Source of the DNA: Heliocybe sulcata
Lineage: Eukaryota; Basidiomycota; Agaricomycetes; Gloeophyllales; Gloeophyllaceae
Direction: 5' to 3'
Assembly: GCA_004369045.1 (NCBI GenBank)
Contig: ML213503.1
Location: forward strand, 1,707,121 to 1,771,120
Length of the DNA: 64,000 bases
The notes beneath the pieces are model-generated. The model was given only the letters and a program-made list of their open reading frames with translations, was not told the origin of the DNA and ran no database searches. The number at the start of each line of letters is the position of its first letter. The stretch's first letter is position 1. Below are positions 1-64,000 of the stretch, piece by piece. Made by a program: the position numbers and the translations under genes.

Positions 1-142
1 CTTGTTGAAGGGTCCCTTAACCTGTTCCTCTTTGGAACTCCCTTCAACAACGTGCAGGTGAGCCCTTAGATATTAGTAGTGGATGTATCTAGTGCTCATG
101 AGTGTATATATTTGCTTTGGAACTCCCTTCAACAACGTGCAG
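1..142. repeat. Short direct repeat with an inverted partner at window start
   Basis: A 27-bp word beginning tttggaactcccttcaac occurs exactly twice, at 31-57 and 116-142. Its core cccttcaacaa is also present as the reverse complement at 3-13, so 3-13 and 40-50 could pair as an 11-bp stem. This could be the edge of a repeat element cut by the window. I cannot assign a family. Confidence 0.5.
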
Positions 143-1532
143 CCTTGCCAGCTCACTGGTTGTTAAGGTAGCCCTTACAGAACTGCAACTAACCTTGCTG
201 CATCAGAGGGTATAGGATCGTGTTAGTCCGCACGAAAGATATACGAGACAGCGGCTTGTAAAGGTCAGCCAAGTCATTCCATGGCTTCGCCCGGGCACTC
301 ATTAATATTTACTCCTGTTTGTGGCCAACCTTCACTACTATGCGCTCTTGCTCTCTGCGTCTGAGTGAATTCTGAGATTCCAATACTTATCGACTACACT
401 ATGTGCTTCAGATACTCTATTGTCGGCCGGTGTATCGATGAATCGTCATACTAACACCGGATATGTGAGAACAGATACAAGGATCGGTTCTGTTTACAAG
501 GTACCATATGATCAGCAGACGTAGGTGAAACCCGCTGATTAATCTGTTATACGAAGACGCGATGCCAACCACTACACAACTGTTGGACAGTTGACGAGCT
601 ACGATAGGTCTGACTTCCTTGGTCGGAGTCTCGAAACAATGGGGCTGACATCTTTCCGCTGGCGACGATGAATACAACACTTAAGGTTTATTGCTGTGCT
701 GGCCTTCGGAATGATGGTGGCGTTTAGGATTCCCCGGCTTCGCGAGCGGAGTGACTGACTTCTGAGCTGCCAAGAGAGCGAAGGAGGGACATCTACACGT
801 CAACTAGCAAGAGCACGGCTTCGTCGATGGCACAGACTGAGGTCATCAGTGACAAAGCCGTCTGTAAGTAGTGTTTGAACTCTATCATATGATTTGCCTC
901 TAATGCAACCGTGAACATTACGGTATGAAGGACCTCCGATGTACCTCGTTCAACTCCCGATGCCGAAGTTCACGGAGATGACGCGAAGTCACACCGGAAA
1001 GTTAGTTACAACTCTAATGGCTACTCTGAACGGATTCTTCGGTGACCTCGCCTCGAACTCTATAATGGCCACACGAGGTTGGAATATCTTAGGTGCGTGC
1101 CATTGTCAGAACATATTTGGATTTTCGATACCACCCTACTGCGACGTTATGCACAGAACTTCCTATCATGTATCGCCGCACGTTGACTGCATCAAACATC
1201 TGAGTCCGCTAGGAATCACCTTATGGACTGAGTGCACAATAGGGCACCATTGTTGATTGAAGACCTAGGTATGGCGATGCAAATAACAATTCCTTCATGA
1301 CTATGACCATAATAGTCGCTCTGGATTGTAACGGATAGGGAAATGTAGCAGATGGATTGCGATCAACCTCTGATCCAGTTCTAATAATGGTAGGTCTCCA
1401 TACCACAATGACCAGCCCAGGTCTCGCATCGCCGATTTTGGGTAATGCTAGCAGGAAGGCCAAACAACAATGCGACGACTGCCAGATCATACAAGATATA
1501 AAGACAATGTATAACACCGCGTCCGGCACATA
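143..1532. other. No recognisable gene
   Basis: Open frames here are short (up to 105 codons at 939-1256), have no domain I recognise, and lack convincing splice-linked extensions. I see no RNA gene or clear repeat. Confidence 0.5.
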
Positions 1533-4500
1533 GTGGACCGCTGTTCCAATTGCTCTCCCCTCACTCACCCTGTCTATGTCCAGGCTCTTACTCAGATTAT
1601 GGATGAAGTTCGTTTCGAACTGATCCCATGGAAGCAGAAGACATGGCGTCAAGAGATCCCTTTCGTCGACGCCGTCAAGTCTTTGAGGTCGAACAAGCCT
1701 CTCATCACCTTGAATATTCACGGAGAAGTAACTACCCCCACAAGGCATTCGGCAAGTCGACTTATTATCGAGTATGTCAGACAGCTGATGTATACTTCAA
1801 GATTGAGTCTCTATTGGACGGCAATATTGCTACTTTTTGTCATGCAGGAATATGGGCGTTCGGCAATGAATATAGCACTGGAAATTTTGTACCTCGAGGA
1901 CAGCCTGTTCCGAATTCCGTTCCCGATACGAGAGCGTGAGTCACATGGAGTCAGTACTGCCGAACACTAACCACGAGTGTTTATTGGCAGAGTATTTGAG
2001 CCCGGATGGGATGCTCAGATAACCTGCGCATTCGACACACGATCAGATGAAAGCCTGTTCGATATGGCTAAGGTATCTACTGTCTACATGGAGGTGATGT
2101 TAACGGATTGACCAACATATGCATAGGAGATCGACGGGCACGTCACTAATACAATCGGTTTCAATATCAGAAAGGTACCGCGAAGACCATTTCAGGATGG
2201 CAGTCAACGGCGAAGGTGGTATTGGCAAACACCTCTCTTCTACCCTCGAACAATAGCCAATACCAACTGGAAGGTTCCAGCCTCAGTTCACCCCTGGATT
2301 AGAGATGCCGCCGCTGTTAGTCAGGATTGGATTCCCAATCCTGTTACCCCGCGCATGCTCCACTATACTGATACGGAGTTCTTACCTATTCAACAAGCTG
2401 ATCCACCTATGTTCCAGGCTGGTGACATCGTATGGGTGTCATTCACGCTGCAATACGTTGTCACTGACAAGCACTGGTACCCTCAATATTGACCTCTGGA
2501 GTTCATCCGTGTGGGACGCCTTAATTCGCCGATGGCTTTTGATTGCCCTCCTACACCCATATTCCACGACAAGAACGACATTACCCCTAACACCTACCCT
2601 TTTAGCGTTCCTCGAGATCAGGAACACTCGTCCAAAACCATCAAGAAGCCTCGCAAGAGAATAGCTCCTGGTCGAGCTCCGACAGACCGAGAAACTGTCA
2701 TGCCGGCACGGTCCCTGCGCACAGATGCCAATGATACTGGCTGTATGACGTAAGTTACTCAGTAACCGCACACATTATCGCCTTATGATATACGCATGTT
2801 TAGGCCTTCGAGCGTGTCGCATACCAAGCAACCAGAATACCGGAAGGACATACCAGCACCTAAAGATTTCTCACTCGATGATGAGTCTAGACATCAGGCT
2901 AAGCATACGGTGCGTGCATGTCATACGGCAACTCATAATCAACAGATGCCAATCACTCACTGTGTCCATCCTGCGTCCTAATAGGCCGCAAATCGAAATA
3001 CCGCTTCTTCAACGCGACGGGGTATCATACAAGCAGCACTAGAGCTTCGCGGAGAACTGGACGTTGAGTTATCTCAACAACCGAGTGTCATGGTAGAGAA
3101 GACTGCCATGGTGTCAGATAACCGCGGTGGTACGACCATCGATGAGCCCGATGCAGCTACCGCCTACGCGCACAGATACGACGAGGAATTCTGGATCAAT
3201 GTTCCGATACCAGACGTACCAGATGAATTGTTGGAGAGCGGTCCAAGGCAGAACGCGGGTACAGGTAAGATGTTCAGTGAGTAATCACATCCATCAAGGC
3301 TCACCCAGCATAGAATCTATGCAGGGTGCGTCCGCGCCCTATGATCATACTCCGTACGAATATCGCTTAACACATAGTCCACGCTAGCTGATATACAAGC
3401 CATACTTGATAGCGGACTGCAACCGCGCGTACACACTGGTATGTCACGTACTCAGTATTTTGGTTCCTCGAGCCCTTTTATACTTTGCAGGCCAATGTTC
3501 GACTTCTTCAGACTCGCGTGGACAAGACGGAGCCGATCGGATCTCGATCCATGCATCTGCTAACAATGATGTATCAGTCATATCGAGCAACAAAGGTAAA
3601 TATCACACTTATAGGATACATCAAGTATCATCTGATAACAACTCACTGGAAATGCATCTTCAGATCCCGAAGACAACATTGTCAGCGAGAGATTGAAGAG
3701 ACCTATCACACGTCAACATCGTCCGGTCATCCACACGAGTCACGGTGTCTATTGTAAGTAGTAGCATCAGCACGTTTCATTGACTTATTGACCAAGACGA
3801 TGCACATCGTATGCAGTTGCCCGAGGTGACTTAGAACATCAACGAACGCCACCCGCCAAACAGAATCATGAAGCATCTTCTCACTCTACCGGAGGCCAGG
3901 ATACAGAATTCACTCCAGCGACAGAAAGATCAGGTGAGCTGTTTTCATTATCGTCGCGAACAACACCAGCTAGAAATGATACTAAGTGTCTTCGCAATAG
4001 TGCCTACCAAGGAGGAAGCATCCGAACTAGAGTATGCAGATGAAGTCATCCCAACAGAGGATATATACAACGGCGATCCCAATGCAATCGCTCCCTCACT
4101 GGGTCCAATGACCTATTTAGCGGACCTCGTACGATCGGTCGGCGACTTGAAGCAACTATCCGGGAAGTCTGAACCAAACACATCAAGATCCGCGAAGAGC
4201 AAGAAGCGAAAGCGTCCCACCCGGATTACGCGCAAGTTACCCAGTACGTACACTAACACTTGTTAGGTGCCTGTATTAATAGTCCTTTACAGAGTCTCAG
4301 CAAATGTTAAATGTAGATTCATCCAGCCTAACTCTATCTACGCCCCATACAAAGGCTGAAGACATGTCTACGGCAAATCCCGAACATGGACAACACGAAA
4401 AGGGAAAGCAACGACAGCGAGATGAGGAGCCGCGGACCGACGAACAGGGGGGTACATCATCCACACTGACCAGTGAACCTGATGAACCTCCCCCCAAGAT

Positions 4501-4546
4501 GCGCAAGTCATCGCAGACGTCTCGGAGGTCGAATCGGCTTCGTTGA
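1533..4546 (+). CDS. Multi-exon hypothetical protein, possibly decayed, convergent with the Helitron
   Basis: A spliced reading frame can be followed for part of this span. One exon ends at 1935 (donor gtgagt), the next runs 1991-2072, and a third starts at 2127; the frame is consistent across both introns (about 54-55 nt). The joined protein contains QTADVYFKIESLLDGN, VFEPGWDAQITCAFDTR, then FQAGDIVWVSF and, after an in-frame TGA at 2490-2492, PLEFIRVG. From memory, this pattern of a strand-rich GDIV..VSF segment followed by an LE.IRV segment is typical of a multicopy mushroom family of unknown function. Later exons (about 2500-4546) encode Ser/Pro-rich, charged, probably disordered sequence ending in a basic stretch (RRSNRLR) that could be a nuclear signal. 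The start and the exons after 2750 are uncertain. The TGA suggests a pseudogene or an unmodelled intron. It ends about 120 bp from the end of the opposing Helitron helicase, so it may be Helitron cargo or a neighbouring repeat gene. Confidence 0.4.
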
Positions 4547-4664
4547 ATGTTCCGTACAATTACTCGCGCCAGAGGATCTCCATGTATCACCAGTTGTAAC
4601 AAGCTACGTATCTAGCATAGTCTCAAATCTGATCGTTGTCTGATTATCCAATATATCCAACCTA

Positions 4665-6437
4665 CTAAATTCCTCTCGAAAGTCTTGCGATATCCGCTGA
4701 TATACTTTGACGGGTGGAAACTGCCAGACCTTTCAGACTTCGAACTCTTGAAAGCATGACGTACACACTCTGCAATGACCTGCATCCAGCAAGATCGATC
4801 ACAGCGTATTCAAGAGAGCGTCCTTGACTCTTGTAGTCAGTATACGCATAAGCAGGCACCAAGGGCAGTTGAGATCGGCTTACCCCAAATCCACCTTCGC
4901 CGTACTGAAAATAGGTCTTCACCGGTAATATAGGTACTGTATCGAGATCCAAACCGGGTGCTTGCATCCCACAGCCTTCGATGTGGACATAAGCGCACAC
5001 AGCTATCCTTCGACCTTCGACCAATTTGTACTTCACGTTCATCAAAATACCCTCTGTTCCATTAACAACCTTGCCACTAATTGCAACATTTTCAGTCACC
5101 ATCACCTTCATCCCGATTACTAAAGGCAGAACACCTAATGAATCCTTAGTTCCTGATGACGGCAACCTCCAAAGACGTCTCTGATATTCACCCGATACTT
5201 CCGTTTTCTTGAACTGATCTTGTGAGTAGTAGAGGTCGACTACTCTTCCCATCTTCTCAGCGTATGCAATAACATATCGGATATTAAGAGCGTCCCGTAA
5301 CAATTTCGTACCAACAATAATGGGTGCGTCCTTGAAATTAGAGATTTCATCCGGCTCATTGACCCGCAGTACGTCCAGCCTTCTATTCAGTAATGTTTCA
5401 TAGTCACTAACGGAATAGTTGTATCCTGTACCGATCTGTTCCCTGGTCATCGGCTGAAGGCCGTTCCACGCTGATCCTTTTCGGACTCGGGACAGCAAGT
5501 TTACGAACGCGGAGTCCGACTTCGATCGATAGTTAGTCTTCAGTAAGACAACGCTCGTGACTTCCCTCCACTTTAATGCACCTGATAAAGCCAACTGGCC
5601 TTCAATGCTATTTGCGACACTGGAGGCGATCTTACGGACGAGGTCGCGATGAAAAAGAGATTTCTCCATAACTGGCGCTAACTGGCCAAAATCCCCCGTG
5701 AATATGACATTCACTCCGCCGAACGATTTTCCAAAAGATCGAGGATCCCACTGTCGAGCATCAGATATTCGATCAGAAATTAATTGTAAGAGATGTGCCG
5801 ACACCATGGATATCTCGTCTATAACGAGGTAACTGACACCCTTCCATATTGATTCTAGTGTCTCCCTGTTGTTCGTCCTTCCAGATGACCGCTGAGGCAG
5901 CAAGGTCAATGCATGGATAGTATATCCACCAATTAGCAATGCCGTGCATCCGGTAGGTGCGCTCAATAATAGCTTCTCCCGAGACCCACATTTATCAAAT
6001 AAAGCCACTAATGCCTTTATGACGTAGCTTTTGCCTGATCCGCCAACTCCACCAACGTACAGCAACATCTGCTCCTGGGAACCAGACAAAAAGTGCTCGC
6101 CAACCATGCGGACCGCTCGCTCCTGGTCCTTGTTTCCACGAAGGCCCATATCAGTTATAACATCTTCAACAATGCTTGTACTCATGTCTTTGTCACTGAC
6201 TACTTCTGTAGGGAGTATCATAACACGATCTCCTACCTGCGTTATATCAACTCGTGGACCGTATATTCTCCGTCTCTTCGCCTCATTTTCTTCCGTGTCG
6301 GGCACGTGTAACGGGCGCTTGTTTTTCCTGATGTTATCCATTAACTCTGTTTGTAGACGAATCAGGTTCATGTCACTGTCGTCGACTAGAGTTGCCACGG
6401 AGTGTGGGTCAACATCAACATTCGCATCTGACACCAT
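4665..6437 (-). CDS. Helitron PIF1-like helicase domain
   Basis: A 590-residue frame with superfamily 1B helicase motifs in order: Walker A GGVGGSGKS near residue 130, Walker B YLVIDEISMVS near 205, TGDFGQLAPV near 245, a YRSKSD motif near 305, the TDYKSQGRSLE motif V near 535 and VMLSRVRSLKGL motif VI near 565. In Helitrons this domain unwinds donor DNA during rolling-circle transposition. The frame follows the Rep frame directly and is in phase with it. The methionine at 6437 lies only three codons past the intervening TGA, so it is probably an internal residue of an original RepHel fusion and not a true start. The C-terminus looks complete. Codon use is like that of the Rep part. Confidence 0.92.
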   Translation of the reverse strand: MVSDANVDVDPHSVATLVDDSDMNLIRLQTELMDNIRKNKRPLHVPDTEENEAKRRRIYGPRVDITQVGDRVMILPTEVVSDKDMSTSIVEDVITDMGLRGNKDQERAVRMVGEHFLSGSQEQMLLYVGGVGGSGKSYVIKALVALFDKCGSREKLLLSAPTGCTALLIGGYTIHALTLLPQRSSGRTNNRETLESIWKGVSYLVIDEISMVSAHLLQLISDRISDARQWDPRSFGKSFGGVNVIFTGDFGQLAPVMEKSLFHRDLVRKIASSVANSIEGQLALSGALKWREVTSVVLLKTNYRSKSDSAFVNLLSRVRKGSAWNGLQPMTREQIGTGYNYSVSDYETLLNRRLDVLRVNEPDEISNFKDAPIIVGTKLLRDALNIRYVIAYAEKMGRVVDLYYSQDQFKKTEVSGEYQRRLWRLPSSGTKDSLGVLPLVIGMKVMVTENVAISGKVVNGTEGILMNVKYKLVEGRRIAVCAYVHIEGCGMQAPGLDLDTVPILPVKTYFQYGEGGFGVSRSQLPLVPAYAYTDYKSQGRSLEYAVIDLAGCRSLQSVYVMLSRVRSLKGLAVSTRQSISADIARLSRGI

Positions 6438-6446
6438 CAGTCCGGA

Positions 6447-9400
6447 TCAATCGATTACTGCCAAGACTTCCTGCACTCTAGCATCATCTTTCGAGAGCTT
6501 GGGTACGTCGCGCCACTCAGCATCATCATCAATATCCTCCTCACTATCACCATAAACTGAATCATCATACATCTCGTCGAGTTGAGTATCGTTCTCGAGT
6601 GCGACTTGAAAGCTATCAATATCAGCGCCGGCATCGCTTACACCATGACGTCCCAGTGCTGGCAAGTATGGGACTGCGTCTCTCCGTTGTCTATCATAAT
6701 ATTCCCGTGCGTCCTTGCACTCATTATCAACGTTCATGTTGGCCATGATACTCTTAGCTTCAGGATCAAATTCCCAAGTGCCCCAGGCCCCGTCCCAACT
6801 GATGTCCGACTGTTTCAGATCACGAGGATGCCTCCACGGCTTGAACAGTATCAACATGACCCTACACCAACGCTCACGTTCGTCATCACCCCGATCAGGT
6901 CTAGGCAACGAGCTACCGAGAAGCTCAACCAACCATTCAACGTTCCGCACCTTCATATTGTGCGACTCGTATTGAGGATGATCAGGGTTAGAAAATCGCC
7001 CCCGAATGGCCTGTGGTCGTCGAGACGGAGGTCCATTTGCGTCAGTTCTCGAGGTATTGTCCCGAGCAATCTTCTGTTTCCCGCAGCGCTCACCGAACCT
7101 CCACAGACTCATGCCATCGAATGGCTCTTCAACCGGCCTGAACACGTAGTCGGATATCTCATCGGTTACAAATATATCACCATCCTCAATACTTATCCGT
7201 ACCTGATGACCACTGGATTCCCTAACTTCATCATCTTCATCCTCATTATCGTGATCGGTGACCTCCCCTCCACTCTCGCGGTCATCACCATGATCTTCTT
7301 GGATAAGTACATCACCTGCTAATTCTGACATGACATACTTCTCAAACATCATCCAATGCAGGTGGTGGAATTTGTGGCTTGTGTAATAATCACCGCCCCC
7401 TATCAAGTAACTCATAACCTGTTGATGCGAGATCTCTTGCTTCGCCATAACAGCGTTCACCGACTTGGTGAAAAGGTTTCTATTCTTCTTCATCGATAGT
7501 TCGGATGAGACATCAGTGGCCACCGCACTGAACTTGATTTTGTTCTGTTGCATAGCGTACACAAGCGCAGCCAGGCCAACATGTGTCGGTAAGCTACTCT
7601 TCGTCAAATAATCGGTGACATAATAAACTAAAGCCTTGGAAGCTTCTCCTGAACCAATGTACTTGATATCCATGTTGCACTGGAGCAGAAACAAGACAAG
7701 CGGATTGTAATTGTTGATCCAAGGATGAAGTCTGCGCAGAAGTATGCCACCCGTCTCCGCATCGATCTCAGTGACTGGACATACCGAGCCGTCTATTCGC
7801 ATCCGACAATGTTCGTCGTCCTCAAGTTCTTTCTGCTTTACATGCTTCCAGCAAGTGGCTGTATGTTCGTGCCAGTTGCATTCTTCCGCTAACTCGCTCA
7901 CAAAACTAATGAATTGTTGTCTGAACTCGTCCAGGCTTGCGAAGTTATTCGGAGATGGACGCTGCCTAACCTTTGCATTACCTTCGCCATGTGTCCTAGG
8001 AGGCCGAGTTAGACCTTCTCTACGGACAATACTCGAAGCATCAGGCTGTTCACATCTAATGGTACTTTCTAACCATTGAATGACATCATGACTAAAGTTC
8101 GGATCATCAGCCATTAATAAACGCAAGTGCTCCGGGTTCGGATTTCCGCGCAACCATACGAGCATGTGTGAATGCAACGAACCACATCCCTGGGCCTCCA
8201 CCATAGCGTAATAAGCCTCACATCGGCCGAAAAGGCCAGTTCCAGACTGTTTAGCTCGTAGAACCAGCTTGATGAACTTAGATATCACAATGTCGAAGAA
8301 CTGAGCGACTATTCCCGGATTATGGGCCACAAAGCAAGCTCTGCTGTAGCTGCTCATAGTCCGCCATGTAGAAGCCTCAATTACCCCGATAACCCCAACT
8401 AGGACACTGCTTATATCGGCGGGATTTATAGTTATAAACAAAGCAGGTGTACCCAGCTTCCGCTGGATTGCCCTGATCTCATTCCTACGACACTGCTTAT
8501 ATCCAGCGCTTCCCTTAACGTTCTTGCCCACGAGCTTTATGCGGCGCAACGTGCTCATGGCTTTCTTCTCCACCACATTATCCGCTTTCACGAAAGGGCT
8601 GATCTCCCACTTCCTCATTAATCGGCTGAAATGAGGCGCTAGGAGTGCCAGATCGGCCGCCACTTCCTGATGAGTGCCGACATCCGTCCTGAAACTGGTT
8701 GTAGAACTAACTTCTCGCTTCTGCATGATATTGAAACAGACGTACGCGAAGTTAGCATCTCTTTGAAAGTGTGAGTCATGTTGTTGCAAGAGTTGTCGCA
8801 CTTGGGTACCAAAACTGATATGTTGTTCAGGAGAATGACATGGCTCATAGAATCCGCCAATCCCCCATGGATCCAAATGAGGAAACATCCAGGACAACAG
8901 TCCAGGATCCCTATCATCCACAAAGGCAGATCCTGCACGAACCCGAATGAATTTCTTTTTGTCCAGGCACCAGGCCAAAGCCTTAGACTTCATCTCACGG
9001 TACCCACCCCGTCGGCGTTCTCCAGCAGTATAGCCTACTGCTTCCATGAACAATCTGTTGCCGACTGCGTCTTCAGCATTGCTTTCTTCGGACTGAGTGC
9101 TCTGAAGACTCCGCTCCTGTTCAGCAGATACATTGTCCTGGCCCGATCTCCCGTAACCGAGAGACTCTCCTGTATGAGATTCATTGCCGTGTATATGGTC
9201 CTGATCGGTAACCTTGCCATCTAGACCCCTGCTAGCATAACCGCTTGTGACACTATCAAGACCTTGCGTCTCCTCGTCTGTCATGTGACTGATTTCAACA
9301 CCCGCTGGTATGCCACTGTCTTCTCGATTGTCACTATCGACTAACATATCGATATTCACCCTTGACTTATTGACACCTGCTTCTCTGTACCATCTATTAT

Positions 9401-10682
9401 TGGAAATCAAGAAATCCAGCATGACCTCCACGCGGTGCTTAGACACCAAGAAAGGCCTAACTTTCAGTATCTCTGCTTTAGTAGGTGGCCTTGTACCGCC
9501 CATGAACAATGCACATATTGTATCACCAACTTCATCTTTGTCAGGTGGCAAAACTGATCGTAACTCGATAGGATCCTGGGGCAAGATAGCCACATTCCCC
9601 CGCCCATACTTCTGAGCGGTTTCCGAGCTTCTATTGAAGCTTGGGTTCCCACTCTTCTCAGAAAACGAGAAGGTTACCCGTGAGGTACGCGCTCTCGCAA
9701 TCAGCAGTAGTTCCACCAGGGTAGCTTTATCAAATGCTGTTGCGACTTCATCAGGTAACCGTTCATATCCATAGTACATGAAGTTTGCTATTGCCGACTT
9801 AGGCTGTTTCCCCGATGCCAGAACATGGTCGCACGTCTTGCACAGCATCATAATACCCTTAGACTCCTTGTCGCGCAAACCCACAGGACACAATATAGCT
9901 CCGTCATATGCTGTCACATTGTAGGACCTCGGAAGTACTCTGTCATGCAAGGCCGGATTTCGAAGGACAGTCAGATCATAGTCATGACCGGAAACCTCTA
10001 CAGAGTCATCGACACTAGCGGTTCTGGCACACACCGCACATGTAACTCGACGGAGAACACCTTCATCGACTTCATGCTCCCAATTTCGGATAATTTCAAC
10101 CTGATCCTCGAACGGCATTATAAAAGGAAATTTCCCTTCGGTATCCTCGCCAACGTTAGATGGTGTGGAATCGTCCACCATGATTAAATCGTTAGGTCTA
10201 CTGTTCCGAATGCTCGATTCGGGTAGGGCAACATGGAATGATGTCATCAAATGACCGCCACTGGAAACCCCAGATATGTTACGGTATCCCGTATGCAAAT
10301 TCGTATGCTCGCGCGCTCTAGCCTTGAAGACATAATTAAGGTTGCAGGTCGCATTACAGACGTGTTCACGAAGCGACAATGCCAAAACCGACTTGCTACT
10401 ACGGCCACCCACTCTCATCCCATGTGCTGTACATAGCGCAAGTAGATCATCTCGCTTCCATGCAACATACAAACTCAACAAGCGAGAGTCTGAGTTATCC
10501 CGTACTACGATCAAAGACCCGACGGGGTAGAAGTCAGAAGGAAAGATGGGCTTGTTTCGATCAAGAGGACATAAGAAGTCGAAGTGCCAGTTTAATTGAG
10601 AGCTGGACACATGGGTCGTAAGATCGAGAGGATCACCACCGTCGACGTCGTCTGCAACAAGCTCCAAGTATCGGATAGACAT
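6447..10682 (-). CDS. Helitron Rep (HUH endonuclease) protein
   Basis: A frame of about 1,411 residues from the ATG at 10682 (an earlier in-frame GTG at 10688 is not preferred). The Helitron_like_N region lies in the second half. The HUH metal-binding motif is seen as GSLHSHMLVWLRG near residue 838, and the two-tyrosine catalytic motif as YYVTDYLTK near residue 1,024. Rep nicks and joins single strands through its tyrosines during rolling-circle transposition. The N-terminal part has several Cys/His clusters, for example CAVCARTASVDDS and CKTCDH, suggesting zinc-binding folds as in other fungal Helitron Reps. The frame ends at a TGA, and the same frame then continues into the helicase domain. 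Confidence 0.9.
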   Translation of the reverse strand: MSIRYLELVADDVDGGDPLDLTTHVSSSQLNWHFDFLCPLDRNKPIFPSDFYPVGSLIVVRDNSDSRLLSLYVAWKRDDLLALCTAHGMRVGGRSSKSVLALSLREHVCNATCNLNYVFKARAREHTNLHTGYRNISGVSSGGHLMTSFHVALPESSIRNSRPNDLIMVDDSTPSNVGEDTEGKFPFIMPFEDQVEIIRNWEHEVDEGVLRRVTCAVCARTASVDDSVEVSGHDYDLTVLRNPALHDRVLPRSYNVTAYDGAILCPVGLRDKESKGIMMLCKTCDHVLASGKQPKSAIANFMYYGYERLPDEVATAFDKATLVELLLIARARTSRVTFSFSEKSGNPSFNRSSETAQKYGRGNVAILPQDPIELRSVLPPDKDEVGDTICALFMGGTRPPTKAEILKVRPFLVSKHRVEVMLDFLISNNRWYREAGVNKSRVNIDMLVDSDNREDSGIPAGVEISHMTDEETQGLDSVTSGYASRGLDGKVTDQDHIHGNESHTGESLGYGRSGQDNVSAEQERSLQSTQSEESNAEDAVGNRLFMEAVGYTAGERRRGGYREMKSKALAWCLDKKKFIRVRAGSAFVDDRDPGLLSWMFPHLDPWGIGGFYEPCHSPEQHISFGTQVRQLLQQHDSHFQRDANFAYVCFNIMQKREVSSTTSFRTDVGTHQEVAADLALLAPHFSRLMRKWEISPFVKADNVVEKKAMSTLRRIKLVGKNVKGSAGYKQCRRNEIRAIQRKLGTPALFITINPADISSVLVGVIGVIEASTWRTMSSYSRACFVAHNPGIVAQFFDIVISKFIKLVLRAKQSGTGLFGRCEAYYAMVEAQGCGSLHSHMLVWLRGNPNPEHLRLLMADDPNFSHDVIQWLESTIRCEQPDASSIVRREGLTRPPRTHGEGNAKVRQRPSPNNFASLDEFRQQFISFVSELAEECNWHEHTATCWKHVKQKELEDDEHCRMRIDGSVCPVTEIDAETGGILLRRLHPWINNYNPLVLFLLQCNMDIKYIGSGEASKALVYYVTDYLTKSSLPTHVGLAALVYAMQQNKIKFSAVATDVSSELSMKKNRNLFTKSVNAVMAKQEISHQQVMSYLIGGGDYYTSHKFHHLHWMMFEKYVMSELAGDVLIQEDHGDDRESGGEVTDHDNEDEDDEVRESSGHQVRISIEDGDIFVTDEISDYVFRPVEEPFDGMSLWRFGERCGKQKIARDNTSRTDANGPPSRRPQAIRGRFSNPDHPQYESHNMKVRNVEWLVELLGSSLPRPDRGDDERERWCRVMLILFKPWRHPRDLKQSDISWDGAWGTWEFDPEAKSIMANMNVDNECKDAREYYDRQRRDAVPYLPALGRHGVSDAGADIDSFQVALENDTQLDEMYDDSVYGDSEEDIDDDAEWRDVPKLSKDDARVQEVLAVID

Positions 10683-12460
10683 AGGCACCGATCAGTGAGT
10701 GAACAACCAGTCATGGACATTCTCTCTATATATACAGATCTGCACAATGCGGAAAGCGCTGCCACCATACTCGACAGAACAATAAGCGCCGCGGTACCAT
10801 GGAGACAGTCACACATGGTTATCTTACCCCGGGGGCCCCATATTCTCGTTATTATAAGTTGCACTTATGCTTATAGCAGATCCGTCGCATATACATGAGA
10901 TACTATAATGACACCCGAAGCATCAATGCACTCCGCACGCTCCTTACCGAGCTGAATCAGCGCATCGACGCCAGGCCAATCAGGCGCGCACAGCCACCAT
11001 CAATGCGAGCCAGCTCCAGGCCGCTCTTTTAGCAGGCACTTTTAACCGCGCAATTCACGATCAAAATGCCGACGCCGGCGCTGTCTCACACTCCTGCCCG
11101 ATGAAAGGCACTAACACGTGACGAAACCCACACAGACCTAAAGGGGAACAACAACCACAAAGCGTAGCACCAATCCCTTGGTGCTAGATGGCTGCGAGGT
11201 CCGGGGCGACGAAGGGTATAATAGACGTTCGGAGGGATAGGGTAGGGTAAGACGTATAGGTGGGGCTAAAGGTTGATTGGCGCAGACCAGTCGCGGTCAT
11301 GCGGCAGTCTCAATTCGATACGCACACTTCGGGAGACACTTGTATCGTACTCCGCTTGACGACGCGATTCTAACGCACCCGGTGCGCTCTTGGTGCGATA
11401 ACTTCTCGGGCTGTCGCGGAGCACGCACTTGTCGCATGGTCTCGGAGGGAGCGGGATCGGGATCGCCTACACAATGCGATCGAAGCACGCATACAATGCC
11501 GTCGGTGCGATGTGCGACGCTTCTAAAACTCGAGACAAACTCGAACACGGTTAACAAGACGGGCGGCGCACGAGGCCGGACTTAAGAGAAAACTTGGAAA
11601 CGAAAGAGCTCACTTGTCGCGCGTGCTGTCGGAAGGTTCGCGCAAACTCTGGTTGAAGTCGGAAGACCGTCGAAAGCCTTATACTCTGGAGGAAACTCTT
11701 GCGCCGAGAACGAGATATGAAGGGTGAAGATAACTTGCATTTTTCGATACAAAGAGAAAGGGTTTAAGTACAAACGTCGCCGCTACACTACTCGCAGTCG
11801 CACATGAAGAGAAAACCGTCTCCCGCAAACCATCTCCTGCGTCGCGCGCTCGTCCACAAGGCGCGCACCGCCCCAACCGCCCTGTACCTAACTTTCCTAC
11901 CAATCCTATCGTTTCCGCGCGGCGCGGTGCCTGCATGAGTACGCTCGTAGCCTAGCTTGAAACGCGCGACGAGTCTTGTCCTCGCGCCACGCCGTACGAG
12001 ACCTTGCATTGACGCGGCGGTGCCACAGTAACTTGAGTGGCGGGCGTAGTTGCCGAAGAGCGGCGCGGCTGTGCCGAAAGGGGTAGTGGGTCGGGCGAGT
12101 GATGCGTCGCGTGGAGGGAGCCGAAACCGATGATGGAGGCGGTGAGTTGATGCGTACGGGCACCCTGAGCATGCGACCCGACGGGCGGCGAAGGCGATGA
12201 TGGGAATGACAGGCGGGACATTGAGTGGGATGGTCGATCTAGAATGACTCGATGGCCTAGACTCCTCGGGACCGACCGGACTGTGTTGTGCCGAGTTGCC
12301 GGTGACTCGATCGGAAAGATCCGGAGGCCGAGGCTTACGCGTCGTTGTGGCCGAGTCCAAGAATAGTCCCCGAGACCAGAATAGATCGGTTTGCATTGAG
12401 TCCCGCTGAATAGTGTGAGTGTCGCTGCACTGCGGGGAATAGAGTCGCGAGCTCGCTGCC
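10683..12460. other. Intergenic / transposon flank, no gene recognised
   Basis: This stretch should contain the 5' end of the minus-strand Helitron and the flank of the gag fossil. GC-rich frames on the minus strand (for example 11788-12396) are Arg/Pro/Ser-rich without a domain and look like shadows. I see no reliable terminal repeats. Confidence 0.5.
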
Positions 12461-13750
12461 AGAGTGAATAGTCGGGGTCGCCAGTATAGTCATCGCTCGC
12501 CTTCCAAGAAGCTGTCAGCGGCGAGCGAACGTGCAATAGAGTCGCAACGTCGCCGCGATCATGAAACGACCCTAAAACGCGTTTTCGGAGCGCAGAACCC
12601 TGATCGGCCGTATCACCGAGCCAATATCAAGGCCGACTTACCACTGTCTAGAGGAAAGGACGAAGAAGATATACACGCCTGGTTGGTCATAGCCGAAGAC
12701 TATCTCCAAGGGCAGCGCATTTCCGAACCTGACAGGGCTTCGCAGATATCGGTGCTATTCTGTGATGACGCTATGCGCCGGTGTGCACCGCAGAAGAGAA
12801 GGAAGGGAGAGAGGGTATTTATCTGGCACGAGCTAAAGGACTGGTTGGTGAGCAAGTATGATTCGCCGCTTCGAGTCCAGTCACTACACTCCGTAATCAG
12901 GGACACCAATTTCAAGGGCGACATTGCAGAGTACTGCGAGAGGTTCTGGTCGCTCAAACCTCAACTTCCCGAACACAAAAAGACTTCTGCCGACCGCCAC
13001 GCCTTGTCACCTAACTTCCGTTCGATATCACTCGAGGTATTTGCCACGAGATGCTGACAAATATCGAAGCAATGTACTTCGCCGCTCGCATGGACAGACT
13101 CTCGTCCTTGGGCCGCTTCAAAGGCATGTGCCCTTACTTGGGCCGCACCAAGCAGTCGACCCTGCGCTCGCTGTGCACCTCGACGTCCCCCCGCTACCCG
13201 GTGCTGAATAGGCTCACCGAGAAGGCGACCCAGTGCCCCGTCCTCGGGCCAGTTCTGTCCGTGCGCTCCAAGCAGGTCATAGCAGGCTACGCCTCTCTCG
13301 CCTGCTATCTCTCGACAGATATACTCCTAATGCCAAGACCAAATTGTCTTATAATTCATCTTCCGATTCGACCTCGCCATTCACGTACCCATCCCAAGAC
13401 AGGGCACCAGCAGCAACCGCACCGATTGCGCCCCTACCAAGTGACGAGCCGGATCCAAATGCGATGGACCTCGAGCTAACGATCTGAGGCTGTTCGACGC
13501 AGCGAAACACAGGTCCACGGTGCTACGATTGCAACCGCGCTGGTCAATTCCTCCGCCACTGTCACGCTCCGAGACATGCACAATCTACTCACCCGACCGC
13601 GCATTCTCAGCAGCTTGAAGCAAACATCTACAAGCTGGATCAATCCGCTGGCATTCCCCAATGATCTTCACGCTCTGCCGCCGATGCTCAGACTGTCTCC
13701 GACTTCATGGAAATAACAGACCCTTTCGGAAACCTTAACAAGGGGGAGGG
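12460..13750 (+). mobile_element. LTR-retrotransposon gag fossil
   Basis: A fragment with a retrotransposon Gag-like region (basic N-terminus, then an Ala/Trp/Leu-rich helical segment with EDIHAWLVIAEDYLQGQ and FIWHELKDWLVSKYDS), followed downstream by a zinc-knuckle-like cysteine cluster near 13520. This order is that of Ty3/Gypsy-type Gag proteins. A purine-rich run near 13738-13750 could be the remains of a polypurine tract. No protease, reverse transcriptase or integrase is visible and no LTR pair was found. The element is incomplete and broken, with a few breaks in the visible part, and is probably old. Confidence 0.6.
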
Positions 13751-13973
13751 AAATAATCTACTTATTTGAGTATATAAACTGTCGTAGTTTACGCTGTAAT
13801 ATCAGATATCCATGGGCGTGAGCAAATCCACACTGGTCGGAAGCTACATGCCCATGTTTACTCGAACAGACCGATTACGCCAAAAGCTAGCAACCGCTAA
13901 TCCAAGCACATACATTAGATTATCATACCGAATCCCAAAACCACGCCCTATATACATGATGTACAGCAGCTAT

Positions 13974-15262
13974 CTAGTTTACAACAAGGCGGAGAGCAGT
14001 AAAAATGTACGTCATGTCAGTCTGCGTAGGTAAGGCCTCAAGATCGCAGTCCATCAACTGCGCTCTCTCTGAAGAACTATACTGAAGAACTAGAATCGGT
14101 CCACGCCAATCTTCCACTCTGTTGGCATCATACATCACTTTACCAATTGATTGATTGACCGGATATGATCCCTGGATGTCAAAAGGGAGGTAGCATATTT
14201 GGTACGGATTTGGAAGAAGACGGTCTGAGAACGGGTACTTGTCGATGTCGCGAACGACTGGTGTGTGTCCTTCAAAAAAAGGTGCGACATCTGCTCGCAG
14301 ATATGAAACCATCTGAGTACCACTGCAAGGCACGCTTTCATACTCGACGTCGACTTGATGTGCTGGGTAGACTTCGTTCATTAGTTCTCAATTAAGTATA
14401 AAAATAATACATACTCACCGTCCAGGACATTGTATAGTATGCCCTTCTTGCTGGACTTCCGTATAGCATCAGGTGCCATCCATAGACGAAACACATTCTT
14501 CGTTATAAAGAGAGTCATGATATCACATAGAAGACAGCTATGGTCCCGAAGCTTGCACGGTTTGTATTGACCCACTGATTTCTCAGGCAAGACGCAGTCA
14601 CGCTTCATTATGACGATAGAACCGGGCCAGCATCTGCCGTGCACAGCTACTTCGCCAAGCCTTGTAGCAAAAAAATTCGGTTTGGCAAGGAGTTCGTTTT
14701 CTCGTGGGAGAGACCAGATCTCGTAGATGTCATATGGAGGGTCGCTAAGCCTGATCGTGGTCTTCAAGCAGTCGTTCTCTTCGAGTAACAGGGATACGTG
14801 TACTATCGTAGGCACCGGGCCGGCTTCTTCCTTCATATCCAGTATAAAGTATATGCTGACGGGCCGATATACAACACCTGCCGGAAATTCATATATCAGA
14901 AGATTATGTGCAACACGCATAACAACACACCTAATTCTGGATGAATGAGAGTTCCAGTGACGGAAGCAAACATCCCCCTAGGCGGCTGAGGCCACCCTCT
15001 ATACGGGCATGACTGGAAATGCACTGGACTCTGTGATATATTTATGAAGTATCACAACATGATAGTAAATATAAGTAGCGGACGATGTACTTACTAGGTA
15101 CTGGTGGAATTCCGAACAATAAACTGATCCACAGTGCAAGCACGTATAAGAAGCCTTGCATTTGCATACCGGACACCGACCTGTAGTACTATCCATACAG
15201 CTGGACACTGATACTGGATACTCGTACGCTGTTGTGCAGGATGAGGGGTGTTGTTGAGACAT
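13974..15262 (-). CDS. MYND/HIT-like zinc-finger hypothetical protein (mushroom orphan family)
   Basis: A three-exon model (15262-15095, 14977-14419, 14371-13974) gives 374 residues with consistent phases. The N-terminus starts MSQQHPSS. A treble-clef finger follows: CPVC, CLHC and YCSEFHQ in exon 1, joined by the first intron (about 117 nt) to CFRHWNSHSSRIRC in exon 2. That spacing matches MYND or zf-HIT fingers, which usually bind proline-rich partners. The rest has no named domain. It is rich in beta-like segments such as GPILVLQYSS and YPFSDRLLPNPY, a style I associate with large families of uncharacterised Agaricomycete proteins. The finger is only assembled after splicing, which supports the first intron. 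The second intron acceptor could also be 15 nt upstream, at 14386. Function unknown. Confidence 0.65.
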
Positions 15263-16541
15263 AGCTACATGCCTACAGCTATATAAACATGGATGCACAT
15301 ATCTGACCAGATCTGATGCACATGATAGGCCATGCTACCGCATGTAGAACATTTACGTATAATGTTACAGAATAAGTCCCACGCAATGAACATTGAGCGG
15401 TGATATACTACATGCACAATGTCCATATGGGTAAAGAATGGCCATTGGACCGAATATCACTTCTGAGTTCTGTGACTGATCCACTACTGACTAATATTAG
15501 CCATCAGTGCATCGGCCTCAGGATGTAGAGGTGATATTCATGACATAGAAATACTACCAGTTTAACACATCAAAACCTTCCATAGTTCGCAGCTAAGTAT
15601 TGTGAGATAGTACACCTGTACTGTTGGTAATAGTATGTTGATAAGTAAGAACCAGATTACAACAGATACAATGCAGGCAAAGTGGTTCCCGGTTATCATA
15701 TTTGTCTGAGCTGACCGTTTACAAATATATATACTGAGTCCCAGGAATTGCGCGGAGCTTTGCGACGGCACAGGCATGTGTTAAACATGAGGATGTGATA
15801 CCACCCCTACGGGTCGCCTATTGACTTGAATGATCGGAAACGCATGCAAAAGCATACTCCTCACATCGCAACAAGAAGTTTTTGCCATCCGGCTAGCATA
15901 CCTACCACTGCATCTCCACAAGCACAAACATATTCCCTATTCAGAATGTGCCAGGCGACAAAATAATATTGACGATACAACATGTGGTACCCCGACTACG
16001 CACAATACTTACTTAAAGTGGCAAGTACTGCACCCGAAAAATCGAAACAAGTCACAGGCTCGACAACATCACCATCACGTGTCTATTGCAGGCGATCACC
16101 ATCATAATAACTTCCACCTCAAGGCAACTTCACTGGAGCTCGTCTCCACTAACATTAGTGATGTTGTGGTCCCGATCAGTCAAATTTTCTGCTACAATTT
16201 CTACACCCAGAACCAAACACACACTCCCAATCAGCCAAAGGTTCAGACTACCAGCCTCAAATCAGATCCAGTTCCAGTCCTTTCCAGTGTGCTTCACGTC
16301 CAAAGTGTTATACATTCCATATATGGCTGTGATTCAGGTCACTCAATGGTCAATGGACCTGACTTCCAGTTTGGTCCAGCTCAATATTGGACCGCGGACG
16401 AGAACCTCGGTCCAGTCCAAGTTTCAAACTACTTCAGGGAGCTCTGGGAACCAGACTGCAGCAACACAATCATAATAAACTTGAACTGACTCTTATGCAC
16501 AGTGGAAACATAAGTAGACTAACAGTTACAAGATGTGAATT
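15263..16541. other. Long intergenic stretch, GGTCC-rich in its right part
   Basis: No gene is supported. The longest open frame (15830-16489, 219 codons) is His/Thr/Gln-rich and low in complexity, with no domain. From about 16250 to 16440 the words ggtcc and ccag recur many times, including ggtccagctcaatattggacc, which has ggtcc and its complement 11 bp apart. This could be the relic of a small non-autonomous repeat. Confidence 0.35.
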
Positions 16542-17549
16542 TCAGAAGAGTCCCAAATACCAACCCAAGGGCCCTTCCTCGCCATCATCTTCATCCTCGT
16601 CTTCTTCTTCATCTTCATCTGATAGCTCCCAAATATCCTCATATCCATCCTTGTCATGCTCTCGCTCAGTACAGGACCCATCATCATACAGACTCGGATC
16701 ATAAATAATAATCTCATCAAATAATCCTAGCCAATTATCCTTGCATTCCAGTTGGCTGGCTGATTCCGCTTCATCATCCACATCCATGAAATTACCATCA
16801 TTTACCCATCTTGCATACTTCTGCAGCTCCTTGTACATCCCATAGAGGTTGTCGTCGAAGATGACCGCCAAGCGAATGAATGTGATGGTGGACAAGGATG
16901 TGATGCAGGACCACGGACATGGAAGGGTAAGGCAGTTGATTGAAATGAGGATATGGAAGGGTTTGATACGTGCCGGACAGAACTCGTAATGTTCATACTG
17001 CCAACCCTGCATGATGATGTGGCCCTGCTTCCGAGGATCTATCCCAACAATCCTATCCAACCAGCAGCAATGACCTATACCCGTGATTGATACCCATTTT
17101 CGACGAGGAATGGGGGGTTGCGGACGGTCATAATGCTGGTGGATTACATAATTTGCAGGGTCTGCCATCGCGAGGAAGACCGTATTTCGATCTGTAAGCT
17201 CGAGATGGGAAGGATCCCGGATAGGGAGCAGTGGTACGTCTTCTGGCACAAGGGAGTGATAGATACGTGTTGTATGCATATCGAAATGTGGCAGATCAGG
17301 GTATCTCCATCGCGAGGATGCAAGAAGGGAGATCTGTGTCGCGTCCAAATAATAATGATTTTTCCATAGGGGGATGAAGATAGCCTCTTGAGCCCCAGAA
17401 ATAGGGATCCAGTCAAAAGTAGAACCAACAACGCGTTCCATAATTGTACCAGCCGTGTAGGTCCGATGTAGTATGTACGTGTGAAATATAGGCCACTGCT
17501 GCCAACCGCCATGTCTACATGATTCACGCGCCAATATTTTGACCCACAT
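16542..17549 (-). CDS. Hypothetical protein with acidic C-terminus
   Basis: A single 335-residue open frame starting at ATG 17549 (MWVKILARESCRH). I recognise no domain. The first 240 residues are rich in Trp, His, Ile and Pro and look globular (for example HLELTDRNTVFLAMADP). The last 35 residues are almost all Asp/Glu before ending GPLGWYLGLF. A frame this long in AT-rich surroundings is unlikely by chance. It is divergent from RRP15, sharing the 17.55-17.97 kb spacer. It could be an orphan gene or a captured fragment. No function is proposed. Confidence 0.5.
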   Translation of the reverse strand: MWVKILARESCRHGGWQQWPIFHTYILHRTYTAGTIMERVVGSTFDWIPISGAQEAIFIPLWKNHYYLDATQISLLASSRWRYPDLPHFDMHTTRIYHSLVPEDVPLLPIRDPSHLELTDRNTVFLAMADPANYVIHQHYDRPQPPIPRRKWVSITGIGHCCWLDRIVGIDPRKQGHIIMQGWQYEHYEFCPARIKPFHILISINCLTLPCPWSCITSLSTITFIRLAVIFDDNLYGMYKELQKYARWVNDGNFMDVDDEAESASQLECKDNWLGLFDEIIIYDPSLYDDGSCTEREHDKDGYEDIWELSDEDEEEDEDEDDGEEGPLGWYLGLF

Positions 17550-17972
17550 TTATAATCAAAAACAGGCAATATTTTATTGTTCCAAAGAATTATGTATAAA
17601 TTTTAGTTTATCATATCTATTTCTTCACCGTACTGCCACTTTGCAAATGACCGCGCAACCGCGCTGAAAGGCACGTGAATTATAGGTCACACTATCACAC
17701 CCTCACCAACACCTTAAAAATGATCAGGTCAAATCATTAACATATTAACACAAACATGTAAAGTAATAGTACTATTAATATAAAGTATACAATATATACT
17801 TATTTTCCTCGGGTAATGGCGCACAAATAGATATACACAGACGCCAAGCGGGAAAAGCACGTGGTCCCATCCTGTCGGACCGTATTTACTTGCTATGGCA
17901 GTTTATGCACATCCATTTCTCCAGACAAACCTGTCTCCTACGGGACAGGAATTCCTGCACAGTTGCTCTCAT
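17550..17972. promoter_or_regulatory. AT-rich divergent spacer between the orphan ORF and RRP15
   Basis: About 420 bp with long A/T runs (17570-17640 and 17740-17810). It lies between divergently transcribed genes, so it should hold both promoters. I cannot define specific binding sites. Confidence 0.45.
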
Positions 17973-18816
17973 ATGCCTGCCGCAAAACGAAGAAGAGTCT
18001 CCCAAGAACCTGAGAATGCTTCCGACGTGTCGGCGGAGGTTCCGCCTGATGACGAGCAGCAGTTCTCGGACGCTGGAGATGCGGAGGATAACGAGCAATG
18101 GATTTCTGGCTCTGAAGAGCAAACTGACGACGAAGAGGGCTCGCCGGATACCGAAGACGAGATAGCTGTAGCCAAGAGGGCAAAATCTAAGAAGACTCTC
18201 AAGCGGAAACGTCGAGCGACCGATCCATCCACCTTCGGCACGACTCTGCAATCCCTGCTAAGCACGGACGCTCCTACGACACTTCCACTATCCCTGAAGC
18301 CTTCTCTAAACCGGAAGAGAAACGATGAAAAACTTGAGTTGAAGGCAAAGAAAGCACTACGAACAGAGAAGAAAGACAAGGATGAGAAAGGCAGAATACG
18401 GGACGTCATTGGAGGCTGGGGCGGAGAGAGCGAAAGGGCTTTACGGAAGATTGCACAGAGAGGGGGCAAGTCCACTTCGCTGTTCATATATTGCTTTCCC
18501 TTATGTTATTTTACAGTGGTGAAACTGTTTAACGCTATACAGCAGACCCAGGCTGCCTCTGTGGTGGCAGCTGAGGACGCGAAGGCAAACAGAGGAACAG
18601 GGAAGCCAACCCTTCCTGCTCCGGATTACAACAAGAAGTCTAAAGGCAAGAGCAAAAAGAAGGATGATATACCCAGTGGTAACGTGGCGAAAGAAGGTGT
18701 GTCTCATATAGTCCCCGTTTATACAGCAGTAGGGTCTGACCAGGCATGCAGCTGCCTTGGACAAGGATAACTTCTTGGACATCATACGATCCGGAGGTTT
18801 GGTCTCCAAAGCATAA
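17973..18816 (+). CDS. RRP15: Ribosomal RNA-processing protein 15
   Basis: Three exons (17973-18465, 18517-18696, 18752-18816) give 245 residues. The start MPAAKRRRVS is basic and probably nuclear or nucleolar, followed by a long acidic, disordered segment (residues 10-60). The Rrp15 domain then runs from about 75 to the end. Its signature is completed by splicing: ERALRKIAQRG from exon 1 joins VVKLFNAIQQTQ from exon 2. The C-terminus is DNFLDIIRSGGLVSKA. Rrp15 is a component of pre-60S particles needed for early 27S pre-rRNA cleavage in the nucleolus. Intron 1 (18466-18516) uses a GC donor (GCAAGT) and a normal AG acceptor; no GT donor nearby restores the motif. Intron 2 is 55 nt. An upstream in-frame ATG at 17895 exists but gives an unconserved extension. 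Confidence 0.9.
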
Positions 18817-19221
18817 GTCCCCATGGCCATGCGGTGGTCAGCGCCGTGTTCTGTGGGACGTTCGCGCAGTCCCTTAACAATCTGGGCCTTCCTGATCATC
18901 CTCAGACTCGGTGATTCATACGCGGGGTCTGGTCGCCTGCGTAATGAAACCGAGATTATATGCAGCTGCGAGCAAGATGTGATACAACTTTCACGCGGGC
19001 CTGTAGATCAGTCATACCATTGATTCGCTTTCATCGTATCGTATATGCTATCCGCTGCTCGAGAGAAGTGATACATTACCTTCATGAATCATCATTTAGT
19101 TCCAAAGATTTGATGTATACAATATCTCGCGTCAGTGGCACAAATGAACGGATGGAACCGGCCCTGAAGTCGTCCACGCTTTCGGAGCCTTAAATTTCTT
19201 TACTCTCGCATCTATACCGCG
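18817..19221. other. Intergenic RRP15-GID8
   Basis: About 400 bp with only short shadow frames. It contains the RRP15 3' end and the GID8 promoter and leader. No specific element recognised. Confidence 0.5.
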
Positions 19222-20420
19222 ATGGTGTGTACCCTCTCGTTCACCATGTCTCCCTTATGCTCAGACTCAATCAAGGTGCCTCTGCATAACAGTCTTCGAA
19301 GACCCAGATCCACAAGGAAGAATGGAACCGCCGCCTACATGAGGTGCAAGTGACCAAGAAGTGAGTTTCGATCGTTGCCTGCTTGGTTGGGCGCTGCGAT
19401 ACGAGGATGAGAAAAGTCATTGGGAATCTCGCTGAATCTGATGACGAGCCCTTGAAAAATATGCATGTATTATCTGAACTCGCAGTTGTCAATCGTTTCT
19501 CGTTTTGATGCAGAATAGTGAGCAAGATGCTGACCTGAGTTTCGTCTTCTCAGGGACCTGAACCGTCTGATCATGGACTACCTTGTTATTGAGGGCTACA
19601 AGTCCGCGGCTGAAGAGTTCGGCCAGGAAGCCGGATTGCCTCCGCCCGTAGACCTCCAGAGCATTGAAAACCGGATGAATATCCGAGAAGCGATACAACG
19701 AGGAGACGTCGAGGACGCTATTATGCGTATGAACGACCTGAATCCAGACGTGAGCATCTCACTCGGTTCACACCTCACCCCTCCCGTAGCGTAATGCAGG
19801 ATTAAACCTTTCATGCACCACTCCGAGACACGTCTCTGAGGATAACCAAACACCAAAACTTCAGTCTTCAATATGATCTTCCATCTCCGCACCGTATGCT
19901 CACAGCGAGATTACTGACAATTCGCTTTAGATTTTGGACACGAATCCTGCCCTGTATTTCCGGCTACAACAGCAGAAGTTAATCGAGTACATCCGGCATA
20001 ACCGAATCGCGGAGGCCCTCCAGTTCGCACAGGAGGAGCTCGCTCCCAGGGGCGAAGAGAGCCCCGAGTTTCTCTCCGAATTGGAGCGGACGATGGCTTT
20101 GCTCGTGTTCGACTCGGCATCCGCACCGCCGGCCATTTCGGAACTGCTATCACCTGCTCAGAGGGTTAAGACGGCGGGCGAAGTTAATGCAGCGATTCTG
20201 GAGAGCTCTAGCCAGGGGAAGGAAGCAAAGCTGGTGGGGTTATTGAAGTTGCTATCGTGGGGGGAGGCCATGCTTTCAGAGCGTGCGGATTTTCCGAGGG
20301 TAAGTACAATGTGACCCCATATCGTGGCTTGTGTTCGGTATTAAAGAATATGATCAGGTCGATCTTCTATCGGAGCTTGTTCCTGAGAAGGAGGATGCTT
20401 TAATGCATACTCTCTCTTGA
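19222..20420 (+). CDS. GID8: GID8: LisH-CTLH subunit of the GID/CTLH E3 ubiquitin ligase
   Basis: Five exons (19222-19224, 19293-19360, 19554-19749, 19931-20299, 20358-20420) give 232 residues; human GID8 has 228. The protein starts MSSKTQIHKEEWNRRLHEV. A LisH motif (LNRLIMDYLVIEGYKSAAEE, about 26-45) follows, then the CTLH domain (IREAIQRGDVEDAIMRMNDL, about 70-90) and the CRA region with LQQQKLIEYIRHNRIAEAL and WGEAMLSERADFP. In yeast Gid8 is the scaffold linking the RING subunits with substrate receptors, driving degradation of gluconeogenic enzymes such as fructose-1,6-bisphosphatase. The first coding exon is just the ATG, cut off by a 68-nt intron. Introns 2 and 3 (193 and 181 nt) are long for this genome. 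The last exon, ending EDALMHTLS, is less conserved. Confidence 0.9.
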
Positions 20421-21126
20421 ACGTGAAGTTGGCTTGTTTGTGGCATGTGCGCTTGTTATGATGTACGATAGCTCGATGTTGACAGCCTTGTAGTTGTGGA
20501 TCCTTGTGTCTGTCGCGATAGAAACGAACAGGCAAGACAGAATAATGGTCCTGTCGTGAGCATGTAAACAAGGTTTCATGAATCGGCGGAGGACCCGAAT
20601 TCGGTGGAATTATTCTGGGCTTGGAAGCCAATGCGCTTATGGCGAGATCTGTGCAAGTTTAGCGGACGGCAAAGGTGTCCTCCGACCGCTGTTGTCGGCC
20701 ATTACATGCCACCACCCTACAGGGACCTGTTTCGACCGAGTGTTAGCCACGAATTAAAAAAGGATCAAATATGAAAGATGTGGCATCTTACGGGCAGGAG
20801 GGGGAGTGGCCGAAGGCAGGAAAAAGGGACGGAATGCGAGGGAAATTGCCTAATTTGGAAGCATTATCTGCGTTTTGCCGCGCAGCCACTAGCTCGCCAG
20901 GCTTTCCCGTCATTCCAGTTCTGTGCTGGCTTCCAGGCGTCTGCCAGGACTACTGGCCTCGTCCCGCACCATCTGTGTGCCTCCGTTGCGCATCCTCAAT
21001 ACGTTGGCTTCTGCTGGTCTCTGTCAACGACTGTGGCCCCGGCGACCGTCTCCACCTCTTGTCTTTACCCCGCTGTACGACTTCCTTTGAACCATATCAC
21101 GCCTGCTTTCAACCACGCAAACAGAC
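20421..21126. promoter_or_regulatory. BCK1 upstream region and leader
   Basis: About 700 bp without a supported gene. The last 250 bp before the BCK1 ATG is C/T-rich, which is common in the leaders of fungal genes. Open frames (20771-21304) run out of frame into BCK1 and look like shadows. Confidence 0.4.
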
Positions 21127-24100
21127 ATGGCGGACGACCATCGGTCGACACTCGCCAGAGCGCGCAAGCATCGTAAATTGCTGGTCGTTGCAAATCCAAA
21201 TCCAGACGACCTCGGCAGCAGCAGTAGCGACGACAATGCTCAATCCTCCCAGACGTACACTCCCCAGTCCTACCAGTATCATCCTTATTATCAACCACCA
21301 GTGACGAGCCCTTCGGCGCTCTCCCCTCCTTTGGATCAACAGTCTAACCCTTCTGGCTCTCACAAGCCCCATCCCTTGAGGACCAATTTGACGGAGAACC
21401 AACCTGGTTACTCTCATTCACGATCAAACCCAACCCTTTCCTCCCCATCCAGTGCCAGCTCACCAGCGGTGGAGTCGACGCCTCCGCCCAGCACTCCAGG
21501 GCACTCCGTCGAGCCTGTCGATCTCAATGGTGATAACGAACAGAGCACGGAGCCGCAGATTAGGACATCCAGCTCCAGCATAGACGTTCCCAGTACCCAT
21601 TCTCGCAATCTCTACGATAGGATCAAGTGTGTTCCTCAGATGGTCGCACGGAGTACTCGTCGTGGATCAAGTCACAAGAGGCCGGCTACGGTACGCACAT
21701 TGTCGATGTGCGCTAGCTCCTCTGCTAATGCTGGTCTGCAGTCCCCCACAGTTTCGACATCCTCTCAAGACACCTATATGTCGCCTTCTTCAGCAATTCC
21801 AGGGAAGGTATTTGTGTTGGTGACGACGGACTCCGAGCACTATAGCAGCGTGGATATTTCTGGCCGGAAGGACTCCGCCTTCATTCGGGAGAGGATATAC
21901 ACTTCGGTACGTTCGACAGTTGTCTTCATATAGCTTCTTGGCCCATCTCTTTTCTGCAGCTGCGAATATCAGATGAGGATCAACCGTATTATTCGATATA
22001 CTTGACGGACATCGGCGCTTATGCACTGGGCGAGGCACTATCTGATGAGCAGCTGTTCGAGATCTGTTGTACCCAGGGCGACAGCCGGGGTTCTGTGAAG
22101 TTCTTCGTGTCTCATTCCTCTGCTCGCGTGCATGATCCATCCAACCATGCCAGTTCTCCCGTCACTGGCAGCTACCCTCCTCCCGTCCTCGTTCCCAGTC
22201 CGCTGTCACCAAAACGTGGCAAGCCTGGTGGTAGGCCTCGGCTCGACAGCGCTTCCTCAGCTAGCGAACCTGTTCGGGATGTGGCTGCAGGCTATGAGCC
22301 TTCAGTGTCAGACATGGACGATGGGGATGGCTCGACGAACAGGCACACGATCCGGCCTCCCGCTCGGCATGCTAGCACGAAATTGAAGGGTGCAGGCCCT
22401 CCGGTCTCTCCGAGCACAAGCGGCAGAGCTCAGACGGGTTCTTACGGTCCTGGGACCACGACTTCTCCTGTCAATCAGAGTGGCAGACCACTGTCACCCG
22501 CTGAATCCTGGTTTAGTGGGACGTCTCGGACTAGGACGATGGAAAATCTCCGCGTCGACAAGCAAGGAGGCAGCTCTAGTAGCCCGTACAATGCCCGGAC
22601 CCCAGAGCCCTCCAAGTATACGCCTCAGCCGGACCCTTATGCAGCCTCTTCGGCTTACCCGGCGTTACACGCACGTACTGCGTCTGACGCTGCTGCAGAC
22701 AGAGAGCGGGGCCTGCGGGACTCTGAGAATCGGCTTGAATATGCCGACAAGTACTGGAACTCTAGGAAAGAATCCAGGGATAGGTACGCTCCCAGGCAGG
22801 ATAGTGAGTCTGGAGGTACTTTGGACAGGAAGGGCGAGCGTGATCCTTGGGTGTTGGTTCCTCATGATATACCCTCCAACCCCCAGGGCCAAAACAGAGT
22901 TCGTATGGGGTCGACGCAAGAGCTCTCCCGTTCGCCGCCATCATCCCGGAGTGGGTTTGTCGAGAGGGAGAGAGCGGAGCGCAAGCTTCGCAACGAGAAG
23001 TCCGTCAGTCGTCTGGCGATACCCAATCCTCCTCGGAACCCGCCTCCTCCACCTCCAGCTGGTCTGAGCGACGTGCAGCAACAAAGGATGGTATCTTCTG
23101 GGCGCCAAGGACATGCTCTGCCTCCTTCTTGGAATGCGTCTTACAAGTCAGGCTCTTCCGCCTCTAGCAAGGCTGACAACCCATGGCCCCATAAGCTGGT
23201 CCCGACCAAAAGCATGAATGACCTCAGGGGCCCTTCAATACCCAGCGCTCTCGTGCCTGGTGGTCTGCCTGGTGCCCGTCGGGGGAATGCCTTACCTGTT
23301 TCTGGTTCACCGAACGAACAGCGTACGCTCAAATCGCAGATAAGTTCTGCCACTCTTAGGAGCACGTACGACTCTTCTCGAGCCGGTGGCACCTTTCCTC
23401 CTTCCGGAAGACCACCGTCGCGTCCTTTGCCGGCACCCAATGTTTCTCGCCCGTCGACTTCTGAAAGCAGTCGGGGTCCGACGCCTTTGTCCGGTGCCTA
23501 CGCTAACCTTCTCTCCCCGACTCGAGAGCCCTACGTTCGTCCCTCATCAGCGTCGGGTGAACCTGTGTCTTCTCTGGAGCCCCAATCTCGTAACGTGAAA
23601 CCGGGCTTTACGGCTGCTGATTTCGTATCGGAGTCCGATAAACTACGGTCGATCCATGCTGCCAACCTGATGCGCTCAGTGGCGAACACATCCAGGGATG
23701 AAGGTGCGGGCGAGAGCACGCAGTCGCACGCCCTCTCCAAGTCGCAGGCGGATCTTCACAGTGAGAGACCTTTGGACGTCTATGGTGGCTTGGCAGATGC
23801 CTCGAACGTTCACTCGACCAAGACGCCTCCCAGAAGTCCTGTCAGTCCTCAGGGACCAAGACCCGAGAGATCCCATTTCGATAGTGCATTAATCTCAGGC
23901 GATACGCCCCATGCGCCCATGCCGAATCAGAGCACTGCTGACGAGAGTTTCGAGGCGACTCTGAAGAGCAGTGAACACGCTTGGATTGCACAGATGTTGG
24001 ATGGCCGTCCTCCCGAATCCACCCTGACCCCGCCTCATTCGCTCAAGCCAAATCCAACCCAATCTTACGTCCCGCCTCCTCCGCTTGGCGAGCGCATGAA

Positions 24101-25806
24101 TAGTTTCGATGACACCGGCTCCTTGCTATCAACTGATGATAATTCTGACAGTGGTGATGATGAAGGTACTGGTCTGTGGGCGAGACCACCGCTGACAGTC
24201 GAGACACGGACTTTCCCTCCGCCACCACCACCACCTCCAATGTCTTCGGAGAACAGCCACCGTGGTAACCGCCGTATTAGTGTCTTCGTGAACGACGACC
24301 AGGACACGTGGGCAGTTCGTCCACCTCCGGAGGATGTTTACGAGCGCCTGGAGGAGTTCTTTCCTGGACATGATCTCGACAAGCCTGTCATCGATGCGAA
24401 CTCTGGTGGTACGTCTCCTACCGCCACTGAGCAACCTATTCCTATACCTCCCGATCCTCCGGAGAAGCGTTGGAGGCACAAGAAGTCTATTCGTGTGGTT
24501 GCGGCGGAGCACAAGAAAAAGATTGACCGGACCTCGCACATGGAGTCCTCATCGACGCTTGCAAACAACGTGCGGAGGCACAGGAGCACGAAGCTGTGGG
24601 ACAGCAAGACGGAGGAGATGACAGCGGAGAAACTGAAAGCTTCGATTCCTGAGTCTCCGTCACCTTCCGTTGGCCCTAAACGTAAGTATTGCGGCTGGCT
24701 TTCAACGGCGATAAGCTCACATTTGACTTCGCAGCCATTTTCAAATGGGTCCGAGGTGAACTGATCGGCAAAGGCACCTACGGAAAAGTGTACCTTGCTC
24801 TCAACGCCACTACGGGTGAAATGATTGCCGTGAAGCAGGTCGAGATACCACGGACCGCAAGTGACAAGAACGACACTCGTCAGGTATCGTTTGTACAGGC
24901 CTTGAAGCAGGAAAGCGAGACTCTGAAAGATCTCGACCATCCCAATATTGTTCAATATCTTGGCTTCGAAGAGACGCCCACTCATCTCAGCATGTAAGTT
25001 ACGCCTATGATCAAGGTGTTACGCCTCTAATCCCGCCTTTCCCTTTAGTTTCCTTGAGTATGTCCCTGGTGGTTCGATTGGCAGCTGCCTGAAAAAGCAT
25101 GGCAAATTCGACGAATCTGTCACGAAGTCATTTACCGGACAAATCCTCAGCGGCCTGGAGTACCTTCACTCCAAGGGTATCCTGCATCGAGTACGTACAT
25201 GCTTGCTTCTACGTGAAACGGCCTCTAATAGCGGACGTAGGACCTGAAGGCGGACAATATATTGGTTGAAGCATCTGGCGTTTGCAAGATTTCCGACTTT
25301 GGTATCTCAAAGAGGACGGACGACGTTAATGCCAACGGCCAATTTACGGCGATGCAGGGCTCAGTCTTCTGGATGGCTCCGGAGGTCATCAATTCGAAGG
25401 AGAATGGGTACAATTCCAAGATCGATATTTGGAGTGTCGGCTGTGTGGTGCTAGAGATGTGGGCGGGCGAGAGACCATGGAGCTCTGAGGAGATGATCGC
25501 CGTGATGTTCAAGGTGTGTACATATACTGGGACTCGGCAGCTAAAAGAAGCGATTCTCACTTTGGAATCTCTTGCAGTTGTATGGTAAAGCAACCCCACC
25601 TATTCCACGAAACGTACGGCTATCTCGCCTTGCCGATGATTTCAGGCAGAAATGTTTTGCGATGTACGTGTACCCTGGCCCTGTGGAACGAGCTGTGGCT
25701 GACGACAGTTTACAGTAACCCTGACGACAGGCCCACAGCGGCTGAATTACGACGACACAAATACCTGACACTCCCGCCGGACTGGGGTTTTAATGGCTTC
25801 AAGTGA
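21127..25806 (+). CDS. BCK1: BCK1-type MAP kinase kinase kinase of the cell-wall-integrity pathway
   Basis: Eight exons (21127-21690, 21742-21906, 21960-24681, 24735-24993, 25049-25190, 25241-25513, 25578-25663, 25716-25806) give 1,433 residues. The N-terminus is Ser/Pro-rich. A Ras-association-like segment starts [20 protein letters not shown] and continues across an intron into [22 protein letters not shown] long disordered linker holds polyproline runs. The C-terminal STE-type kinase domain has the glycine loop [16 protein letters not shown]-type lysine [23 protein letters not shown], the MAPE-type WMAPEVI and [15 protein letters not shown]1 is activated by protein kinase C and phosphorylates MKK1/2, leading to SLT2/MPK1 and cell wall remodelling. 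Kinase-domain introns are 50-64 nt. One early region (21620-21840) also has a coding-looking second frame, so that part of the model may be wrong. Confidence 0.9.
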
Positions 25807-26101
25807 ACGAGGATATACTAACGTCTGGATCTATTCCTATACTTTGTGCTTCATTCACCTCACGATCTTCACTCTGCACCCATTTACCCCCATTTGTGTT
25901 ATCTATCCTTGATTTTCTTCATTAGCATTGTTCATCATCCACCGCACATCTGGTAGTATTCATGTACGCATCATGTAGCACTTCTAATTCACGATTGTCG
26001 GCATGCTATCATACGCCTAGTAATACATGACATGTTCCTGATCGCTTTCCTTCAATGGCACAGCCACACTGATCGCGACTGTGACTCTCACCGCCAAGAT
26101 C
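25807..26101. other. Intergenic BCK1-IQ protein
   Basis: About 300 bp, pyrimidine-rich just after BCK1. No gene seen. Confidence 0.5.
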
Positions 26102-28472
26102 ATGGCCGACCGCTCTGCCGATGCCAATGCATCCACGTCCGCCGAAGAACAGCACGCAAGTCCCAACGACGATTCCAGAGAACAAGCGGCCACGAAAATA
26201 CAGCAGGCTTGGAAAGGCCCGAGTAAGGGTACATCCCAGTATATGAATAGGGATGTGAGGTGGGAAGACGTAGCGGTGCTGACAAAGTCGAAGGTAAGAC
26301 GCCTACAAACCAAGTGAAGCGCAGATAGTGGGTATTTAAGCCTATACTTGAAGATTGACAGAAGCGCAGCAGAGCAGGGCAAGAACGATTCCAAGTCGAG
26401 ATGGAACCGTGCAATATCCAATATCAGCCGACTCGAAGATGAAGACCAGATGCTCTCGCAGATAGGAATACGCGACGACGCGGCTATCCACAAGATCCTT
26501 GAAACGCAACACTGGCTTGAACTGATTGATGGGTTGAGTGGACGCTCTATTCGACATTCTCATGTCTTCGATCCTGACCCTCCCAGGGCCTTGCAGCAAA
26601 CATCGCTATGGCTCCAATCGTTGAGTGCCGTCTCTCACTCTCCTCCTCGGCATCTCACCCATTGTATTTGAAGTTAAGGCTAGTGAATCGCTAAGCAATG
26701 CCCTGTCACTCGACTTATTCCTGCTGCCGACCATAGTACTACCACAAACGATGGCAGCAAGAGAACACCGAAGAGAACTTTTTCAAGTGGTTGGTAACTG
26801 GTGATTCTCCATTTCTTGGCTTATGCTGAGACAACCAGGCTTGATCGGGGAGGAGGGAAGGATTTGTCGCTACCCGAGTGTCCCAGAGACCAACTGGAAG
26901 CAGAGGTACGAATGGAATCCCAATATGCCTTGGACTCTGACTGAGTTACTACCTAGAGGATCACGTAATGTTCCCCACTCAAGTTGTGTAATATACACTA
27001 ACATGCGACGGCCTCAGATACCTATCATCCGAACAGAGTGAGTGCGCACTTCTATAAACGAATAGTCAGCGGCTTTAACAAGTGATTCTAGGACTTAATT
27101 ACCTCACCGAAACCGATAAAGAAGGCAGACTACGCTGGGCCCGCAACCATGAACTCGTCGACACCACCGCTGGCCGGTGGAAAGACGCGGGCGACGGGCA
27201 AGGTATCGTGGCAGATGACGATAACAGTGCCAAGCAGGACCGGCCGGGTGCGCAGAGGCAGCTTAGCTCGCCGTCGATATCATCTGGCTCCTCGCTTGGG
27301 TCGGATGAAGCGCACTATAATGAGACGGGGAAACACAGCAACCCTGTCAGGAGGGCGGTGCATAAGCACTTGACCGTGAAAGGATGGACGGAGAAATTGC
27401 TGAGGAAGACAGTGAAGTCGAATACGTGGATATATGTCGCGGTAAGGCCCAGTTCTGTTTTGTCTATGTCGCAAGCTTACCTCAAAATTCACAGGACCGG
27501 AATTGTGAGTGCGGTTTCCTGCGTACTTGTAATCATTGATTGATGGTGGTTTAGTTAACATTTTCGTCGGCATAAAGGGTTGGATGATTTGTGGCTAGTT
27601 GATACCCCCTGTTAATCCTCATTTCTCCTACAGACCAGGGCAAATTCCAGCACTCTTCCTTCCTCGGCGGTGGCGTAGTCACATCCGCGGGCCTAATATC
27701 TGTAAAGGACGGAATCATCCACTCGCTTTCGCCGCTTTCAGGCCACTACAGGTAGGAAATTCACTTTACTGTCTGCGATCTATCATAGATCATTCGCAGG
27801 ACATCCGTCGAGCATTATCGGAAGTTCCTGGAAGCCCTCAAGCAGCGCGGGGTTGATACGTCCAAGGTTCAGGAGACAAAGGCGGAAGCCGCGTTATGGG
27901 GGTAACTACATCAAACCCTACTTTATCTTCTGCGACTGCTGACCGGCGAGGCTGACAGAATCGAGCATCTCGCGAAAGCCAAGAGCTGGCCTAGCCAAGT
28001 CGCTACGAGAGGAAAGAAGAGGATTTCTGGCATGTTTCATCATAAGCCAGCGAGTAAGGACGATGGCAAGGGCGCTAAGGGAGAAGTGCAACATATTGTT
28101 GACGACGTCGGGGCGTGGAAGAAGGAAGTCCTGTATGGGCGGAAGGGGTCTCGCAATCAGAGTGAGACGAATGAGAAGGAGCGTGCGGAAGCAGAGAAGG
28201 ACTCGCAGCAGCAGACCGTTGGGAAGGATGTGGTGCAGGAGGGTGAAGGGCAAAGGAGCCGAGAAGGGGGAGGTCCGAGCGATCGCGAGGGACAGGACAA
28301 GGAGGAAGATCACAAGGGCGAGAAAGAACAAGAACAAGAAGAGAGACAAGAAGATGCATACCCCAGGAAAGACACGGACGGGATAAGGGGAGAACGCGAA
28401 GAGAAGAAAGAGAAGGAGCCATTAGCTGGGCAACAGGAAGATACCCCGGGGAGTGGACAAGGACCTGCGTAA
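26102..28472 (+). CDS. IQ calmodulin-binding motif protein (fungal family)
   Basis: A spliced gene starting MADRSADANAS at ATG 26102. An IQ motif (ATKIQQAWKG) lies near residue 32. The protein then continues YMNRDVRWEDV, RSAAEQGKNDSKSRWNRAI, QHWLELIDG, YYHKRWQQENTEENFFKWL, GKDLSLPECPRDQLEAE, RLRWARNHELVDTTAGRW, FQHSSFLGGGVVTSAGLI and ISVKDGIIHSLSPLSGHYRT. This order is the one I know for a conserved basidiomycete and ascomycete IQ-motif protein of unknown role. The IQ motif suggests binding of calmodulin or a myosin-type light chain. The last exon (about 27960-28472) is very rich in Glu, Lys and Gln and is probably coiled or disordered. I count about seven introns, and some borders (26.6-27.1 kb) are only approximate. 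Confidence 0.8.
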
Positions 28473-28691
28473 ACGGAGCGGCCCTTCAGTGTTGTCGAAG
28501 CAGGAGCCCAGATTAAGGAATTAGATATCTCCTTCGCACGGATTTATATGTTATTTCGCATCTTGCTAGAATTAATATATAGAGATACACGGACCACATC
28601 ACGCTCTCCCCCATTTACTCTCCAAGTTCATAACGCTAACGGGGAGCGCAGCCTGGACAACGTCAATCAGTTCCAATTCTGTACCAGGATA
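28473..28691. terminator. Convergent 3' region between IQ protein and CZIB
   Basis: About 220 bp between two convergent genes, AT-rich around 28520-28580. Both 3' UTRs must end here. No poly(A) signal stands out. Confidence 0.4.
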
Positions 28692-29314
28692 TCATAATGG
28701 CCAATTGACCTTCTCATCATAGTCGACCCATTCACCTCCCTCAAATTCAACTTCGTCGAAATGTGTCCCCGACTCCGCTCCGACGCATTTCCATGTTCCC
28801 TTAATGCCAATACTATCAGCGCAATGAAGGAAAGAAGGCGAACTGAGTACCGACTCTGGGATCAAAGCTGGTGAACTCAAGACCGCGGCATTCGATCGTG
28901 ACCAATGGTGCGAACTGTCCTGAGGAATCTGCCTGATAGGCTTGCGGGGGGTGGGCGGCTTCGAACTTGGCGGAACTCTCGCGCTTGCAGAGACCACAGC
29001 GCCAGACAAAGTTCGCAGTGCTGCCTTTTCCTCCCGCTACTTCCTTCTCTTCCAGGCGATTGAGGCCGACGTATTTCGGGTGTATCTCGTTACAGCTGGT
29101 GCATTTCACCTAGTAGAGCGTCTTGTAAGATAAACACCTTGGCGTACCACAGTGGCAGTCACCTCGAAGAAGTATTCGAAGGAATCCGAAGCTGGAATGA
29201 GGCCTGTGACATTCTCCAGATCGGCTTTTATGGAGAGCAGGAGACGCTAGTCGTCAGAAGAGTGAATGGGCTACGGAAGCCCTTCACAGAGCGCTGAGCG
29301 CTACTCACGACCAT
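28692..29314 (-). CDS. CXXC-motif zinc-binding protein (DUF866/UPF0587, CZIB family)
   Basis: Four exons (29314-29309, 29246-29163, 29109-28855, 28799-28692) give 150 residues; human CZIB has 160. Key features are the first zinc pair CTSC in VKCTSCNEIHPK, the second pair CGLC in WRCGLCKRESS, and the conserved C-terminal blocks ECRGLEFTSFDPR, GTWKCVGAESGTHF and EWVDYDEK. The family is conserved in eukaryotes and binds zinc through the two CxxC pairs; its cellular role is poorly known. Exon 1 encodes only ATG GTC. The donor of intron 3 (gtcggt) is weak, but it joins FDPR to GTWKC exactly as in the family. The C-terminus after DYDEK is shorter than in the human protein. Confidence 0.88.
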
Positions 29315-29645
29315 CTTTGCCTAGATAGTTTGGAGCAGTTCTAGATAAAACAGACAGCTGTAATGGAAGCTTTGACAAGCAGCGGGTGGGCGTTCAGTAG
29401 AGGATTCGATGAATTATGAAAGGATCCGAGGCCGGATTGCTAAAGAAGGGAGATCCTATTTACAGCCGCCATCAAAGTTCATTGAACGCCTGCAGAACAA
29501 CGCTGTTGACGGTAGCCTGGCGTCGGCGTCGCGCAGTCCGACGGTCCTGGCCAATACTACCCAACCCTGTTCCTATATTGCGCTGGCTTGTTGAATCTGG
29601 CAAGGTCACTGCTGCTTGCACGGTTCTAGAAGGCTCGGCCGCAAC

Positions 29646-32600
29646 ATGGAGGCCTCCACCTCGCTGCAATCTTTGGATCTGTCACTGGAGCCCGACTTGC
29701 ACCCCCTCTATCCGACGACCGCCCAGTTGACATCGCTCCTGGCAGCTGATTCCGAGCTTACTTCGGGCCAAAAGGGTGAACTAGGCTTGCACTGTTTAAC
29801 TCGAGCATGCGTCTTTGGCGATATTACTTTGTTGACTTTCCTGCTGAATGACGCGCAAGCACGAACCTTCGTTGATATCGGGACTCAGGATGAGGATGGA
29901 GTCGGATTCGTTAGTCTCACAACCTTAGGCTTTGGGGCCGAGTCGGATCGGGATGTTGAGAGGGAGGAATGCGTGAGGCTCCTGGTATCCCAGGGAGCTG
30001 ACGTGAATGCAGTCGATAAATGTGCGTCTGTTCTGCCTGGGAGATCTTGTTACACAGAGATAATATGTCGCAGCTGGATGGGCACCCTTACATTATGCTG
30101 CTCTTCTTGCCCCTCCCACTCTGGTCTCGTACCTATCAACTCACGGCGCCTCGCTATTTACGGAGACACGGCATAAGTTGACTGCTTTGGACATTGTCAC
30201 TGCGCACTCGACTATGCCAGGTCGTGAGGATGTGGCTTTACTTCTAGAGGAGGCTATGCGCAGCGAAGGATGGTCTGGCGGCAAAATGGAGGAACGACGT
30301 AGGCATGTAGAGAGAACTGCCAAGATGCAAGGTCACCAGAGGAGTATACGGGACAATATCGCTCGCGTATTGGAGATAAAGCCGAGGTGGTTTGGAGATG
30401 ATAATGTCCTCAGCGACTCTGAGGATAGCGAAGACGAGGATATTGGAGATGCCCTCTTTGTATGTGGAACACCCTGGACTTGTCGCTAGTCTCTGATCAG
30501 CAGTCAGACTCCGCCACTGGACTTTACCACCATGCTCGTCTTCTCCCCCTCATCATTACCTTACATCTTTCAGGAGTTAATAGTCAATTTTCCAATTTCC
30601 TTGGGAAATTCAGAGCCCGCAAATGTGCTCTACTTATTAGCACGCTTTGCCTGCTTAACTTGCGATCACACCTGGCTGGAAGACCTGATCATCGGGGCTA
30701 CCGACAATATCGAGGAAGCAATCTTCGTGCGCGTCTCCGTAAATTTGAGCTGTCCCGACGCTGATCAGCGCCTATAGAACCAAGCAGACGACATAGCGTG
30801 CTTGGTGTTCTGGTTATACAACACGACCGTATGGCTCCACCTCATGCGGTGTGACCAGTCCATAAGCGAAGCATGCGATATGCTCGGCTCCTTCGACATC
30901 ATCGAGGAGCTGATCAACTCCGTTTTCGGTATACAACGTCCTACTCTGATTTCCGTTTTGTTTGACACGCTAACTGTTATTATATCCAGTCTTCATCATC
31001 CGCTTCGCCGAACGAAAGATCGACGAGCAACTCGACGGCACGATGCTCGACTACGTCTCGCCATCATCAGACGTCGACTCGGTCCAATTCGAATCCGAAT
31101 GGTCGTTCCTCCGCTCCTTTGGCAAGAAGAAGCAGCCAAGCGGTGTCTCTTCCGCTGCTAGCACCTTGCGCAACGGAGTCGCCCAGGTACCCCCCGACCC
31201 GGCACATTCTCCATCCCCGCCATCCATGTCCTCCCCGCGCCAGCGGACATTCTCCTCGTTCGGACAGGTGTTATCGCGAAAAAGTGCGCCAGCGACGCCT
31301 CTGCAGGCCATGTTCCAGGATCCTCCGGCTCCGCCAGGCCCTTCACCGTCCGACGTTACGGACTTTTTGACGGCTTTGCACACTTTACTGACGCTCTCTG
31401 GAGTTAACCCTGCGCTTATAACGCAACTATGGTCGCAGATAATGTACTGGACTGCGTGTAAGTCTTTCCGGGTCGCATTCTTTACATGGCTCTGATGGGT
31501 ACATTAGGCGAGCTCTTCAATCGAATACTGACTCGAAAAAAATATCTTTGTCGGTGGGTGCATAATGACAGGCGCATTTGCATGTGATGGATGGAGTTTT
31601 ACAGGTCACGAGCTGTCCAACTTGAAGCTAACTTGACGCAACTCAAGACTTGGATCAAGGAAATGAGCCTCCCACGAGGCGTCTCATCGCATTTCAGCCC
31701 CGTCTTGGACCTTCTCAGCTGGCTACAGGTACATCAAAGCCTTAATGCTATTGACTGTCAGATTGACTCCTCCTAGTGTCACTCGTCGGTCAACGACTTC
31801 TCCGATCTGATCGTGACCATTCAGTCTTTGAAGGACCTCAATCCACTTCAGGTAGCTTCTACACCACTTTCATCCTACATTTACCAACTGCGGTACTTAG
31901 ATGCGTCGAGCGGTCAAAGATTACCGATATGAAGTTAACGAAGGCCGGATGACGGAAGAATGCAGCCAGTACCTTGCCCAGCTGCAGAAAGATTGGGAGA
32001 GACATCGAGTGAAGCTGGGTGTCGAGGCTCTCCGGAAGGAGGTAAGGTTCCAGAAGGACTTCGTCCCTTACGCCAGAATCTTACCCCAGTGGCCCCAGAT
32101 CGACGTGCGAGACCGCGACTATGACCAGAGCGAATCATCGTCGATGAACGACGGGACGGCCTCCGTGGACGACAGCGCGCCGTCTATTTCTACGGTGTCG
32201 TCGTCCCAGCTTTCCTTCGCGCAGAGGAACATAGACCTGCTCTTCGACGGCACGCAGGACCTCGCGGTCTGGGAACCTGCCAAGCCGCCTCAAGTCCTCG
32301 GAGAGCTGCTGGATTCACGGTATATGCTGCCCTTAGTGTTCCCATCGGACCCGCGCATGCTCGCAGCAGTGCCTGCGAAGCCTCATGCCGACGAGGACCA
32401 CGTCGATGATGGCAAGACGTCCAGCCCCGAGAGATCGAGGAACTGGCGCCTGCGGAGTCGCAGAGTTCGAGAAATCGGGGTGGAGACGCTGAGGTGGGTA
32501 GACGGACTCCGCTCGGCCGCGCGATGGACGAGGCGGCCGGAGCCGCTGGAAGAAGACGAGGATGCGAGAGTGCGGAACTACTCGGACGGAAGCTCGGATG

Positions 32601-32758
32601 GGAGCGTCGATCTCCAAGCGCACGAGGAGAACGAAGAGACGGCAACGTCCCACGTGACTCGGTTTACGAGGAAGCCGTCGACGCGGGGCACGCTGAAGGG
32701 CCGGGCGAGCCCTGCACCTGGGGGAGCGTCTACGCCTCTCGACCCCGATGAATGGTGA
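29646..32758 (+). CDS. Ankyrin repeat and DIL (dilute) domain protein
   Basis: Start ATG 29646 (MEASTSLQSLDLSLEP). The N-terminal third has ankyrin-type repeats: CLTRACVFGDITLLTFLL, ECVRLLVSQGADVNAVDK and, after an intron, GWAPLHYAALLAPPTLVSYL and KLTALDIVTAHS. A linker with an acidic run (DSEDSEDED) leads to a DIL domain with NVLYLLARFACLTC, LYNTTVWLHLMRCDQ, ALITQLWSQIMYWTA, FNRILTRKKYLCR, QLKTWIKEM and SPVLDLLSWLQ. In myosin V the DIL domain is the cargo-binding tail. Fungi have a separate ankyrin-DIL protein of this layout without a motor, probably an adaptor in transport or polarity. The C-terminal 250 residues are charged and disordered. About nine short introns are needed; the exon edges between 30.4 and 31.9 kb are approximate. 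Confidence 0.85.
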
Positions 32759-32939
32759 TGGGAGTAATTGGATAGTATCTACGGACCGACGGATTTCTGG
32801 ATCTTGCATATCTGCGTGCGCATCATCTATTTGCATACTCACATCCTTTCTTCTGCCTACACATGTTCTGATAGAGATGTATACCCAATGCGCGTCAAAT
32901 GTGTAATATTATGCGAATATGGTGTCTGGATTCGTGAGT

Positions 32940-34894
32940 CTAGTCCCCGGTATGCATACGCCAGACCCAGATGTGGCCTTTGGACCCGACGGCGGTGATG
33001 ACCCTGCCGTCTTGTGAGACTTCGCAAGCTTCGATTACGAGCGCGCCGGCGTCATCCGTGCCCTCCTGAGGTACTACAAGGTCCCAGCAATCCGGGCTGA
33101 AGGCATCCAGCTCAGGGTACGCCACAGCAGCCGCGCTCGTAGTGCGTGGTCTCTGAGCGGAGGTGATCTCGAGGCGCTTCGTCGTTTCCGCGAGGTCGTC
33201 CTCGTGAGGGAACGGAGGCGGCGGACAGGGATCCAAGTTGCAGACGTTGAGAATCCTGATCTTATTTAGTTGAGGGACGAGGACTATGGGGTCGTGCACG
33301 GGGGATTGGTAGACGTGCACGTGTCGCGTGGTCATCGGGAGTTTCAGGACGGAGATTATTTTGAAGGAAGCTGGGGTATAGTCAGCAGCTATCCCATGCA
33401 CAAGACTTCATGGAGGTCAGAGGCCTACCGCTCTCTTGGTAATCCTGATTATTGGCTGTCAATTTCTTGGACGCGGTGTGAGCCGACGCGTGCACTCACC
33501 GACGCACAGCCGCGTTTCACCCTCTGCGCTGCCGCGTCCTCAAACCCCGGGGGAAAGAACCTGTCCACGCCTAGCCAGCGCCACACAGCGAGCGTACCCT
33601 CCGTTTCGTAGGTGGCACTCTCCTTGTCATCCTTGTCGGCGCGCAGTAGGGCGGGCGCGCTGTGCGTTAGCAGGACATCCTGACTTAGCCTGTGGAGGGA
33701 GAGATCAGAGGTGCTGTAAGGGGAGGGGAGGGGGAGGGGAGAGGGTACCAGGTTATGGAGAGGATGCGGGCTTGGTGGAGGAGGCTGGTGCTGAAGAAGG
33801 GCTTGTCTTCTCTGGCGATGCGGTCCCCCTCGAGGGAGGGTATGGGCCAGATTTTGGCGGCGCGGTCCATCTATGCGGGTTTAGCATTACGAAGAAAAGG
33901 TTCGCATGGCGACTTACGCCGCATGTTGCGATAAGTGGTAGGACCGGATGAAAGCTCTGTATAGCCCGGTTAACTGGTTGGGCTTGTTTACGCAGACCAG
34001 GCGCAACTTACAGCGCTCAGGACAGCAGCTGCGTGCCCACCGGAGCGCCCGCCGGCTAGCACGGCAACGCAGCGCCCGATGCCTTCGCCCTCGGGTTCGG
34101 ACATCTGCAGGCCGTAGGCCGCGCCGGCCATGCTGGGGTGCTTGGACGGCGGCCAGTGGGGGTTGTGCGGGTACTGCGCAGGCGGCTGCGTGAGGTCGTA
34201 GATCCTGGTCGTAAAGTCCCTGGACGTGCTGCAGAATATGTACGGGTGCACGGGGTGCACGGCGAGAGAGGTGATGTCCTGTGGTGAGGTCAGCGAGTGG
34301 ATACTAAGTGGATGGGTAATGGCGACTTGCCCCGCCGTGCCCGCGCAGGTAGCCAACGATCTGGCGGATGCGCGCGTCGACTATGTAGAGGAGGCTGCGA
34401 GCGGCGAAGAGGATGATTGCTGTGGGCGCGAGTAAGGAGCCCATGGCCCACGCGACGCAGGTAACCTGCGTGCTGCTCAGTGTATTGTCCTGCAGGCTGT
34501 TCTGTCAGTAGATCGGAGGTGCATAAATTAGTAGGACGTACACCCGGAGGGAGTCTGACGCATAATGGCCTCGCAGAGCCGCTACCTTGCCGAGGCATGA
34601 TATAGATTTTGCCCTTGGCTCCGACTATGCTGGCACCGTACCAGTCCTTGACGATTTGCGCCCACTGTCGGCGTAGTTCAGGCGTATCGAAGCTTCCATC
34701 GCACAAGGTGGAGATGGAGTCGAGTGTCCAGGGAAAGGTCGCGACGGCGGTGAATGCGGACCCAGCAGGGTCATGGGACTAGGATATGTTGAGTGCCGCC
34801 ACGATGGCTTAGGCATGGGACGACGAACAGCTATCTTCTGGGACCGAGAGAACGGTATGGGTGATTCAGTGTGTCTATACCACGGCTCTGGCAT
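32940..34894 (-). CDS. EED/ESC-like WD40 repeat protein (candidate PRC2 subunit)
   Basis: A minus-strand, intron-rich WD40 gene starting near ATG 34894 (MPEPWYRHTESP) and ending HIWVWRMHTGD. Recognisable pieces in order are TAVATFPWTLDSIS, WYGASIVGAKGKIYIMPRQ, DITSLAVHPVHPYIFCSTSRD with FTTRIYDL, CVAVLAGGRSGGHAAAVLS, MDRAAKIWPIPSLEGD, FFSTSLLHQARILSITW, ISVLKLPMTTRHVHVYQSP and ACEVSQDGRVITAVGSKG. The mix of a GGHxxxVLS blade, MDRAAKIW (compare CGMDHxLKLW in EED) and an F-STxxxHxxxI.SxxW blade is that of EED/ESC. EED is the WD40 subunit of Polycomb repressive complex 2 and reads H3K27me3. About ten introns are implied and I did not fix all borders. It is divergent from the epoxide hydrolase gene. 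Confidence 0.6.
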
Positions 34895-35301
34895 CGCGGT
34901 GGTTGACGCTGACGTCGTTTGATTGGGAAGCCGGCGGCGAGGATGAAACCCTAGTGTGGGGTCCCGATCGCACGTGGCTAGAGGAGCAGCAAGGAGTATG
35001 GCCCGTGATGGAGAATGAATGGAACTCTCTTTTCCTCGCTGTCCGTCTCAGCCATCACAAAGCCGACATCTACGGCGACACTTTCCATCAATACCCGAGC
35101 GCTGAGCGCTATCCCCAAACAGCCCCTCCGCGCATGTTCCAAAATATAAGGGGAGAGGTCTCGTCCTTCACCCTCCATCTCGCAGACCGCCTCACCCCCT
35201 TCGTCAACGCCGTCAAGGACGAGCTCCAGTCCCTATCAGACACTATATACAGCGCTGCCGGCACCACTGTCGATACCCAATTGTCCTTTGCGCTTTGGGG
35301 A
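34895..35301. promoter_or_regulatory. Divergent promoter between WD40 gene and epoxide hydrolase
   Basis: About 400 bp. An open frame from 34861 runs in phase into the epoxide hydrolase and would add about 147 unconserved residues, but family members usually begin at the MDHxSYK motif, so I treat this stretch as promoter and leader. A GTG-less N-terminal extension cannot be excluded. Confidence 0.45.
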
Positions 35302-36458
35302 ATGGACCACACCAGCTACAAGGATGTCCGGACGTACCGGGGTATGAACTACCACTACTTCTCGTCGCCTCCTGTCGGGAGCAAACCAACCCTCATGTTT
35401 GTACACGGCTTCCCCTCGACATCGTGGGACTGGCGGCACCAGGTCGCCTACTTTAAGAAAAAGGGTTACGGGCTGATCGTGCCGGACATGTTAGGCTACG
35501 GAGGGACGGACAAGCCGCTCGAGCCGGAACACTATAAGCCTAGTCTCATCTGCCAGGACATGACAAGCATCCTTGACAATGAAGGCGTGGACAAGGTCAT
35601 CGTGATCGGGCATGACTGGTGCGTGGTCTCGTGACACTCTGCGCGTCTGTTCTGACGCGCCCGGGGCATAGGGGCTCAAAGATCGTGTCCCGGCTCGCGA
35701 GCTACTACCCCGAGCGCTTCACTGCGTACGCGTTCCTCGCGGTCGGCTACCAGCCGCCCATGCCGACGTTCGACGTCCACCAGGCGCTGCAAATGACGAA
35801 GCAGCGGCTCGGGTACGAGCTGTACGGGTACTGGATGTTCTTCGCCACAGAGGGCGCAGACAGGATCATCGACAACCACGTACGTTCCCAGCCCCCCATC
35901 TAAAACCCGTCCTCACCGTAGCGCTCGCAGTGGGACTCGTTCTTCTCTCTGCTCTACCCGCACGACCCCACACTCTGGCGGAGCGACATGGCGCCCGTGG
36001 GTTGCTTCAAGGCGTGGCTCCTCGCCGACAAGACCGCGCCGCTACCCTCGTACCTCACTGCCGAAGACAAGGCGACCATCACCGCACTCGTCCGCCCGCC
36101 TGCCGCGGCGCTCAACTGGTACAAGGTCATGACCTCCGGCATCAACGCGCAGGACGACCGCTCCGTCGCGCCGTACCGCTACGCCCTGCCCGCGGACGCG
36201 CCCGTGCTGTTTGTCGGATGCGAGAAGGACTATATCTGCCTCGCAGGCTCGCACAAGGCCGCGACGGAGAAGTGCGCGGGGGAGGGGATGGCGCGGACGG
36301 AGGTGTTTGATGCGGACCACTGGGTGATGCTCAGCCATGCGGAGAAGCTGAACAAGCTGCTGGAGGAGTGGATTGGGGATGCGGCGAAGATGAAGATGAA
36401 GGGGAAGGAGGAGGACGGGGAGGCAGATGGACATGCAGATGGTGCGAGCCGATTATAG
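35302..36458 (+). CDS. Soluble epoxide hydrolase (alpha/beta hydrolase fold)
   Basis: Three exons (35302-35618, 35672-35879, 35931-36458) give 350 residues. The start MDHTSYKDVRTYRG is typical. The oxyanion-hole motif HGFPSTSWDWRHQ lies near residue 38. The nucleophile aspartate is in GHDWGSKIVSRL, completed across intron 1 (cat gac tg/g). The lid contains two tyrosines suited to epoxide activation, for example in LGYELYGYW. The acid is probably the Asp in GCEKDYIC and the base the His in DADHWVMLSHAEKLN. The enzyme hydrolyses epoxides to diols in detoxification or secondary metabolism. The last 25 residues are charged (KMKMKGKEEDGEADG). The 3' end of this gene is repeated three times downstream as fragments, which marks it as the left edge of the duplicated region. 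Confidence 0.92.
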
Positions 36459-36936
36459 ATTCCTATGGCTGACTGGGAACTGGAGGTGGACATTGGATAT
36501 CACCTTATCTAGTGTGTAGGCATACGATATATCCTGCTTTGATCTGTATTGAATAGTTTCCAGTATATACGGGCTATCTGTACTGTAATAACTGTCTGGG
36601 CTACTTTGTGTCGATACCCTGTCGAAACCTTATCCGAAGGTGCAGATCATGTCCGAAACACAGCCACTAGCTGTCCTGATCCCCAGACTGTGGCGCAAGG
36701 GGGCGCTCCTGCTTCGGCCTATCCGAAAATGCGGGCATCAACGTTCCCATTTTCTATGGACGTAGACTGATCTCGCCGCGAGCACCAAGACCCTCGTGCT
36801 TTACAGCCACTTCTCCAAGAACGCGCACTTTATCTCATCACGGCGCGCTGACACGGTGTGAGCTAAGCCGTGCCGGACTGAACCGGACCGTACCCTCAGC
36901 TACTCTCTCCTCTCGCTGAAGACAGCTGTGTATCTT
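36459..36936 (+). promoter_or_regulatory. Spacer upstream of RecQ copy A, built from duplicated pieces
   Basis: This spacer matches the sequence 3' of the epoxide hydrolase fragment at 45.19-45.54 kb over most of 36530-36830. Shared words include gtccgaaacacagccact and agcaccaag. At 36790-36830 it includes the last codons of the alpha/beta hydrolase gene (reverse strand, cf. 45527-45545). The rest of that hydrolase is missing and the sequence joins a leader similar to that of RecQ copy B. It should act as promoter of copy A. Confidence 0.55.
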
Positions 36937-39829
36937 ATGCTGTCTAGGGCTGTTCGCGCGTCGAGGCTCGCAATCCGCAGGGCTGCCGCGTCTACAACCA
37001 CGGTCACCGCATCCAGCAGAGTTGGATGGGCAAGGACATATGCTACGCCCACCAGCGACCACTGGAACAAGGGGGGACAGAAGCATAGAGATGAACAGGG
37101 CCTGGGGGGTTCCTTCCAGCAGCAGAATGGGATGGAGAAGGCACACGAAGTGCTGCGGGAAACCTTTCGCCTCCCTTCGTTCCGGCCGTCTCAAGAAGAG
37201 GTGAGTTCTGCGGGCAAGCTAAGTATATCTCGAGATTCTGACTTCAATGGCAGGTGATAAAGCGGTTGATTGTGGACAATGAAAATGCGCTTGTGCGGTT
37301 TCCAACCGGAGGTATGTCCAACGATTTGCGATTGTGCGTGCAGCGGTGGTGGGTGTTTGACACAGACTCTGCTATCCGCTGCAGGTGGAAAGAATTTGAC
37401 ATATCAAGTACCCGCCTTATGCTTGGATGTAAGCTTCCTTCATATGCCCACAGGAGCCAGGTCTCCGATAGAAGTTTCTCCTTAGGGTCTCACCCTCGTC
37501 ATCTCGCCTCTCCTTCCCCTTATGAGAGAGCAGGTGGAAACTCTTCGCAGTCTCGGGATTAAAGCAGCAAACTTGGATAGCACATTGAACATCGAGGCTT
37601 ACAATCGAGTGAACAGTGAAGTACGCTCTGGAGAGTTGAAGATTCTTTATGTATCGCCTGAAAGGTGAGCTTCTTGGCAGACGTGCAGCAGACCGGACAT
37701 CTCAGTTCGGGCGCGTACATCGCAGGTTAAACAATGAATCATTCATGAACATGATAAAGAGAGTCAAGATCTCCTTACTTGTAGTGGATGAGTCGCACTG
37801 TATTTCACAGGTACGTCGTCAGTTGAACCAGCCGTTGTTCAGTTGAGGATGCTTTGTGTATCATTAGAGGGGTTCCACCTTCCGGCCAGAGTACCTTAAG
37901 ATTGCCCGGTTTGCAGAGGAACAAAACGTGGAACGAGTTCTATGCTTGACGGCAACAGCAAGTAAGGACGTTGCAGACGACATCTGCAAGTCCTTCCGGA
38001 TCGACCCTGCAGCTGGAGCATTCCGAACCCCTGTCTACCGACCAAAGTCGTGCTCTTATCCTTTGACCCCGTTACCTTTTCTAACCTCCGTTTTGACCCG
38101 TACAGCCTGTCGTTCCGAGTAGCTGTCGCCGACGGGATGGGCGACAAAATCGAACAACTGCTTCCTCTCGTGAAGGAGCGAACTGGTCCGGCGATCATCT
38201 ATGCGATGTTCCACCGCCATGTTGAAGAAGCTGCGGAGAAGCTCAGAGAGCATGGCGTAGAAGCGTTAGCCTATCACTCGCGTCTGTCTACCGAGGAACG
38301 AGAACAGGTCCAGAACGACTTCATGCAGAAGCCCGACACTGTCGTCTGCTGCACCATGGCATCTGGTATGGGCATTGACAAGGCCGATATCCGGCTGGTG
38401 GGTTCTTCCAATACATCGTGATGGTGATGGTGAATCGCTGAGTGACTCGATCCTTGTAGGTCGCTCACCTATTCATGCCTAAAACACTCGAGAATTATAG
38501 TCAGGAGGTTGGTCGCGCGGGTCGTGATGGTCTCCCCTCAACGTGCTTGATGTTCCTGTCGGCGCCGGATATATCGGTGCTTGAAGGGTCCGCTAGGGCT
38601 GATACGTGCAGCGAAAAGGATCTGCAGCGCTGGCTGCACGAGGTCGCGACGAAGACGCCAGCGGCGGATGGGACGTTGGATTTCAATTTGTATCAGCAGT
38701 CGAAGCAGTAAGAGTTACACACACTTACATTTGGATTTCTTGTGCTGATGCAGTGATGATTCTAGGTATGACATAAAGGTCCGTATATCTCCAACGCCTG
38801 CGGTCAGCGTTACTCACAAAGGAACGTTAGCCCAACGTTTTGAACTACTTCTATGCTGAGCTCGAGTTGGACCATGGCTACATCAGGGCGGTGACGCCAT
38901 TCTTTTCAGTTTATACTTTGTCGGAAACTACGTCAGAAGGTTGGGAGAAAGTGCTATCAGATACGTCTGATGCTGCCATAGCCATCAGAGAATCGTGGAT
39001 ACCTACGGACGGAGGTCATGAAGTGAGTGGACGGATTGCTCGGAGTAATTGCTTAGGCAGGGTCTTATCATTCGTAGGTTGATGTTGTCGCTGCTGCAAG
39101 TGCACATGGATTGGAACGTGCTGCCCTTGCGAAGAAAATTGGCGATTGGGAGTTCCATGGTGTGTCCACTCTGTTACAACATTTCTCCCGGAAAATGAAG
39201 CGGACCATGGACAGGCTCGATAATCGCGAAAGCATCAAGAGGCAGAAGTGTAAGTCAGACGGCAACGTCGCGTCCTGTCGTTGATGGTATTCGCAGCGCT
39301 ATGCGATCCTGAATCCACTTCCTCCAACGAGCGAGGGAATAGAGGAGCTAGCGAAGAAGATCTACGAGCGCATGCTCGCGCGAGAGGAAGAATCTGTGCG
39401 GAAGCTCCACGAAGTCATCAACTTCGCGACTGCTGACGATTGTAAGGCAACGTGTACAGTATGACAGGGTCGCCTTCTGATGTCTCTGCAGGCCTTGCCC
39501 ACTCACTGTCAACCTATTTCGGAGACGAGGACAATGTTCCGAATGCGGCGTGTGGGACGTGCACGTTCTGCAGGACAGGGAAGGCGGTCGAGTTTACGCC
39601 GACTTTCGTGACAGAACCCGACCCTTCGAAAATCCGAGCAATTCTGGATGTTTGTCCTGAGCGGGATGACCCGCGGTTGCTGGCTCGGATGGCATTTGGA
39701 ATCATGTCGCCCAGGCTGCCGGAGGGCCAGGGGTCGAGGAGACATAAACTGTTTGGGAGCATGAGGAACGTGGATTTCAATTCACTTGTGGACGCATTCG
39801 ATGCGGAGTGCCAAAAGTTAGAACACTAG
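36937..39829 (+). CDS. RecQ-family helicase, copy A, with AFG3-derived mitochondrial presequence
   Basis: Exon 1 (36937-37200) starts MLSRAVRASRLAIRRAAAS, a basic, Ser/Arg-rich presequence, then [16 protein letters not shown], which is nearly the AFG3 N-terminus. At residue 66 the RecQ part begins: MEKAHEVLRETF. About a dozen short introns follow. RecQ motifs are TGGGKNLTYQVPA (Walker A), LLVVDESHCISQ (motif II), CLTATASKDVADDI (III), TGPAIIYAMFHRH (IV), TMASGMGIDKADIR (V) and ENYSQEVGRAGRDG (VI), then a zinc cluster CGTCTFC. RecQ enzymes unwind DNA 3' to 5' in recombination and fork repair. Compared with copies B and C, this copy has Asn for Ser in Walker A, Arg for Trp after motif II (RGSTFRPEY) and Ser for Phe in motif V, so its activity is doubtful. 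It ends KLEH, lacking the basic RGG tail of copy C. The frame is otherwise open with usable splice sites. Confidence 0.85.
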
Positions 39830-40157
39830 CAGGTAGCTACTGTGGTAGTAGTTCCGCCGGCGAAGAAGCGGCCCTGCACGCGAAGCTCCAGCTTCCACTC
39901 TCGAGGTGCACGTGAATCATATGGTAGTCGAGGTTCGAGCAAACGAGCTCGGAGTTGGCGGGGTGTATATATTCTCTCTTGCTGTCTTCAGTGATTAGAG
40001 TCGCATATACGCTGCCAGGTAATAAGTTGCTGCATGATCGATTTAGCCTATTACATCTTGCATGCCTGCGAAGAAGTTTCGGCGCTCGTTCCAGCTGGCA
40101 TCATTAATCCGTATTGACCTCAAGCCCTCACTCACAGCTGCATGTCGCCAAGGCGCG

Positions 40158-41280
40158 GGCTCGCACGGACGAAGGTGTTTAGAAATGCGCACGGCTGGGT
40201 GATGCTCCGCCATGCGGAGAAGCTGGAGAAGTTCCGATTCCCCAAGAATCGGTTAACATAACAGTAGTTTGGACTCTCTCGTTCCTGAGCAACAGGGGTT
40301 ATTTCCATCTATGGCCGTTTCTGTGCTCTTTTCGTCTGAGGATCTCAGGAGCAATATCCATAAACGGACCTCGTCTACAGGGGTTATATCCATTTAAGAA
40401 TCGCCTTCGCTCTATCCGGTCTTGAGCTTGATGTCATATGTCGACGCTCGGTATTTGCTGTACCGCTTGCTGTCGCCGTTCTGACAGAGCCCTAGCTGGT
40501 CTCTTTGCAAGTCGCCACATTACCCACGACCCTTGCGCTTTCATGCACATGTTTAGACGCTCATGTGCACGTTCATTAGTCCGCTTTATCACTTACGATA
40601 TCTACCGCTACTCCAATTGCGGGCGTTATTTGGTTTTTCGTGTCTATGTTCATCGGCGTCCGTGTAGACGGTCGAGCACTCGAGCAGGGCCCGCTGGGTG
40701 CGATATTTTCAGTCATATGCATAAACACGTGGATAGTCTACACTCTATCATGTGCAGCGGTCGAGTATTTACGCGGGCTGCAATACCAGGTATGGGGCAC
40801 ACTACCAGAATCCGGGAAGGCGCACTTTATTTGAGTGATCTCCTGCGGTACAATATAAGCGCTCCCGTCTTTGTTGCAAAGCACTTCTGACTTCATCATG
40901 AATTCGCCTCTGTCATTCCTGATCGATATTCTAACACAACAATGACTCAGAGAAATAATAGCTGTCCATCACATTGAACATCCGGTCTTCACGTGCCACC
41001 GCCGTACGTAAGTGCTCTGAGAGATAACCGGTAACCTCCGGTAGCACAGTTGTAATGGGAAATGAGTTTCAAAATAATATTGAGCGTGGGGGCACACGGT
41101 AAATCATATTATAGTAGGGGGAATCGGGTTTGGCGTGCCGCGCAGCGCCGTATATCCCCCAGAAGTGGGGGCGCGAGGCGGCGAAGATGAAGAAGGGGGA
41201 GGAGGAGGACAGGGAGGCAGACGGACATGCAGATGGGGCGAACCATCTATAGATTTCCTATGGCAGACTGGAGAACATCG
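40158..41280 (+). pseudogene. Epoxide hydrolase 3' fragment, split by an insertion
   Basis: 40158-40233 matches the intact gene around its catalytic His (cggacgaaggtgttt, tgggtgatgctc, catgcggagaagctg; cf. 36290-36358). 41156-41250 matches the last 80 coding bases (gcggcgaagatgaag, gcagacggacatgcagatgg; cf. 36385-36458) and runs on into the former 3' UTR. About 920 bp lie between the halves. The fragment has no start, lid or nucleophile, so it cannot encode an enzyme. Confidence 0.75.
40234..41155. other. Insertion inside the epoxide hydrolase fragment
   Basis: About 920 bp that interrupt an otherwise collinear fragment. The word caggggttat followed by tccat occurs twice (40291-40309 and 40378-40393). 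I see no transposase or convincing terminal repeats, and target-site duplication is unclear. It could be a non-autonomous element or a filler from repair. Confidence 0.45.
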
Positions 41281-41309
41281 GATATCACCTTGTCTAGTGT
41301 AATTAGAGT

Positions 41310-41560
41310 TAGCTGTCCCGATCCCCAGGGGCGCTCCTGCGGCGGCGTACCCACAGACCGAGAATGCGGGTATTCAACGTCCCCTTTATCTTGGGTTACC
41401 TCGCCGGAGCACCAAGACACGCAGGAACCACTCGTGTGGACGTCGACGAGAACGTTCGCGAGGGGCAGGCGAGGATGAGGGCGGAGGGGGCGTAAGTGTC
41501 CGTTTCTGAACCTGGTGGCAGATTGGCGCCATACATACGTCGGATGGGGTCTCACATAGA
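41310..41560 (-). pseudogene. Alpha/beta hydrolase remnant, body deleted
   Basis: 41318-41440 resembles the region 3' of the intact hydrolase (cf. 45377-45510; shared cacagaccgagaatgcggg-like words and agcaccaagacacgcaggaa). 41460-41500 resembles part of its last exon (gaggatgagggcggag; cf. 45755-45775). 41520-41575 resembles its 5' end region (tacgtcgg, agaagca; cf. 46710-46745). The catalytic exons are gone. Confidence 0.6.
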
Positions 41561-41639
41561 AGCGCAGGCTACCAAGTCAGGAAAGGCGACTCTGTTCACA
41601 TATTGGCAGTGTAGGTTGGCCTGGTCGGGCAGCTATAAT

Positions 41640-41790
41640 ATATGTGCAATGGGAAGACGGGCATAATATTATAATTGCCAGTGACGCGACCGCGATCACG
41701 TGCACAGAAGGCAGCCTCAGCACGTGACCAGAAAGTTAAGGCGCATTTTTCACCCAGATGTCCTCAGCCTCTGTCTCGCTGACCACAATT
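41640..41790 (+). promoter_or_regulatory. Copy of the AFG3 promoter in front of RecQ copy B
   Basis: This stretch aligns with the AFG3 upstream region at 46870-46945. Shared words include cgatcacgtg / caatcacgtg (an E-box-like CACGTG in this copy), ggcagcctcagcac / ggccgcctcagcac and gtgac / atgac. It ends at the ATG of copy B, so copy B appears to have inherited AFG3 control as well as its presequence. Confidence 0.65.
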
Positions 41791-44679
41791 ATGCTGTCTA
41801 GGGCCGTTCGCGCGTCGAGGCTCGCAATCCGCAGAGCTGCCGCGTCTACCAGGGTCACCGCGTCCAGCAGAGTGGGATGGGCAAGGACATATGCTACGCC
41901 CACCAGCGACCACTGGAACAAGGGGGGACAGCAGCGCAGAGATGAACAGGGCCTGGGGGGTTCCTTCCAGCAGCACGATGGGATGAAGAAGGCACACGAA
42001 GTGTTGCGAGAAACCTTTGGCCTTCCTTCGTTCCGACTATCTCAAGAAGAAGTAAGATATGCGGGCAAGCTACATATATCTAGAGATGCTGACTTGAATG
42101 GCAGGTGATAAAGCGGTTGCTTGTGGACAATGAGAACGCGCTTGTGTTGTTTCCAACCGGAGGTATGTCCATTGACCTACGATGGTGCGTTCACAGGTGG
42201 TGGGTCTTTGACAAAGACTCCGATATTTGCTGCAGGTGGAAAGAGTTTAACATATCAAATACCGGCCTTATGCTTAGATGTAAGCTTCCTTTATATGTCC
42301 ACAACACCCAGATGTCTTGAAAAAGTCTCTGTTAGGGTCTTACCCTCGTCATCTCGCCTCTCCTTGCCCTTATGAGAGAGCAGGTGGAAACTCTTCGCAG
42401 TCTTGGGATTAAAGCAGCAAACTTGGATAGCACATTGGGTATCGAGGAGTACAATCGAGTGAACAGTGAAGTACGCTCTGGACAGTTGAAGATTCTCTAT
42501 GTATCGCCTGAAAGGTGAGCTCCTTGGCAGACGTGCAGCAGACCGGACATCTCAGGTCAGGCGCGTATATTGCAGGTTAAACAATGAATCATTCATGGAC
42601 ATGATAAAGAGAGTTAAAATCTCCTTACTTGCAGTGGATGAGTCGCACTGTATTTCACAGGTACGTCGTCAGTTGAACCAGCTATTGTCCAGTTGAGGAT
42701 GCTTTGCGTATCGCTAGTGGGGTCCCAGCTTCCGGCCAGAGTACCTCAAGATTGCCCGTTTTGCAGAGGAACAAAACGTGGAACGAGTTCTATGCTTGAC
42801 GGCGACAGCAACTAAGGCCGTTGCAGACGACATCTGCAAGTCCTTCCAGATCGACCCTAATGCTGGGTTATTCCGAACCCCTGTCTACCGACCAAAGTCG
42901 TGCTCTTCTGCTTTGACCTCGTCACCCTTTCTAACCTTCGTTACCTGTACAGCCTGTCGCTCCGAGTAGCTGTCGCCGACAATTTGGACGACAAAATCAA
43001 GCAACTGCTTCCTCTCGTGAAGAAGCGCACTGGTCCGGCGATCATCTATGTAACGCTCCACCGCCATGCTGAAGAAGCTGCGGAGAAGCTCAGAGAGCAT
43101 GGCGTAGAAGCGTTGGTCTATCATGCGGGGCTATCTACGGAGGAACGAGAACAGGTTCAGGACGACTTCATGCAGAAACCCAACGCTGTCGTCTGCTGCA
43201 CCATGGCATTTGGTATGGGCATTGACAAGGCCGATGTCCGGCTTGTGGGTACTTCCGAAACATGGTGATCGTGACGGTGAATCGCTGAGTGACTCGATCC
43301 TTGTAGGTTGCACACTTGTTTATGCCTAAAACACTCGAGAACTACAGCCAGGAGGTTGGTCGCGCGGGTCGTGATGGTCTCCCCTCAGCGTGCTTGATGT
43401 TCCTGTCGGCGCCGGATATACCGGTGCTGGAGGGGTTCGCCAGGGGTGACACGTGCGCTCAAAAAGATCTGCAGCTGTGGCTGCACGAGGTCGCGACGAA
43501 GATTCCCGCGGCTGATGGGACGTTGGATTTCAATTTGTATCAGCAGTCGAAAGAGTAAGAGTTACATGCATTTACAGTATGAGTTTCAAGTGCTGATGCC
43601 GTGACGATCCTAGTTATGATATAAGGGTCCGTATTTCTCCAACACTTGCGGTCAGCGTCACTCACTCACCACAATTTAGATGAACGTTTTGAATTACTTC
43701 TATGCTGAGCTTGAGTTGGACCATGGCTACGTCAGGGCGGTAACGCCATTCTATTCGGTTTATACTTTGTCGGAAAACACATCAGAAGGTTGGGAGAAAG
43801 TGCTATCAGATACGTCTGATGCTGCCATAGCCATCAGAGAATCTTGGGTAGCCAAGAGCGCAGGCCATGAAGTGAGTGGACGGATTGCTCAGTGTAACTG
43901 CTTAGGCCGGATCCTTAGCGTTCGTAGGTTGATGTTGTCGATGCTGCAAGTGCACATGGATTGGAACGTGCTGCCCTTGCGAAGAAGATCGGCGATTGGG
44001 AGTTCGAAGGTGTGTCCATTCTTTTACAGTGGTTCTCCCAGAAAATAAAGTGGACCATGGACAGGCTTGGTAATTGGGAAAGCATCTCGAGTTAGAAGTG
44101 TAAGTCAGATGATAGTGTTTTGTACTCTTGTTGATGGTATTCGCAGCGCTATGCGATCCTGAATCCACTTCCTCAAACGAGCGAGGGAATAGAGGAGTTA
44201 GCGAAGAAGATGTACGAGCGCATGCTCGCGCGAGAGGAAGAAGCTGTGCGAAAGCTCCACGAGGTCATCAAGTTCGCGACTGATGAAGATTGTAAGGCAA
44301 TGTTTTTAGTACCGCAGGGTCGGCTTCTGATGTCTCTTCAGGCCTTGCCCACTCACTGTCAACCTATTTCGGAGACGAGGACAGTGTTCCGAATGCGGCG
44401 TGCGGGACGTGCACGTTCTGCACGACAGGGAAGGCGGTCGAGTTTACGCCGAATTTCGCAACAGAACCCGATCCTTCCAAAATCCGAGCAATTCTGGATG
44501 CTTGTCCTGAGCGGGATGACCCGCGGTTGCTGGCCCGGATGGCATTTGGGATTACGTCGCCCAGGCTGACGGCGGGTAAGTGGTCGAGGAGGCATGAACT
44601 GTTTGGGAGCATGGGGGACGTGCATTTCGATTCCCTTGTGCAGGCATTCGATGCGGAGTGCCAAAGGCTCGAAGATTAG
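41791..44679 (+). CDS. RecQ-family helicase, copy B, with AFG3-derived mitochondrial presequence
   Basis: Starts MLSRAVRASRLAIRRAAAS, then [16 protein letters not shown]; the RecQ part begins at residue 65 (MKKAHEVLRETF). The motifs are canonical: TGGGKSLTYQIPA, LLAVDESHCISQ followed by WGPSFRPEYL, CLTATATKAVADDI, GPAIIYVTLHRHAEEAA, TMAFGMGIDKADVR and ENYSQEVGRAGRDG. A winged-helix region with YFYAELELDHGY and GDWEFEG follows, then RYAILNPLP and the zinc cluster CGTCTFC. About twelve introns of normal size are needed, and the frame can be kept through all of those I followed. It ends RLED, without the RGG-type tail of copy C. Because all motif residues are intact, this is the copy most likely to be an active mitochondrial RecQ. 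It lies downstream of duplicated hydrolase fragments, with its own AFG3-like promoter. Confidence 0.87.
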
Positions 44680-45019
44680 CGTGCCTCTGGCGGTAGCTTC
44701 TCGGACGAAGAAGCGGTTCTGCATGCAACGCTCAAGCTATAACTCTCGAGGTGGATCATATGCTAGAGGAGGTTCGAGCAAACGAGCTCGGAGTTGGCGT
44801 GGTCAATATTCCTGAATGTTCTCTTGCTGTCTTCAGTGATTTAGAGTCGCTGCGCTGCCAGTGTAATGTATTATAATATGTTGCTACTTATGCTTGATCG
44901 ATCTAACCCAGTTCATTCGCATGCCTGCTAAGCTTGCGGCGCTCGTTCTAATGGGTAACGTTCCTTATGATCCCACTTAAGCCCCTCATATGCCGCCAAG
45001 CTAGCGCTGCGACGGAGGA

Positions 45020-45191
45020 TCCGGAGTGCGCGGGCGAAGGAGTTGTTTGATGCGGACAACTGGATGATGCAGGATGATGCGCAGTCATGCGGAGAAGCTG
45101 CACGAGCTGCTGGAGGAGTGGGTGGGGTATGAGGCGAAGATGAGGATGAAGGGGAACGAGGACGGGAATGCAGATGGGACGAGCCGACTAT
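45020..45191 (+). pseudogene. Epoxide hydrolase 3' fragment
   Basis: Matches the intact gene from about 36270 to its stop: gtttgatgcggacaactgg, catgcggagaagctgcac, gagctgctggaggagtgggt, gaggcgaagatgaggatgaa and a C-terminal gacgagccgactatag. It includes a short internal duplication (ggatgatgcaggatgatgcg). The following 3' region matches that of the intact gene, including gcatacaatatatc and ttgctttgatct. No 5' part exists. Confidence 0.78.
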
Positions 45192-45526
45192 AGCTTACCC
45201 ATGACGGACTGGGAACTAGTGGAGATGGGTACCATCTTATCCAGTGTATAGGCATACAATATATCTTGCTTTGATCTTTACTGAATATATTGGTACTGTT
45301 GTAACTGCCTCGGCAACTTTGGGTCGGACCTTATCCCAAGGTGCAGATCCTGTCCGAAACACAGCCACTTGCTGTCGCGATCCCCAAGCTGTGGTCCTGA
45401 CGCGAGAGGGCGCTCCTGCTGCTGCGTACCCACGGACCGAGAATGCGGGCATCTCAACGTTCCCATTATCTCTGGAAGCGGGTTACCTCGCCGCAAGCAC
45501 CAAGACACGCAGGAACCACTCGTGCT
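45192..45526. other. Spacer between epoxide hydrolase fragment and alpha/beta hydrolase
   Basis: This is the least altered copy of the spacer that is also found at 36.46-36.83 kb and, shortened, at 41.25-41.45 kb. No gene inside. It gives the reference order: epoxide hydrolase 3' end, spacer, alpha/beta hydrolase, AFG3. Confidence 0.6.
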
Positions 45527-46648
45527 TCACAGCCACTTCTGCAAGAACGCATACAGCCCCTTCATCTCCTCCCGCTCGTCGAAATCATACGTGTGATTCT
45601 TACCCTCGACTTCCTCGTACACCCATCTGTCCCCTTCGCCTTCGGGATCGCGGGCCTTAAGAGCGGCGATGACGTCGCGGGACTGGGCGGGCTCGACTTT
45701 GTCGTCGATCGAGCCGTGGACTATGTATGTTGGCGGGAGCGACTGGGAGGGGGAGGCGAGGATGAGGGCGGAGATGGCGTAGGTGTCTGCTTCTGGTGGC
45801 GGAGAGTTGGATGGATCGGAGGAGGGGAAGAGGAGGGAGTTGAGGCTGGCGTTTTGGAGCATGTGGTTGTACACTGTGTTGGTGAGTCAAGTGAGAATGA
45901 TGCTACGGCATGAGTTCGGGAGGGACGCACTGGACTGGCGATTCATGTCGGGCATGTTGTTGGTCATGACAGGGGCGCCCGGGTTTAAGTACGGCGCGAC
46001 CTTCTCGTGCGGGATTTTGGGTACGTCCTTCGGCCACTGCGGGGTTGTCCAGAAGGACGTGCGCGAGTCGGTGATGGGGTATATAGCCGTACAGACTTTG
46101 CTAAATGCGATTCAGCTCCACTTATCTCTCATCTAGAGGAATCTGTGGAACGGACATGTCTGCTTTGATATAATAAGCTGCCAGGAGACTCAGCCAGCCA
46201 CCGGCGGAGCTGCCGCACGTCGCGATCCTGGCGGTGTCGATCTTGACGTTCGCGTCCGAGGCGAGCTTGGCGGGGAGGGCATCGCGCACGAAGGCGAGCG
46301 CATCAGCGACGTCGGAGACGATCTCAGGCATGCGGGCTTGCGGGGCGAGGCGGTAGTCCGGCGAGACGAGGACGTGGTTGTATTTTGTCACGCCGTGGAG
46401 GAAGTGCGGGGCGACGCGGCCACGGTAGCCCTGGAGGAGGCCTCCGCCTGGACGAAGAGGATGAAAGGAGCTGCACGACTAGGCAAGGATGGATGCGTAC
46501 CGTGGAACCAGACGAGCACGGGCAGGGGTTTGTCGTGCGCGTCGACGGTGGAGGGCACGTAGACGTCTAGTTCGATGGGGATAGCGTCCTCTCCGAACGT
46601 CTTGAAGACGTATGTTGCGCTGGGCTTCACTGGTACGGTGACGGACAT
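45527..46648 (-). CDS. Alpha/beta hydrolase fold-3 enzyme (arylacetamide deacetylase-like)
   Basis: Four exons (46648-46501, 46447-46156, 46100-45931, 45873-45527) give 318 residues with consistent phases. The start is MSVTVPVKPSATYVFK. The oxyanion motif HGGG is created by joining exon 1 (WFH, G) to exon 2 (GGLLQGYRG). The nucleophile serine is in CGSSAGGWLSLL, the acid is probably the Asp in GSIDDKVEPAQS, and the catalytic His lies in GKNHTYDFDER. The family hydrolyses short acyl esters and is often involved in detoxification or lipid metabolism. The gene is divergent from AFG3, about 410 bp apart. Its 3' and 5' ends, but not its body, recur near RecQ copies A and B, so a segment containing hydrolase plus AFG3 promoter was duplicated and then shortened. 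Confidence 0.88.
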
Positions 46649-47061
46649 GCTTGAGATGGCTCTCTGAACAGGACTTGACAGGAGGTTGGTCAGCGAGCGC
46701 GCCTTATATACGTCGGGTGGGAGATCCTCGCGTAGAAGCACATGGCGTCACGAACATCAAGTCAAGATAAGCGACTTTTTTCACGTATTGGGAGAGCCTT
46801 GTGAAAGCTAGTCAGCGGTAAGTTTGGAAAGAACTGAAGTATTTCGGCAGCTAGCTTGGAAAGGACAGGTATAATTGTCCGAGTGGCGTTGGACGACCGG
46901 TGACGTGACTGCAATCACGTGGACGGGAGAGGCCGCCTCAGCACATGACTAATCCGGCAAGTTCCTCTGCTCCCGCCGGCGCAATAGCGTCAGTCATCCG
47001 AGCCTATACTCTACGCAGAGCTCTTCCTCACATTCCTCTCAACTCGACGACCGTGTATTGT
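46649..47061. promoter_or_regulatory. Divergent promoter of alpha/beta hydrolase and AFG3
   Basis: About 410 bp. It contains caatcacgtggacg near 46912 and cctcagcac near 46936, both kept in the copy before RecQ B. An in-frame ATG at 46945 would add 39 residues to AFG3, but the downstream ATG at 47062 begins a better presequence and corresponds to the start of the duplicated presequence in RecQ A and B. Confidence 0.55.
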
Positions 47062-49613
47062 ATGCTGTCCAGGACCATCCGCTCATCAAGGCTCACAGGC
47101 CGCAGGGTCGCTGCGTCCAGCAGGGTTGGATGGGCAAGGACGTATGCTACGCCTACCAGCGACCACGAACCTAACAAGGAGGTCGAGAAGAAGGACGACA
47201 AGGGCAAGGCGAAGGAGGAGGTAGAGAAGGGTAAAGATGAACAGGGCCGGGTGCAGCTGCCGAAAGGCCTAGAGGGGTTCTTCCAGCAGTACAAGCAGGA
47301 GCAGGATTCTCTGCGAGGGAACAAGTCGTCAGAGGAGGACTCGTCCAGGCAGGAACACCAGAGGCCCCCGCCCCCGCCCCCGCCGCCAGGCGGCAGCAAC
47401 AACCTCAATCCTAATCAGCTTGGGGCGCTCGGGGCGACCGCAGTGGTCATCTACCTCCTGTCAAACTCGGGCAGCACGAGCTCGCGCGAGATCACCTGGC
47501 AGGAGTTCCGGACCGCGTTCCTCGACAAGGGCCTTGTGGAGAGGCTCGTCGTTGTCAACGGACACAAAGTGCGCATAAAGCTGAATGCTAATGCTACGTC
47601 AGCTATCTACCCCGCTGCCCCCCTCGGCGGCGGAGACTTCTACTTCTCGATAGGCAGCGTGGATGCTTTCGAGCGGAAGCTCGACGAGGCGCAGACTGAG
47701 CTTGGAATACCTAGTCACGAGCGGATACCTGTCGCCTACCACGACGAGATCTCCACCGTCGGCACGCTCATGCAGTTCGCGCCTACCATCCTCTTCGCCG
47801 GTTTGCTCTTCTGGATGAGCCGTCGCGCAGGACAGTCGAGCGGGGGCGCGGGCGGGATCTTCAACATCGGCAAGAGCAAGGCAAAGATGTTCAACAAGGA
47901 CACCGACGTGAAGGTCCGCTTCAAGGACGTCGCGGGGATGGACGAGGCGAAGGAGGAGATTATGGAGTTTGTCAAGTTCCTCAAGGAGCCTGCGCGCTAT
48001 GAGAAGCTCGGAGCCAAGATCCCGCGCGGTGCTATCCTTTCTGGTCCACCAGGTACCGGTAAGACCCTGCTTGCCAAGGCGACAGCAGGCGAAGCCTCTG
48101 TACCTTTCCTCTCGGTCTCTGGCTCCGAGTTCGTCGAGATGTTTGTTGGTGTTGGTTCCTCGCGTGTGCGGGATCTGTTCGCCTCTGCCAAGAAGAATGC
48201 ACCATGCATCATCTTCATTGACGAGATCGACGCTATCGGCAAGGCGCGTGGCAAGGGCGGAGGAATTGGCGGGAACGATGAGCGCGAGTCCACGCTCAAC
48301 CAACTCTTGGTGGAGATGGACGGGTTCTCGACGAGCGAGCATATTGTTGTCTTGGCTGGTACGAACAGACCGGACGTGCTGGATCCTGCGCTTATGCGTC
48401 CGGGACGGTTCGACCGGCACATCGCTATCGACAGGCCCGACGTCTCCGGACGCAAGGGCATCTTCGAAGTCCACCTCAAGCCTCTCCGCCTGTCGCCCTC
48501 CCTGCCCGACCTGGACGCGCTCGCGCAGAAGCTAGCCGTGCTCACGCCCGGGTTCTCGGGCGCGGACATTGCGAACGTGTGCAACGAGGCGGCGCTGCAC
48601 GCTGCACGGAGCAGCTCGGAGTATGTCGAGGAGCGGAATTTTGAGACGGCAATTGAGCGGGTGATTGCGGGGCTGGAGAGGAAGAGTCGGGTGTTGAGCA
48701 AGGAGGAGAAGAAGACGGTTGCGTATCATGAGGCGGGGCATGCGATTTGCGGGTGGTTCCTTGAGCATGCGGATCCGTTGCTCAAGGTGAGCATTATACC
48801 GAGGGGTGTCGGGGCTCTGGGCTACGCTCAGGTATGTCTGCTCTGATATGTGCAAGCGCGACTGTATGCTAATTATTCCACAGTACCTTCCACCTGAACG
48901 GTACCTCCTCTCGACGCCACAGATGCGCGATCGGATCTGCATGACGCTAGGCGGGCGTGTGTCTGAGGAAATATTCTTCGGGTACGGGAACATCACGACG
49001 GGCGCGCAGGACGATCTGCAGAAGATCACGCGGATGGCATTCGAGGCGTGTGCGAACTATGGGATGAATGATGTTATTGGGCCGGTGAGTTATGGCGGGA
49101 GGGAGGGGCAGAGGGAGAGTTGGCAGAAGCCGTTCAGTGAGAAGACGGGGGAGATGTTGGATAGTGAGGTTCGGAAGATGATTACGTGAGTACCAGGTTC
49201 GAGAGCGGGGTGGGGCATGAGTGACTGATTTGGGGATGTTAATAGGGACTGTCATAAACGGACGACTGAGCTCTTAACGGAGCACAAGACGGACGTTGAG
49301 AAGGTCGCGAAGTTGCTCTTGGAGAAGGAGGTCATTACACGGTACCAAGTCTTCTCTCACCTCCGAATGCATAAGACTAAACTGGTTAATTGCACATAGT
49401 GAGGACATGATCAACCTGCTGGGCAAGCGGCCCTTTAAAGGCCGGGGAGACGACATGGACAAGTGGCTGGACGACCATCCGCCGAGCGAGAAGCAAGCAC
49501 CGCGGCCCTTCCCTGAGGGACCTGCTCACGAGGAGATTGATAGACCGCCCACGCCCGCGCCGCTTGCGACGGCGTCGCGGGTGACGAGTGTGGAGGAATT
49601 CTTCAGGCGGTAG
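47062..49613 (+). CDS. AFG3: Mitochondrial m-AAA protease (AFG3/YTA10 type)
   Basis: Four exons (47062-48831, 48884-49185, 49246-49341, 49400-49613) give 793 residues. The presequence is [19 protein letters not shown], followed by [13 protein letters not shown] charged linker and polyproline run precede a first membrane segment ([15 protein letters not shown]). An FtsH extracellular-type domain follows, then a second membrane segment ([16 protein letters not shown]). The AAA domain has [24 protein letters not shown] and RPGRFDRHI. The M41 protease domain has HEAGH ([12 protein letters not shown]) and a third zinc ligand in AQDDLQKIT. The enzyme sits in the inner membrane facing the matrix and degrades misfolded membrane proteins and matures MrpL32. 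It is the donor of the presequence found on RecQ A and B. All family motifs are intact. Confidence 0.95.
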
Positions 49614-49950
49614 TATCTGGTTTGATGGGCTCGCAAATTGTTGGGTCTAGAGGGGCAACGACAATGTGTACTGTATCTATAGTTAATCTCACTCCTCATG
49701 CGACCTTGTTGAGATATGCACTGTGCACTGGGTTCTGGAACAGTAGGCCACGGTAATCATTTTGATACCAGCCGGGAGTACGGCGGACTTTGCTTCAGCA
49801 TCGACGTTGGGATGCGCATTAACGTGCGCATGGCAGGCTCCGCTCCAATAACCAGGGGCAACCTCAGACTAAGATGGTATTAGGTGTTAGTCTATGCAAG
49901 GCAATGTGGTTTTACAGAAAGCAGCGTGATCGTCCGATGTGCCCCCGAGC
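49614..49950. terminator. Convergent 3' region AFG3 / Tim17-family gene
   Basis: About 340 bp between convergent genes. No gene or repeat recognised. Confidence 0.4.
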
Positions 49951-50583
49951 TCATTCGTCAGACTCTTCCGATGGTGGTGGTTGCGGCTTCTGCTTGAAGA
50001 ATCGTTTCCGCTTCTCCTCTGGCGACTCGTTCGGGTTGCGCCCTGCGAGATTTTGTCCAGAGTAGTCGAACACACCGACCGCCCCGCCGAGGAGTGCACA
50101 AGATGCGACGGCCAGTGGTAGGGACCCGCCTGGGCATCCACGGCACCTGATGAGCTTCGCAGACGCAGGAGGCAGAACTTTGGGACTCACGTCGGATCCC
50201 TGCTAAGAACCCAGCCGCACATCCGCCCGCAACGCCGTTTATAGGATCGTCCCTCTGGCGTTGGTTTCCTACCACGGCTTCGGTGAAGGCGAACGCCGCA
50301 CCCATAGCGCCTTTACAGCACACGTAAACCGTCAAGCCCTCATCCAAAGCGTGGTTCTAGACGCACCAAACATCCCGATCGTCCCGCCATATTTTGTGAG
50401 GATACCAGCAGGGCCCCGGTTATGTGTGCTCAGGGCGTTCTGTACAGTGGCTACGAAAGCGCCGACGAATGTTGCCTGGAGGCCGACCTTGGCGGCATAC
50501 TGGAGTGAGGGCTTGGGGTCATACGGAACGGTGCCCGCTGGAACGAGCGCCGCCGGAGGGTAGTTCATCGACGCGGTATTCAT
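49951..50583 (-). CDS. Tim17/22/23-family protein, NDUFA11-like (B14.7) complex I subunit
   Basis: Three exons (50583-50367, 50310-50191, 50129-49951) give 171 residues. The fold is four small hydrophobic, Gly/Ala-rich segments typical of the Tim17 family: AAKVGLQATFVGAFVATVQN, GGTIGMFGAMGAAFAFTEA (joined by intron 1), DPINGVAGGCAAGFLAGIRR and LPLAVASCALLGGAVGVFDY. The start is MNTASMNYPPAALVPAG. The C-terminus is charged and Pro-rich (KRKRFFKQKPQPPPSEE). This size and the V.Q.A / DPIN..AGG.AAG pattern fit the accessory subunit NDUFA11 (fungal 21.3-kDa/B14.7 subunit) better than a TIM23 channel protein. It would sit in the mitochondrial inner membrane. It is downstream of RecQ copy C on the same strand. 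Confidence 0.72.
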
Positions 50584-50789
50584 CGGGGCGAAGTTGGGAT
50601 GACCGGATACTCAGTGGATGGAATGAGTGCGCGGAAGTGGCCGGTGGCGTTCGGGTTGCCGCAAGCTTCGCAGGCATGCGAGATGCAATTGGTTACCGGT
50701 TCGATCGATCCTGTATATCTACTTACAATAACTCTTACACTGGCAGCATATGTACGGTACGATAAAGACTGAAGACAGCAAGAGAACAT

Positions 50790-53611
50790 TCATGTATATT
50801 TACCCCGCCAACCCCGAGCTCGTTTGCTCGAACCTCCTCTACCATATGATCCGCCTCGAGAGTTATAGCTCGAGCTTTGCGTGTAGGACCGCTTCTTCGT
50901 CGGAGGAGCTACTGCCACAGTGGCCCGCTGGTATCCTGCCTTTTTGCACTCCACATCGAAGGCCTTCACGAGCGCATCGAAATCCACATCCCCCATGCTC
51001 CCAAACAGATCATGGCTCGTCGACCATTTGCCCACCGTCAGCCTGGGCGACGTGATCCCAAATGCCATCCGAGCCAGTAACCGCGGATCGTCTCGGTCAG
51101 GACACGCATCCAGAATAGCTCGGATTTTTCGAGGGTCGGGAATCGTCAAGACAGTCGGCGTAAACTCGACCGCCTCCGCTGTCATGCAGAATGTGCAAGT
51201 TCCGCACATCGCATTCGGAACACTCTCCGCGTCTCCGAAGTAGGTTGACAGTGTGTACGCAAGGCCTGAGGAGACATGAGAAACCGGCCATATCATAATG
51301 AATAGAGAGCTTACAATCATCATCTGTCGCGAACTTGATTACTTGGCGAAGCTTCTGGACAGATTCTTCCTCTCGTGCGACCATGCGGTTGTACATCTTC
51401 TTCGCTAGCTCCTCTATTGCCGCGCTTGTTCGAGGAAGTGGGTTCAGGACCGTATAGCGCTTCCAATATCATCAATAAGGGAACGCGAGATTGATGTCTG
51501 ACTTACGCTTCTAACTTGAGATGCTTTGCTAGTTACCGAGCCTGACCGTGGTCCACTTCATTTTCTGAGAGAACCGCTGTAAAAGAAAGACACACCATCG
51601 AACTCCCAATCGCTGATCTTCTTCGCAAGGGCAGCACGTTCCAATCCATGTTTACTTGCAGCGTTGACAACATCAACCTACCAATGGTAAGGATCCGGCC
51701 TAATCAATTACTCCGAATAATCCGTCCACTTACTTCATGACCTCCGCTCTTGGGTATCCAAGAGCCTCTGATGGCCATGGCAGCATCAGACGTATCTGAC
51801 AGCACTTTTTGCCAACCCGTTGAGCTACGTTGCGACAAGCTATAAACCGCATAGAATGGCGTCACGGCCCTGATGTAGCCATGATCCAACTCAAGCTCAG
51901 CATAGCACAGATTCAAAACATTCGACTAAAACGTGCTTTGTGAGTGACACTGACTCCAGGGAAAGGAGAAAATACGGACCCGCATATCATACCTGTGATT
52001 GCCCCGGTGTCAGCACAAGAAACTCCAACCCATAGTGTAAATAACGCTTACTGCTTCGACTGTTGATACAGATTGAAATCCAACGTCCCGTCGGCCGAAG
52101 GCGTCTTCGTGGCAACCTCGTGCACCCACAGCTGCAGATCCTTTTCACCACAAGTATCACCCCTGGCAAACCCCTCCAGCACCGGTATATCCGGAGCCGA
52201 TAGGAGCATCAAGCAGGTCGAGGGAAGACCATCACGGCCCGCGCGACCCACTTCCTGGCTGTAGTTCTCGAGCGTTTTGGGCATGAATAAGTGTGCAACC
52301 TAGAAGGATCGAGTTGCTCAGCGATCACTGTCGCAATTACGACGTTTTGGAGGTACGCACGAGCCGGACGTTGGCTTTGTCAATGCCCATACCAAATGCG
52401 ATGGTGCAACAGACGACAGCATCGGGCTTCTGCATGAAGTCGTTCTGAACTTGTTCTCGCTGCTGGGTAGGCAGACCCGCGTGATAGACCAACGTTTCTG
52501 TGCCATGCCGTCGGAGCTTCTCCGCGGCTTCTTCAGCATGGCGTTGGAGGGTCACGTAGATGATCGCCGGACCAGTGCGCTCCTTCACGAGAGGAAGCAG
52601 CTGCTTGATTTTGGCGTCCATACTATCGGCAACAGCTACTCGGAAAGACAGACTGCAAGACGGAAGTCAGACAGGGTGACAAGAGTCAAAGGAGAAGAAC
52701 ACGACTTTGGTCGGTAGACGGGGGTTCGGAATACTCCAGCTATGGGGTCGATCAGGAAGGACTTGCAGATGTCGTCCGCGACGCCCTTGGTCGCCGTTGC
52801 CGTCAAGCATAGAACTCGTTCAACGTCTTGTTCCTCCGCAAACCGGGCAATCTTTAGGTACTCTGGCCGGAAGCTGGCGCCCCACTGAAGATACGCTAAG
52901 CACACTGGACAACTGCTGAATCAAGTGACGACGCACTTGCGAAATACAGTGCGATTCATCTACTGCAAGCAACGAGATTTTGACTCTGGTCATCATGTCA
53001 ATAAAAGACTCATTGTTTAACCTGCGACATACACCCGTGAGCTGAGTTGTCCAGTCTGCTGCACGTCTGCCAAGGAGCTCACCTTTCAGGCGCTACATAG
53101 AGAATCTTCAACGCTCCAGAGAGTACTTCATTTTTCACCCATGCAGTAGTCTCCGCATTCAGTGTGCTATCCAAGTTTGCTGCTTTTACCCCGCGACTGC
53201 GAAGAGCTTCCACTTGGTCTCTCATAAGGGCAATGAGAGGCGAGATGACGAGGGTGAGACCCTAGACAGAGACTTCTATTCAGACGTCTGGTTGCTGTGA
53301 ACGTGTAAAAGGAAGCTTACGTCCAAGCATAAGGCCGGCACTTGATACGTTAAACTCTTTCCACCTGCAGCGAATAGCAGACTCTTGTCAAGACCCACCC
53401 CCAGTGCACGCACAATGGCAGACCATTGGACGTACCTCCGGTTGGAAACAAAACAAGCGCGTTTTCATTGTCCACAATTAATCGCTTTATTACCTGCCAC
53501 TCAAGTCAGAATCTCTAGACATAGCTTGCCCGGAGAGCGCACTTCTTCTTGAGACAGTCGGAACGAAGGAAAGCCAAAAGTTTCCCGCAACACTTCGTGA
53601 GCCTTCTCCAT
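50790..53611 (-). CDS. RecQ-family helicase, copy C (no presequence; probable progenitor)
   Basis: Starts at ATG 53611 with MEKAHEVLRETFGFPSF, the same residues that are internal in copies A and B. The motifs are TGGGKSLTYQVPA, LLAVDESHCISQ then WGASFRPEYL, CLTATATKGVADDI, GPAIIYVTLQRHAEEAA, TIAFGMGIDKANVR and ENYSQEVGRAGRDG. Between the helicase core and the zinc cluster, an intron of about 54 nt joins GDWEFDG to SVTSKASQVRS and RYTVLNPLP. The zinc cluster is CGTCTFC. A basic Gly/Arg tail (YNSRGGSYGRGGSSKRARG) ends the protein and is absent from A and B. No AFG3-like sequence is seen upstream, so this copy should be nuclear. About twelve introns. It lies inverted relative to A and B. It could be a RecQ1- or Sgs1-related enzyme, but no HRDC domain is visible. 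Confidence 0.88.
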
Positions 53612-54015
53612 TCCCAGCCAGACTGTGCAAGGTATGAGACGTATTGGGTTCTCGAACCCTAAGGTCGTTGATTCTAGCAGTTCCTCGCCGTTGTAAGGGA
53701 TCTGGCTCGTCAGACGCGTGGACGCGCAAAGATATCACTTGTGACGGAGTATGTAATCAGGTCATGTGACATGTGTCACAGTCGTGCTCCTCTAAGATGA
53801 ACCAGCTTGCCAGCAGGTGTTCAGATCTTAGATACCAAGTCTTCCCGCCGTCCCAGATGCACGCATCTCTATCATTGGCCCAATAGCCTGCTTCCAGAAG
53901 GTAGGCTTACAAGCACTTAACAGCAAGCAGAAGCTGAATCCAAGAAAGCTAACTGTACATTAAATACGACAAGATGGGGATCGCGAGCAGCAGAAAGCGA
54001 GTGTCGATAGATCAA
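53612..54015. other. Region between RecQ C and noxA 3' end
   Basis: About 400 bp containing the copy C promoter and the noxA 3' UTR. An 82-codon frame overlaps exon 1 of copy C in another phase and is a shadow. Confidence 0.45.
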
Positions 54016-56035
54016 TCAGAAATGTTCCTGGAGCAGGGGAACAGTGAGTGAGACCCGATACCAGAGTAACGAAGGAGACCCACCTTGGCGAAGGAGAACT
54101 CGACGGCGGACGACGTAGATGCGACGGTGGCCTCCTTGATGGCCTTGGCAAGAACACCAGGGCCGCAGAAGTACGTCTATGGAGAAGGCATTAGTCTATG
54201 TCGACCCTTATACACTTGACAACGCAATACTCACCCCGACCTTCGTCCTCAACTGCGAGTTCGTCCCCGGGAGATATTGGCCAGCCTCGATAGCCTGCTT
54301 CATCTGGCCGTAGATGCTCTTCCAGTCAGGTCGACCGAACATGGTCCTAGTGCGGAGCAGGGTCAGAGGGTCATATTCAGCACCCGCATCGTTGACAGCG
54401 ATGTTCCACAACATGTCTTCGCTGATCTTCTGGGTGAGGTAGATGTTGATACGCAGGAAGTTAGCTGAAGATAGCAGCTGCGTCAGTAACTGAAAGAGTT
54501 TGTAATTCTGGCGACTCACGATCGGCCTGGGCAGCCTCGACTTCCTGGAGGAGACTCTGGAACCAACCAAAGGAGGGAGCATCACGGCACACCCAGAAAA
54601 ACTCGACGCGACGGAGAGAACCCAGGTTGCCACGCTTTTGTCGGTACCAGATATGCTTGAGAATAGAAGCGAAAGGAGTGACACCGATACCGGCACCAAT
54701 GAGGACCGCCACTTCCACGTTGAAGACATCCTCAGCAGGGGCACCATAGGGACCATCAATGCGGACCGCGGGCAGAGGCCTTGCGCCTCCGCCGTCAATC
54801 TCCACAAAGTCACCACGGGTGGCACCCATTATGGTGAGTTTCTCATCCTTCTCAGCACCAGCCATAGCAGCCTTTGTCATGGCGGAGACGACTTGGGGAC
54901 CCGCGCCCAAGCGCTCTCCGAGAGCATGGGTCCAGTCGCCCACTTGACGAATGTGCACTGAGACGTATGGGTCTTCAGGCGCGGAGGTAATAGTGAACTA
55001 CGAAACACGTAAATATCAGTAATGCATGACAGGTGCACCAGGGCAGTTTTCTCACAGGATGCCACTGGAACCCAGAAATCTCCGGAACCTGGATGAAGAG
55101 CCACTGGCCAGCAACGTACTTGAAGCTCGGCTTGATGATACGTAGCTCCATAGCACCTGTTACAAAGTCAGACTCCGGTCTAAACGGTCCGAATGCTGAG
55201 TACGTACCACTGGGGTGAACGAGGACCTTCGACAATCTTGTAGCTTTCCTAGCGCGGATCTCTCTCCAGACACGCTCACCAAAGTAGATGATACCAGGCC
55301 AGATGGTGAATCTCCAACTTTCGTATCCCAGGCAATGCTCGGTCGAGTAGAAAGGGAAAGTGGGGATGTAGTCAGGGTCGGCAGAATCACGGACGAAGCA
55401 ACCGGTGGCGTGCGAGTACAATCCAATCATGAAGAAGAACGCCAAGTGGTGAGTGTACCAGAATGCCTCGAAACACTGCTGGCGCATCTTGTAGTGGGCA
55501 GTGCTGTACATGAGGAACATGATAAGGAGGAGGAAATGGCCCGTGATACCGCCAGCCTGGGTGTAGTGGATGTCCAAGGCAATTTCCGGTCGAACCTCTG
55601 AGGAAGGATATAAACATCATATGCAACAGAAGGAATGGATGTGAGACACGCACGAGTACGCTCAACGTTGAAGAAGTTGACATAGTGAGCGGTGGTGTGG
55701 ACCATTGCCCAGAACGCCATCGAGTACGCCACCTGCCGATGGAACCAGATGTTCTCATCTGCAGGGAACAACCACTGCAGTTTGGGGCGGACGACACGGA
55801 TGACGTTTCGTAACATAGGGACCAGGATCATACCGCCATCGAACGCGAGGACGAGACCAGCACCACGGGAAGTCCATACAGACCATTTGAGCCCGTTGAG
55901 AGCACTCAGCTTCGTGTTCGTCGCCTGACTGTACCACCCGTATGCGAAGAGGAAGAAGTGAATGCCATAGAAAATGACGTTGAAGGCGAGCCTCCTGGGC
56001 GTCAGGAACTCTCTTTGAAACCAGCTTTCACCCAT
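54016..56035 (-). CDS. noxA: NADPH oxidase, NoxA type
   Basis: Seven exons (56035-55654, 55597-55208, 55156-55056, 54997-54520, 54464-54235, 54176-54084, 54027-54016) give 561 residues, the usual NoxA length. The N-terminal ferric-reductase region has six membrane segments, starting NVIFYGIHFFLFAYGWY. Haem-ligand histidines occur in WFHRQVAYSMAFWAMVHTTAHY and in QCFEAFWYTHHLAFF. The FAD site is HPFTITSAPEDPYVSVHIRQ. The NADPH sites include VLIGAGIGVTPFASILKH and TYFCGPGVLAKAI. The C-terminus VEFSFAKEHF ends with the usual aromatic residue; the last exon codes only Glu-His-Phe-stop. NoxA makes superoxide at membranes and, with NoxR and Rac, controls hyphal growth and fruiting-body development. 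There is no EF-hand, unlike NoxC. Confidence 0.96.
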
Positions 56036-56477
56036 CGTCGTGGCTGTTGATTAATGATACAGTTGCCTATGCTAGGATCAAAGAGCGGCGTCCGGGACCG
56101 GCCAGACGAAGGGAAGTAAAGAGGAAGAAGGGGGGAAAGAGACGTGCCAGACGATACTGTAGTGAGAAAGGCGCGGATGATATCTAACTCATAAAGGAGT
56201 CGACAGTTTGCAGCAGTTTGCTGATGCATCTGCCGCGGCTTGTGTGACCGTCGTGACCGCTCGTGCCCATGGCGATGCACTCTCCGAGCTGTCCATTACG
56301 ACTGGTCTATAGATATCTTTAGGCACGCTGACAGCAGCGAACGGCAGAGGCCATAGAAGACGTTTCCACAGATTCATCTGATGAGTATCAGTCAAGGCGC
56401 ACAGGCCCCACGATCTAAACAGTAGTACAGCCATAACATATAGGTACAGAAACAACCGAATTCCAAAAATAATATCA
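56036..56477. promoter_or_regulatory. noxA upstream region and MAD2 3' end
   Basis: About 440 bp upstream of noxA and downstream of MAD2 (both minus strand). C/T and A/G runs occur around 56100-56140. No gene seen. Confidence 0.45.
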
Positions 56478-57336
56478 TCATCCCTCGTACCGGTAAGCGA
56501 CCATGGCCTCGATCCGATGTACATCCGTGCTGAAACTTCTCAGCTTCACCTGTTGGCTCTTGCTCGCTTCAATTGCCAGCGGATCAGTGTCCACCCATTC
56601 ATCGGCCGGGACCTCCGCCGATTGCGATGTGTATGCCAGAATGTTGAACACGGTAGGCTCGTCAATGACGGGCAAGAATGTCACCGTTGTTACTATTTGC
56701 TTGAGAATGTTGCGGATTTCAGCCTGGATCTCAGCCTCGGGCTTAGGCGCTCTCCTGAGAACGGTCAGTAGTCCGGACGAGGCCAGACAACACACGATAC
56801 TCACGTCGATTCCGCGCCACTATCTTCCTGGTTCACCAGTTTAATGTCGAATGCCCAGCGTTCTAAAGTTGTACGCGTATCCTTGGAGATGACAGCTAAC
56901 ACGAGCTGGGTGACGGAGCCGGTCAAGAGCCACTCTAATCAGATTGACAAAGTTAGCCTGCCAATACGGGGGCATGCATTATACGCACTGTTCACTTGAT
57001 TCAAGATCCTTGATGGCAGGGCATTGGCATGGCATTGCAGACAGTATCTGATTACTCACTTTTCAAGGTAATTTTCCAATGCCAGATCCTGTGTAACAAG
57101 CACAGTCTGGCCATACTTCTTGACCATGTGAAAGTCATCTGAAGGGTAGACTCCACGCTGAAAGAGGACCCTAGTTTGATTGTAACATCAAGAAATGTGT
57201 CAGAGTACATCTGGGTGGCACCAAGGCAAGAGGCTCCGACGCACGAGTTAACGGCATATTTGAAGAACTCTGTTACAAGATTCGTCGAACCTTTGAGGGT
57301 AATGGCCTGTCTAGTGGGAGCTTGCTTCGTCGGCAT
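56478..57336 (-). CDS. MAD2: Spindle assembly checkpoint protein MAD2 (HORMA domain)
   Basis: Five exons (57336-57245, 57170-57060, 57008-56989, 56934-56805, 56754-56478) give 209 residues; human MAD2 has 205. The start is MPTKQAPTRQAITLKGS, followed by TNLVTEFFKYAVNSVLFQRG, YPSDDFHMVKKYGQTVLV, LENYLEKILNQVNKWLLTG, RTTLERWAFDIKLVN and AEIRNILKQIVTTVTFLPVI. The C-terminal safety-belt region is LRSFSTDVHRIEAMVAYRYEG. Mad2 changes fold at unattached kinetochores and binds Cdc20 to inhibit the APC/C. Exon 3 is only 20 nt, yet it is required: it supplies ILNQVN between LEK and KWLL. Introns are 50-74 nt. An in-frame upstream extension is possible but not conserved. Confidence 0.95.
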
Positions 57337-59880
57337 GGTTTTGAGAGACGGGCGTCCTGGATGAGGCGAGTATTGGCGGTTCGTGTTGAAAGGAACAGAC
57401 GCGGCGCGCCGCCACAATGAAACGCGTCAATCACGTGATCCTTTGAATCAATATACACGTTCTTCATTTCCAGTTCATACCACGATGCCCAGACCGACCA
57501 CGTCTCTCTTCGCCGCAGTCGGGTAGGTCAGCACGCCATAGAATCCCTGCCCCTGCTCTATACAACGAGTTCGTCTGTATGCACCCCGGCCCGCCTGAGA
57601 AGTCCTAGTGCCGTAACTGATTATTCAGGTCAGTGGATCAGATTTCACAGTGTCCATTGTCCACTTTGTCAGACTGACTGGCAGAGCTAATAATGTCAAC
57701 TGATATGTGTACGTGATTCCTGCATCTCCATGGGTACCGAATTCACTTCGAAAGCAGTCTCCTTCCCTGCGATTAGGTGCTAATAGTCTTGATTCCATCG
57801 CCGACCTGCTGTTCACGACGACGCCGCTGGCATTCCATTCCGAATATCTTTTCTGGGATGCGGCGTTTCGTCAAGCTGTCATTGACGGTTGATTCCACTG
57901 TGGCAGTAACCCCGCGCCAGGGGCCTGGCAATGCGCTTGCAATCGCTGGTCGGGCATTACCATGAATCCCGAGAGCCATACACGAATCTCTTGGGCCTTT
58001 CCTGTAGCGCAGTGTATGCCCGTCGGACATATTGACCTGGCGAACTCTGGCACAAGCACTTATCCCGCTTCCTGGACGATTCAAAGTCATTCGACGCACG
58101 CCCAAAGAAACCGCCCTACAACTTGGTGTTCGGGTGCAGAGCTCTCCCCGCGGGCTTTCCGGACCACCAAATTTTGTCGTACGTCCCTGCCTAGGAAGAT
58201 GAATTACCCACCAGCACTGGGGCCACAGGACTTCAAACCCTTGCGACAGACAATGACCGCTCCCCGGCACCGGTATGTGTTTCGTACATACCAATTATGA
58301 ATTGTTAAATGTCGGGAGCGCCCTGGTTTAGAAAGATCGTCTCGTCCACGCCCGTGATGAGGTACACCATTCAGCGGGTGCTATTGCGGTGCCGCGTTCT
58401 GTCAGCGACAAATCCATACACAGCCTTCCTTATCTCCTAGGCTCTTAACGCTGCATAGCCCGTTGAATAGTGTGGCATCGGTGTTGATGCATCGTCCCCG
58501 CTGGGTAAGTCTCTTGCGCGAAACTAACGCGGCCTCTAACTCCGGTTCCCTATCGCAGCAGTACATAATATCCACAACGCACAGGTCTCGCCTGTCCATT
58601 TGCAAGACCTGTGCGTTGTGACTATCATCAGCGCACTCGCCCGATGCCGCGCCCCTCCAGGGAAAAACAGCAGTCACTCACATATGCACACGTCACGCGC
58701 CGCGGAGAAGCCCGAGAGCTGGCCTCACCCAACCGCTCGAAACGATTGGCTCCTCCCCGTGCCCAGAAGCGCGTACGTTACTCCTGCTTCTCCGGTGCCC
58801 CGACCGATTGGCGTTAATGAAAGCTGCCTTCGGGCGATTGGATTCGAGCTTGCGCCTAACGGATCTATATCTATGGACAAGTGACGGCTGGGGGTTGGAG
58901 CCGAGCCCCGTGTATCTCCAGCAGTCGTGCGGTCTGGGTCTCCATCACGCTTCTCGCTTCATGGGGTGTCCACAGCTGGCCGGCGAACCAATAGCTGCTC
59001 AATCGGTCTTGAATGCCGTATCCCATCGAACTTTGCGATACAAGTTACGTTTGCTCTTCGTATTCGTCTTCCCGCTCAGGAAAGCAGCGTCCGCTCTCCA
59101 GCATGCATTCGCACTAAAGACGAATGACGGCCTCTCTTGCACCTCCCCGCGCTCAGGGTGAGCAGCATTGACGGGGCGGACTTCTGGACCGTGAGCCACG
59201 GTCCTGAATAGGGTGCAAAGGCGCCATTCAGACGCGGAAATGGACGGTTGTCGTCCGCTGCAGGGCTCTCTCCTGGACTGCTTGACGCGTTCAAAGTCCT
59301 CGGGGCGGTCATTCGTGGTCTTATGAGCTTGCTCCGTCCTCCTGAACGCTCCACATCGACATACAGATGCCTTGTCGCAGCGGGGTGCATCATCTCAGAG
59401 ACTTTTCGCTCCCGAGAAAAAGGATCTTCCTCGGTCTGTGAGGAATAGTGTAGTACTGGAATTACTTCAAGTCATGGGTTTGGGTTGCCGGACTGGTACC
59501 GCAAAGTACTTGGCGATCGAAAGCCTCTCGACTGGCAATCAGTGATCGGCCTTGTGCCGAATAACGTACTTGGTGTAGTACAGGGTGCCATGGATTTGAT
59601 CTGTGACGTTATATACAAAACTGCGATATTTGCATACGGGGACGGCCAGCGGATTTCTATTTTATTAAGGGAAAGCGGTATACTCTACGGAGACACAGGA
59701 TAAATCTAGAAAGAGAGTAACCAGGATGGCGAGACTAAGCCGGTCGTATCTATGCTACATTTTGGAAGACGGGATCAGCAGTATGGGACAGGAGGCAGTG
59801 AATGACGCAAAATGTCAGTTGCACGATCGTCAGCTATCTAGAAGTGTCCAGTCCACGACGCATCTACTGCCGAGAGGGAT
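57337..59880. other. 2.5 kb without a recognisable gene
   Basis: Frames up to 173 codons occur on both strands (for example 57773-58294 minus) but none shows a domain. A short ATG frame at 57485 (MPRPTTSLFAAVG) ends at a good donor (gtaggt) and could be the first exon of a plus-strand gene sharing the MAD2 promoter, but I cannot find a following exon. The palindrome at 58573-58620 is listed separately. Confidence 0.4.
58573..58620. repeat. Perfect 16-bp inverted repeat
   Basis: cacaacgcacaggtct at 58573-58588 and its exact reverse complement at 58605-58620, with a 16-nt spacer. It could form a strong hairpin in RNA or a cruciform in DNA. Not associated with a recognised gene. Confidence 0.7.
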
Positions 59881-60652
59881 TTACGTGTAACAGCGAGAAA
59901 AAGTCGACGGGGGCAGCGCACAGGGCCAATGGCCGCCGTTTACGGCTACTTCCCATTCTTGCGAGCCCGAGCGGTAGAGATCCATAGCGGCTCGGGCATT
60001 CTCGAGCTGGGCAGCAGGCCTACAGCGTGATTAGGGGTTCAGATACCGAGTCCAGAACGACGTACCGGATCGATGTATTGGTCGCCGCATCGTCTTCTCA
60101 TAAAATGCCACATGAGGGTCTTGAGGCCAATGATCTGGTTCGGACCTGCCCCCTGCACGCGGAGCGCGTTTCGGTAGGGCTGATACAGGGCGACATCGCG
60201 TGTGTTGACTGCCGGGTGGGGGATGCCTAGTACGGAGAGATCATTCCATAGCGAATGGCCGACGAGGATCCTGTTCTGGATTATTTGAGCGACTCGGGCC
60301 TGCACGACTGTAAAGGACGGCGCGTGCTCTGCGATGCATTGCGGTTATGGCGTGATTATTCGAAAAGGGTGCAGTTACTGACGGAGATCATCCTGTTTTA
60401 TGCCCGTAGAGGCAGACCGGTAATCTGCCACAGGCGTGGCAGGACTTGGTGCGACGAACGTATCGAGCACCACTTGTCCTCTGTAATCCACTATCGCTAC
60501 ACGGCTGCAGAAGCGTGGTACGGTTAGCATTTTATGCGAAGTCGACGCAAGGCAACGTACGCAAGCATGGACGTGCTTCCGCCTGGACCGACTCCAACAT
60601 TGCACGTGGCAATAGCGACTACTTGGTTGTCGGCGTCAGTGATTTTGGACAT
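59881..60652 (-). CDS. REX4/ISG20-like exonuclease-fold protein, probably inactive
   Basis: Four exons (60652-60561, 60504-60383, 60307-60066, 60006-59881) give 193 residues with consistent phases. The start is MSKITDADNQVVAIATC. Family landmarks are VGVGPGGSTSMLA joined to RVAIVDYRGQVVLDTFVAP, ADYRSASTGIKQDDL, RILVGHSLWNDLSVLGIPH, NTRDVALYQPYRNALR, TLMWHFMRRRC, LENARAAMDLYRS and HWPCALPPSTFSRCYT. RNase T-fold DEDDh exonucleases of the REX4 type trim structured RNAs. Here the first motif, normally D-C-E-M-V before GVG, reads A-T-C-N-V, so both acids are missing. In the last motif the usual Asp of E-D-A-R is Asn. The NDL aspartate is kept. This suggests a protein that binds but does not cut, or an early-stage pseudogene. 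The frame itself is unbroken. Confidence 0.72.
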
Positions 60653-63600
60653 GCTAAGAGACTAGCGATAGTACGAACGACTTGGGCAGTAAAATCAGCT
60701 GGGGTCTTTTATGGAGCATGGTTTGAATAAGATCTCTCAAGTTTGATTGAGACAACGTTAAATGACGGCGCAGGGTGCACTGACAAAAGCTGACGTGAGG
60801 AAGAGGAGAGGTAAGGAATTGGCTTGACACGTACGAAGAGCCCGCCGGCATCCATAAGGACGAGTTAAGGTGATGTTGTCAAATCATGTTCTATGATGTT
60901 TCGCGCGACTGTATAAGAATTGAATTAATTCGAGGTCCCAGCAGCAGATCGTGGCAGGGAGTGTTCACCGCGTGGGGGTCGATGGCGCTGGGACGTGGCT
61001 AGGAATCACGATTACCACGGACAGAAGCCTCGCCCGCATTCGAAAAAAGAGCTTGCAAAACGAGAACTGGCGGTCCGAACCGGAGATCCCGCCGTCGCAG
61101 ATGCAATTTAACCTTGCGATTACAGCCAGATCTCCGAGCGAGCGAGCGCTTTTGCCCGCCAACTCGCAGTGTAGTCGTTCTACCATCTCCAGTGGTCGCC
61201 GGCATCCAGTCGGGAGAGAGTTGGTATTGGATCGTCTGGCAGGCATTCTAGACCGTAATCAACTGCGTAGGGTCCTCGATATCCACAATGCGCATGGTCG
61301 CTCATTAATCGACACAGAATGCCGCGCTAGACCGAACTTGTAAACGAGGGGATCTGGGCCCGGGAGGAGGGCGTGCAACACAAAGTCCGCGGCATGCCCG
61401 CGAACATGTCCGTTGTCGGCGGCGACTTTAATATGAATAGTGTTCCATAACACCGTCTGACAATCCCTGCAGTGCGCCAGTAACACAGTACAGTACTGCA
61501 GCGATCCTTTGGTTGACATAAGTGCTGGTGTAACATCCAAAGTGTGACCACGCTGGCCCGTCACAGTCGGTACAATCACGCCAACGAAGACCTCGGGCAT
61601 GTAATAATAAGGGATGGACAAGTAGCGGCAAAATTGCGCTGACACCAGCACCGGGTATGAGGCCAGGACATATATGACCGGGACCATGGCCATATACGCA
61701 CCAAAGTATGCGAGCAGTTGCAAACATGGCAGATCGACAGGCCCCAGGAAGTCGTCGTGCGTGGTGTAAAAATATTACAGAACACCACTGCATCAGATCC
61801 AATAGTACCCGTCCACCTTTACTTAAAGTTCTCGCTATCCTTACGTCCCCGGGGATTGTCGAAGCGTAAGCCGGAATTTTTGCGGTTTAAATGTCCATGC
61901 TGGAAGCCAGGATACGCTGCTCAATATTAGTCCGAAGACCGTACGCTTCCTGATTCCCGTCGGTCGGCCAGCTTTACGAAGGAAATGAGCTGCCATGGCT
62001 TGTCCGGGCAACCTTAACACGCGCACCGTCGGCCTTCTCCACGCCGTCCCCTATCGCACGACTGTAGATTGTCTGATATGCGTTCAGAGTCGTCGACTAG
62101 CGACCACCTTGCGTGTCAACCCTTTAATCTTCGAAGATACGGTGAAAAGTCCATTCGCCGGGTCCTGCTGCACAGACGCATTCCGGGCAGCAACCAGTCA
62201 GACGACGAAGTTCATACAGGGAATAGTGAACTTACCGCCCAATTACACCGCGTGCATGAGATTGCCGGCGCGAGTTGATCCAGGACTTTGATAAACTCGT
62301 CCACATTCCATCCTTTTTGCAAAGTCCATCGGCAAGCATGCTGTTTTCCCCTCCGTAGGTACGTATACCCACTCACTGATCACGCCCAATTCAGTATACC
62401 AGTAGACAAATTTAATTCCAAATGATATTGCGAGGACCGGCCCGCCCGAACCAGAACGTACGTGAGATGAGGACGGGGACTCGTCTATGAGTCCTTGCAT
62501 GACCGAGCCCGAAGTGCGTTGCTCCAATCCTTGCGTCGCGTAACCTGAAGCGTAACAGGCAGATTGAGTGAGGATTGTGTTGTGAACGGCCATGATACGG
62601 CTTCATTACCTGTTGGAAGACGATGAATACAGTCTGAAGGCCCGGAAAGCGACGCAGACGATTATACGAGCGACACGTGGGATGTTCGCCCGACCTCGAT
62701 GGTTCCCCGTATCGGAAGGTCAGCACGTCGACTCTGTAAGGATGCGGCTAACCGTCGAATTTCACTGCATGCGCTAGGTTCCCTCTTCCATGGATGGGTA
62801 GGGATGAGCTTCGGCGGCGCGAGGCCGACATTCAGAGGAGCCCGAAGGCCATCCCGAGTGTTCAACTATTACGTTGTGACTGGGTGCCAAAGACGAATCG
62901 CCGGAAGCCAGGCGACGGTAAACAATCGCGGCCTCCAGGGGTCAGTACCGGGACCATACATGAAATTCCTTAGGACAATGTGGCCGGCGCCAAAAGAGCA
63001 ATGGCCGGAAGCCAGACGACGGTAAGGACCAGCGCGGCCTCCAGGGGGCGGTACTGAGACCATCCATGGAATCCCTCGGAACAGTCGACCTGGATTTCTT
63101 CCTAAGCAGCATCGGCGTAGACATTGTACACCCCTACCTCGAGCGGTCGTCGGGAGGGCAAAGGACGTAAGAACCGTATTCGGCGAGGGCAGAGGCAAGT
63201 TGACTGCACCACAGGTCCGCTTGTTCCAAATCTTGCACCGGCGGTGACTGGAGAGGCTCAAAGACCGAAAGCCAAGCCATAGGCAGACGGTGGGTAGATC
63301 GGTTATTCGAGACGTCCGCGTGGTTATGGCGGCTCCGGGGGTTCAGCAAGGCTGAACATGTATTTATAGCCAATACAGATGGAGTAAGGGTGTCTGGCCT
63401 GTGCTGGCGAGCGCCGTCTGCCACTATTGGATCTCGGTTTATGACATCACGAACTCGATCTCCAGCATTAGAACGCGCAATCAAATAATGCAAAGGTGAT
63501 ACGCCGTCTACACGCACCGTAATATCCACATTGACATGGCATTTCGCTGCTATGGCCTCTCAGGGAGGAAGCGCAAAAGACGGGGCCTCCGCCGTACGCA

Positions 63601-64000
63601 AGAGCCGAATCTGCTGCCATGTGAATGATTGCGACGAACACGAAGCCGTTCGATCGCACATTCTATTAATCGTTATCTCTCTCCATCTTCCTCCGCAGCC
63701 TGAGCGGCGATCCGGTTTAAGCAGTCTGTTGCGCGTTTAGTGAGCCTCGGGACACGGCAGGAGCGCATGACCTTACGCTATAGGGGATGCGTTCGATTTA
63801 TGCCGTCCACAGATATGGATAGCGTCCATTCAACTTGGAAAGATGGACGTGGCACATGCCGGACAGGAATATGAAAGTTCAGATCGTATCTGAATAAATT
63901 AACCCGCGATCAGCCTCCATAGAGAAGGCAGGACAGCCTTGGGGTCTCGTTCAAGAACAACCGTTCTGGACCGGTTACTTGGACAGATTCGTGGTTTATT
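60653..64000. other. 3.3 kb with no recognised gene except a possible ankyrin-like stretch
   Basis: The longest frames are on the minus strand: 61259-61723 (154 codons, hydrophobic near MAMVPVIYVLASYPVLVSA, possibly a membrane segment), 62243-62593 and 63134-63529. The last begins VDITVRVDGVSPLHYLIARS, which resembles an ankyrin repeat (DG.SPLH.L...), but only one repeat is visible. None can be extended by convincing introns. This part may hold decayed genes. Confidence 0.35.
62888..63094. repeat. Imperfect tandem repeat, two units of about 104 bp
   Basis: 62888-62990 and 62991-63094 align along their length. Shared words include ggaagcca, gacgacggtaa / gcgacggtaa, cgcggcctccaggg and gaccat. 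The units differ at roughly one site in five, so the duplication is old. Confidence 0.65.

Follow-up and report, generated by a model that had tools for sequence, protein, structure and literature searches.

RecQ helicase genes of Heliocybe sulcata that appear to begin with a presequence copied from a neighbouring AFG3-type protease gene

Introduction

The copying of mitochondrial presequences between genes is known from plants, in which rice rps11-1 acquired its presequence from atp2, Arabidopsis sdh3 from hsp70 and carrot rps10 from hsp22 (PMC2631504). A mitochondrial RecQ helicase is known from human, where RECQL4 has a localisation signal and has been linked to the upkeep of mitochondrial DNA (mtDNA) (PMC8701316, PMC4463680). 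The mtDNA helicases of yeast are Pif1, Hmi1 and Irc3, and a 2016 paper states that mitochondrial targeting had not been demonstrated for any RecQ paralogue of yeast (PMC4872236). An earlier note on the DNA analyzed here correctly named Pif1 and Hmi1 as fungal mtDNA helicases and was incomplete in omitting Irc3. In the available portion of PMC6981420, RecQ appears solely in a bacterial pathway. Here we describe three RecQ genes (A, B and C) that lie near an m-AAA protease gene of the AFG3/Yta10 type (AFG3) within a 64 kb window, the whole stretch of H. sulcata DNA that was analyzed.

Results

Gene models and locus layout

Gene models for the three RecQ copies were built by hand, with splice sites chosen by eye from the genomic sequence (Table 1). 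In these models, the reading frames of A and B were open over 711 and 710 codons, respectively, with no stop and no frameshift, and 13 introns were common to both copies. A TAG near 44095 was considered as a break in B and was dropped, since it lies in an intron common in position to all three copies. By profile search, AFG3 was found to encode FtsH_ext, AAA and Peptidase_M41 domains, and its product was nearer to AFG3L2 (6nyy, 1.5e-205) than to YME1 (6az0, 2e-109) among solved structures. Comparison of the AFG3 protein to phage records (174 matched) was uninformative among the matches listed. The Tim17-family-like gene matched Tim17 at E 2.3e-6, with a score of 28.3 bits that did not reach the Pfam cut-off (32.7). 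The alpha/beta-hydrolase gene at one end of the locus appeared epoxide-hydrolase-like by eye.

Table 1. Coordinates of genes, copied segments and junctions (positions within the window).
Feature	Position	Strand	Remarks
Alpha/beta-hydrolase gene, longer copy	34813..36458	+	Abhydrolase_1 4.8e-14, for 34813-35631 only
RecQ copy A	36937..39829	+	14 exons, 711 aa; several helicase motifs lost; hand-made model, domains
AFG3-derived 5' coding segment of A	36937..37131	+	65 codons; presequence and linker
Junction J1	A 37125..37131, B 41976-41982	+	AFG3-like sequence stops, RecQ homology starts
Tim17-family-like gene 5' piece (50552-50487), behind A	40080..40153	+	J2 at its end; 0/1000 shuffles
3' piece of alpha/beta-hydrolase gene 34813-36458, behind A	40157..40231	+	sequence comparison
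Remnants of second hydrolase gene, B side	41437-41508		sequence comparison
B promoter region, copy of AFG3 promoter (46699-47034)	41526..41790	+	shuffle test
RecQ copy B	41791..44679	+	14 exons, 710 aa; all checked motifs intact; hand-made model, domains
AFG3-derived 5' coding segment of B	41791..41982	+	64 codons
Tim17-family-like gene 5' piece (50553-50488), behind B	44936..45000	+	J2 at its end; 0/1000 shuffles
3' end of alpha/beta-hydrolase gene 34813-36458 and spacer after it, behind B	45036..45550	+	72% identical to 36296-36824
Second hydrolase gene, flanked by B and AFG3	45530..46747	-	Abhydrolase_3 6.1e-14 and Peptidase_S9 5.4e-5 on two exons
Donor m-AAA protease gene (AFG3)	47062..49613	+	4 exons, 793 aa; gene model, domains
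Tim17-family-like gene, between AFG3 and C	49961..50568	-	start placed by eye
RecQ copy C	50790..53611	-	692 aa; no presequence, basic C-terminal tail; gene model

The 5' ends of A and B resemble AFG3

Self-comparison of the window revealed a 64-base block common to A (36999-37062), B (41850-41913) and AFG3 (47103-47166), in which A was 89.1% (E 1.8e-16) and B 90.6% (E 4.2e-18) identical to AFG3. The earlier note had proposed that A and B start like the adjoining AFG3 gene, and the sequences were found where it had placed them. Likeness of A to AFG3 was also detected over the first 61 bases (72% identical, ungapped) and in a 41-base block (37065-37105 vs 47211-47251; 78% identity). Homology to C begins at 37129 in A and 41980 in B, aligned to 53614 in C, i.e., 3 bases ahead of the RecQ ATG. 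The nucleotide alignment of the three 5' ends that had been suggested as a check revealed homology with a break near this ATG, and the RecQ methionine is residue 66 of A and 65 of B in our gene models, as first reported. The end of the likeness on the AFG3 side lies between 47205 and 47289: its extension through the residues FQQ held by eye (to about 47289), but a local alignment with other penalties and another linker register ended at 37101/47205. Copy C was correctly described as having no AFG3-like 5' end, but its start at exactly the RecQ methionine is a choice of the gene model; the frame upstream is open for 41 codons, no methionine among them, and C may have a spliced upstream exon.

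Flanking sequences were copied with the AFG3 5' end

The copied unit spans about 4.85 kb and is composed of hydrolase-gene pieces, the AFG3 5' end, an inverted RecQ copy and a 5' piece of the Tim17-family-like gene. When positions 41601-41790 upstream of B were compared to the AFG3 promoter, the score was reached by none of 200 shuffles. No likeness to this promoter was detected upstream of A (score reached by 183 of 200 shuffles), and the upstream regions of A and B displayed no clear likeness to each other (19 of 200). The order at J2 is the same in both units, with the Tim17-like piece ending at 50487/50488 and 3' sequence of the first hydrolase gene next to it. Since J1 and J2 are common to both units, one rearrangement came before the tandem duplication. 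The earlier proposal that the AFG3 5' end was joined to the RecQ start is thereby extended, as pieces of the upstream neighbours of AFG3 came too and B also received the promoter. Because these pieces appear to have been copied along (in B with the promoter), while longer copies still stand beside whole AFG3 and C, both the fusion and its direction from AFG3 to RecQ are well supported by the sequence.

Helicase motifs are intact in B and altered in A

DEAD, Helicase_C and RecQ_Zn_bind domains were above Pfam cut-offs in all three copies. For TIGR00614, B scored 356.1 bits (curated cut-off 219.8), and A and C matched at E 0.001 or better. RecQ helicases carry the motifs GKS, DExH, SQWG, YHAGL, AFGMGID and GRAGRDG, as checked against five solved RecQs in the alignment. 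Copies B and C carry all of them, with DESH in place of DEAH. Copy A departs at four: GKS is GKN, SQWG is SQRG, YHAGL is YHSRL and AFGMGID is ASGMGID. Judged by these residues, A has probably lost helicase activity. The earlier note had treated both A and B as chimeric helicases, the loss of motif residues and of the AFG3 promoter in A having gone unseen; as A lacks both, the case for a working mitochondrial helicase is best for B alone.

A RECQ4/Hrq1 identity, raised since human RECQL4 is mitochondrial, was not supported by sequence ranking. The match to RECQ4 (5lst) ranked under bacterial RecQ, RECQ5, RECQ1, BLM and most WRN chains, and was the last of 37 solved matches for A. No RECQ4-like C-terminal part was detected by sequence search, the C-terminal 305 residues of B matching nothing solved below E 0.27. 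A search for relatives in viral contigs gave three pattern matches, none of which was confirmed.

A and B evolved under purifying selection

Exons of A and B were identical at 1941 of 2133 positions (91.0%; the single exon gap is 3 bases) and introns at 630 of 753 (83.7%), and the synonymous distance of both from C was 0.4. Omega was 0.44 on branch A (bootstrap 0.28-0.67) and 0.29 on branch B (0.17-0.46), and each value was below the neutral expectation (binomial p 1e-4 for A and 6e-7 for B). Thus, A and B evolved under purifying selection. Omega did not differ significantly between the two (p 0.20), so the case for relaxed selection on A rests on the residues changed and not on the rate. Simulated neutral substitution left the frame stop-free in 162 of 5000 runs for A and 453 of 5000 for B; the 103 (A) and 77 (B) changes used are the RecQ changes of each branch plus 10 to account for the presequence, which makes the totals slightly too high. 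Between the A and B presequences, 5 nonsynonymous changes were found in 143 sites compared to 25 expected at the RecQ synonymous rate; constraint within the presequence alone, A vs B, was not significant (p 0.08).

Predicted targeting and the C-terminal tail

Mitochondrial presequences have an arginine-rich, acid-free N-terminus and a cleavage site in which R-x-(F/Y/L) precedes (S/A). The presequences of A, B and AFG3 are arginine-rich and acid-free, with 7-8 basic residues ahead of the first acidic residue (position 41 in A, 40 in B and 34 in AFG3), and all three contain RTYAT (a site with RTY ahead of A), which is absent from C. A crude presequence rule is a weak test: of the 442 frames of the window that start with Met, 16 pass it, A and B included. 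Based on descent and presequence features, mitochondrial import of the fusion products is likely, and mitochondria probably receive at least one intact helicase.

The basic, NLS-like C-terminal tail of C, which may act as a nuclear signal, has been lost from A and B, and the DNA downstream of B is still 90% like C over 153 bases. In the tail region, 15 nonsynonymous changes (76.9 sites) and 4 synonymous changes (28.1 sites) were found between A and B. The nonsynonymous rate exceeded that of the exon just upstream (p 0.004), but the contrast of change types was not significant (p 0.34). Hidden translation of the tail in A and B was considered and rejected, as the changes are not mainly synonymous and the tail of B is in another frame.

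Discussion

Proposed origin and alternative explanations

We propose an ancestral order of alpha/beta hydrolase, second hydrolase (-), AFG3 (+), Tim17-family-like gene (-) and RecQ (-). One rearrangement, for which a replication template switch is the simplest mechanism, would have copied the AFG3 promoter and roughly the first 50-76 codons of the gene. Copying would then have moved to the opposite strand a few bases ahead of the RecQ ATG, run through RecQ and the sequence downstream of it as far as the Tim17-family-like gene, and rejoined the first hydrolase gene at its 3' end. The outcome would be a RecQ gene that opens with the AFG3 promoter and a mitochondrial presequence, and tandem duplication of this unit would give A and B. 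The B precursor is predicted to be imported via the presequence pathway and cut after RTY, the mature protein acting as an ATP-driven 3'-5' helicase on mtDNA. In copy A, the helicase motifs would have degenerated and the AFG3-derived promoter would have been lost, and C would have stayed without a targeting signal, probably as the nuclear form. The homology, both junctions common to the two units, the open frames of the hand-made models, purifying selection and the motif losses of A are direct results of the sequence analysis; the template switch and the expression, import, cleavage and helicase activity of the products are inferred, and we consider the scenario as a whole reasonably probable. 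A bolder version is put forward tentatively, and we would not expect it to hold in full: a template switch re-addressed RecQ in one step by giving it promoter and presequence together, with the tail lost afterwards; B would be a RecQ active in mitochondria, the first known from a fungus, and A, inactive as a helicase, would have been retained in that compartment for some other role, perhaps a structural one.

It is also conceivable, if rather unlikely, that the fusion has no mitochondrial role, A and B being duplicates that are gradually disappearing, with either no expression from the start taken over from AFG3 or translation that begins at the RecQ methionine and leaves the product outside mitochondria. 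The motif and promoter losses in A, the loss of the tail of C from both copies with tail DNA that evolves without constraint, and the non-significant A-B presequence test would fit such a course. Omega well below 1 on both branches argues against it, as do about 710 codons in each copy free of stop or frameshift, the few nonsynonymous presequence changes compared to the RecQ synonymous rate, and the intact promoter and motifs of B. Dual targeting of B (and A), in which the first ATG would lead to mitochondria and Met65/66 elsewhere so that a compartment was added and the old one retained, appears improbable; the RecQ methionine present in A, B and C could provide the second start, but the basic, NLS-like tail of C is missing from A and B. 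A presequence born in RecQ and passed to AFG3 is very hard to credit: homology by itself gives no direction, but B has the AFG3 promoter and AFG3 upstream-neighbour pieces, C is without such a 5' end, and an m-AAA protease requires a presequence. Misassembly, although common in tandem repeats, is just as implausible here, as A has diverged from B at about 9% of sites in exons and 16% in introns, their synonymous distance from C is 0.4, and J1 and J2 are each present twice in diverged form.

Comparison with known systems

Fusion of an AFG3 5' end to RecQ, as preferred here, would provide a readable case of a protein changing compartment, with donor, recipient, both junctions and an untargeted sister within 20 kb; such a change by a helicase would, if true, be unusual. 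If B works in mitochondria, RecQ would be added to fungal mtDNA maintenance, in a natural test of the effect of RecQ on mtDNA; if B is not imported, it would exemplify a complete-looking presequence fusion that still fails. Among the matches listed from the open-licence literature, as far as their text was available, none described a mitochondrial RecQ of a fungus or a borrowed presequence on any RecQ. The earlier suggestion that a RecQ sent to mitochondria by a borrowed presequence would be new found no counterpart in that literature, but the presence of a RecQ in mitochondria has a precedent in human RECQL4 (PMC8701316, PMC4463680). The novelty lies in combining two known things, the presequence copying of plants and a mitochondrial RecQ.

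Fungal subtelomeric RecQ families are multi-copy, as here, but lie near chromosome ends (PMC7473861, PMC10817607); no two-unit tandem TTAGGG repeat was found in the 64 kb window. The RecQs of PMC7473861 have no domain beside the helicase core, whereas RecQ_Zn_bind was found here. The fungal mtDNA helicases Pif1, Hmi1 and Irc3 include no RecQ (PMC4872236). Human RECQL4, which is found in the nucleus as well, has a signal of its own in the N-terminal part of the protein (PMC8701316, PMC4463680), whereas the signal here appears to have been copied from AFG3, and the match of the helicase sequences to RECQ4 is one of the weaker ones among solved RecQs. The plant cases are alike in that a mitochondrial presequence was copied from an unrelated gene for a mitochondrial protein onto another coding sequence; their recipients, however, were of mitochondrial-genome origin and needed a return to mitochondria (PMC2631504). 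At this locus, by contrast, a helicase paralogue with an untargeted sister would have obtained a new address from its neighbour, with both junctions still readable.

Fusion of the AFG3 5' end to RecQ

The genes of the window (GC 0.52) are rich in introns, and the three RecQ copies were modeled by hand from splice sites conserved among them. By this approach, each copy was found to have 14 exons and to be free of stops, with introns of 47-73 bases and 13 intron positions common to A, B and C. Gene content and these introns suggest a fungus, probably a basidiomycete. All three products are RecQ proteins. The product of the m-AAA protease gene AFG3, donor of the 5' end of chimeras A and B, has FtsH_ext, AAA and Peptidase_M41 domains and matches AFG3L2 (E 1.5e-205) far more strongly than YME1 (E 2e-109).

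Gene models and other features of the window
Feature	Coordinates	Strand	Description
RecQ copy A	36937-39829	+	711 aa, hand-made model
RecQ copy B	41791-44679	+	710 aa, hand-made model
RecQ copy C	53611-50790	-	692 aa, hand-made model
AFG3 donor gene	47062-49613	+	4 exons, 793 aa
Two adjoining long frames	4668-10691	-	PIF1 domain in one, Helitron_like_N and DUF6570 in the other; probably a Helitron transposon
Gene upstream of RecQ C	54464-56050	-	Domains for ferric reductase, FAD binding and NAD binding; by these, a ferric reductase or NADPH-oxidase-like gene
84-base stretch in two copies	62889-63076		82% identity
28-base direct repeat, left window end	30-57 and 115-142		Identical copies

When the 5' ends were aligned at the nucleotide level, A and B were found to be homologous to AFG3. 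The likeness begins at the start codon, is strongest over 64 bases (89-91% identity) and includes in A a second block of 41 bases (78% identity) with its AFG3 end at 47251. Beyond this point the likeness through FQQ, claimed in the earlier note, was followed by eye, but alignment with different penalties had it already over at 47205. Homology of A and B to C starts 3 bases 5' of the RecQ ATG; thus, on the RecQ side the break is in frame and at most a few bases from the start codon, bearing out its proposed position near the RecQ methionine. Copy C had been said to start exactly at this methionine. Its model does begin there, but no stop interrupts the frame over the preceding 41 codons, none of them Met, and C may therefore have an upstream exon. 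Upstream of C, at 53612-53880 (minus strand), a short Arg-containing MRASGTAGRL with a possible donor that could splice to the C frame was noted by eye. The AFG3-RecQ fusion is nearly certain.

The copied unit around A and B

Fragments of the upstream neighborhood of AFG3 lie 5' of both chimeras: 36600-36842 aligns with 45313-45574, 41311-41436 with 45387-45524, and a hydrolase remnant at 41437-41508 is 78% identical to 45724-45795. Of the AFG3 promoter, 46699-46794 aligns with 41526-41609 and 46840-47034 with 41601-41790 (score reached by 0 of 200 shuffles), both 5' of B; promoter likeness was not found 5' of A (183 of 200 shuffles reached the score). CACGTG occurs within the aligned promoters at 41697-41702 (B) and 46916-46921 (AFG3). 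Both chimeras are followed by RecQ 3' flank and then by a fragment of the Tim17-family-like gene adjoining C (domain match 28.3 bits, below the Pfam cut-off of 32.7). These fragments end at 50487 and 50488 (0 of 1000 shuffles each), beyond which each unit carries 3'-end sequence of the first alpha/beta-hydrolase gene. To the left of A lies the longer copy of this hydrolase gene, and to the right of B are AFG3, the Tim17-family-like gene and C. One inverted, copied insertion and then a tandem duplication would give the observed pattern, with template switching as the simplest mechanism we infer for the insertion.

Age and selection

Between A and B, synonymous distance over RecQ was 0.20, and from these to C it was 0.39-0.41, compared to 0.62-0.66 over the 58 presequence codons of A/B versus AFG3. 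The latter (18 of 42 sites) and the RecQ distance to C (146 of 469 sites) did not differ significantly (p 0.12), and a single event thus fits. Since the A-B split, omega was below neutral on both branches (0.44 on A, 0.29 on B; no significant difference, p 0.20). A and B are 91.0% identical in exons and 83.7% in introns, and their sole exon gap is 3 bases. Their presequences differ by 5 nonsynonymous changes in 143 sites versus 25 expected at the RecQ synonymous rate, although constraint within the A-B presequence alone was not significant (p 0.08). Constraint on the presequence was detected for A and B against AFG3 (p 0.006 and 0.003) but may be due to AFG3 alone.

Predicted localization and activity

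Ahead of the first acid (residue 41 in A, 40 in B) are 7 basic residues in A and 8 in B, AFG3 likewise has basic residues before its first acid, and the AFG3-type presequence site RTYAT is present in A, B and AFG3. Neither a basic, acid-free N-terminus nor RTYAT was found in C. The presequence rule discriminates little, as 16 of 442 frames satisfy it, so the argument for import rests on descent from AFG3; on this basis, import of the fusion product into mitochondria is likely. A and B stop at a TAG; C has CAG there and continues into a basic tail that includes KKR and KRAR. No sign of constraint was found on the tail DNA of A and B. A predicted mitochondrial signal gained and a predicted nuclear-type tail lost would together fit a change of compartment. 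By eye, 44576-44696 of B includes a GTAAGT donor and a GGTAG acceptor, and splicing between them would remove the TAG and bring the basic tail back into frame.

B and C retain GKS, DESH, SQWG, YHAGL, AFGMGID and GRAGRDG. By contrast, A has GKN, SQRG, YHSRL and ASGMGID, at sites where S, W, AG and F are kept in five aligned solved RecQs, and 43 amino-acid changes of its own versus 22 in B. Thus, helicase activity is improbable for A despite its kept frame. A mitochondrial function is plausible for B.

Comparison with known systems

Among the items listed in our search of open-licence literature, none concerned a RecQ with a borrowed presequence. Yeast mitochondrial helicases include Pif1, Hmi1 and Irc3, and no RecQ had been demonstrated in yeast mitochondria, according to PMC4872236. 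The two components of the A/B arrangement are each of a kind already known: the borrowed presequence in plants, where presequences are copied from gene to gene (PMC2631504), and a mitochondrial RecQ in humans (PMC8701316, PMC4463680).
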